Assembly: GCA_937915145.1 (NCBI GenBank)
Contig: CALDNT010000241.1
Span: forward strand, 1-35,289
Source: an uncultured Reyranella sp.
GTDB lineage: Bacteria > Pseudomonadota > Alphaproteobacteria > Reyranellales > Reyranellaceae
Length of the DNA stretch: 35,289 nt
Reading direction: 5' to 3'
Shown: piece after piece, positions 1-35,289 of the stretch
How positions within the stretch are numbered: the stretch's first letter is position 1
Layout of the letters: every line of letters starts with the position of its first letter
The notes under the pieces: model-generated
Seen by the model: only the letters and a program-made list of their open reading frames with translations
Told to the model about the DNA's origin: nothing
Databases searched by the model: none
Translations under genes and position numbers: made by a program

Positions 1-485
1 TCATCATCTTCGGCGCGACCCTGTTTTCGTACGTGTTCCGCGCGCTGGGCGGCGATGACCTGGTCGCCGAGATGCTGAAAGCGGCCGGCATCGACTCGGG
101 CTGGGAGATCCTGATCTTCGTGATGTGCCTGGTCTTCGTCATGGGGTTCTTCTTCGACTTCCTCGAAATCTGCCTTGTCGTTCTGCCGATCTTCGCGCCG
201 ATCCTGGCGAAGATCGATTTCACGCCGCATATCGCCGAGAACAAGCACTTCATGATCTGGTTCGTGATCCTGATGGCGGTGAACCTGCAATCGGCCTTCC
301 TGACGCCACCCTTCGGCTTTGCCCTGTTCTACATGCGCGCGACGGTGCCGCCGGAAGTGACGATGGCGCACATCTATCGCGGCATCATTCCGTTCGTGAT
401 CCTCCAGGTGATTACGCTCGCGCTGTGCATATACTGGCCGGAGATCATCCTGTGGATGCCACGGCACTTCGGCTTCCTCGACTGA
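1..485 (+). CDS. dctM: TRAP transporter large permease (DctM family), 3' end only
   Basis: The reading frame is open from the first bases of the window, so this is the C-terminal part (about 160 residues) of a longer protein whose start lies to the left. It is almost entirely hydrophobic, with segments such as ILIFVMCLVFVMGFFFDF and the motif LTPPFGFALFY. That motif is typical of the last membrane helices of DctM, the 12-TM subunit of tripartite ATP-independent periplasmic transporters, which take up organic acids using a sodium or proton gradient. It ends with PEIILWMPRHFGF and a TGA stop. The substrate cannot be told from this fragment. The DctP and DctQ partners are presumably upstream, outside the window. 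Confidence 0.88.
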   Translation, partial: IIFGATLFSYVFRALGGDDLVAEMLKAAGIDSGWEILIFVMCLVFVMGFFFDFLEICLVVLPIFAPILAKIDFTPHIAENKHFMIWFVILMAVNLQSAFLTPPFGFALFYMRATVPPEVTMAHIYRGIIPFVILQVITLALCIYWPEIILWMPRHFGFLD

Positions 486-518
486 CGTCCAGGAGGATCG
501 GGCAGTGCCGTTTTCGGG

Positions 519-911
519 TCAGAGGCCGAACGCTTCCAGGATCGTCACCACGCTCAGCCAGAAGCAGAGCAGGAATACGAACACGGCAGTGAATCTCGTA
601 ATCCCCCGCGTTACCATGGCGCGCCGCGGGATCAGGTAGTGCGTGTAAAGCTTGGTCGCCGCCCGCAACGGCGCCAGCAGCATCCGGGCCGGCAATCGGA
701 CTGGTTCGATTCGGCCTTCCGTCGCTTCGGTTCGGGCCACGTCTTGTCCTGACATCCAGGTGGCACGCGGATCACCGAACAGATCTGACCAACTCGTCTG
801 ATTCAAGTTGAGCAGCTCGTTGGATTTCCGAATAGCACTTAGCGCTTCTCCGTCGTGCTGGCTCATGGTCATGTTGAGCAGCTTGATCAGGCGGTCCTTG
901 TCCAGCGGCAC
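519..911 (-). CDS. Small membrane-anchored protein with a DUF2786-like N-terminal helix motif
   Basis: This 130-residue protein starts with GTG, preceded by a good Shine-Dalgarno (GAGGGAG). Its N-terminus (residues 6-45: LIKLLNMTMSQHDGEALSAI, then WSDLF) resembles a short helical motif common in alphaproteobacterial hypothetical proteins, where 'LLxMxxSxHDGEALxAxRxAN' precedes 'TWxDL'. A single hydrophobic segment at residues 107-127 near the C-terminus suggests a tail-anchored inner-membrane protein with most of its mass in the cytoplasm. It is convergent with the TRAP permease gene and divergent from the next small gene. I do not recognise a function. The DUF2786-like label rests on motif resemblance only. 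Confidence 0.7.
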   Translation of the reverse strand: MPLDKDRLIKLLNMTMSQHDGEALSAIRKSNELLNLNQTSWSDLFGDPRATWMSGQDVARTEATEGRIEPVRLPARMLLAPLRAATKLYTHYLIPRRAMVTRGITRFTAVFVFLLCFWLSVVTILEAFGL

Positions 912-1055
912 GCTGTTGCTCCCTCACTCGACGCCTCGTGGGACGAGGCCTCACATATAGTGCGTCGGGGTACTCTCAGTGAAGGCATGATCAACGACGG
1001 GTCGAGCGGTACCTGTTCCATAGCCAAGTGCACGCCGAGTCGTTTATCGTTGTCC

Positions 1056-1268
1056 ATGGACGATAGCCCGTCGAACGGGGCCGAGCCGGTCAAGGCGCTG
1101 GAAAGGGCGTTGATCGGACTGCGGCAGCAGCTGGACGACGTCACCGCTGCCCTTCGCCTGTCGCCGGGAAACACAAGACTGGTAATCGAGCGGGTCAACG
1201 TGATGAAGCGGATCATGCTGGCACAAACCGAGATCGACCGGCGGCGCGCGGATATCGCCAACAACTGA
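1056..1268 (+). CDS. Small hypothetical helical protein
   Basis: This is a 70-residue, highly charged, all-helical protein (EPVKALERALIGLRQQL, then NVMKRIMLAQTEIDRRRADI) that probably forms a short coiled coil. The frame is open further upstream and an ATG at 987 is possible. The 987-1055 stretch, however, lacks the composition of the rest and neither ATG has a clear Shine-Dalgarno, so I chose the ATG at 1056. I do not recognise the family. No gene is seen in the 239 bp between this stop and the next gene at 1508. Confidence 0.5.
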   Translation: MDDSPSNGAEPVKALERALIGLRQQLDDVTAALRLSPGNTRLVIERVNVMKRIMLAQTEIDRRRADIANN

Positions 1269-1507
1269 CCTGGGCAGGGCGTGGAAAATTGTGTCGCACC
1301 TGCCTGTAAGCGCTTGATCAGGCTCATTTGTCGCCATACGTCCCCGGATGCCGTCCAAATCAATGACGTTGCCGAATGTCACTGAAGCACTATTGTCGCC
1401 GCGGGCGCACGTGCCGCGGTCGGGTCTCAGCCGGATCGGCATTTGTGGGCCATTCGTCCTGATTCGGACGTCATGGTGCTCTTAAGGAACATTCAGAGCA
1501 GTCTCAG

Positions 1508-2503
1508 ATGACACGAATGACTAAATTTTTGGGAGTTGGTCTCGGCGTTGTGGCGGTGGTTGCCGTCGCCGCGCTCGCCCTGTCGGGCGGTCTCGGACGG
1601 CAGATCGGCGCTGCCCGGGAAGGCATCCGGGCGCCCGGACCGTTGATCTCGCGCGGCTATACCGAGGCTCCGGCGGGTACCGCGGTGATTGCCGGAAACC
1701 CGTCGGGAGGCGCCGTGCTTCTCGAACTTCGTGTGATCGACGGTCAAAAGGTCAAGCGCAATGACATCATCGCCGTGCTGTCCAACTATCCTGCGGCCGA
1801 TGTCGCCGTGCGCTCGGCCGAGGCCGAACTGGTCAAGGCCAGGCAGAAGCGCGAGGCGATGGTTTCCGGGTTCCGTCTGGCCGAACTCGTCATGCAGGAA
1901 GTTGTCGTCAAGACAGAGGCCGAGTCCAACAAACTCAAAGTGCTTCAACTGGAACGGTCGAGCCTGCCGCCGGATCAGAAAGAACTCGAGCTGAACATCG
2001 CGGCGCAGGGTCTCGAGCGTGAGCAGCTCAAGCTCCGCCTCCAGAAGGAGACGCTGGCGGCCGATCTCGCGCAGATCGAGCTGGAGATCAGCATCATCAT
2101 GGCTGACCTCGACAACGCGCGGACAACCCGTGAACAGGCACTCGTCCGCACACCACTCGATGGCGTTGTGGCGGAAATCTACACGCGACAGGGCGAGCAG
2201 GTATCCGGCAACGGCATCGCCAAGATCGTCGATCTGAGTCAGGTGCGTATCCTGGCGGAAATCGACGACATACACATCGGCCGGGTTGTTCAGGGCGGCA
2301 AGGTCGAGGTCACGTTTCGGGGCAGCCCGATCGTCTATCAGGGAACGGTTTCGCGCGTGTCGCCGGTGGTAAAGCGCCTGAAGCGAAGCCAGGCCGATTC
2401 CGGTGAAGGAAACGTCAATCTGGTGGAGGTGGAGATTGTCCTCGACGATCCGGCTAGAATGCCCCGGGTACTGTCTCGCGAGACGCGTGTCGTCTATCTG
2501 TGA
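1508..2503 (+). CDS. HlyD/DevB-type periplasmic adaptor of an ABC exporter
   Basis: This 331-residue membrane-fusion protein has an N-terminal membrane anchor (residues 6-27). It is followed by a split biotinyl-lipoyl domain (about 55-98, and 212-242 with the return motif LVRTPLDGVVAEIYTRQGEQ), a long alpha-helical hairpin (about 98-212, rich in E, K, L and Q) and a beta-barrel (243-331). Such adaptors connect an inner-membrane transporter to an outer-membrane channel. The form resembles DevB, the adaptor of DevBCA exporters, which work with an FtsX-like permease and an ATPase. No transporter gene is adjacent: the next gene encodes an isomerase. The only FtsX-type permease/ATPase pair in view is at 8549-10432, so partnership is possible but unproven. 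The ATG at 1508 lacks a close Shine-Dalgarno, and an ATG at 1517 is an alternative. Confidence 0.85.
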   Translation: MTRMTKFLGVGLGVVAVVAVAALALSGGLGRQIGAAREGIRAPGPLISRGYTEAPAGTAVIAGNPSGGAVLLELRVIDGQKVKRNDIIAVLSNYPAADVAVRSAEAELVKARQKREAMVSGFRLAELVMQEVVVKTEAESNKLKVLQLERSSLPPDQKELELNIAAQGLEREQLKLRLQKETLAADLAQIELEISIIMADLDNARTTREQALVRTPLDGVVAEIYTRQGEQVSGNGIAKIVDLSQVRILAEIDDIHIGRVVQGGKVEVTFRGSPIVYQGTVSRVSPVVKRLKRSQADSGEGNVNLVEVEIVLDDPARMPRVLSRETRVVYL

Positions 2504-2534
2504 AGGTCCGACACCGGATGAGTGAGGAGAGGGC

Positions 2535-3161
2535 GTGAAGGAAATCGAATATTTTTATTCCGCGCATTCGGCCTTCGCTTATCTGGGGTCGGTTCACTTC
2601 ATGAAGTTGGCGGCCGCCTCGGGCCGGCGGATTGTGCATAGGCCGGTCGATCTGCGCCGCGTTGTGGCCGAGGCGGGCGCGGTGCCGTTCGACGCCCGCG
2701 GCAAGGCCCATCGGGCCTACTATTTTGGTCGCGAGATCGAGCGCTGGAGCGAGGAGCGCGGCGCGCCGTGGATCGGCCGTATACCGAGCCATCACGCCAA
2801 CGACATCGCCCTGCCCAACGGCATGCTGATCGCCGGCCTCACCCTTGGCCTCGGGATCGACCGTCTGGCACATGCGTTGCTGGAAGCCCACTGGCGGCGC
2901 GACGCCGACCTGGCTGATCGGGCTGCTCTGGCCGAGATCGGCCGTGACGCCGGCTATGACCCGGCACCGCTTCTCGACCTCGCGCTGTCGCCGAAAGTCC
3001 AGACAATCTATCAGGCCAACACGGAGGAAGCGATCCGCCGCTCGGTGTTCGGCTCGCCGACCTACTTCGTCGACGGCGACATGTTCTATGGGCAGGATCG
3101 CCTCGACATGGTCGAGCGCGCGCTTGACCGGCCCTATGGCGGGAAATGGCCCCGGGATTGA
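2535..3161 (+). CDS. DsbA-family isomerase, 2-hydroxychromene-2-carboxylate (HCCA) isomerase-like
   Basis: This 208-residue protein has the thioredoxin/GST-kappa fold typical of HCCA isomerases. The start IEYFYSAHSAFAYLGS matches the first beta strand and helix of the family, which carries Ser rather than a CxxC redox motif. The C-terminal VFGSPTYFVDGDMFYGQDRL contains the cis-proline loop and the strongly conserved GQDRL signature. Family members isomerise glutathione-linked aromatic intermediates, as NahD does in naphthalene breakdown, but most genomic copies have unknown substrates. The start is GTG at 2535 with a GAGGAGA Shine-Dalgarno. It lies 31 bp after the HlyD gene and may share its transcript. 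A second, diverged member is at 14105. Confidence 0.87.
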   Translation: MKEIEYFYSAHSAFAYLGSVHFMKLAAASGRRIVHRPVDLRRVVAEAGAVPFDARGKAHRAYYFGREIERWSEERGAPWIGRIPSHHANDIALPNGMLIAGLTLGLGIDRLAHALLEAHWRRDADLADRAALAEIGRDAGYDPAPLLDLALSPKVQTIYQANTEEAIRRSVFGSPTYFVDGDMFYGQDRLDMVERALDRPYGGKWPRD

Positions 3162-3179
3162 GCGGCTGGGCGTTCCGCT

Positions 3180-3530
3180 TCAGATCGCCTTGCGGACGAT
3201 ATGCCGGCGGTTAGACGTGAAGGGGCGGACCTCGCCCGGCCAGCGCCCTTTTTCCGCCGCTGCGGCCCAGGCCGCGCTCAGCAGGACTTCCGGACTGTCG
3301 ATTTCGTAGATCGCGACATAGTTGGGCTCGCTGCCGCCGTCGAGTAGTTTGCGCTCGCCGGCGAGATTGAATGCCGCCGGTTCGGTCTTCCAGCGCGTGA
3401 CCGCCTTGACGCCCGGCACCGTCAGCAGCAACGGTACATGCTCGGTGTCATAGACTTCGTTGAACAGCGCTTCCTTCTCCTTCGTCACATCCATGCTGAC
3501 GATGAAAAGGTATTTCGTGGCGGTCGGCAT
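3180..3530 (-). CDS. Small dimeric alpha/beta-barrel protein (EthD/DUF4286-like)
   Basis: This is a 116-residue protein. I chose the ATG at 3530 because GGGAGAGAC lies directly upstream. A longer frame runs to 3626 but adds a low-quality N-terminus. The pattern YLFIVSMDV, then YDTEHVPLLLTVPGV, then YVAIYEIDSPEVL is the usual beta-alpha-beta layout of ferredoxin-like barrel proteins (EthD, DUF4286 and relatives). The Tyr-x-x-x-His-x-Pro segment with the following V-P-G-V is highly characteristic. These proteins often accompany catabolic operons and may bind or transform small aromatic or aliphatic intermediates. Their catalytic role is usually unknown. It is convergent with the isomerase gene (18 bp apart). 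Confidence 0.75.
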   Translation of the reverse strand: MPTATKYLFIVSMDVTKEKEALFNEVYDTEHVPLLLTVPGVKAVTRWKTEPAAFNLAGERKLLDGGSEPNYVAIYEIDSPEVLLSAAWAAAAEKGRWPGEVRPFTSNRRHIVRKAI

Positions 3531-3695
3531 GTCTCTCTCCCTTGATGGCGCGCGGCAGTCGGCCCGGAGTGTCGCCCAATTGGCCAGGGCGTGCCAGCTT
3601 GCGACCGTGGGTGCCGTTTCTTTCATGGGGCGTCTTGGTCATCGTGGGCGGGTCGGTTACGATCACAAGTCGATCTGCCGGAGGCCCCTATCGCC

Positions 3696-4328
3696 ATGAC
3701 TGACCACGACCATGACCACCATGCCGACCACGGTTCGGATCTGTCGGAGACGCAGCTTCGTGTGCGTGCGCTGGAAACGATCCTGACCGAGAAAGGCTAC
3801 GTCGACCCGGCGACGCTCGACGCGATCGTGGAGACGTATGAAACCAAGATTGGGCCGCGCAACGGAGCGCTTGTCATTGCCCGCGCGTGGAGCGACCCGG
3901 CCTTCAAGCAGGCCCTGCTGGAAGACGCGACGAAGGCGGTCGCGACACTGGGCCACGTCAGCCGGGTCGGCGACCATCTGGTCGCCGTCGAGAACACGCC
4001 CCGGCGGCACAACATGATCGTTTGTACGCTGTGCTCCTGTTATCCCTGGGAAGTGCTGGGGTTGCCGCCGGTCTGGTACAAGTCGGCGCCCTATCGATCG
4101 CGCGCGGTCAAGGACCCGCGTGGCGTTCTCGCCGAATTCGAGGTCGAGCTGCCGAAGGATACCGAAATTCGGGTCTGGGATTCGACCGCCGAAACGCGCT
4201 TTCTGGTATTGCCGATGCGGCCCGAGGGAACCGAAGGCTGGAGCGAGGAGCGTCTCGCCGATCTGGTCACCCGCGATTCGATGATCGGTACCGGTCTCGC
4301 CAGGAAGCCCGGGGAGCTTGCGCAATGA
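3696..4328 (+). CDS. nthA: Nitrile hydratase alpha subunit, cobalt type
   Basis: This 210-residue subunit carries the catalytic metal. The claw V-C-T-L-C-S-C (Cys110, Cys113, Cys115; YPW follows) holds the low-spin metal ion, with Cys113 and Cys115 normally oxidised after translation. Thr in C-T-L-C marks the cobalt type, whereas iron enzymes usually have Ser. The enzyme hydrates nitriles to amides in the cytoplasm. The N-terminus [15 protein letters not shown] is His/Asp-rich and could hold metal. The ATG at 3696 was chosen over an upstream frame opening because GGAGG precedes it and the His-rich start is common in this family. The stop overlaps the beta-subunit start in ATGA. A thiocyanate hydrolase gamma subunit is related, but the intact beta gene argues against it. 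Confidence 0.95.
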
Positions 4329-4981
4329 ACGGTGTCCACGACATGGGTGGCATGGACGGCTTCGGCAAGGTCGAGGCCGAACCGAACGAGCCGCCCTTCC
4401 ATGCCGCCTGGGAGGGCCGGGTTCTCGCCATGCAGCGCGCCATGGGACATGCCGGCGCGTGGCACATCGACGATTCCCGATTTGCCCAGGAGGCGCTGCC
4501 GCCGCAGGTCTATCTCGCAGCCTCATACTACTGGCGCTGGGCCTTGGCGATGGAGAACAACCTGCTGGCCCGCGGCTACGTTACCCGCGCCGAACTGGCG
4601 GCTGGTCATGCGCTCCAGCCGGCCAAGCCCGTGAAGACCAGGCTGACGCTCGATGTGGTCAATGAGGGCCTGGTACGCAGTTCTTTCTTCCGCCCGCCGC
4701 AGGCCTCTGCGCGGTTCAAGCCCGGCGATCGCGTGCGCACGAGAAATTTTCACCCGCAGACCCACACCCGTCTGCCGCGCTATGCGCGGGACAAGCTTGG
4801 TGTCGTCGAGCTGCTCCACGGCTGCCACGCCTATCCCGATTCGGTCGCGACGGGCCAGGGCGACGATCCGCAATGGCTCTATACCGTGGTGTTCGACAGC
4901 CGCGAGATCTGGGGGGCGGATGCGGATCCGACCCTGAAGATTTCGATCGATGCGTTCGAGCCGTATCTCGAGGCGGCGTAG
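4325..4981 (+). CDS. nthB: Nitrile hydratase beta subunit
   Basis: This 218-residue protein begins [16 protein letters not shown], the hallmark N-terminus of nitrile hydratase beta subunits. The C-terminal half (about residues 120-218) contains the SH3-like beta-barrel with [21 protein letters not shown] and [20 protein letters not shown]. It also has the terminal [10 protein letters not shown] strand, whose Arg side chains pack near the metal centre in known structures. Both halves are in one chain, unlike thiocyanate hydrolase, where the corresponding regions are separate alpha and beta subunits. Translation is coupled to alpha by a 4-base ATGA overlap. Beta shapes the substrate pocket and forms the alpha-beta dimer. 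Confidence 0.95.
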
Positions 4982-4985
4982 GGCG

Positions 4986-5372
4986 ATGGCCGGGATCGAT
5001 CCGGCGGCTGTGCGGTCGGTGGCGGATGCCGTTCCCGGCATTCCCTGCGATGCCGGGGGCCCGGTGTTTCGCGAGCCGTGGGAAGCGCAAGCATTCGCCA
5101 TGGCTTTGGCGTTGCATGCGCGCGGCCTGTTTACCTGGCCTGAGTGGGCTGCGACGCTCAGTGCGGAGATCAAGCGCGCGCAGACGGCCGGTGACCCCGA
5201 TACCGGCGAGACCTATTACCGCCACTGGCTCAATGCGCTGGAACGCCTGGTCACGGAAAAGGGCATCGTCGATTCGGATACGTTGGCGCGTTACTTCAGT
5301 GCCTGGGATCGCGCCGCCGATCGCACGCCACACGGCGCGCCGATCGAACTTCGATCCGAAGACTTTCGGTAG
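4986..5372 (+). CDS. Nitrile hydratase accessory/activator protein (cobalt insertion)
   Basis: This 128-residue protein starts at the ATG at 4986, 4 bp after the beta-subunit stop. It matches the small accessory protein family that resembles the N-terminal half of nitrile hydratase beta: PVFREPWEAQAFAMALALHA, LFTWPEWAATLSAEI and YYRHWLNALERLV are typical. In cobalt-type enzymes this activator (P14K/NhlE-like) exchanges subunits with an apo-alpha dimer to deliver cobalt and allow cysteine oxidation. Its place immediately after alpha and beta in one operon fits that role. I see no amidase and no cobalt transporter nearby, although both often accompany such operons. Confidence 0.9.
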   Translation: MAGIDPAAVRSVADAVPGIPCDAGGPVFREPWEAQAFAMALALHARGLFTWPEWAATLSAEIKRAQTAGDPDTGETYYRHWLNALERLVTEKGIVDSDTLARYFSAWDRAADRTPHGAPIELRSEDFR

Positions 5373-5441
5373 ATAGACCTCGTCGCCCGACATCAAGTCA
5401 TACCGTCGGACGCTGCCTGTGTCCGGCGGCAGGACGCGATG

Positions 5442-5864
5442 TTACGCGGCGAGCGCCTGGTCGCCCGAGGCGTCGATCATCGTATGCGCCAAGATCCTGT
5501 AGGCGGCGGCCCAGGCTTCGCGCACCTCGGCAGTGAAGACATCGCCCAAGCCTTTTTCGAGAGCCCATAGCAGGGCCACGCCGACCGGCACGTAGTGTGC
5601 AGTGCCGACGCCGTAGCCAGTGTGACGCCGGCCCGGTGCGCGCACCGCCGGCAGACGCGTGTCGAGGTGGCTGAGGTCGGCCACGGCGGTGCCCAGCATC
5701 GCCATGAGCTTCTTCTTCTGGCCCGACAGGTCGTCCGGGAACATCGCGCGCACGTCGGGCGCGATCTGAAACAGCCGACCGTAGAAAAGATCGGCGGCGG
5801 TGGCGGCGATCGGCGTCACCTGGGCAAAGCTCGTCTGCACGAGCATGATCTGACGCGGCGTCAT
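5442..5864 (-). CDS. Single-domain bacterial haemoglobin (VHb-like)
   Basis: This 140-residue globin lacks a reductase domain. Compared with Vitreoscilla haemoglobin from memory, the key haem-pocket residues are present: Tyr28 (B10) in ADLFYGRLF, Phe42 (CD1) in VRAMFP, Gln49 (E7), proximal His81 (F8) in RRHTGYGV, and Tyr91 (G5) in AHYVPVG. The segment LLWALEKGLGDVFTAEV is very typical of flavohaemoglobin and VHb globin domains. Probable roles are oxygen binding or delivery, or NO dioxygenation with a separate reductase. The start has a GAGGAG Shine-Dalgarno. The gene is convergent with the nitrile hydratase operon and lies 105 bp downstream of the J-domain gene on the same strand. Confidence 0.92.
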   Translation of the reverse strand: MTPRQIMLVQTSFAQVTPIAATAADLFYGRLFQIAPDVRAMFPDDLSGQKKKLMAMLGTAVADLSHLDTRLPAVRAPGRRHTGYGVGTAHYVPVGVALLWALEKGLGDVFTAEVREAWAAAYRILAHTMIDASGDQALAA

Positions 5865-5969
5865 GTGCAGCTCCTCGGTGGCGGGTAATGGCGCCCCGGG
5901 ATTTACGCTTGGCGTGCATCGCGCCGATGTCGCGAAGGCCGAAAAGTGTATCGTCTGTGTCGTTCGCGG

Positions 5970-6611
5970 TCAGCCGTTCGACAACCGGGGCCATTCGCGG
6001 GAGGGGCGCAGCAGCGTGTCCCGCGCCTGATCGACTTTCCGCGCGAGATAGGTGGTATCGGCGTGATCGGGATGGACGAGCCTCGCCAGGCGCTCGTGCG
6101 CCGCCCTGATCGCCGCCTCGTCGGCGTCGGCGTCGAGACCCAGGACGTCGAGAGCCTCCCCGCCGGTCATGCCGCCTGTCGCGTCGCCCTGCGATGTCAG
6201 GCGAAGGTCGCGCGCCGCGGTCGGTGCGGCCCGATTGACATAGGCTTCAAGAACCGAGACGGCGCGGCTGACCGTCTCGGGGTCGGGTGCCATTGCCATA
6301 TCGAAAACCCGCGCCCGTGGCCGGAAGGCATTGAGTACGGCACGCAGCGGCTGCAGCATCGCCCGCCATTTCAGGAAGGTCGGAACGGCCAGCATGCCGG
6401 CGCCGAGCAGCATGGTGGCGGGCCAGTTGCCGGCCATGATCGTCCAGGCAAGCAGGGGAATGCAGGCAAGGACCAGCAGGAACAGCATCCAGCGGCTCAC
6501 CCGGATCATCGTTTGCGGATCGGAATGGATGAACCAGTCAAAAAACTTTGCGGCCGTTGCCAGGACGGAGAGGCCGAGCACGATGGCGCTGACGATGACG
6601 GCGTAGTCCAT
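5970..6611 (-). CDS. Membrane-anchored J-domain (DnaJ-like) protein
   Basis: This 213-residue protein has three predicted membrane helices (about residues 4-21, 41-59 and 64-80), a linker, and a C-terminal J-domain (about 150-202). The J-domain has EALDVLGLDADADEAAIRAA, the catalytic HPD tripeptide (180-182 in LVHPDHADTTYLA) and a following helix (KVDQARDTLL). The layout recalls TIM14/Pam18-like or DjlA-like membrane J-proteins common in alphaproteobacteria. These stimulate DnaK ATPase at the inner membrane. The client is unknown. It is divergent from the thiocyanate-dehydrogenase-like gene with 120 bp between starts, so a bidirectional control region is possible. I see no clear Shine-Dalgarno. 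Confidence 0.85.
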   Translation of the reverse strand: MDYAVIVSAIVLGLSVLATAAKFFDWFIHSDPQTMIRVSRWMLFLLVLACIPLLAWTIMAGNWPATMLLGAGMLAVPTFLKWRAMLQPLRAVLNAFRPRARVFDMAMAPDPETVSRAVSVLEAYVNRAAPTAARDLRLTSQGDATGGMTGGEALDVLGLDADADEAAIRAAHERLARLVHPDHADTTYLARKVDQARDTLLRPSREWPRLSNG

Positions 6612-6731
6612 TGTCGGAGACTAGCGGCCCGGCCGGCGAAAATCAGCCTCCTGTTTCCCAAATTCGGAATGTTCTTATCCGTGGGCGATGTCTAGTATTC
6701 GCGGAGTTTTAGTGGCGGAGGAGCACGGCCC

Positions 6732-8552
6732 ATGGTTGAGCCAACAAGAGAGACGCCCACCAAGACAGTCTCTCCTGATGTAAGTGCCGGGCCGATTATT
6801 GCTCCACCGACCGATACCAGTCTTCCGGCCCGCAAGGCCTCGATCGACGAGTTCCTCAGGCGCAACGCCGAAGTGGCGGAGAAGGACCGCGCGGAATTCC
6901 AGACCTATCTTACGGCAAAGGCGGAGTCCGCGGCGCAGAAGGCCAAGGCCGCTGCGGCGACGCCGGCGCGCAAGACCCGAATGAGCCGGCGCACGATGCT
7001 GAATGTCGCCGTCGGCACAGCCGGCGTCGCCGAAGCCGCCGTGCTCGGCTACAACGCGCTGGGCGGGGGTTCTTCGTCGGACACCGGGATCTTCCAGGCG
7101 AGCGGCTCCGGGCCCCAACAGCAGCACATCACGCGCGAAATCGTCGACTCCAAAGCCGACGTCAAGGGCTGCAGCCTCGGCCAATGGGTCGCTCTGCTGC
7201 CAACCAAGCTGGGTGGCGGGACCTACGCACTCGATCTCAATTCCAACCGGGTGCTGGCCTCGATCTGGTACTGGAACTACGGCGACTTCAGCCCGATCAG
7301 CCATCACCTCTGCGCGTTTCCGAGTTCGGATCCCTATCACGGCTTCGAATTCGTCAATTCGACGCAGGGCGGCAAGAACTCGCTGATCTACGGCATTCCC
7401 ACTGCCATCACCGAGCCGGCGCCGGGCACCAACATCTATCGCGTCCGCTTCGACGGCGCACAGATGCAGATGGTTGAAAACGTCTCGGAGACCACCGGCC
7501 TCGGACTCGGTGTGCATGTGACGGTCAACCCCAAGGATGCCCAATCCTATTTCGTGACCGACGGCCAGAAGGATATCGCGGCCTGCTTCGATCGCACCAC
7601 GTCGAAAGTAAAGGCGGCCCTCAGGTTCGACTGGACGCCCAACGTACCCGATCTGCGCGACGCCTGGATCAAGGGCGGCACGCTTACCATCAAGAAGATC
7701 TATCCCGACGCCAAGACCGGCCTCTACGACTACCGCGGCACCAAGGGCAACAAGATCGACTGGGAGATGGTGCCGATGGGTGAACTGTTCGTCGAGGAAG
7801 GCTCGCTGCCCGGCGACGCCCCGCTGACGCTGACCGGCGCCGACGGAACGATCTGGCATCCCGACGGCCGGTGGGCGGCAACCGTCGTTCGTCTCTGCGG
7901 CGGCATCTGCATCCTCGACCCGGAGAAGAATTTCGATCCTGCGGCCTTCCTGCAGTTCAACAAGGATTCCCAGGACCAGTACCCGGTCGAGCAGATCGAC
8001 AAGGACACGTGGAAGGTCGTCTTCGACAAGATCCATTCGCCGGGCCACGAGATCGGCTTCTCACCCGACGGCAGGTTCCTGGTGATGATGAACAACCTCC
8101 GGGAAAACAACTGCTCGATCTTCAACTGCACCGATCCCGACCCCAGGAAGTGGCGCAAGGTCGCGCATGTCGAGGATCCGCTGTGGCGCGGCAAGTATCC
8201 GAACCCGTTCCATATGGTCTTCTCGATGGACAGCTCGAAGCTCTACCTGTCCATCCTGCATCCGTCACCGGCCTACAGCGGCATCATGGTGGTCGATACC
8301 AAGACCTGGACGATCCTGAAGGAAATCCAGGGCATCGGGCCCGATCTGCAGACGCCGGCGATCACCTATGACGGCAAGTATGTGCTGACCCCGTTCAGCG
8401 GCTTCCAGCGCCAGTCGAGCGGCATCGCGGTCATCGACACCTCGACCGACACGCTGATCGGCATCCTGCCGAGCAACGGCGGTCATCATGACTGCGTGAT
8501 CATCCCGACCAAGCTGGAGCACATGAAGCACACGCGCTCCTGCACGCTTTGA
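6732..8552 (+). CDS. Tat-exported beta-propeller multicopper enzyme, thiocyanate dehydrogenase / NosZ-propeller-like
   Basis: This 606-residue protein has a twin-arginine signal SRRTML (85-90) followed by a hydrophobic stretch. About 84 charged/Ala-rich residues precede it. The start is fixed by GGAGGAG at 6717-6723. The rest reads as a seven-bladed propeller with blade motifs such as HEIGFSPDGRFLVMMNN and HMVFSMDSSKLYLSIL. Conserved-looking His residues are HH191-192, His203, His262, His376, His439, His494 and HH585-586. The HH pair after a short loop mirrors the NosZ CuZ ligands, but there is no C-terminal CuA cupredoxin domain. Spacings of Lys159, His191, His262, Glu345, Asp371, His439 and His586 match, within 0-2 residues, the active-site residues I recall for Thioalkalivibrio thiocyanate dehydrogenase (Lys103, His135, His206, Glu288, Asp314, His381, His528). 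That enzyme oxidises thiocyanate to cyanate and sulfur in the periplasm. The substrate here is inferred. Gln540 replaces one expected His. Confidence 0.72.
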   Translation: MVEPTRETPTKTVSPDVSAGPIIAPPTDTSLPARKASIDEFLRRNAEVAEKDRAEFQTYLTAKAESAAQKAKAAAATPARKTRMSRRTMLNVAVGTAGVAEAAVLGYNALGGGSSSDTGIFQASGSGPQQQHITREIVDSKADVKGCSLGQWVALLPTKLGGGTYALDLNSNRVLASIWYWNYGDFSPISHHLCAFPSSDPYHGFEFVNSTQGGKNSLIYGIPTAITEPAPGTNIYRVRFDGAQMQMVENVSETTGLGLGVHVTVNPKDAQSYFVTDGQKDIAACFDRTTSKVKAALRFDWTPNVPDLRDAWIKGGTLTIKKIYPDAKTGLYDYRGTKGNKIDWEMVPMGELFVEEGSLPGDAPLTLTGADGTIWHPDGRWAATVVRLCGGICILDPEKNFDPAAFLQFNKDSQDQYPVEQIDKDTWKVVFDKIHSPGHEIGFSPDGRFLVMMNNLRENNCSIFNCTDPDPRKWRKVAHVEDPLWRGKYPNPFHMVFSMDSSKLYLSILHPSPAYSGIMVVDTKTWTILKEIQGIGPDLQTPAITYDGKYVLTPFSGFQRQSSGIAVIDTSTDTLIGILPSNGGHHDCVIIPTKLEHMKHTRSCTL

Positions 8553-9760
8553 GGCTGCTCGCCAACCTGGCCCTGCAGAACCTCGGACGTCGCAAGGCCC
8601 GCAGCTTATTGCTGATCGCCGCGGTAGCGATCGGCAGTGGTGTTGTCTTCACCGGTGCCACGCTGATGCGCAGCATCGATGACAGCATGGCGGTGGGTTT
8701 CACGCGGCTCGGCGCCGACATGATGGTGGTGCCCGAGGGCGCGCTCACCAACATCACCGCGGCCCTGCTCACCGTCGAGCCCACAGACCTCGTTCTCGAT
8801 GCCGACGTTCTTGCCAGGGCACATATCGCCAGCCTTGGGCGGATTGCGCCGCAGAAGATTGTGCGCGTCGAGCATTCGGGCGTCGGCGGCCACCACGACC
8901 TGGTCGATCTGATCGGCATCGACCCGGCGCGCGACTTCACGATCCAGCCCTGGCTCAAGGACAAGCTCAACCGCGATCTCCGGGCTGGTGACGTGATCCT
9001 GGGCGCCGGCCGCGATGCGCCGCTGGGGTCGCAACTACTGATCTTTGGCAAGCCGCATCTGATCTATGGCAAGCTCGGCCGCACCGGCGTCGGCACCCAT
9101 GAGCGCGGCGTCTTCATGTCGTTCGCGACGCTGGAGGCGTTGGCCGGTAGCATACCGCAGCACGGGGATGCCCGACCGGCGGTGCTGTCGCTGGGAAAGG
9201 TCACCGGCTTCCTGGTCGAACTGGCGCCGGGCGCGACGGCGCTCCAGGCACGCTTTGCCATCCTGTCGGCGGTCAAGGGTGCCAAGGTGGTGACCGGCGA
9301 CTCTTCCCTGTCGGGGATCCGTCAAGGACTTGCCGCGCTTCTCCAGGGCATTCTCGCCCTGATGGTACTGATGTTCGCCAGCATGGCCGTCATGGTGAGC
9401 GTCCTGTTCTCGGCGATCGTGACGGAACGGCGCGGCGAGCTTGGCTTGCTGAAGGCGATCGGCGCGCGGCGCGCGCAACTGGTTGGCATGATGGTCGTCG
9501 AGGCGGTGATCGCTACCGGCGTCGGTGGCGTCCTGGGTGTCGCCCTGGGGGTGCTCGTCATGCGGCTCTACGAGCGTTCGCTGGTCTATTACCTGGACAA
9601 CATCGGCGTGCCGTTCGTCTGGCTCGACCTGCCGCAAACCGTTGCCTATGCGGCGGCGGCGATCGTGCTCGCTTCGGCGATCGGCGCGCTGGGCGCGCTT
9701 TACCCGGCGTGGCGGGCGAGCCGGCGCGATGCCTATGAACTCGTCCGCGGCGAGGGCTGA
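8549..9760 (+). CDS. FtsX/MacB-type ABC transporter permease
   Basis: This 403-residue permease has the four-helix FtsX/MacB layout. TM1 is at about residues 18-38, followed by a large periplasmic domain (40-260), then TM2 (264-290), TM3 (314-340) and TM4 (365-386). The cytoplasmic loop TERRGELGLLKAIGARRAQL after TM2 is the family's coupling-helix signature, and the C-terminus ends with YPAWRASRRDAYELVRGE. Such permeases export lipoproteins, peptides or other ligands from the periplasmic side by mechanotransmission. Translation starts at TTG inside the upstream stop (TTGA overlap), so it is coupled to the propeller enzyme. In nos operons an ABC transporter (NosFY) is needed to mature the NosZ copper site. 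A similar job here is inference. Confidence 0.9.
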   Translation: MRLLANLALQNLGRRKARSLLLIAAVAIGSGVVFTGATLMRSIDDSMAVGFTRLGADMMVVPEGALTNITAALLTVEPTDLVLDADVLARAHIASLGRIAPQKIVRVEHSGVGGHHDLVDLIGIDPARDFTIQPWLKDKLNRDLRAGDVILGAGRDAPLGSQLLIFGKPHLIYGKLGRTGVGTHERGVFMSFATLEALAGSIPQHGDARPAVLSLGKVTGFLVELAPGATALQARFAILSAVKGAKVVTGDSSLSGIRQGLAALLQGILALMVLMFASMAVMVSVLFSAIVTERRGELGLLKAIGARRAQLVGMMVVEAVIATGVGGVLGVALGVLVMRLYERSLVYYLDNIGVPFVWLDLPQTVAYAAAAIVLASAIGALGALYPAWRASRRDAYELVRGEG

Positions 9761-9763
9761 CCG

Positions 9764-10432
9764 ATGCTCGCATGCCGCCAGGTGAGCAAAAGCTACAGGA
9801 CCGAACGTGGCATCGTGACCGCCGTCTCCGGGATCGATCTCGACGTGGCGGCGGGCGAGTTCGCCGCGGTCATCGGGCGGTCGGGATCGGGGAAGTCGAC
9901 GCTGATGGCGGTGATCGGCGGCCTGAGCCGGCCGTCGGGCGGCACGGTGACGATCGACGGCACCGATCTGTGGCGTCTGTCGGACAACGCGCTGTCGGGG
10001 TTCCGCAATGGGAAGATCGGTTACGTCTTCCAGTTCGCGAGCCTGTTGCCGACGCTGCGCCTGATCGACAATGTTGCTCTGCCGGCAATGCTTGGCCGCC
10101 GCCATGGCGCTTCGGGGAGTTACGCCCGGGCCGCCGGCCTGCTCGAGCGGATGGGATTGGGCGGCTATCTCGATGCCTATCCTTCCGAGATTTCCGCCGG
10201 CGAGCAGCGTCGTGTCGCGATCGCCCGCGCGCTGATCAACGATCCCGCGCTCTTGCTGGCTGATGAGCCGACCTCCGATCTCGACGAGCAGACCGAAGGC
10301 GAGATCATGAACGAACTGCTGACCATCAATCGCGAGGTTGGCACGACGCTGATTTTGGTCACCCACAATCTCGCCCTTGCCGAAAGGGCGCAGCAGGTCG
10401 TCCACATCGCCAACGGCGCGATCGTGGCATGA
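9764..10432 (+). CDS. ABC transporter ATP-binding protein (MacB/LolD type)
   Basis: This 222-residue ATPase is complete. It has Walker A GRSGSGKST (about 43-51), Q-loop YVFQFASLLPTLRL, a signature of the form EISAGEQRRVAIARAL, Walker B LLLADEPTSDLD and the switch His in ILVTHNLALAE. The length and the 'FQFASLLPTLRLIDNVALP' stretch are typical of LolD/MacB-like ATPases that pair with FtsX-type permeases. It starts 3 bp after the permease stop and its own stop overlaps the next start (ATGA). It therefore powers the permease encoded just upstream. The signature carries SAGEQ instead of SGGxQ, a common tolerated variant. Confidence 0.93.
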   Translation: MLACRQVSKSYRTERGIVTAVSGIDLDVAAGEFAAVIGRSGSGKSTLMAVIGGLSRPSGGTVTIDGTDLWRLSDNALSGFRNGKIGYVFQFASLLPTLRLIDNVALPAMLGRRHGASGSYARAAGLLERMGLGGYLDAYPSEISAGEQRRVAIARALINDPALLLADEPTSDLDEQTEGEIMNELLTINREVGTTLILVTHNLALAERAQQVVHIANGAIVA

Positions 10433-11238
10433 GCGATCAAGCCCCTGATCCCGCCACCCTGTCTTCGGAGCAGAAAGACGCGCTGATCCGGGATCTGCGT
10501 CGCGAGCTTGCCATCGCTCGTGCGGACAAGGACATGTCGAGGCGGACGCTGGCCGACGAACTGCGCGAGGCGCCACGCAAGGCGGAGGCCGCGCCATCTC
10601 TCGTCGCGCCGAGGCTCGGCCGGCTTCCCGGTTTGTGGCACTCGCCGGTCGTGCTGGGTGTCGTCGTGGCGGTGATGCTGGCTTTTGCCGTCGATGCCGG
10701 GGTCGGGCGTTATCAGGCGCACCTCGTGAAGCAGCAGCGTCAGGCGCGGCTGGAACTCGAAAATACTGCCATGAGGTCCCTCTATGTCGAACTGAAGCGG
10801 ATCGTTGCCCTCCCCGACGGTAAGTCGTTTCGCATGACGCTGTCGCTGCAGAACACCAGCCTTGCGGGGCCGCTCTACGTCATGCTCAATCCCGTGGCCG
10901 TCTACGTGCAGTCCGGCATGACCTGGCAGCAGGTACCGTCATGGCCTGCCGACGCGGACGGCGCGGGTGTTGTCACCGTTGTCGGCGACCATTCCTACGA
11001 CGTCGACTTCACGCCCGAGGTCGCGAACTGGGCCGAACTCATTCCAGGCTATATGCATGTGCGCATCCAGGACGACCTGCTGGTCAGCCAGCGTGCTCAG
11101 CCGGGCGAAGATGTCGTGGAGCGCCGGACACCGTTCTACGTCTATCTGAAACCCCATGGCGCCAACGACGAGGACATCAAGGCCCGGTCGAAGATGTCCG
11201 GCGCGCCGCCGGTCTTCATCCCGATGCCGCCGCACTGA
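10429..11238 (+). CDS. Membrane-anchored periplasmic protein, last gene of the copper-enzyme/ABC operon
   Basis: This 269-residue protein is of no family I recognise. It has a charged cytoplasmic N-terminal region (1-70, with a helix EQKDALIRDLRRELAIARAD), one membrane helix (about 73-91) and a periplasmic domain (about 95-269). The periplasmic part has beta-rich segments such as SFRMTLSLQNTSLAGPLYVM and a Trp-containing loop MTWQQVPSW. It ends in a Pro-rich tail. The start overlaps the ATPase stop in ATGA, so it is translationally coupled to the transporter. That coupling, and its single-anchor form, suggest a dedicated partner of the ABC complex or of the propeller enzyme. I see no CxxC, CxxCH or Met-rich copper motif. 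Its last 23 bp overlap the 3' end of the convergent dioxygenase gene. Confidence 0.75.
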   Translation: MSDQAPDPATLSSEQKDALIRDLRRELAIARADKDMSRRTLADELREAPRKAEAAPSLVAPRLGRLPGLWHSPVVLGVVVAVMLAFAVDAGVGRYQAHLVKQQRQARLELENTAMRSLYVELKRIVALPDGKSFRMTLSLQNTSLAGPLYVMLNPVAVYVQSGMTWQQVPSWPADADGAGVVTVVGDHSYDVDFTPEVANWAELIPGYMHVRIQDDLLVSQRAQPGEDVVERRTPFYVYLKPHGANDEDIKARSKMSGAPPVFIPMPPH

Positions 11239-12094
11239 GCGCCTGCTCGCTCGTGGGATTGCCGGCGATGCGGCTGTGCCACATCACGCGCGGCTGGGTC
11301 ATGTCCCACGGCGTCGCCTGATGGAGCAGGCAGCGGTTGTCCCACACCACCGCGTCACCGGCTGCCCAGGCGTGATGGTAGATGCGCGGCGGCTGGCAGG
11401 CGAAATCAACCAGCTCCTGGAGAAAGCGTGCCGATTCGGCCTTGGCCATGCCGGGGATGTTGTGGGCGTGGCGGCCGATCAGCAGCGACTTGCGGCCGGT
11501 CTCCGGATGCGTCTTCACCAGGGGGCGAAGCGGCACCGGGCCGTCGTGGAGGCCATAGCCGCTGTATTCGCCGTCCTTCTTCTTGGTCTGGTGGCCGAGC
11601 TTGGATTGGCTGTGATGCAGCGAGTGATAGGCGGCGAGCTTCTCGACTTTGACCTTGAGGGCATTGTCGAGCGCATCATAGGCCGTGCGCATGTCGGCAA
11701 AGCCGGTGTGGCCGCCAATGCTCGGCACCACCTCGGCGCTGAACACCGCGCCTTTGGCCTGGACCGGCATGTAGGTGCTGTCGGCGTGCCAGCCCATGTT
11801 GCCCTTCAGGATCTTCATCATGTCGTCGTTATCCGCTTCGATGCGGAGCGACCCGTCGGCCTTGACGTTGCTGAGCGCTGCCATCTCGAACTCGAGCGGT
11901 CCGAACCTCCTGGCGAAGGCGATCTGCTCGTCGCGCGTCAGATGCTGGTCTGGAAAGACCAGCAGGGCATATTTGAGCCAGGCGGCATGCAGCTCGGACC
12001 ATTGGCCGTCGTCGAGCGTACTCACCTTCAGGCCGGTCACGATGGCGCCGAAGGTGGTGCTGGCAAGCGGTTGGATGTCGAAGGCATGGGCCAT
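11216..12094 (-). CDS. TauD/TfdA-family Fe(II)/2-oxoglutarate dioxygenase
   Basis: This 292-residue enzyme shows the facial triad: WHADST (HxD) and the distal His in WDNRCLLHQATPWD. The 2-oxoglutarate-binding Arg follows in RVMWHSRI. ADMRTAYDAL and the FPDQHLTRDEQIAFARRFG segment are typical of the TauD/TfdA family, which hydroxylates sulfonates, aryloxyacetates and other carboxylates with O2. The start has a GGAGGAA Shine-Dalgarno. The gene is divergent from the cupin-ferredoxin operon (123 bp between starts), suggesting joint control. A second member at 27151 is closer to TfdA. The substrate is unknown. Given the neighbours, an organosulfur compound is possible but only inferred. Confidence 0.92.
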   Translation of the reverse strand: MAHAFDIQPLASTTFGAIVTGLKVSTLDDGQWSELHAAWLKYALLVFPDQHLTRDEQIAFARRFGPLEFEMAALSNVKADGSLRIEADNDDMMKILKGNMGWHADSTYMPVQAKGAVFSAEVVPSIGGHTGFADMRTAYDALDNALKVKVEKLAAYHSLHHSQSKLGHQTKKKDGEYSGYGLHDGPVPLRPLVKTHPETGRKSLLIGRHAHNIPGMAKAESARFLQELVDFACQPPRIYHHAWAAGDAVVWDNRCLLHQATPWDMTQPRVMWHSRIAGNPTSEQALSAAASG

Positions 12095-12217
12095 GTCGGT
12101 TCCTCCGGTCGATCAGGATGCTTGTGCACCTCTTCCGCAAGTCTAGCGCGCGGAGATGTATCTTGCCACCGGCCTCGTCCGGCCCGTAGCCTCGGTGCAA
12201 CAACCGGAGTTTCCCTT

Positions 12218-12802
12218 ATGACTGCCCAGGAAAAGAGAAATCGCGCCTGCAAGAAATTGCTGGTCGACGTGCATGCCATTACCGACAAGGAAGGGCTGAC
12301 GCCTTCGGCCCTGCACGCCATCAAGCTGAAGCTGGTGGCGCTGGCGGGCAAGAAGGAACTGTTTCCGCTCGCCGACTTCGAAATGCCGGTCGCCGAGGGC
12401 CGCAACCACCCGCTGCTGGTGGAAGACAACGACGGCCATGGCCTCTATCTGACGATCGGTCTGCCGGGCAAGGAAGCGGCACCTCATGACCATGGTATCT
12501 GGTGTGTCAATGCCGCCATCGCCGGCCGCGAGTGCCATAAGTTCTTCCGCCGCACCGATGGCATGACCAGGCCCGGTCATGCCTCGGTCGAGCAGATCGC
12601 CGAGGTGATGGTCGAACCCGGCACCGGCATGGCGATGTCCGACCACGACATCCACAGCACCGAAGTGCTGGGCGACGAGCCGGCCGTCGGTCTGGCGCTT
12701 TACGGCTACGCCCTGGTGCGCTTTCCGTCGGTCGCCTGGTATCAGCCGCAGTTCGGCTCGATCCGCACCACGCCGTCGCGTCGTCACGCAGCCATGGCCT
12801 GA
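12218..12802 (+). CDS. Cupin, cysteine/thiol-dioxygenase-like
   Basis: This 194-residue protein has an N-terminal helical region (1-45) and a cupin core. The first cupin motif is APHDHGIWCVNAAIAGREC (His90 and His92), and the second is MSDHDIHSTEVLGDEPAV (His146). The three-His pattern and the HDHxxWxV sequence resemble cysteine dioxygenase and 3-mercaptopropionate dioxygenase, mononuclear iron enzymes that oxidise thiols to sulfinates. It is the first gene of a tight operon with a ferredoxin 11 bp downstream, which is odd because thiol dioxygenases need no external electrons. It could therefore be another cupin oxygenase. ATG at 12218 was chosen because the frame upstream is antisense to the dioxygenase gene. 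Confidence 0.75.
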   Translation: MTAQEKRNRACKKLLVDVHAITDKEGLTPSALHAIKLKLVALAGKKELFPLADFEMPVAEGRNHPLLVEDNDGHGLYLTIGLPGKEAAPHDHGIWCVNAAIAGRECHKFFRRTDGMTRPGHASVEQIAEVMVEPGTGMAMSDHDIHSTEVLGDEPAVGLALYGYALVRFPSVAWYQPQFGSIRTTPSRRHAAMA

Positions 12803-12813
12803 GGAGCGCCGGC

Positions 12814-13113
12814 ATGGCACGCGTCAAATCCCATCGCCTCACGATCGCCAATACCCGGCAGACCATCGATTGCGGCACGAGCCAGACGATCCTGGAAGCG
12901 GCGATCATGGCCGGAATCGACTATCCCTACGCCTGCGCCACCGGCAACTGCGGGACCTGCACCAGCCACCTTGATGCCGGGACGGTTTCGCTGCTGCCGC
13001 GCAGCGATGCCTCGCTCAGTCAGCAACAGGCGAAGGCGGGCCAGACGCTCGCCTGCCGCGCCCGTCCGCGCAGCGACCTCACCGTGACCTGGTTGAGCCG
13101 CGGGGGCGGATAG
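12814..13113 (+). CDS. [2Fe-2S] plant-type ferredoxin
   Basis: This is a 99-residue electron carrier. The cluster ligands are clear: Cys41, Cys46 and Cys49 in YACATGNCGTC, with Cys81 in TLACRARP. That is the C-x4-C-x2-C plus distal Cys pattern of plant-type [2Fe-2S] domains. The DYPYAC approach and SLLPRSDASLSQ middle segment resemble the ferredoxin domains of ring-hydroxylating or xenobiotic-degrading reductases. It stands alone, without a flavin domain, and lies between the cupin gene and the ketopantoate-reductase-like gene. It probably feeds electrons to an oxygenase, perhaps the cupin or the divergent dioxygenase cluster. No matching ferredoxin reductase is in the window. Confidence 0.92.
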   Translation: MARVKSHRLTIANTRQTIDCGTSQTILEAAIMAGIDYPYACATGNCGTCTSHLDAGTVSLLPRSDASLSQQQAKAGQTLACRARPRSDLTVTWLSRGGG

Positions 13114-13121
13114 GGCGACGC

Positions 13122-14108
13122 ATGCGTATTTGTGTTTTTGGAGCCGGCTCGATCGGCGGTAACTTCGCGGCGCGTCTTGCCGCGGCAGGCAACGATGTCT
13201 CGGTCGTCGCACGTGGAGCGCATCTCGACGCCATCCGCGCCCGTGGCCTCGTCCTGTTGACCGGTGATCGCCGGATCGTCGCACCGGTTCGTGCCAGCGA
13301 CCGTCCGTCCGATCTCGGGCCGCAGGATGCGGTGCTGGTGACGATGAAGTCGTCGGGCCTCGGCGTCCTGGCGGAGAATGTCGGGCCCCTGTTGCGCAGC
13401 GATACGGCGGTGGCGTTCGTGCAGAACGGCATTCCATGGTGGTACGGTCACGGCCTCGGCCCATCGCGCCCGCCGGCGCCCGATCTGTCGCGGCTGGACC
13501 CCGGCGGCGCGCTGGCACGGGCAGTCGGTCTCGACCGCGCGGTCGGCGCCGTCGTCACCTCGTCGAACCATGTCGTCGAGCCCGGCGTCGTGCACAACAT
13601 CTCGCCCCAGCGCAATACGCTGTGGGTCGCGGAAACCGACGACCGCCCGAGCCCGCGCATCGATGCCTTGCGTGCGGCGCTGTTGGCGGCCGGCATCGCC
13701 TCGCCGCCGACGCGCGATATCCGCTACGACATCTGGCACAAGCTGATGGCCAATCTCACCGGCTCGACGGTCTGCCTCATCCTGCGACAGCCCAATACGA
13801 TCCAGATGACCCCCCTGATCAATCGCCTGTGCCGGAAGGCTCATGCCGAGGCGCTGGCTGTGGCGGCCGCGCACGGGGTCGTCCTCGACGACAGCCCCGA
13901 ACAGCGCTACGGCCCGACCCGCGAATATCCGGACCACCGCCCGTCGATCCTGCAGGACTACGAACTTGGCCGGCCGATGGAAGTCGAGTCGATCGTCCGC
14001 GCGCCGCTCGCCTTCGCGCGCAGTGCCGCGCTCGATACGCCGACGCTCGACGCCATCGAATCGCTGTGCGTCAGCCTGGCGGCATCGAAAGGGCTCTATG
14101 CGCCATGA
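13122..14108 (+). CDS. Ketopantoate reductase family (2-dehydropantoate 2-reductase-like) protein
   Basis: This 328-residue NADPH-dependent reductase has an N-terminal Rossmann motif (ICVFGAGSIGGNFAARLA) and the family's VLVTMKSSGL segment. It also has AVAFVQNGIPWW and the C-terminal catalytic Lys region DIWHKLMANLTGSTVCLIL. RPSILQDYELGRPMEVESIV is the conserved end motif of PanE-type enzymes, including the Ser-x-x-x-D and the substrate-contacting Glu. It starts 8 bp after the ferredoxin and overlaps the next gene by ATGA. It may reduce a 2-oxo acid in the unknown pathway of this operon rather than make pantoate, because true panE is rarely placed in such a catabolic cluster. Confidence 0.88.
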   Translation: MRICVFGAGSIGGNFAARLAAAGNDVSVVARGAHLDAIRARGLVLLTGDRRIVAPVRASDRPSDLGPQDAVLVTMKSSGLGVLAENVGPLLRSDTAVAFVQNGIPWWYGHGLGPSRPPAPDLSRLDPGGALARAVGLDRAVGAVVTSSNHVVEPGVVHNISPQRNTLWVAETDDRPSPRIDALRAALLAAGIASPPTRDIRYDIWHKLMANLTGSTVCLILRQPNTIQMTPLINRLCRKAHAEALAVAAAHGVVLDDSPEQRYGPTREYPDHRPSILQDYELGRPMEVESIVRAPLAFARSAALDTPTLDAIESLCVSLAASKGLYAP

Positions 14109-14755
14109 CGCTCGGCTACGATCTCTACTGGTCGTTTCGCTCGCCCTATTCCTATCTCGTGACGCCGCGCCTCGTGGCGCTCGAGAAGGAGTACGACGTC
14201 GCGGCCAATGTCCGCGTGGTCTATCCCATCGCCGTGCGCCAGCCCGACTTCTTCACCAACAGCGACCCGCTGTGGTTCAGTTACTTCGCCCGTGACGTCT
14301 TCCGCAGCGCCGAGTTTGTCGGCCTGCCGTTCGCCTGGGCCTCGCCCGATCCGGTGCTGATGGATGCCCGGACGCGGACCTATCCGAAAGAGCAACCATA
14401 CATCCGTCGTCTCACCCGGCTCGGTCAGGCGGCCACCGAACGGGGCAGGGGGCTTGCCTTCCTGAACGAAGTGAGCGGCGTGATCTGGAGCGGTACGGTC
14501 AAGAACTGGCCGGAGGGCGATCATCTCGCCCGCGCCGCCGAACGCGCCGGTCTCGACCTTGCCGAAATGGACGCCGCGATCACGGCCTCGCCAGAGCGCT
14601 TCGACGGCGCCATCGAGAGCAACCAGGACGCCCAACGCACCGACGGCCACTATGGCGTGCCCCTGATGGTCTTCAACGGCGAGCCCTTCTTCGGCCAGGA
14701 CCGTTTCGAGCAGTTCAAGTGGCGGATGCTGCAGAAGGGGCTGGCGAAGCGATAG
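14105..14755 (+). CDS. DsbA-family oxidoreductase, HCCA isomerase-like
   Basis: This 216-residue protein has the GST-kappa/DsbA fold. The start LGYDLYWSFRSPYSYLVTPR is the family's first strand with Ser-Pro in place of a redox CxxC. The C-terminal HYGVPLMVFNGEPFFGQDRF holds the cis-proline and the GQDR signature. It is diverged from the copy at 2535. The start overlaps the ketopantoate-reductase-like stop (ATGA), so it is the last gene of the operon beginning at 12218. A glutathione-dependent isomerisation of a catabolic intermediate is the usual guess for this family. The substrate is unknown. Confidence 0.87.
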   Translation: MTLGYDLYWSFRSPYSYLVTPRLVALEKEYDVAANVRVVYPIAVRQPDFFTNSDPLWFSYFARDVFRSAEFVGLPFAWASPDPVLMDARTRTYPKEQPYIRRLTRLGQAATERGRGLAFLNEVSGVIWSGTVKNWPEGDHLARAAERAGLDLAEMDAAITASPERFDGAIESNQDAQRTDGHYGVPLMVFNGEPFFGQDRFEQFKWRMLQKGLAKR

Positions 14756-14776
14756 CCGGCGTGGTCGTCGCCGGCC

Positions 14777-15865
14777 CTATGGCCTCTGAGCGGCGTCGCT
14801 GCTGGCCTGAGGAGGCTTGCTGCGAAACAGGTGGGTGACATCGCCGACGCTGCGCTGGCGGCCGGTATCGATGCTCACGGTCGCTGTCATGCCGGCGCGC
14901 AGCGATGGTTCGCCCTCATGCGGCAGCAGGCGCAGCTTCACCGGCAGGCGTTGCACGACCTTGACCCAGTTTCCGCTGGCGTTCTGCGGCGGCAGGATAG
15001 CGAACTCCGCGCCGGTCGCCGGGCTCACGCTTTCGACCACGGCTTCCCAGCTTGCGTCGGGATAGGTATCGAGCACGATCCGGGCCTTCTGGCCAACCCG
15101 CACATGGGTCAGTTCGGTTTCCTTGAAGTTGGCCTCGACCCAGGGCCGGTTGCTGGCCACGAGCGCGAACAGCGGCGTCGCTGCCTTGACCTGTTCGCCG
15201 CGTTGCAGTCGCATGTTGACCACGGTGCCGTCGACCGGCGCCAGTATCGTGGTCCGGGCGAGGTCGAGTGCGGCGCGCTCGCGCGCGGCGGCCTTCTCGC
15301 GCACCAGCGGATGTTCGTCGGCCGGCAGTTCGGGATCGCCGTTGAGGGCGGTCAATATGCGACGCAGCTTTGCCCGCACTGAGACCGCCCGGTCGGCGGC
15401 GGTACGCGCCTCGTCCTGCGACTCGTCGCGCTTGCTGGCGGAGAGGATTCCCTTGGTGGCAAGCTCTTCCTGTCGCTGCCATTGGCGCTGGGCATATGCG
15501 GCGCGCGCCTCGGCGTTCGCCAGTTCGCTGACTGCTTCGCGCCATGTCCCGCGCAGGGTCTCGACATGGGCCCGCGCGGTGTCGAGTTCGGCCTCGGCGC
15601 TGTCCAGCGCCAGGCGGAAGGGTCGGGTTTCGAGAGTCAGCAAGATGTCGCCGGCGGCGACGGCGGCGTGATCATGTACCGGCACCCGGCGGATGGCGCC
15701 CGATACTTCCGATGCGATATGCACGATGTGGGCTTTGACGTAGGCGTTCTCGGTGACGATGTAGCGTCCGCCGGACAGCCACCAGTATCCCGCGCCCGCA
15801 ATCGCCAGCAACGGCACGACGACCAGCAGGACAAGGCGTGGCAAGGCGTGCCTGGCGCGGCTCAT
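14777..15865 (-). CDS. emrA: EmrA-type membrane-fusion protein of a multidrug efflux pump
   Basis: This 362-residue adaptor has an N-terminal membrane anchor (about residues 9-29), then the EmrA hallmark ENAYVKAHIVHIASEVSGAI and a lipoyl half. A long helical hairpin follows (about 80-195). The second lipoyl half carries TTILAPVDGTVVNMRLQRGEQ, and the barrel has PWVEANFKETELTHVRVGQ. It bridges an EmrB permease to an outer-membrane channel. It overlaps the upstream marR by 4 bp, so the two form one minus-strand operon, while the cognate emrB is divergent on the plus strand. No TolC homologue is in the window. Confidence 0.93.
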   Translation of the reverse strand: MSRARHALPRLVLLVVVPLLAIAGAGYWWLSGGRYIVTENAYVKAHIVHIASEVSGAIRRVPVHDHAAVAAGDILLTLETRPFRLALDSAEAELDTARAHVETLRGTWREAVSELANAEARAAYAQRQWQRQEELATKGILSASKRDESQDEARTAADRAVSVRAKLRRILTALNGDPELPADEHPLVREKAAARERAALDLARTTILAPVDGTVVNMRLQRGEQVKAATPLFALVASNRPWVEANFKETELTHVRVGQKARIVLDTYPDASWEAVVESVSPATGAEFAILPPQNASGNWVKVVQRLPVKLRLLPHEGEPSLRAGMTATVSIDTGRQRSVGDVTHLFRSKPPQASSDAAQRP

Positions 15866-16353
15866 GGCACGGTGACTCCACGCGGAGCGGCGATGGCGAT
15901 TCTGGCATCCGGACCGAGGTCGGCCAGCGACTGCAACCGCTCCTTCACGCGCGCCGCCAGCCCGGCAAACTTGGCGCGCTCCAGCGGCGACAGGGGCACC
16001 AGCGCATCATCGACCGTCGCCTCGGCGATTGCCCACATCCGCGCGTGGACGCGCTTGGCGTGGACACTGAGGTACAGGCGCTTCACGCGGCGGTCGACGA
16101 CGTCGGCGCGTCGCTCGACCCAGCCGGCCTTTTCCATGCGGTCGATCATGCGGCCGGCACTGGCGCGATCGACTTCCAGCATGTCGGCGAGTTCGGTCTG
16201 GCTGGCCCCCGGCCGGCGGTACAGCCGCGACAGCACCAGCCACTGGGCGCGGGTCAGGCCGAGGCTGCGCACGCGTCGGTCGAAGACCGTCCGCATCAGG
16301 CGCGCCACGTCAGACAGCACGTAGCCGATATAGCCGTCGTCGTCCGGACCCAT
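15862..16353 (-). CDS. MarR-family transcriptional regulator
   Basis: This 163-residue regulator has the winged helix-turn-helix at about residues 55-105 (TELADMLEVDRASAGRMIDR, then the wing with DRRVKRLYLS). The DxRxKR wing motif and GWVERR turn are typical of MarR. Start ATG at 16353 has a GGAGGGG Shine-Dalgarno. It is cotranscribed with emrA (4 bp overlap) and divergent from emrB, with an inverted repeat at 16398-16419 overlapping the emrB promoter. It therefore most likely represses both pump genes and is released by a toxic small molecule. Confidence 0.93.
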   Translation of the reverse strand: MGPDDDGYIGYVLSDVARLMRTVFDRRVRSLGLTRAQWLVLSRLYRRPGASQTELADMLEVDRASAGRMIDRMEKAGWVERRADVVDRRVKRLYLSVHAKRVHARMWAIAEATVDDALVPLSPLERAKFAGLAARVKERLQSLADLGPDARIAIAAPRGVTVP

Positions 16354-16388
16354 TGTCGACCCCTCCAGGGCGGTGGCGGCAAAGCCGC

Positions 16389-16419
16389 TTGGTTTGATAT
16401 TGTTGCATAGGCTACAATA
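16389..16419 (+). promoter_or_regulatory. emrB promoter with overlapping MarR-type operator
   Basis: A sigma-70-like promoter can be read as TTGGTT (16389-16394), an 18 bp spacer, then TACAAT (16413-16418). An imperfect inverted repeat TATTGT...ACAATA (16398-16403 and 16414-16419, with partial inner symmetry) covers the spacer and the -10 box, where a MarR dimer would block polymerase. The predicted start point lies within about 4 bases of the emrB ATG at 16429, and no Shine-Dalgarno is seen. The promoter is predicted by eye. Confidence 0.55.
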
Positions 16420-16428
16420 GCCTTGACC

Positions 16429-17970
16429 ATGAGTTCAAGTCCGCCCGCCGTCTCGTCGCCGCCAGCCATTCCGGGCGAATCCTATTCGACCGGCCGTCGG
16501 GTGATGATCCTGGTGGCGGTGGTGCTGGGCTCGACGCTCTATGCGACGACGCTGCTGATCGCCTCGACCCTGCTGCCGCAGATGCAGGGCACGATGTCGG
16601 CGACCCAGGATGAGATCGCCTGGACCATGACCTTCAATATCCTGGCGACGGCGGTGGCGACGCCGATGACCGGCTGGCTGGCGGCGCGATTCGGCCGGCG
16701 CGACACCATGATCTGCTCGGTTTTCCTGTTCACCTTCACGACATTCATGTGTGGCAGCGCCGAGTCGCTGGAAACGCTGGTGTTCTGGCGCATCCTGCAG
16801 GGTGCCTTGGGCGCCCCGGTGATTCCGCTGTCGCAGACCATCCTGCTCGACACTTTCCCCAAGCGGCAGCAGGGCCTGGTCGTCTCGATCTTCGGCATGG
16901 CGGTGGTGATCGGTCCGGTGATCGGCCCCGTCGTCGGCGGCATGCTGTCGGAACTCTACAGCTGGCGCTGGGCTTTCTACATGATCGTTCCGGTAGGATT
17001 GCTGTCGGTTACCGGCCTGCGCCTGACCCTGCCGCGCGACAGGATAACCGGCCGCACCGCGCTCGACTGGACCGGCTTTCTGTCGCTGTCCGTTACCATC
17101 GCCTGCATCCAGCTCGTGCTGTCGCGCGGCCAGCGCCTCGACTGGTACGACTCGGATGAGATCATGCTGGAAACCTTCATCGCCGTCGTGGCGTTCTGGA
17201 TATTCCTGGCGCACAGCCTCACTGCCCGGCGGCCGTTCCTCAACCTGCGCCTGCTGCTCGACCGCAACTACGCGCTCGGTCTGGTGCTGGTCCTGATCTA
17301 CGGCATGCTCAACTTCACGCCGATGGTGCTGCTGCCGCCGCTGCTGCAGCAGCATGCCGGTTTTCCCGACATGCTGATCGGCCAGATTGTCGCTGCGCGC
17401 GGCGCCGGCGCCACGCTCGGCTTCTTCCTTGCCATCTTCGTCGGCCGAATGGATCCGCGCATCGGCCTGATCGGAGGCTTTGGGCTGCAGGCGGTCTCCG
17501 GCCTCTGGCTGATGAGCCTCGATCTCAACGTCGACACCGGCACCCTGATGGCCAACAGCTTCGTCCAGGGCATCGCCATCGGCGTCATCTGGGTACCGCT
17601 CACCCTCGTCACCTTCTCGACCATCGGTGCCGCCAACCTGGCCGAGGGCACCGCCGTCTACCACCTGCTGCGCAACATCGGGTCGAGCTTCTTCATCTCG
17701 ATCTGCGTCGCCGAGATCGTGCGCTCGACCGGCGCGAACTACGGCCGCATGGTCGAACTGGTGAACCCCTTCAACAAGGTGCTGGCGTTGCCGTGGGTGA
17801 CCGGAGGCTGGGATTTCGAGACGGTGCAGGGGCTTGCCCGGCTGTCCAAAGAGATCAACCGACAGGCGGCCATGCTGGGCTATATCAACGCCTTCGGCCT
17901 CTATACCTTGTGTTCGGCGCTCGCGATCCCGCTAGTCCTGCTGATTGGTCGTCGCGTCCGCGGGGCCTAG
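16429..17970 (+). CDS. emrB: EmrB-type MFS multidrug efflux permease (DHA2, 14 TM)
   Basis: This 513-residue drug:H+ antiporter of the DHA2 family is hydrophobic throughout. It has motif A (GWLAARFGRRD) after TM2, motif C (VIGPVIGPVVGGML) in TM5 and the early DEIAWTMTFNILA segment characteristic of EmrB. ATG at 16429 is preferred over the in-frame TTG at 16423. It is divergent from the marR-emrA operon, and together they form a pump that should extrude hydrophobic drugs or uncouplers through an outer-membrane channel encoded elsewhere. Confidence 0.93.
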   Translation: MSSSPPAVSSPPAIPGESYSTGRRVMILVAVVLGSTLYATTLLIASTLLPQMQGTMSATQDEIAWTMTFNILATAVATPMTGWLAARFGRRDTMICSVFLFTFTTFMCGSAESLETLVFWRILQGALGAPVIPLSQTILLDTFPKRQQGLVVSIFGMAVVIGPVIGPVVGGMLSELYSWRWAFYMIVPVGLLSVTGLRLTLPRDRITGRTALDWTGFLSLSVTIACIQLVLSRGQRLDWYDSDEIMLETFIAVVAFWIFLAHSLTARRPFLNLRLLLDRNYALGLVLVLIYGMLNFTPMVLLPPLLQQHAGFPDMLIGQIVAARGAGATLGFFLAIFVGRMDPRIGLIGGFGLQAVSGLWLMSLDLNVDTGTLMANSFVQGIAIGVIWVPLTLVTFSTIGAANLAEGTAVYHLLRNIGSSFFISICVAEIVRSTGANYGRMVELVNPFNKVLALPWVTGGWDFETVQGLARLSKEINRQAAMLGYINAFGLYTLCSALAIPLVLLIGRRVRGA

Positions 17971-18024
17971 GGTTGCTATGCATGGCGCGCGTTGCTGCCT
18001 GACGGCCGACGCGGGCATAGATCG

Positions 18025-18054
18025 TTGGTATGCTAATCGTTTCAGTCCTATGAT
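18025..18054 (+). promoter_or_regulatory. Promoter of the second marR-emrAB operon
   Basis: TTGGTA (18025-18030), an 18 bp spacer, then TATGAT (18049-18054) makes a plausible sigma-70 promoter. The expected transcription start falls at or next to the ATG at 18061, and no Shine-Dalgarno exists between the -10 box and the ATG, so the message may be leaderless. A direct repeat ATCGTT (18021-18026 and 18036-18041) overlaps the -35 box and spacer and could serve the regulator. Confidence 0.5.
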
Positions 18055-18060
18055 TTCTTT

Positions 18061-18555
18061 ATGACAGGCGCCGACGATCCGACGTATCGGCTGGGTCTCG
18101 GTTTGGCCGAGGTTTCCCGGTTGTGGCGCCACGTGCTCGATGCCCGGCTCAAGCCACTCGGACTTTCGACCGCGCGGTGGGTGGCCTTGGTCAATTTGTC
18201 GGCACATCCCGAAGGGCTGACGCAGAACGCGCTGGCACTCAGGGTCGGCATCAAGGGCTCGACGCTGGTGCGCCAGCTCGACCTGCTCGAGGCCGATGGC
18301 TGGGTCGAGCGCCGCAGCCAACCCGGCGACCGGCGGGTCAAACGCGTTTTTCTGACCGCCAGGGCGCGGCCGGCGCTGGCGTCGATCGCCGCCGTCGGCA
18401 CGGATCTACGGCGCGAGCTGCTGCGTGGCTGCAGCGACGCCGATGTCCGGACCTGCGTCCGGCTGCTGGGGCGGGTGAAAGCCCGCCTGCAACCGCTGGC
18501 CGGCCCGGTGGCGGGCGACGAGCGTCCTTCGCCCGAACTGGCTGCCGCCGAGTAG
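18061..18555 (+). CDS. MarR-family transcriptional regulator (second system)
   Basis: This 164-residue regulator has a winged helix at about residues 50-102 (LTQNALALRVGIKGSTLVRQ, then GWVERRSQPGDRRVKRVFLT). The same DRRVKR wing as the first system suggests related DNA recognition. It heads an operon with emrA (4 bp downstream) and emrB. Typical function is autorepression of the pump operon, relieved by ligand. The short, SD-less 5' region suggests leaderless translation. Confidence 0.92.
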   Translation: MTGADDPTYRLGLGLAEVSRLWRHVLDARLKPLGLSTARWVALVNLSAHPEGLTQNALALRVGIKGSTLVRQLDLLEADGWVERRSQPGDRRVKRVFLTARARPALASIAAVGTDLRRELLRGCSDADVRTCVRLLGRVKARLQPLAGPVAGDERPSPELAAAE

Positions 18556-18559
18556 CATC

Positions 18560-19813
18560 ATGGACCAGTCCATCCCGCCGCCCGCCACCCAGGCCGCACC
18601 ACCCGCGAGGCCGGTCGCGCGCGCGCCGGCCCCGCCATCGCCCGCCGCTGCGCCGCCAGTTTCGCCGGCCCCGGCATCCGCCCCCCCGGTCGGCGCGCTG
18701 CCGGACCGTGGCCGGCAGTCGTCGGTCGGCCGCGGCCGGTCGCTGCTGCGGCCGCGCACGTTCGCCGTCGCCGCGGTGCTTCTGTTCGCACTCGCCTATG
18801 GCGGCCGCGAACTCTACATGCGGTTCACTCATGTCTACGAGTACGACGCCCGCGTGTCGGCTGATATCGTGACGGTTTCCAGCCGTTCCGACGGTTGGGT
18901 GGTCGAAATGCCGGTGCGCGAAGGCATGCATGTCGAGGCCGGCCAGACGATCGCGCGTATCGACGATCGCGTCGCCAAACTGCGCGCCGATGCGTTGCGC
19001 GCGCAGATCGAAGGGGTGCGGGTCGAGCGGACGCGGCTGCGTGCCGAACGGCGTCTCAACGTCAGCCAGGCCGACGCCGCCGTGCGCACGCGCACCTCGG
19101 CGGTAACGGCCCGTGAAGAAGCGCTGGCGGCGCTGGGATCGGACCTCGACCTTGCCAAGCTGGAGCTCGAGAGAAGCCGCGTGCTTTTCGAGCGCCGCGT
19201 CGGCAACGAACGTCAGTTTCAGACCGCTCAGGCGGCTGTGACCAAGTTCGAAAGCCAGATCCTGCAGCTTCAGGCGGAACTTCAGCAGGCCAAGGGCAGC
19301 CTCGAGGAGGCGCGCGTCGAGCACGAAAAGGTCGGCATGATCGACGCCCAGATTGAGGCGCTCACCTTCCAGGTCGCCAACCTCGCCGCCCAGCTCCACC
19401 AGCAGCTCGTCGATGTCGAGGACCGGACGATCAAGAGCCCGATACCGGCGGTGATCGACCGTACCTTCGTTCTCGTCGGCGAATACGTCGCTGCCGGCCA
19501 GCGCATCATGCTGCTGCACAATCCCAAGGAAGTCTGGGTCGAGGCCAACATCAAGGAAACCCAGGTGAGCCGGCTCAAGCTCGGCCAGCTCGTCCATGTT
19601 TCCGTCGACGCCTTCCCCAACGACAAATTCACCGGCCGCGTCGCGCGCATCGGCAGCGCCACGATGGGCCGCTTCGCGCTGATCCCGACGCCCAATCCGT
19701 CGGGCAATTTCACCAAGATCACCCAGCGCGTGGCGGTGAAGATCGATATGGTCGACATGCCGAAGCAGCTGGCGCCCGGCATGATGGTCGAAGTCGACAT
19801 TGACGTCCGCTAA
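18560..19813 (+). CDS. EmrA/HlyD-type membrane-fusion protein (second system)
   Basis: This 417-residue adaptor has an unusual N-terminal tail of about 60 residues made mostly of Pro and Ala. The membrane helix (about 67-82) follows, then YEYDARVSADIVTVSSRSDG (lipoyl half 1) and a long helical hairpin (about 130-285). Lipoyl half 2 carries DRTIKSPIPAVIDRTFVLVG, and the barrel carries VWVEANIKETQVSRLKLGQ. The family role is linking EmrB to an outer-membrane channel. The start is 4 bp after the regulator's stop. Its 3' end overlaps the permease gene by 14 bp. Confidence 0.92.
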   Translation: MDQSIPPPATQAAPPARPVARAPAPPSPAAAPPVSPAPASAPPVGALPDRGRQSSVGRGRSLLRPRTFAVAAVLLFALAYGGRELYMRFTHVYEYDARVSADIVTVSSRSDGWVVEMPVREGMHVEAGQTIARIDDRVAKLRADALRAQIEGVRVERTRLRAERRLNVSQADAAVRTRTSAVTAREEALAALGSDLDLAKLELERSRVLFERRVGNERQFQTAQAAVTKFESQILQLQAELQQAKGSLEEARVEHEKVGMIDAQIEALTFQVANLAAQLHQQLVDVEDRTIKSPIPAVIDRTFVLVGEYVAAGQRIMLLHNPKEVWVEANIKETQVSRLKLGQLVHVSVDAFPNDKFTGRVARIGSATMGRFALIPTPNPSGNFTKITQRVAVKIDMVDMPKQLAPGMMVEVDIDVR

Positions 19814-21401
19814 CCCACCGGTTCCGGCCGCCCCGGTCCAGAACGCAGCCTATCTCGCCGAACACTATGGGCCGGCCTATCGCTGGCTGGTGACGATCAC
19901 CGGCATGATCGGCGTGGTCGCCATGGTGCTGGCGATGACCACGGTCAACGTCGCCGTGCCCGACGTCATGGGCGCCTTCGGCATCGGCCAGGACAAGGCG
20001 CAGTGGATGTCGTCGGCCTATATGGCGACCATGACCGCCGGCATGCTGCTGAACGTCTGGGTCTCGGGCGTGCTGGGCGAGCGCCGCACCTTCATCGGCG
20101 CCTTGTTCTTCTTCTCCGCCGGCGCGCTGCTGGGCGGCATGGCGCCCAACGAGGACGTGCTGATCTTTGCCCGCATCCTGCAGGGCTTCAGCGCCGGCAT
20201 CGCCCAGCCTCTGGTGATGGCCACCATCTTCACCGTTTTCCCGGCCGACCGGCGCGGCTCAGCGATGGGCATCTTCGGCCTGGGCGTCGTCTTCGCCCCG
20301 GCGATCGGTCCGACATTGGGCGGGCTGATGATCGAGTATTTTTCCTGGCGCTACGTGTTCTTCATCTCGCTGCCGTTCTGCGGTCTGGCCGCCATCCTGG
20401 GCGCGCTGTTCATGCCGACGCGACCGCTGGCGCGCGAGATCCCGCCGTTCGACTGGCTGGGCTTCGGGCTGCTCCTGGTTGGACTGTGGGGCCTGATGAC
20501 CGGCATTGCCGACGGCCAGCGCGAAGGCTGGGCCTCGGACATCATCGTATTGCGCCTCACGCTCGGCACGTTGGCGGCCGTGGGCTTCGTGCTGTGGGAA
20601 CTTCACACGCCGCGCGCGCTGCTCGACATGCGGATTTTCGCCAACCTGGAGTTTTCCGCCACCGCGGTGATCGCCTTTATCTTCGGCGCCGGCATGATGG
20701 GCTCGACCTATGTGATCCCCGTGTTCGTCCAGACCATGGTGGGCTTCACGCCGCTGCTCGCCGGGCTGATGATGATGCCGGCCGGGCTGATGCTCGCGGT
20801 CATCTTCCCGCTCGCCGGCCGGATGTCCGACACCATTCCGGCCTCGATCATGATCATCGGTGGCCTCATCCTGTTCTCGCTCGGTTTCGCCCTGATGGTT
20901 GGCGCCGACGCCAACACGACCTTCTGGACGCTGGTCGGCATGGTGATGGTGTCGCGGCTGGGGCTGGGGTTCATCAACCCCACGCTCAATGCCGCCGCAC
21001 TCAAGGCGCTGCCGCCGGAGAAGGTGCGTCAGGGCGCCGGCGTGGCGAATTTCATGCGCCAGCTCGGCGGCGCTTTTGGCATCAACCTGATCGTCGCCTT
21101 CTTCGAGGTGCGCACGCGCTTCCACGCCGATGCGCTCACCGCGACCCAGCACTGGGGCAACCACACCACCGAGCGTCTGCTGCTTGAGGTCGAGCGGCTC
21201 ATGGGCCGCTCTGGCCTGCCGTTCCAGCAGCAAAAGGCGGCAGCGCTGGAATACCTCGGCACCATGGTGAACACCCAGGCGCAGATGCTGGCCTTTTCCG
21301 ACACCTTCATCATCATCGCCATCGTGGCGCTGGCGGCCCTGGTTCCGGCCGCCCTGCTGTCGCGCTCGCAGCTGAGGGTGCGACGGCTCGCCTGGCGCTG
21401 A
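19800..21401 (+). CDS. EmrB-type MFS multidrug efflux permease (second system)
   Basis: This 533-residue DHA2-family permease has about 14 membrane helices. Visible motifs include NVAVPDVMGAFGIGQDKAQW, the GVLGERRTF loop and motif C FAPAIGPTLGGLM. A long C-terminal region ends with VPAALLSRSQLRVRRLAW. The start is TTG at 19800, 14 bp inside emrA. The frame is closed by a stop shortly upstream (19782), and the first ATG lies within TM1, so TTG is the only sensible start. Translation is therefore coupled to emrA. It forms the transport channel of the second pump, driven by protons. Confidence 0.92.
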   Translation: MTSANPPVPAAPVQNAAYLAEHYGPAYRWLVTITGMIGVVAMVLAMTTVNVAVPDVMGAFGIGQDKAQWMSSAYMATMTAGMLLNVWVSGVLGERRTFIGALFFFSAGALLGGMAPNEDVLIFARILQGFSAGIAQPLVMATIFTVFPADRRGSAMGIFGLGVVFAPAIGPTLGGLMIEYFSWRYVFFISLPFCGLAAILGALFMPTRPLAREIPPFDWLGFGLLLVGLWGLMTGIADGQREGWASDIIVLRLTLGTLAAVGFVLWELHTPRALLDMRIFANLEFSATAVIAFIFGAGMMGSTYVIPVFVQTMVGFTPLLAGLMMMPAGLMLAVIFPLAGRMSDTIPASIMIIGGLILFSLGFALMVGADANTTFWTLVGMVMVSRLGLGFINPTLNAAALKALPPEKVRQGAGVANFMRQLGGAFGINLIVAFFEVRTRFHADALTATQHWGNHTTERLLLEVERLMGRSGLPFQQQKAAALEYLGTMVNTQAQMLAFSDTFIIIAIVALAALVPAALLSRSQLRVRRLAWR

Positions 21402-21478
21402 GGTGGCGGCCTGATGATTTTTCGTGTTCGATCCGGTGGCTATCGCTTTGCCGGAGGCAGCGCTACACTCGTCCCGCC

Positions 21479-22810
21479 GTGACAAGACTCCCCAAGCTGA
21501 CAGACCGCTACGGTCTCACCCTATCCACCGCCGTCGCTGCCGCGCGCGATGCCTACGTCGAGGGCGTCGACCTTCTGCTGACTGTCTACCCTGGTGCCGC
21601 CGCGGCGTTCGACCGCGCCATCGCCGCCGATCCGGGGTTCGCCTTGGCCCATGTCGGCAAGGCCCGTGCCCTCCACCTCGCGGGCAACCTTTTGGCCATG
21701 CGGGAGTCCCTCGCCATGGCACTGTCCCTCAGCGACGGAAGTTCGGCACGCGAGCTCAGCCATATCGACGTCTTTCGTCACCTGTTTGCCGGCCAGGCCG
21801 TGGCGGCACTGGCCGCGATTCGCGCCCATGTCGAGACCTGGCCGCGCGACGCGCTGGTGCTGAGCCTCGCCGCCAACCAGGGCGGGTTGATCGGGATGTC
21901 CGGCCTGCCCGGCCGGGAACAGGACCTCATCGATTTTCTCAGTCCACTCGCCCCGCACTACGGCGAGGACTGGTGGTTCGCGGCCCATTACGGCATGGCG
22001 CTGTCGGAAATCGGCCGGCATGACGCCGCGCGCCCCAGGATCGAACGTTCCCTGGCCCAGAACAGGCGCAACGCCTATGCCGCCCACGCCTTCGCCCATC
22101 TCTGCTACGAAACTGGCGAGCGCGACAGCGGCATCGCCTTCATGCGCGACTGGCTGCCGCTGTACGATCGTGCTGGCGGATTGTTCGGCCACCTGAACTG
22201 GCACCTTGGCCTGTTCGAACTGCATGCCGGCAATCTGGAAGCCGCACTCCGCCTCTACAACGACGCCTTCTCGGCCGACGATCATCGTGGCGCCGTGCAT
22301 CAGAAGCTCTCGGATTCCTCCTCGTTTCTGTGGCGCTCGGAACTGGCAGGTTATCCCCGCGACCCCGCGCGCTGGGCCAAACTCCTGGATTACGCGCGCG
22401 AGAAAATTCCACGTCCGGGCTTTTCGCTCGCCGATTGGCACGTGGCCCTCGCCTTTGCCGCGTCGGGCGATGACGCAGCCCTTGAGGGCTGGGTCCAGGC
22501 CATCGAGGAGCTGGTAAAGGCTGGCCGTTATCCCTCCGGGTCCACCATCCCCGCAGCGGCGCGCGCCTTCGCCGCCTTCCAGCGCGGCGATCATGCCGCG
22601 GCCATCGACCTGATCGTGCCGATGCTGCCCGATCGGGAACGCATGGGCGGCAGCCGGGCGCAGGTGGATCTGGTGGAGGCCACATTGTTGCGGGCCTATC
22701 TGAACGCCGGACGCCTCGCGGAGGCCCGGCACCTGCTTGCGAACCGGCGCCCTGGCCCGGCGAGCCTTCCGGTCGCGGGAATTGAGCAGGGCCTGCCCGC
22801 TCGACACTAG
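21479..22810 (+). CDS. Tetratricopeptide-repeat protein, TTC38-like
   Basis: This 443-residue soluble, helical protein has repeated TPR-like units (for example AAAAFDRAIAADPGFALAHV, AARPRIERSLAQNRRNAYAA and AALRLYNDAFS). The order and the motifs DWWFAAHYGMALSEIGRHD, FGHLNWHLGLFELHAGN and DSSSFLWRSELAG match the TTC38 family found in bacteria and animals, whose biochemical role is not established. The start is GTG at 21479, 77 bp after the efflux operon. It is followed by an MFS carrier on the same strand (48 bp gap). Confidence 0.85.
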   Translation: MTRLPKLTDRYGLTLSTAVAAARDAYVEGVDLLLTVYPGAAAAFDRAIAADPGFALAHVGKARALHLAGNLLAMRESLAMALSLSDGSSARELSHIDVFRHLFAGQAVAALAAIRAHVETWPRDALVLSLAANQGGLIGMSGLPGREQDLIDFLSPLAPHYGEDWWFAAHYGMALSEIGRHDAARPRIERSLAQNRRNAYAAHAFAHLCYETGERDSGIAFMRDWLPLYDRAGGLFGHLNWHLGLFELHAGNLEAALRLYNDAFSADDHRGAVHQKLSDSSSFLWRSELAGYPRDPARWAKLLDYAREKIPRPGFSLADWHVALAFAASGDDAALEGWVQAIEELVKAGRYPSGSTIPAAARAFAAFQRGDHAAAIDLIVPMLPDRERMGGSRAQVDLVEATLLRAYLNAGRLAEARHLLANRRPGPASLPVAGIEQGLPARH

Positions 22811-22858
22811 TCGGCCGGGCAACTTGACCACCGACGGCATCGGCCTGAGGCTCGGGCG

Positions 22859-24070
22859 ATGTCTGTTGCGACGCCAGCCCTGCCTGTCCGCGCCGAGCGC
22901 CTGTGGGCGGCGCTGCTGGCGGCGACGCTGATGAACCTGCCCCTGGGATCGGTCTACGCCTTCAGCGTGCTGCTGCGGCCGATCGAGCAGGAGCTGGCCA
23001 TTCCGCGCTCGGCGCTGTCGCTGGTTTTCGGCCTGTGTACGGTGGGGTTCACGGTGGGCTCGGTCGGCGCCGCCTTCCTCTATCGCGCTGCCCCGGCGCC
23101 GGTCCTGGTGCTGGCGAGCGCGTTGGCGGCCGCCGCCGGCACCGCGATGGCGGCAACGGCCGGCGGGCTCACGCAATTGCTGCTGGGCTACGGCCTCGTG
23201 TTCGGCACCGGCGGCGGTGCGGCCTACATCCTGCTGCAGCAGAGCGTGAACATGCTGGTGCGGCGGCGTCAGGGGCTGATGAACGGCTACGTCGTCAGCC
23301 TCTACCCGATGGGCGCCATGATCGCGACGCCCGCTTTCCATGTCTGCAACGAGGCCTTCGGCTGGCGCACCACGCTGGCCGGGTTGGCGACGGTGCTGGT
23401 GGTGTGTGGCGTGGCGGCGGCGCTGCTCGTCCGGCATGGCGGGGCGCGGCTGGTTGCACCGGTAGGCGGTGCGTCGACAGATAGCGAGACGAGGGGCCCG
23501 GCCATCCTGGGCCCGACCTTCTTCAAGCTTTCGGCGACGTTCTTCCTCGCTGCCTCGGCTGGGCTGATGGTGCTGAGCCAGGCGCGCGAGATCGTGGCCG
23601 CCTATGGCGGGGCGGCAGCCCTTGCGGTGGCGGCCACCACCGGCATCACCGGCGCGATCGCCGCCGCGCGCATCGGCGGCGGCTGGCTGGTCGATCGTTT
23701 TGCGGTGCCGCACGTGATGTGTGCGGCGCACGGGCTGGCGCTGGCCGGCGGGCTGTTGGTGATCCTGCTGCCGGCGCCTGTGACCGCGGTCCTGGGGCTG
23801 GGAATGGTCGGGCTGGGCTATGGCTTCGTCTCCGGCGCCACCGCCGGCGGCATTGGCCTCTACTGGCGGCCGGCCGACTACGGCCGCGTCGCCGGCCGCA
23901 CCTACGTCGCCTGGTGCCTGGCCGCCATCGGCCTGCCGGTCCTGGCCGGACACCTGTTCGACCTGACCCGCCAGTACGACACGGCGGTGCTGATCGCGGC
24001 CGGCGCCAACATCGCTGGCATGGCGATGGCGCTCACGATGCCGAAACGCGGCTGGCGGGAGGGCGGCTGA
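22859..24070 (+). CDS. MFS transporter, OFA (oxalate/formate antiporter) family-like
   Basis: This 403-residue, 12-TM carrier begins LMNLPLGSVYAFSVLLRPIE, whose G-x-x-Y-A-F-S-V-L pattern is the signature of TM1 in OFA-family MFS proteins. The GYGLVFGTGGGAAYILLQQ helix and IGGGWLVDRFAVP loop (motif A-like in the second half) also fit. OFA members exchange or take up small mono- and dicarboxylates. The true substrate is not deducible. It is convergent with the DUF35-thiolase operon (30 bp apart). Confidence 0.85.
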   Translation: MSVATPALPVRAERLWAALLAATLMNLPLGSVYAFSVLLRPIEQELAIPRSALSLVFGLCTVGFTVGSVGAAFLYRAAPAPVLVLASALAAAAGTAMAATAGGLTQLLLGYGLVFGTGGGAAYILLQQSVNMLVRRRQGLMNGYVVSLYPMGAMIATPAFHVCNEAFGWRTTLAGLATVLVVCGVAAALLVRHGGARLVAPVGGASTDSETRGPAILGPTFFKLSATFFLAASAGLMVLSQAREIVAAYGGAAALAVAATTGITGAIAAARIGGGWLVDRFAVPHVMCAAHGLALAGGLLVILLPAPVTAVLGLGMVGLGYGFVSGATAGGIGLYWRPADYGRVAGRTYVAWCLAAIGLPVLAGHLFDLTRQYDTAVLIAAGANIAGMAMALTMPKRGWREGG

Positions 24071-24100
24071 GCGCTCTCCGATCTCATGTTCGGCCGGGCG

Positions 24101-24622
24101 TCATTCCTGGGGATAGCGCCAGGGCTTCGCCGGCTGGGCAGCGCCCTCGTCGATGGTCCAATGCGGCAGGGCGATGCCCGGGCCCGCATCGGCAAAGACC
24201 ATGCGGACGCGCGTGCCGATGCCGACGCTGCGCACCATCTCCTTCGGCGCGAGCTTGCCGTCCGGGGTCGTGAGGTTGCCGACGACGCGGAGCGCCTCGT
24301 GTTCGGTGGGCTGGCCCTTCTGCGTATCGAGGTCGACCAGGAGGATGAGATAGGGCGTGTGGGCCTTGAAGGCCGGCTGAATGGCGTGATGGACTTCGGT
24401 GTAGGAGTGGACGGCGCCTTTGCCTTCGACCGGCACCCATTCCGACTTAGGCGCCGCGCACCACGGACAGGCCGTGGTCGGTGGGTAGCGCACCAGGCCG
24501 CAGGCGCTGCATTTCTGCAGATGGAAGTCGTGCGCGGCACAGTGCCTGAAATACGCCAGGTTCTCGACATCGAGGTCACCGATGTCGAGCGGCATGTCGA
24601 GGTATTTGGCCTGGATCGCCAT
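24101..24622 (-). CDS. DUF35 Zn-ribbon/OB-fold protein, thiolase or aldolase partner
   Basis: This 173-residue protein has an N-terminal helix, a rubredoxin-like zinc ribbon (Cys38, Cys41, Cys52, Cys55 in CSACGLVRYPPTTACPWC) and an OB-fold (about 65-150). The OB-fold includes KGAVHSYTEVHHAIQPAF and VGIGTRVRMVFAD. These DUF35/ChsH2 proteins bind acyl-CoA and form complexes with thiolase-like partners. It starts 17 bp after the thiolase-like gene on the same strand, so the two are cotranscribed. Confidence 0.93.
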   Translation of the reverse strand: MAIQAKYLDMPLDIGDLDVENLAYFRHCAAHDFHLQKCSACGLVRYPPTTACPWCAAPKSEWVPVEGKGAVHSYTEVHHAIQPAFKAHTPYLILLVDLDTQKGQPTEHEALRVVGNLTTPDGKLAPKEMVRSVGIGTRVRMVFADAGPGIALPHWTIDEGAAQPAKPWRYPQE

Positions 24623-24639
24623 GGTCGTGCTCCCTTTCC

Positions 24640-25896
24640 CTAGTCGCGCCGCATCACCATGGCCGACCCGGTCCCCGGGTTCGCCCAGCCCATGTTGGCC
24701 GTCAGTTCGCACTTTTTGACCTGCCGGCAGCCGCCCTCGCGATAGTCGTAGGTGTGTTGCCGCTTGCCGTCGGGGCCCACGGGACATGAATCGTCGGCGT
24801 CGTGGCGCAGCTGCCGCACGTTCTCGATCACCATGTTGAGCCCGTGCGTATAGCCTTCGCACAGATGGCCGCCGCTGGTGTTGTTGGGCCGCCGCCCGCC
24901 CAGGCGGATCGTGCCGTCGCTGACATAGGCGCCGCCTTCGCCCTTCTTGCAGAAGCCGTAGTCCTCGAGCTGCAGCATCGTGGTGAAGGTGAAGGCGTCG
25001 TACGAGCCGGTAACGTCGATATCCTCCGGTCCGACCCCGGCGTTGGGCCACAGGATCTCCCGCGCGTAGTGGCCGGCGACGGTCGAGATCGGGCCGTGCT
25101 GGTAGTGCATGTCGAGGCGCGGCTTGCTGCAGCGGCCGACGACACCGCGGATCAGCGCGCGAGGATGGCGGCAGTCGCGGGCCCGCTCCGCGCTGGTGAC
25201 GACGAGCGCCGTGCCGTTGTCGGTCTCGACGCAACAGTCCAGCAGATGCAGCGGCTTGCAGATGATGCGGCTCGCCAGTACCTCGGCGACGCTGACCCGC
25301 TCTTTGTAGAAGGCCTTGGGATTGTTCGACGCATGCTCGCTGTGGATCGCCTTGACGGCGGCGACCTGCTCGGGGCGCGTGCCGTAGTCGTACATGTGGC
25401 GCATGAAGGTCGGGCTGAACATCTGGCCCGCGCTCTGCCAGCCGTAGGCGCGGCTGTGCAGCATGTCGCCCGACACGGGCGCCACCGCGCGCGCCCCGGT
25501 GCCGCCGATACGGACCTGGGAGAAGCCGTTCATGGCGCGAAAGATCACCACGACCTTGCACATGCCGGCCTCGATCAGGCCCATCGCCATGCCGACCAGC
25601 GCCTCCGTCGAGGAGCCGCCACCGAACACGTCCATGAAGAAGTTGGCCCGGATGCCGAGGTCGCCGGCGATGAAATTCGAGAAGGTCGAATCGCCGGACT
25701 GGTAGGACAGCATGCCGTCGACGTCGGAGGGTTTCAGACCGGCGTCCTCGATCGCGTTGCGCACCGCCCACGTTCCCAGCGCGCGTGTCGTCATGCCCGA
25801 GCCCCGCATGTAGGTCGTCTCGCCGACACCGACGATGGCGTACTTGTCGCGCAGATGCTTCGGGCTGGTGGCATCGGCCTCGGCCGGCATCGACAT
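24640..25896 (-). CDS. Thiolase-fold protein, probably Ltp2-like aldolase rather than a true thiolase
   Basis: This 418-residue SCP-x/lipid-transfer type thiolase homologue was given the ATG at 25896 because GGGGGA lies just upstream. The N-terminal AIVGVGETTY is typical. The usual nucleophilic Cys segment is replaced by FGGGSSTEAL (92-96 = GGGSS). The catalytic His position reads SYDAFTFTTMLQLEDYGFC (Tyr299), and the C-terminal GH motif reads NTSGGHLCEGYTHGLN (Tyr349). Loss of Cys together with two Tyr at these places matches Ltp2, the retro-aldolase of steroid side-chain degradation, which works with a DUF35 protein like the next gene. Cleavage of a 3-hydroxyacyl-CoA by retro-aldol chemistry is therefore inferred. 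Confidence 0.85.
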   Translation of the reverse strand: MSMPAEADATSPKHLRDKYAIVGVGETTYMRGSGMTTRALGTWAVRNAIEDAGLKPSDVDGMLSYQSGDSTFSNFIAGDLGIRANFFMDVFGGGSSTEALVGMAMGLIEAGMCKVVVIFRAMNGFSQVRIGGTGARAVAPVSGDMLHSRAYGWQSAGQMFSPTFMRHMYDYGTRPEQVAAVKAIHSEHASNNPKAFYKERVSVAEVLASRIICKPLHLLDCCVETDNGTALVVTSAERARDCRHPRALIRGVVGRCSKPRLDMHYQHGPISTVAGHYAREILWPNAGVGPEDIDVTGSYDAFTFTTMLQLEDYGFCKKGEGGAYVSDGTIRLGGRRPNNTSGGHLCEGYTHGLNMVIENVRQLRHDADDSCPVGPDGKRQHTYDYREGGCRQVKKCELTANMGWANPGTGSAMVMRRD

Positions 25897-26049
25897 GGCG
25901 TCCCCCTTCGATGAATCGCGGGACGCCACGATACGACGGCGTCGGCAGGGCGTCTGCCCCATCCTGCTTCCGAGCCGCATCGCGGCTTTTGCAATTTGCC
26001 ACCCACCTAGCGTAGCGCTTTCAATTGCTCCCGCAGGATGGAGGAGACC

Positions 26050-27015
26050 ATGCCCGTTGATCCGCAGATCCGTGCGTTGCTGGACCGGGGGACCGGTGTG
26101 CCCGCCACGCATACGCTGCCGGTGGCCGAGGCGCGGCGGCAATATGAGGCGCGCATCGCCCTCATGGCGCCGCCTCCGCAGATGGCGAAGGTACTGGAGC
26201 GCGACATCGACCACGCGGGCGGGACGATCGCGCTTCGCATCTACACGCCGGCGGGCAGCGGGCCGTTTCCCCTGATGATGTTCTTTCACGGCAGCGGCTT
26301 CGTGCTGTGCAGCCTCGATACGCACGACGGCATGTGCCGCAACCTGGCGGCGGGCATCGGCTGCGTGGTGGTGTCGGTCGACTACCGGCTGGCACCCGAG
26401 CACAAATTTCCCAAGGGCCTGGATGATTGCCTGGCCGCCACTCGCTGGGCCGCCGACAACGCCGTCGAACTCGGCATCGATTCCGCGCTCATCATGGTGG
26501 CCGGCGACAGCGCCGGCGGCAACATGGCCGCGGTCACCGCCCTGCGCCTTCGCGACGAAGGCGGGCCCAGCCTGTGCGGCCAGATGCTGCTCTATCCGGT
26601 GACCGACTATCACACGCCCGGCACGCCCTCCTACGTCGAGAATGCCGATGGCTACGGGCTGACCCGCGACACCATGGAGTGGTTCTGGGCGCATTACCTC
26701 ACCAACCCGGCGGAAGCGGAGAATCCGTATGCGTCGCCGCTGCGGGCACACGACTTCACCGGCTTGCCGCCTGCCTACGTGACCAGCGCCGAGTATGACC
26801 CCTTGCGCGACGAGGCCGAGCTCTACGGCATGCGGCTGCGACAGGCCGGCGTGCCAACGAAGATCATCCGATGGCCCGGCATGAACCACGGCTTTCTCTT
26901 TTGGGTGGGCATGGTTGGCGGTGCCGACTCCGCGATGGCCGAGGCCTGCGCCTGGGCCCGCCAGGCATTCGGGAAGGCCGGGGCCAGGGATCGGGAAGCT
27001 TCCGGCCCGGGATGA
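26050..27015 (+). CDS. Alpha/beta hydrolase, HSL (hormone-sensitive lipase) family esterase
   Basis: This 321-residue esterase has the oxyanion motif HGSG (80-83, with Ser where HGGG is usual) and the nucleophile elbow GDSAGG (Ser154). The acid is Asp250 in EYDPLRDE and the base His280 in GMNHGF. DYRLAPEHKFPKGLDD is the family's conserved stretch. I chose the ATG at 26050 over that at 26038 because GGAGGAG lies 3 bp upstream of it. It is divergent from the thiolase-DUF35 operon (153 bp apart), so it may act in the same lipid or ester catabolism. Confidence 0.93.
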   Translation: MPVDPQIRALLDRGTGVPATHTLPVAEARRQYEARIALMAPPPQMAKVLERDIDHAGGTIALRIYTPAGSGPFPLMMFFHGSGFVLCSLDTHDGMCRNLAAGIGCVVVSVDYRLAPEHKFPKGLDDCLAATRWAADNAVELGIDSALIMVAGDSAGGNMAAVTALRLRDEGGPSLCGQMLLYPVTDYHTPGTPSYVENADGYGLTRDTMEWFWAHYLTNPAEAENPYASPLRAHDFTGLPPAYVTSAEYDPLRDEAELYGMRLRQAGVPTKIIRWPGMNHGFLFWVGMVGGADSAMAEACAWARQAFGKAGARDREASGPG

Positions 27016-27150
27016 GTATCTGGAACATTGCACAAGGGTACGTTGGGCTGAGTGCGCTGCGGGAGGCCCATCGCCTCGCGAAAAATCCGTGTTGGTTGTC
27101 GTGCCGGTTTCAATCAGGATGAGGCACCCGTTCCGGGAAGGGACCGCCCC

Positions 27151-28020
27151 ATGACCGTCACCATCACGCCGCTCACGCCTGACTTCGCCGGCGAAGTGGG
27201 TGCGATCGACCTGCGCCAGGTCCATGACCGCGAATCGCTGGAGGCGATCCGTGCCGGCATGGACAAGTACGCCGTGCTGGTGTTCCGCGATCAGAATTTC
27301 ACCAACGAGGAACAACTCGACTTCGCCCAGCGTTTCGACGGCACGCTGCACGCCCGGACGTCCTCCTCGGCCATCGGCAGCAACCGGTTCGGCAACGAGG
27401 CGATCGCCGACGTCTCCAACGTCGACAAGGAAGGCAAGATCCGGGACGCCAACAACCGCATGCGCGCCTCCTCCGTCGCCAACCGCCTGTGGCACACCGA
27501 TGCCTCGTTCGTCGATCCGCCGGGCCGCTACTCGATGCTGTCGGCGCGGGTGGTGCCGCCGGTGCGGGCCGATACCGAATTTGCCGACATGCGCGCGGCC
27601 TACGATGCGCTCGACGAAGAGACCCGCGCCACGATCGAGGGGCTTAGCGTCTATCATTCGATCGTCTATTCGCGCCACGTGCTCGGCTTCGACTTCAGTC
27701 CGGAGGAGGCGGACAAGCTGAAGGGCGCCGTCCAGCCGCTGGTGCGCACCATCCCGACCTCAGGTCGCCGCGCCCTCTATCTCGCCTCGCACGCCGCCCA
27801 TGTTGTCGACTGGCCGGTGCCGGAAGGCCGGCTGCTGCTGCGCGACCTCAGCGATCATGCCACCCAGCCGCAATTCACCTGGCGCCACGTCTGGCGGCCG
27901 CATGATTTCGTGATCTGGGACAATCGCTGCACCATGCATCGTGCTCGGCCGTTCGACGACAAGACCCACCGCCGCGAACTGCGCCGCACCACGACGGTCG
28001 ACCTGCCGATCCCGGCTTAG
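27151..28020 (+). CDS. TfdA-like Fe(II)/2-oxoglutarate dioxygenase
   Basis: This 289-residue enzyme is closest, from memory of the family, to 2,4-dichlorophenoxyacetate dioxygenase (TfdA). It shows LWHTDASF (HxD), LSARVVPPV, EFADMRAAYDALDEE, HSIVYSRHVLGF and VPEGRLLLRDLSDHATQPQF. The distal His is in WDNRCTMHRARPFD and the 2-oxoglutarate Arg in RRELRRTT. Start ATG at 27151 follows GGAAGGGA. TfdA-type enzymes cleave aryloxyalkanoates, but chromosomal relatives (TfdA-alpha) are widespread and often have unknown natural substrates. It follows the esterase on the same strand (135 bp gap). Confidence 0.93.
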   Translation: MTVTITPLTPDFAGEVGAIDLRQVHDRESLEAIRAGMDKYAVLVFRDQNFTNEEQLDFAQRFDGTLHARTSSSAIGSNRFGNEAIADVSNVDKEGKIRDANNRMRASSVANRLWHTDASFVDPPGRYSMLSARVVPPVRADTEFADMRAAYDALDEETRATIEGLSVYHSIVYSRHVLGFDFSPEEADKLKGAVQPLVRTIPTSGRRALYLASHAAHVVDWPVPEGRLLLRDLSDHATQPQFTWRHVWRPHDFVIWDNRCTMHRARPFDDKTHRRELRRTTTVDLPIPA

Positions 28021-28042
28021 GCGTCCGCCTCATGGCCGGGAG

Positions 28043-28062
28043 CGCGCGACTGCGGTCGCGCG
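28043..28062 (+). terminator. Hairpin after the TfdA-like gene
   Basis: CGCGCGAC and GTCGCGCG form a perfect 8 bp stem with a TGCG loop, 23 bp after the stop codon. It is followed by TCTTC rather than a clean T run, so termination is likely but not certain. Confidence 0.45.
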
Positions 28063-28127
28063 TCTTCGCATGAGCAAGGGCGCCATTGTCTACCGGAAGG
28101 CGGCGGCACCGACCATCGTGCACGACA

Positions 28128-29015
28128 TCAGGCTTCATTCCCGCGTTTGGCGATGCCGCGCAGGATGAAGGTCGCGGCCACCGCCAGGATCGGCACCATG
28201 AACAGCGCCATGGTGGCGCCCAGCGGGAGATTACCGCCCAGGATGCCGGTGTAAAACGCCGCCGTGCCCAGCACCTGCGTCGCCCCGAGGGGGCCGCCGC
28301 GGGTCAGCGTGGACACGATCGTGAAGCCGGCGAAGGTGGTAATCAGGGAGTAGAGCGCGGTGATGGCGATGACGTTGCGCATCATCGGGAAGGTCACGTA
28401 GCGGGTGCGCTGCCACCAGGTGGCGCCGTCGACCCGCGCCGCCTCGTAGAGCTCCTGGGGTACCGACTTCAACGACGCCAGGTACATGACCATGAAGAAC
28501 GGCGCACTGAACCACACGGTCACCAGGACGACGCAAAAGCGCGCCCAGGCAGCCTCGCCGAGCCAGAAGATGCGGCCCATGCCGAGATGCTCGAGGCCCC
28601 AGTCGAAGGCGCCGAAGGTCGGCTCGAACAGCAGCCGCCAGGCGAGCATGCTCATGGCCGCCGGGATCACCCACGGCACCAGGAGCATGCCGCGCCACTT
28701 GCGCTGGCCCTTTGTCGGGATGTTGTGCACGAAATGGGCGACCGCAAAGCCGATGACCGCACTGATGGCGACGGCGATGAGGGCATAGGCGCAGGTCTGG
28801 ATGACGAGTATCCAGAACCGGTCGCTGCTGACCAGGCGGGCGAAGTTGGCGAGCCCGACGAACTTGGTCATTTTCCTGTCGAGCATCGAGAGATAGATCG
28901 CGAAGCCCGCGGGATAGGCCACGAGCACGATGATCATCGTCAACAGCGGCAAGGTCATCAGGAAGGCGATGGTCGATTTGCGCCGCATCAGTCCGTGCAG
29001 GCTGCCGCGGCTCAT
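28128..29015 (-). CDS. Sugar-type ABC transporter permease (MalF/UgpA-like), orphan
   Basis: This 295-residue inner-membrane permease has about six helices. Its coupling loop ELYEAARVDGATWWQRTRYVTFP (EAA motif, about 188-210) is the classic signature of carbohydrate uptake porters (CUT1 family), as is the LVPWVIPAAMSMLAWRLLF segment. ATG at 29015 is preceded by AAGGGGA. Normally a second permease, an ATPase and a solute-binding protein are adjacent. None is seen on either side: the next gene on this strand is a nitroreductase, and downstream is the convergent dioxygenase. It may be a remnant or may borrow subunits encoded elsewhere. Confidence 0.9.
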   Translation of the reverse strand: MSRGSLHGLMRRKSTIAFLMTLPLLTMIIVLVAYPAGFAIYLSMLDRKMTKFVGLANFARLVSSDRFWILVIQTCAYALIAVAISAVIGFAVAHFVHNIPTKGQRKWRGMLLVPWVIPAAMSMLAWRLLFEPTFGAFDWGLEHLGMGRIFWLGEAAWARFCVVLVTVWFSAPFFMVMYLASLKSVPQELYEAARVDGATWWQRTRYVTFPMMRNVIAITALYSLITTFAGFTIVSTLTRGGPLGATQVLGTAAFYTGILGGNLPLGATMALFMVPILAVAATFILRGIAKRGNEA

Positions 29016-29125
29016 TGGTCCCCTTGCCCGTCGCTGGCGCACATGGGCGTCAGCCTGCATGTCGAGTATGCCGATGCACGCTGGCCTTTCATCGCTTGTC
29101 GGCGAGCATAACATGGATTTCCGGG

Positions 29126-29247
29126 TGGCCCGCCGGCAAGCGACCGCTTTCCGGTCTCGACGCACACCGGCCACGACTCCCAATGGCCAGAGAGGCTGCG
29201 GTCACAGGCATGAAGAACGACAGCGTTGCGATCGGCATCGTCGGCGC
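29126..29247 (+). repeat. Dispersed repeat, copy 1 (truncated 5' end of a Gfo/Idh/MocA gene)
   Basis: This intergenic stretch aligns with 30602-30740. Both share GACCGCTT, then GGCTGCGGTCAC, then ATGAAGAACGACAGCGTTGC and GATCGGCATC. The ATG at 29210 opens MKNDSVAIGIVGA, the same start as the oxidoreductase at 30684, but similarity stops after about a dozen codons, next to the nitroreductase 3' end. The remaining bases between 29016 and 29255 show nothing else I can identify. Confidence 0.7.
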
Positions 29248-29255
29248 AACGGGTA

Positions 29256-29936
29256 TCAGCCTTCCACGAAGCCGACGTAGCGCACGAACGCGTCGGTCGG
29301 CGTCCGCTCGGAGCGCACGGCGTTGGCCGCAAAGGCTTCGTCGGGGTAACCCATCGCGATGCAGGTCATGATCGCTTCTTCCTCGGGGATCTGCGCGACC
29401 TCGCGCACGATGTCGGAGCGGGAGATGCCCTGGCCGTTCACGACGGCGCCGATCCCGCGATCCCAGGCGGCCAGCACGATGCCGTAGCACAGGGCGCCGA
29501 GATCGAAGTGGCAGGTAGCACCGGGATCGAGGATGCGATCGTAGGTGAGCACCAGCGAGACCGGCGCATCGAACTGCCGGAAGCCGCGCAGCACCCAGTC
29601 CTGGCGCATCGCCTTGTCGTCGCGCGCGATGCCCATGGCGGCGAACAGCTGCTTGGCGACGCCGACCTGGCGCTCGCGATGGGCGCCCTCGTAGGGACCG
29701 TGGGTGAAGATGTCCCGCTTCGACGGTTTACCTGCCACCATCTCCTCCATGTTGCGGCGACGCACTTCGTCGAGCGGCGCGCCGGCGAGGACATGGACAT
29801 GCCATGGCTGGCTGTTCATCGACGACGGCGCGCGCTTGGCATCCTCGATGATCTCGGCGATCACCGCCTTCGGCACCGCCTCGTCCCTGAAGCCCCGGAC
29901 GCTGCGGCGGCTATGCACCAATTCCTGGAAATCCAT
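29256..29936 (-). CDS. Nitroreductase family protein
   Basis: This 226-residue FMN-dependent enzyme of the nitroreductase fold has the N-terminal FMN-binding motif HSRRSVRGFRDEAVP and the APSSMNSQPWHVHVLAG loop. It also has DLGALCYGIVLAAWDRGIGA and a C-terminal IMTCIAMGYPDEAFAAN segment, all typical of the NfsA/BluB-like superfamily's nitroreductase branch. It probably reduces nitro- or enone compounds with NAD(P)H. The substrate is unknown. It is transcribed toward the orphan ABC permease, with repeat copy 1 between them. Confidence 0.92.
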   Translation of the reverse strand: MDFQELVHSRRSVRGFRDEAVPKAVIAEIIEDAKRAPSSMNSQPWHVHVLAGAPLDEVRRRNMEEMVAGKPSKRDIFTHGPYEGAHRERQVGVAKQLFAAMGIARDDKAMRQDWVLRGFRQFDAPVSLVLTYDRILDPGATCHFDLGALCYGIVLAAWDRGIGAVVNGQGISRSDIVREVAQIPEEEAIMTCIAMGYPDEAFAANAVRSERTPTDAFVRYVGFVEG

Positions 29937-30049
29937 GGGTCCCCATGCCTGTGATCGACGTGATCAGGATAGCAGGCGGCCCGGTCTGGAAACACGAAGC
30001 TGCAAAGCCGGTTCCGTGCACCGGAAGCCGCGCGTTTGCTCTTGTTGGT

Positions 30050-30132
30050 CGCGACGTACAGCGCTCACCGCAACCAACGGCAAGAGGGCCGCGGTCACGG
30101 GCATGATGAACGACAGCGCTGCGATCAGCACC
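30050..30132 (+). repeat. Dispersed repeat, copy 2 (degenerate)
   Basis: This stretch shares CGACGTACA, GCTCAC, the AGAGGGCCGCGGTCAC block and ATGAACGACAGCGCTGCGATC with copies 1 and 3. It ends where the 3' end of the small lipoprotein gene begins. The embedded frame (MMNDSAAIS) is broken after a few codons. Confidence 0.62.
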
Positions 30133-30475
30133 GGGGTGCGGTGCGGGTACGGTAGCCGTCGTAGTACTGGCTTCCGCAGACGACCTGCTGCTGAACGACA
30201 TCGTCGCGATACCCGTTCTGGCCGCGGTTCGTCACGGTCACCGTGGTATAGCGACGGCCGTCAGTCCGGTTGTAGGTCGGCGCAGGCTGCGAATAGCCAT
30301 ACCGTGTTTGAGCAGGTGCGGGACCGTAGTAGCCGCCGTTGTAGTACGGGTTGCCGTAGCCCGCCGGTGCCTGCTGATAGTAGCCGCGCGGTGCGGCGGA
30401 GCCGTCGTCCTGGCACGCCGCCCCGGTGACGCCGATCCCCACAACGAGCAGCAGTCGCGGAAAGAGCCTCAACAT
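30125..30475 (-). CDS. Small Tyr/Gly-rich secreted lipoprotein-like protein
   Basis: This is a 116-residue protein. Residues 1-20 form a signal peptide (LFPRLLLVVGIGVTGAAC) ending at Cys21, a probable though non-ideal lipoprotein site. The mature part is rich in Tyr, Gly, Gln and Pro (RGYYQQAP, NGGYYGPAPAQ), followed by RRYTTVTVTNRG and two Cys (VVCGSQYY and the last residue) that could form a disulfide. Such proteins are usually envelope components of unknown function. The stop codon lies inside repeat copy 2. Confidence 0.68.
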   Translation of the reverse strand: MLRLFPRLLLVVGIGVTGAACQDDGSAAPRGYYQQAPAGYGNPYYNGGYYGPAPAQTRYGYSQPAPTYNRTDGRRYTTVTVTNRGQNGYRDDVVQQQVVCGSQYYDGYRTRTAPRC

Positions 30476-30601
30476 CTCGATTCCTCCAGGCCAGGAAGTT
30501 TGACCGCCCTCAACTCACTCGATCATTCTGTCCTTATAAAGACAGACAACGTTCCGGGGATCGAATGGTTCCGGTCTGCCGCCTTGGCGCGGCCATGTTT
30601 G

Positions 30602-30740
30602 GGCTCGCCGGGAAGTGACCGCTTCCCGGCCCCGACGTACAACGCTCACGACAACAAACGCCAGAGGGGCTGCGGTCACAAGCATGAAGAACGGTGGCAT
30701 GAAGAACGACAGCGTTGCGATCGGCATCATCGGCGCCGGC
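30602..30740 (+). repeat. Dispersed repeat, copy 3 (contains the oxidoreductase start)
   Basis: This is the complete form of the repeat, covering about 80 bp of upstream sequence and the first codons of the Gfo/Idh/MocA gene. Relative to copy 1 it has an extra 15 bp unit ATGAAGAACGGTGGC in front of the ATGAAGAACGAC start, a small tandem duplication that creates two possible start codons (30684 and 30699). Confidence 0.7.
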
Positions 30741-31670
30741 ATCATGGGCGAGCGGTTGCTCACCGCGATTCTCCAGCAGGATCCCGGGCTGGTGCAGGCC
30801 CGCGGCATCTGGGACCCGGCGCCGGCCGCGATGCAGCGCATGGCAACGACCTTTCCCCAGGTGCCGCGACTGGCCGACGCGGCGGCCGTCATTGCGGCGA
30901 GCGACTGCACCTACATCGCTTCGCCCCCGGCCTCGCATCTCCCGCACGCCCGCGCGGCGCTGGCGGCCGGCAAGAGCGTGTTTTGCGAGAAGCCGCTGGC
31001 GATCGATGTCGCCGATGCGCGGGCGTTCGTGGCGGAGGCCGGCGATCGCGGCGCGGTAAACTTTCCCTTCGCCTCTTCGCCTGCCGTGGCGACGATCCGG
31101 CGCTGGATCGAGAGCGGCGAGATCGGCATCCCAAGGCGCATCGCGATCGAGGTCGGCTTCGCCAAATGGCCGCGTCCCTGGCAGGCGGACGCGGCGGGCT
31201 GGCTGGACAGGCCGATGCAGGGCGGTTTTACCCGCGAGGTCGTCTCGCATTTCCTCTTTCTGTCACGGCGGCTCGTCGGGCCCTTGCACGGAATGAGTGG
31301 CAAGGCGTCGTTTCCGGAAGCCGGCAAATCCGAACGTCACATAGCCGCGTCCCTGCAGGCTGGAGATCTGCCGGTCACGATCGCGGGTGCGGTCGGCGAG
31401 ACGGCGAAGGACGATCACAACATCTGGATGCTGGAAGGCGACAAGGGCGCGGTCCGGCTCTGCGACTGGTCGATCGCCGAGCGGCACGGGGCGGATGGCA
31501 CATGGCAGCCGGCGCCGGATGCTCTGCCCCAGGAGCAGGCCCGGCCGCTGGCGCTCAGGCGCCAGCTCGAAGGCGTGGCAAAACTTGCCCGTGGCGAGCC
31601 GCATCCTCTCGCGACCCTGGCGGATGCCCTCAACGTCCAGGAGATCGTCGAAGCCATTCTCGCCGGCTGA
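30684..31670 (+). CDS. Gfo/Idh/MocA family NAD(P)-dependent oxidoreductase
   Basis: This 328-residue oxidoreductase has an N-terminal Rossmann domain with VAIGIIGAGIMGERLL (GxGxxG) and the family's EKP motif in KSVFCEKPLAIDVADA. A C-terminal alpha/beta domain follows, containing GGFTREVVSHFLFL, where the His may be catalytic. Members oxidise or reduce sugars, inositols and related alcohols. The start could be ATG at 30684 or 30699 because of a 15 bp duplication, and neither has a strong Shine-Dalgarno. The end is well defined (NVQEIVEAILAG). The promoter-proximal part belongs to a repeat found twice more upstream. Confidence 0.9.
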   Translation: MKNGGMKNDSVAIGIIGAGIMGERLLTAILQQDPGLVQARGIWDPAPAAMQRMATTFPQVPRLADAAAVIAASDCTYIASPPASHLPHARAALAAGKSVFCEKPLAIDVADARAFVAEAGDRGAVNFPFASSPAVATIRRWIESGEIGIPRRIAIEVGFAKWPRPWQADAAGWLDRPMQGGFTREVVSHFLFLSRRLVGPLHGMSGKASFPEAGKSERHIAASLQAGDLPVTIAGAVGETAKDDHNIWMLEGDKGAVRLCDWSIAERHGADGTWQPAPDALPQEQARPLALRRQLEGVAKLARGEPHPLATLADALNVQEIVEAILAG

Positions 31671-31710
31671 GCGGAGTAGAGCGTTTCTCTGGCTGATACA
31701 AACCCCACCT

Positions 31711-31764
31711 CGCCCTGAGGAGGCGCGCAGCGCCGTCTCGAATCGGGCGGAGTAGTCTCCGCCC
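31711..31764. repeat. Palindromic intergenic repeat with strong hairpins
   Basis: CGCCCTGAGGAGGCGC...GCGCCGTCTCGAATCGGGCG (31711-31749) folds on itself. Directly following, GGGCGGAG-TAGT-CTCCGCCC (31745-31764) is a perfect 8 bp stem with a 4-base loop. The 'CCTGAGGAGGCGC...GCGCCGTCTCGAA' core resembles abundant palindromic repeats I know from alphaproteobacterial intergenic regions. Lying 41 bp after the oxidoreductase stop, it may also act as a terminator. Confidence 0.7.
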
Positions 31765-31791
31765 TGTGGTGGGATCAGTCGTGCTGTAGCC

Positions 31792-31830
31792 CATGCTTCG
31801 AGACGGCCACTCCGTGGCCTCTTCAGCATG
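31792..31830. repeat. Second palindromic repeat of the same family
   Basis: CATGCTTCGAGACGGCC-ACTCCGT-GGCCTCTTCAGCATG is an imperfect palindrome sharing the TTCGAGACGGC and GAGG cores with the previous element in inverted orientation. The pair brackets about 30 bp, an arrangement common for such mosaic repeats. Confidence 0.65.
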
Positions 31831-31881
31831 AGGTCATTTTGTCAGTCAGCTTGGACGATTCGATACCAGTCGGAACGTACC

Positions 31882-32193
31882 CTAACGAAGCTGTCCAAGT
31901 TTTGTCCGCTCAAAGCTCCTGCGAAGCTCCGCCGTCGACAGCAGCGCGTAACCCGTCGGTACCTTGGCGATGTCTTGAGGCGAACGACGCTCGGCCGGCA
32001 TTTCGGCCAGCCGCAGCCGCGCCTCCCCGGCGGCATAGTCCCCGGCCTTCAGGCTGGCGAGGGCGCGCACCAGATATTCGCCGGCAAAGGGATCCGGCTG
32101 CTGTCCTCTCGCCTCATAGCCGGCGATAAAGACCTCTACGCGCTCTTCCAGGTGGCGGCGCGTCGCGGTGTGCGCGTTGGGTGGCAGGGTCAT
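31882..32193 (-). CDS. Hypothetical helical protein
   Basis: This is a 103-residue soluble protein predicted to be helical (TRRHLEERVEVFIAGYEARG, then YLVRALASLKAGDYAAGEAR), with an alternation that resembles one or two TPR-like helices. It has no signal peptide. ATG at 32193 was chosen; an in-frame GTG at 32223 is an alternative. It lies 62 bp downstream of the NlpC/P60 gene on the same strand and may be cotranscribed. I do not recognise a family. Confidence 0.6.
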   Translation of the reverse strand: MTLPPNAHTATRRHLEERVEVFIAGYEARGQQPDPFAGEYLVRALASLKAGDYAAGEARLRLAEMPAERRSPQDIAKVPTGYALLSTAELRRSFERTKLGQLR

Positions 32194-32255
32194 GGCGGAA
32201 AATCGCGTTACTTCCTCTCCCACCTGGGGAAGAGGCCATGACGCCGTCGGCGCTG

Positions 32256-32891
32256 TTACTGCGGAGCCAGCCTCACGGCCGTGATGTAGCGGGCGCGGTA
32301 ATAGTCGGCGTCCAGGTTCGTCACCATGACGGGCGAGCCGCGATGCGTGGCATGAACGAACTGGTTGTCGCCGGCATAGATTCCCATGTGGGTGAAGTGG
32401 CCGCGGTAGCCGAAGAAGACGAGGTCTCCCCGCACGAGGTCGCCGCGTGCGACCGTCATGCCCTCGCGCGCCATGTCGTGCGGCATGCGCGGAATGCGTT
32501 GTCCGAAGACTGCGCCGTAGAGGTAGTAGACGAAGCCGCTGCAGTCGAAGCCCGTGCTCGGCGAGGTGCCGCCGTAGCGATAGGGCGTGCCGAGGTAGTT
32601 CATGGCGCGCGAGACCAGGCGGTCACCCCAATCGTTGGCGACGGCGGGGGTGGCGAATGAAACCGGGACCACGGCGGGTGCCGCCTGCGTGAAGCCGGCG
32701 TAGGCGCCGTTCTCCTGCTGCCATTTGGCATTGAGCTGATCGGCAATGTTGTCCGTCGGATCGGCCTTGGCCGCCGGTTTCAGCCTCGACTTTGCCGGTG
32801 CCTTGACCTGGGCGATTGCGGGAGAAAGAACAGCCACCGTCCCGAACGATGCCAGGGCGGCCAGCACAATGATTCGGTTCCCCAACGGCAT
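32256..32891 (-). CDS. NlpC/P60 family peptidoglycan hydrolase, secreted
   Basis: This 211-residue protein was given the ATG at 32891, after GGGGAG. A Sec signal peptide (1-27, ending AIA) is followed by a Lys/Ala/Pro-rich linker (28-85) and an NlpC/P60 domain (88-211). The catalytic Cys117 is in GFDCSGFVYYLYG, His168 in HFTHMGIYAGDN and the third position His180 in FVHATHRG. The domain cleaves D-Glu-mDAP-type peptide bonds in murein, so it probably remodels the cell wall in the periplasm. The upstream region contains an unusual set of repeats (see 32942-32991). Confidence 0.93.
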   Translation of the reverse strand: MPLGNRIIVLAALASFGTVAVLSPAIAQVKAPAKSRLKPAAKADPTDNIADQLNAKWQQENGAYAGFTQAAPAVVPVSFATPAVANDWGDRLVSRAMNYLGTPYRYGGTSPSTGFDCSGFVYYLYGAVFGQRIPRMPHDMAREGMTVARGDLVRGDLVFFGYRGHFTHMGIYAGDNQFVHATHRGSPVMVTNLDADYYRARYITAVRLAPQ

Positions 32892-32941
32892 AGGCTTTTC
32901 TCCCCTGAAACCAATGCTGGGTGCCCAGCGGCCTCGGCTAT

Positions 32942-32991
32942 TGTGGCAAAGGCCGGCGCGTCCGTCCAACAAATGTTGCAATTTTGCCACA
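32942..32991. promoter_or_regulatory. Candidate operator between the NlpC/P60 and lipoprotein genes
   Basis: TGTGGCAAA (32942-32950) is repeated in perfect inverted form as TTTGCCACA (32983-32991), about 41 bp (four helical turns) apart. A smaller palindrome CAACA-AA-TGTTG (32967-32978) sits between them. The 258 bp region is AT-richer than its surroundings, with ATTGATTTATCTTACTTTTT downstream. A transcription factor site controlling one or both divergent genes is plausible but unproven. Confidence 0.4.
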
Positions 32992-33149
32992 GTAATTTCG
33001 ATCGACAACACATTGATTTATCTTACTTTTTTGGTACTCCATGTCCCGGCCTCGCGCGCTCGGTGCCGATTCTGGGTTCGCGATTGCAGGCGCTTCTGAC
33101 AGACTGCCTCCGGAGGTCGAGTCATCGGCCATTGTTCCAAGGATTGAAA

Positions 33150-33698
33150 ATGGGCGGCTCGTCCCATCGTTGCGGCAGGCGTCATCCCCTAGAAACCCTG
33201 GTCATGGTCGCGGCGTGTGCCCTGGCCATGACATCCTGCGCCAGCGATTCCTATCAGGTAGCGGCGATGGAAGCCTCCGACGGCGGCGATCAGAAGGCAG
33301 CAACAAGCCTCGCCAAGAAGGAGGTCGCCCGATTTTCCACCCCCGAGCAATGCTCGCCAACCTCCACGGTCAACTGCGGGACCCTTGCCTTGGCTTACGG
33401 CACTCTGGCCGGTTATCAGATACTGGACGGCGACAGTACGGCCGGAGAGGGGAGCTTCGGGCGTGCCAAGGAGGCGTTGGGTATGACCGATCTGGAGAAC
33501 AGGGCCAGTGCCACCGCCATGGTCTATAGAGACGTCTCGGAAGCGTTCTGGAAGGTCGGCGATCAGGCCCGCGCCATCGACGTATTCAAGGAAGGCCGTT
33601 CGGCGGGTGCAGACAAGTACCTGTATATGTCCTCTGCCGCCCAATTTATCGATCAGCAGCCAACTGGCCAACAAACGGACTCAACCCTGGAGCCATAG
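33150..33698 (+). CDS. Putative lipoprotein with a TPR-like region
   Basis: This 182-residue protein starts at 33150. It has a signal peptide (LVMVAACALAMTSCAS) with a probable lipidated Cys at the end of LAMTSC. The mature part is helical: QKAATSLAKKEVARF, GTLALAYGTLAGYQI, SFGRAKEALGMTDLENRASA and FWKVGDQARAIDVFKEG, a repeat spacing suggestive of TPR units. It ends with a Gln/Thr-rich tail. Function unknown. It is divergent from the NlpC/P60 gene, which suggests an envelope role. Confidence 0.72.
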   Translation: MGGSSHRCGRRHPLETLVMVAACALAMTSCASDSYQVAAMEASDGGDQKAATSLAKKEVARFSTPEQCSPTSTVNCGTLALAYGTLAGYQILDGDSTAGEGSFGRAKEALGMTDLENRASATAMVYRDVSEAFWKVGDQARAIDVFKEGRSAGADKYLYMSSAAQFIDQQPTGQQTDSTLEP

Positions 33699-33715
33699 TC
33701 GAGCTCCAACGGAAT

Positions 33716-33828
33716 TTGACAGGTTCAGCAGGTTCTTGATAAGAAATAGCCTATCGTGGTGAGGAGCATATCCGCCACGCCAGCGGCCCGCCCGGCCCTC
33801 TTATCCAGGAAATCGCGGCGGGCCTTTT
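33716..33828 (+). ncRNA. Candidate small RNA with its own promoter and terminator
   Basis: In the 343 bp gap after the lipoprotein gene, TTGACA (33716-33721), a 16 bp spacer and GATAAG (33738-33743) make a good promoter. About 70 bases later GGCCCGCC...GGCGGGCC (33785-33792 with 33817-33824) forms a stem ending in TTTTCC, as in an intrinsic terminator, though with a long loop. A smaller stem CGTGG/CCACG (33755-33759 with 33775-33779) lies between. The product would be about 80 nt. The remaining part of the gap to 34041 shows no convincing gene. A possible ORF from ATG 33849 has no family resemblance. Confidence 0.35.
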
Positions 33829-33980
33829 CCTGTCCAAACGAGGTCCAGATGTCCAAGCCGGAAACAATCGGCCCCGGGCGGGCTGACGGATTTTCAGACA
33901 GGTCCGGCAATTGGGCCTTCGTCAAAAAGAACCGTCCGGTTCAGGCGGGTCGGCGATGTGCGAATTTCCGGACAGACAGA

Positions 33981-34003
33981 TTCCGGACAACTCGTGTCCG
34001 GAA
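33981..34003 (-). terminator. Hairpin downstream of the 3-hydroxybutyrate dehydrogenase gene
   Basis: TTCCGGACA and TGTCCGGAA form a perfect 9 bp stem with a 5-base loop, about 40 bp after the minus-strand stop. On the minus strand it is followed by TCTGTCTG, a weak U-rich tail. It most likely ends the dehydrogenase transcript. Confidence 0.5.
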
Positions 34004-34041
34004 AGTCGGCCGCCAAGGGGCCACGCCGAACGTCGGGTGCC

Positions 34042-34842
34042 CTACTGCATGAACCAGCCGTGGCTGACCACGGCCGACTGGCCGCTGTGTACCGTGGTCC
34101 TGGCGGCGGCGTAGAAGAGGACCGCGTCGGCCACCTCGTCGGTGGCGGTGAACTGACCGTCGATCGTGTCCTTCAGCATGACGTTCTTGATGACGTCCGC
34201 CTCGCTGATGCCAAGCTCCTTGGCCTGCTCGGGGATCTGCTTGTCGACCAGCGGCGTGCGCACGAAGCCGGGACAGACGACGTTGGATGAGACGTTGTAC
34301 TCCGCGCCTTCCTTGGCCAGCACCTTCGAGAGGCCGATCAGGCCGTGCTTGGCGGTGACGTAGGGCGCCTTGAGCTTGGACGCTTCCTTGGAGTGAACCG
34401 AGCCCATGTAGATTACGCGGCCGTACTTGGCCTTGTACATGTGCTTGAGGCAGGCCTTGGTGGTGAGGAAGGCGCCGTCGAGATGGATCGCCAGCAGCTT
34501 CTTCCAGTCGGCGAACGGGAAGTCGACCAGCGGCTTCACGATCTGGATGCCGGCGTTGCTGACCAGCACGTCGATGCGGCCGTACTTGGCCATGGTGTCG
34601 GCCACGCCTTTTTCGACCTGGGCCTCGTCGACGACGTTCATCGCAACGGCAAAGGCGTCGCCGCTCCCCCCTTTGCTCGTACCGAGTGCCTTGATCTCGG
34701 CCGCGGTCTTGTCGGCAGCGTCGAGATTGAGGTCGGCAATCACCGGGATGCCGCCTTCGGCGGCGAAGCGCAGCGCGATTTCCTTGCCGATACCGCTGGC
34801 GGCGCCGGTGACGATGGCAACTCTTCCTTGGAAGCGCGACAT
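34042..34842 (-). CDS. bdhA: 3-hydroxybutyrate dehydrogenase (short-chain dehydrogenase)
   Basis: This 266-residue SDR has the cofactor motif TGAASGIG (12-19), the NAG motif (96-98), catalytic Ser148 in YMGSVHS, and Tyr161 with Lys165 in PYVTAKHG. The [20 protein letters not shown] and [21 protein letters not shown] segments are typical of bacterial D-3-hydroxybutyrate dehydrogenase. It interconverts 3-hydroxybutyrate and acetoacetate with NAD. The gene upstream on the same strand is acetoacetate decarboxylase (23 bp between them), so the two act on the same metabolite. Confidence 0.92.
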
Positions 34843-34865
34843 GACAGATTCCTTTTCTACGTCAG

Positions 34866-35289
34866 CTACTTTGCGAGATAGTCGAAAACCACTTCACCAA
34901 GCCCCAGCGTCAGGTCGGTGACGAAATGGCTGGCCGAGACGACCTCGCGCACCGGCAGGCGGGCGACGTCGCACTGGGCATGGTCGAACAGCTGCAGCGC
35001 CGCCGGGCCGGTCCACGCGCCCTTCAGCGTCACGTCCTCGCAGTAGTAGCGCACGAGCTCGCAGATGCGCGGCGTGCAGTCGACGTGCGGGATGATCTTG
35101 ATCATGAAGGCGGGCCTGGCCAGGCTCTTCAGCAACGGCGCCGGGTCGATCTCGCGGTGCTTGTAGCCCATGGTGGCGTTGACGCAGAGCACCGAGCCGT
35201 AGTGCAGCGTGCAGACCAGGGTCTCGCTCTCGTGGGCGATGCGCGGCGTGGCGAGCTTCTTGGGGAAGCCCCAGATCTCGCGGCCGCCG
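34866..35289 (-). CDS. adc: Acetoacetate decarboxylase, C-terminal part (5' end beyond window)
   Basis: The frame is open to the window edge. The visible 140 residues begin [12 protein letters not shown], which contains the Schiff-base Lys (second of the pair) and the preceding GREIWGFPK signature of acetoacetate decarboxylases. They end with the FDYLAK terminus. In between, [14 protein letters not shown] and [22 protein letters not shown] are typical of the family. The enzyme converts acetoacetate to acetone and CO2, or acts on related beta-keto acids. Together with bdhA it points to ketone-body or PHB-linked metabolism. Confidence 0.92.

Follow-up and report, generated by a model that had tools for sequence, protein, structure and literature searches.

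The gene cluster of thiocyanate dehydrogenase (TcDH) in Thioalkalivibrio, which includes ABC transporter genes and a membrane-anchored protein, has already been published (PMC5328954, PMC5744179), and the linkage of TcDH with an ABC system is as such known from this genus. It resembles the locus analysed here in that, by its published description, TcDH is followed by permease and ATPase genes and by a protein with one N-terminal transmembrane (TM) helix, with 1+3 TM helices in the permease; two ABC pairs, copCD, fccAB, tatA and a two-component system are extras of its own. The ABC genes adjoining TcDH are induced by thiocyanate, with log fold changes of 4.5 to 6.8 (PMC5744179). Copper acquisition was suggested for them by Berben et al. 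in 2017, who found no metal-binding domains predicted among them (PMC5328954, PMC5744179).

NosZ with NosDFY and NosL provides a second parallel, being a Tat-exported copper propeller with a site that depends on periplasmic partners and an ABC transporter; formation of CuZ relies on NosFY together with NosD (PMC7558416). The present locus differs from the NosZ system in its propeller family, the absence of a CuA domain, an FtsX/MacB-type permease and a one-TM partner that is modelled with an Ig-like fold.

Operon structure

The window, i.e. the whole stretch of 35,289 nucleotides analysed, derives from an uncultured Reyranella sp. and contains a four-gene operon on the plus strand. Gene 1 (6732..8552, 606 aa) has an ATG start preceded by the ribosome site GGAGGAG at 6717-6723, and its TGA stop is overlapped by the TTG start of gene 2 (8549..9760, 403 aa). 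Gene 3 (9764..10432, 222 aa) follows after a 3-base gap and shares an ATGA overlap with gene 4 (10429..11238, 269 aa). Coordinates and junctions thus bear out the four-gene arrangement proposed in the sequence-only reading. A membrane J-domain-like protein (5970..6611, minus strand), scoring 26.7 bits with Pfam DnaJ and thus just under the cut-off of 27.8, is encoded divergently from the operon. The intergenic region between this gene and gene 1 (6612..6731) holds the ribosome site and, at 6690-6698, GTCTAGTAT, which sits within a conserved block with the consensus GtcTAGnaT in an alignment of 32 Reyranella-type loci; the block may represent a promoter element. In five pairs each, dN/dS is 0.04-0.16 for the core of gene 1 and 0.16-0.35 for gene 4. 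Antisense ORFs of 457 and 520 aa overlie the operon and are taken as G+C-rich shadow ORFs.

A propeller of the thiocyanate dehydrogenase family

A phmmer search of the PDB with gene 1 finds nine distinct sequences with E-values of 7e-146 to 3e-156, labelled thiocyanate dehydrogenase, uncharacterized or Tat-signal protein in entries with titles that name TcDH, and the next match has an E-value of 0.37. Over the propeller, gene 1 is 44-50% identical to the TcDHs of Thioalkalivibrio paradoxus and Pelomicrobium methylotrophicum (5F75, 8Q9X). Alignment of the AlphaFold model (mean pLDDT 81.9, pTM 0.87) with each of the 12 listed TcDH entries covers 453-460 residues and gives Z 55.9-58.5 at 1.6-2.0 Å, the top VIA match being 8q9x (Z 58.5). 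Unrelated propellers reach Z 33.5 and below, several of them lying at 31-33.5, and NosZ (5i5j), with Z 28.8 over 317 residues, ranks below several of these. Structure prediction and alignment thus support the proposed seven-bladed copper propeller, and of the supposed likeness to both NosZ and TcDH it is the TcDH family that stands, NosZ being a fold-level analogue. Assignment of gene 1 to NosZ itself was rejected: no NosZ family is found in Pfam or NCBIfam at E-values up to 1, and the sequence stops at the propeller without a CuA cupredoxin domain.

The twin-arginine motif SRRTML at residues 85-90 (S85-R86-R87) is shared with TcDH and agrees with the Tat export proposed earlier, the signal being assigned by motif only. 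The n-region ahead of it is unusually long with 84 residues, and its dN/dS of 0.17-0.41 in five pairs indicates that it is probably translated.

A fixed glutamine in the metal site

The 13 active-site residues of TcDH listed in the legend to Figure 4 of PMC6504805 were mapped onto gene 1 by alignment. The window protein keeps 12 of the 13, the exception being His482, which is replaced by Gln540 (codon 8349-8351). The active site is therefore TcDH-like, in keeping with the histidine placement proposed in the sequence-only reading, save at this position, a clade-wide change on which that reading is silent. In addition, Gly292 and Leu289 of TcDH (5F75, 8Q9X) are replaced by methionines, and within gene 1 the codons of Met349 (TcDH position 292) and Met346 lie at 7776-7778 and 7767-7769. 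With regard to TcDH (EC 1.8.2.7), the homologous propeller and the Tat motif are present and the complete set of 13 residues is not. Since the exchange of His482 for Gln is fixed throughout a clade, gene 1 is not filed as a TcDH and its product is termed a Q-type, TcDH-like propeller.

Position 482 is Gln in 68 of 68 complete Q-type rows and His in all eight TcDH-type rows, and position 292 changes in perfect step with it (Met in 68/68, Gly in 8/8); Met at position 289 also marks the Q-type clade. The 68 rows, many of which are close Reyranella relatives, comprise the window, 65 of 69 loci and two rows from a draw of 397 genomes of one order (see below), while the TcDH-type rows are T. paradoxus, P. 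methylotrophicum and six distant homologues. Genus copies from the profile search were counted at position 482 only if they are among L002-L070. Four incomplete rows (L047, L049, L061 and L070) were left out, and only L047 covers position 482, with Gln. The Q-type hosts are Reyranella, Rhizobiales, Methylococcaceae, Melainabacteria and one planctomycete. One of the six distant TcDH-type genomes, G227, has a duplicated TcDH fragment like one reported for Guyparkeria and may itself belong to that genus.

A tree of 36 rows, calculated with columns 482 and 292 masked and rooted on the six distant rows, separates all 28 Q-type rows from the rest by a single branch with support 96/84, and T. paradoxus and P. 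methylotrophicum diverge next after the six distant rows. As His is found on both sides of the root, it is the likely ancestral state at position 482. According to PDB titles, the same exchange has been engineered into T. paradoxus TcDH (His482 to Gln, 6SJI) and, as the equivalent H447Q, into the P. methylotrophicum enzyme (8YU5, 8YU6); the literature searched yielded nothing on how H482Q or H447Q affects activity.

It is rather unlikely, in our estimate, that the window protein is an ordinary TcDH that tolerates Gln540 and oxidizes thiocyanate, with cyanate and sulfur as products, as a means of detoxification or a source of nitrogen. The 12 retained residues speak for it, as does Tyr164, which is present in 66 of the 68 Q-type rows and belongs to an electron path suggested for the T. 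paradoxus enzyme and its cytochrome (PMC9456337). However, Tyr164 is found in only two of the eight TcDH-type rows, with Asn in the other six, and is thus no family-wide mark of function. Against an ordinary TcDH stands the strict partition of His482 and Gln on opposite sides of one branch. Within the genus, cyanase occurs in 24 of 27 genomes with the enzyme and in 5 of 10 without it (Fisher p 0.02, uncorrected for kinship), but it is absent from 11 of 11 other Q-type genomes searched and also from three of six TcDH-type genomes; with this mixed distribution, cyanase does not decide on thiocyanate catabolism. Two metagenome-assembled genomes with the locus (L007, L021) bear names of the SCN18/SCNpilot series, which according to PMC8061750 was used for thiocyanate reactors, whereas Pfam names no inorganic sulfur oxidation gene among 17 scanned ORFs of the window, in which a TauD dioxygenase is present; the search of the genome beyond the window covered cyanase.

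Loss of a catalytic-site His in a whole clade would also fit a propeller that acts as copper store, scavenger or sensor instead of as a catalyst, with the ABC genes as loader or signal relay. Its occurrence in methanotrophs and the N-terminal HTH domain of the Melainabacteria-type member L068 point in the same direction. We nevertheless regard this as very unlikely, since the other listed residues, among them Lys103, Glu288, Asp314, Asp529 and Arg544, do not vary in any of the 68 Q-type rows, and storage alone would not obviously call for this.

The ABC transporter and its conservation

Gene 2 encodes an ABC permease with a periplasmic domain. Pfam FtsX (60.3 bits) and MacB_PCD (27.0 bits, at the cut-off) agree with the FtsX/MacB type assigned to it earlier, and hydropathy indicates TM helices at residues 20-38, 268-286, 320-338 and 365-383. 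The FtsX C-terminal domain, MacB_PCD and the 1+3 TM topology place it in the MacB/LolC/FtsX class. Members of this class use ATP hydrolysis to power movements at the periplasmic face of the membrane. The product of gene 3, likewise recognized correctly as the ATPase of the permease, is LolD/MacB-like (Pfam ABC_tran 109.4 bits) and contains Walker A (GRSGSGKS), the signature ISAGEQ and VTH; a Walker B-like LLLADEP was read by eye, and a stricter Walker B pattern gave no match.

The pair differs from the named members of the MacB/LolCDE/FtsEX class in that the NCBIfam cut-offs are not reached: the ATPase scores below those of all families among the best 25 for it, and LolCDE or MacAB proper were rejected with 225.7 of 307.75 bits for LolD, 32.8 of 362.45 for LolCE and 26.4 of 966 for MacB. 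A HlyD family, as expected for a MacA/HlyD partner, is absent from the four operon proteins. Membership in NosDFY was likewise rejected, the permease being of the FtsX/MacB type and genes 2 and 4 matching no NosD or NosY family in Pfam or NCBIfam.

A search for the gene order in 70 loci (L001-L070, L001 being a cut copy of the window) shows that permease, ATPase and anchored gene accompany the propeller in 60 of them, across phyla. ATPase and anchored protein are fused into one polypeptide in 16 of these 60, and a single match also spans both in a further locus, L119. These data substantiate the proposed coupling of the propeller to ABC genes of its own, and the fusions speak for joint action of the anchored domain and the ABC transporter. 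The ten loci lacking the full cassette include five that are cut by the sequence end (L001, L006, L018, L027, L049) and L058, which lies near a contig edge in a genome with parts of the permease at the ends of two further contigs. The remaining four are Methylococcaceae genomes, in which the permease profile finds just generic FtsX-like matches (E 1.4e-9 to 7e-7). The ABC transporter is thus not always needed, and its loss in the methanotrophs is likely, because their rows nest in a group that mostly has it. Six TcDH-type loci of a distant branch show no such ABC transporter in the 10-17.5 kb read. The system is consequently not self-contained in every host, given the four methanotroph genomes, and the J-domain gene, which lies outside the range 6732-11238 considered at first, belongs to it in Alphaproteobacteria.

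That the ABC pair exports a product, e.g. zero-valent sulfur, or moves a substrate or signal without any role in building the enzyme is improbable. The class does take in MacB-type efflux pumps, as the family names indicate, and Berben et al. left the exact role of the Thioalkalivibrio ABC open (PMC5744179). However, the operon encodes no MacA/HlyD-like adaptor, the model of the anchored protein is an Ig-like sandwich, and a fused ATPase-periplasmic protein would better fit a machine directed at a protein.

The anchored protein and the J-domain protein

Gene 4 encodes a membrane-anchored protein without a known family, as proposed: hydropathy predicts one TM helix (residues 74-92), no Pfam or NCBIfam family exceeds its cut-off, and the model (mean pLDDT 85.3) shows an Ig-like β-sandwich after the TM helix. 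The protein ends in PMPPH, and His210, Met266 and the C-terminal His269 are conserved in 60 of 60 loci and Met209 in 59 of 60, all four being present in the window protein. Foldseek and VIA give middling, generic sandwich matches with a best Z of 8.7, and those to Kir, ApaG and adaptin are not read as kinship; among the known copper chaperones NosL, PCuAC, Cox11 and CopC, no family scores above its cut-off either. Cox11, described as a one-TM, Ig-fold copper chaperone (PMC7558416), resembles gene 4 in architecture, without a family match between them.

The J-domain gene belongs to the unit in Alphaproteobacteria. All 27 enzyme-positive Reyranella genomes show a match to its protein with an E-value below 1e-47, which in G019 and G029 is split into pieces, while matches in the other genomes are weaker (E about 1e-18 to 1e-26), that of G011 covering most of the profile. 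J-domain gene and propeller lie on the same strand in eight of the nine loci L038-L046, L044 having no match, and L046 is arranged as J-domain gene, permease, fused ATPase-anchored gene and propeller. A wider functional neighbourhood was rejected: outside the cassette, all that the Reyranella-type loci have in common with the other groups is the J-domain gene, in Alphaproteobacteria, and some weak clusters here and there. Globin and TauD neighbours are seen in part of the Reyranella-type loci only.

Distribution and co-occurrence

The genus survey covered 61 genomes, the genome of the window itself and 60 relatives. The propeller is present in 27 of 37 genomes inside the genus and in none of 24 outside it. 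The anchored protein occurs in 25 of the 27 enzyme-positive genomes, the other two being drafts with completeness of 73% and 75%, and in one of ten enzyme-negative genomes. This exception, G009, has a decayed locus with J-domain fragments back to back with an anchored gene that lacks a start; the 6 kb read showed no propeller, permease or ATPase gene between these remnants or next to them. Among 397 genomes from the order of an Ancylobacter genome, the propeller profile identifies three Q-type genomes and one TcDH-type genome, and the anchored profile matches at full or near-full length in exactly the three Q-type genomes, with a 31-position fragment in G492. Fisher p-values for co-occurrence are 4e-6, 8e-8 and 1e-7, all inflated by kinship. 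The co-occurrence of propeller, anchored protein and J-domain protein is the pattern of one unit that is gained and lost together. The propeller gene of Methylocella tundrae is located on a 304 kb plasmid (two records).

The family is sparse. Draws from the class and from the phylum of a Methylolobus genome gave it in 6 of 369 genomes, the centre included (one Q-type, five TcDH-type), and in 2 of 398; neither draw yielded a T. paradoxus-like TcDH. The family is rare in the phylum of a Melainabacteria genome, where a draw of 224 genomes gave the centre alone. For the 369-, 397- and 398-genome draws, the best first-look candidates per genome were scored, so that genomes may have been missed, and weak propeller matches (E above 1e-11) were set aside as generic repeats, except for the duplicated TcDH fragment of G227.

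Proposed function

As the best explanation overall, which we hold to be evenly poised between right and wrong, gene 1 would be a periplasmic multicopper redox enzyme of TcDH lineage with a metal site altered at one position, served by a dedicated ABC machine for its copper site. The enzyme may oxidize a small sulfur or cyano-type anion and pass the electrons to a periplasmic acceptor, and its substrate or copper count would differ from those of classical TcDH. Genes 2-4 would form a machine that acts on the periplasmic side, in which permease and ATPase turn ATP hydrolysis into movement of the periplasmic domain of the permease, while the Ig-like protein, which carries a conserved Met-His and ends in Met-Pro-Pro-His, could hand over or gate copper. 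Assisted metallation, comparable to the need of CuZ for NosFY and NosD, would account for a dedicated FtsX/MacB member and a Met/His-bearing periplasmic protein next to a copper enzyme. Most likely, the ABC transporter and its Ig-like Met/His partner thus help to metallate the propeller; their relation to NosDFY with NosL would be one of analogy and not of homology. In Alphaproteobacteria, the Tat precursor probably receives help with its long n-region from the membrane J-domain protein.

A more far-reaching version, possible rather than probable, treats the Q-type propellers as a separate class of cuproenzymes with a naturally rewired copper site (Gln482 with Met289 and Met292) and a non-thiocyanate substrate. 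They would be assembled by an undescribed metallation machine of the FtsX/MacB class, with an ATPase that can be fused to a periplasmic copper-handling domain. A natural Gln clade, an ATPase-anchored fusion or a TcDH in Reyranella was not found in the literature searched, a search of limited reach that carries no claim of absence from print.

To our knowledge, few multicopper sites in a propeller have been described. A large natural clade that carries the substitution engineered by crystallographers makes the role of this residue testable by evolution, and the genera concerned include cultured strains, e.g. of Ancylobacter and Reyranella. The ABC partner, sometimes fused to the anchored protein, may represent a second, independent example, next to NosDFY, of a propeller copper site that is matured at the expense of ATP.

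Variants and remnants of the cassette

The J-domain-like membrane protein encoded divergently from the Q-type propeller (5970-6611, minus strand) carries the HPD motif of the J domain, as do six of nine aligned relatives; the J domains of L012, L045 and L046 are without it. Further along the window, a DSBA-like protein (13436-14752) is followed by two HlyD-type adaptors (14780-15865, minus strand, and 18560-19810) and three MFS transporters (16423-17967, 19800-21398 and 22859-24067).

In G009, a genome of the same genus, a decayed locus (L127, G009:C226, 230-1588) retains J-domain fragments and an anchored-protein gene that has lost its start, and no propeller, permease or ATPase was found within the 6 kb examined. 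An anchored-domain fragment of 31 positions (L131, G492:C1:2182807-2182899; E 2.8e-11) occurs in G492, a genome from the order draw around Ancylobacter with no propeller match. One MAG (record series CAMARK) holds two differing copies of the whole cassette, L010 and L013, reflecting either a duplication or a binning mixture.

In Methylotetracoccus oryzae the propeller gene is divided between two ORFs (L061, 7770-9410). The N-terminus of the L068 Q-type propeller (1405-3186) is formed by an HTH_Tnp_1 transposase-like domain ahead of the Tat motif (Pfam, 38.6 bits, in a scan covering L068 alone), and the L064 N-terminus resembles it by eye. In L068 a domain of DNA-binding type is fused to an exported enzyme.
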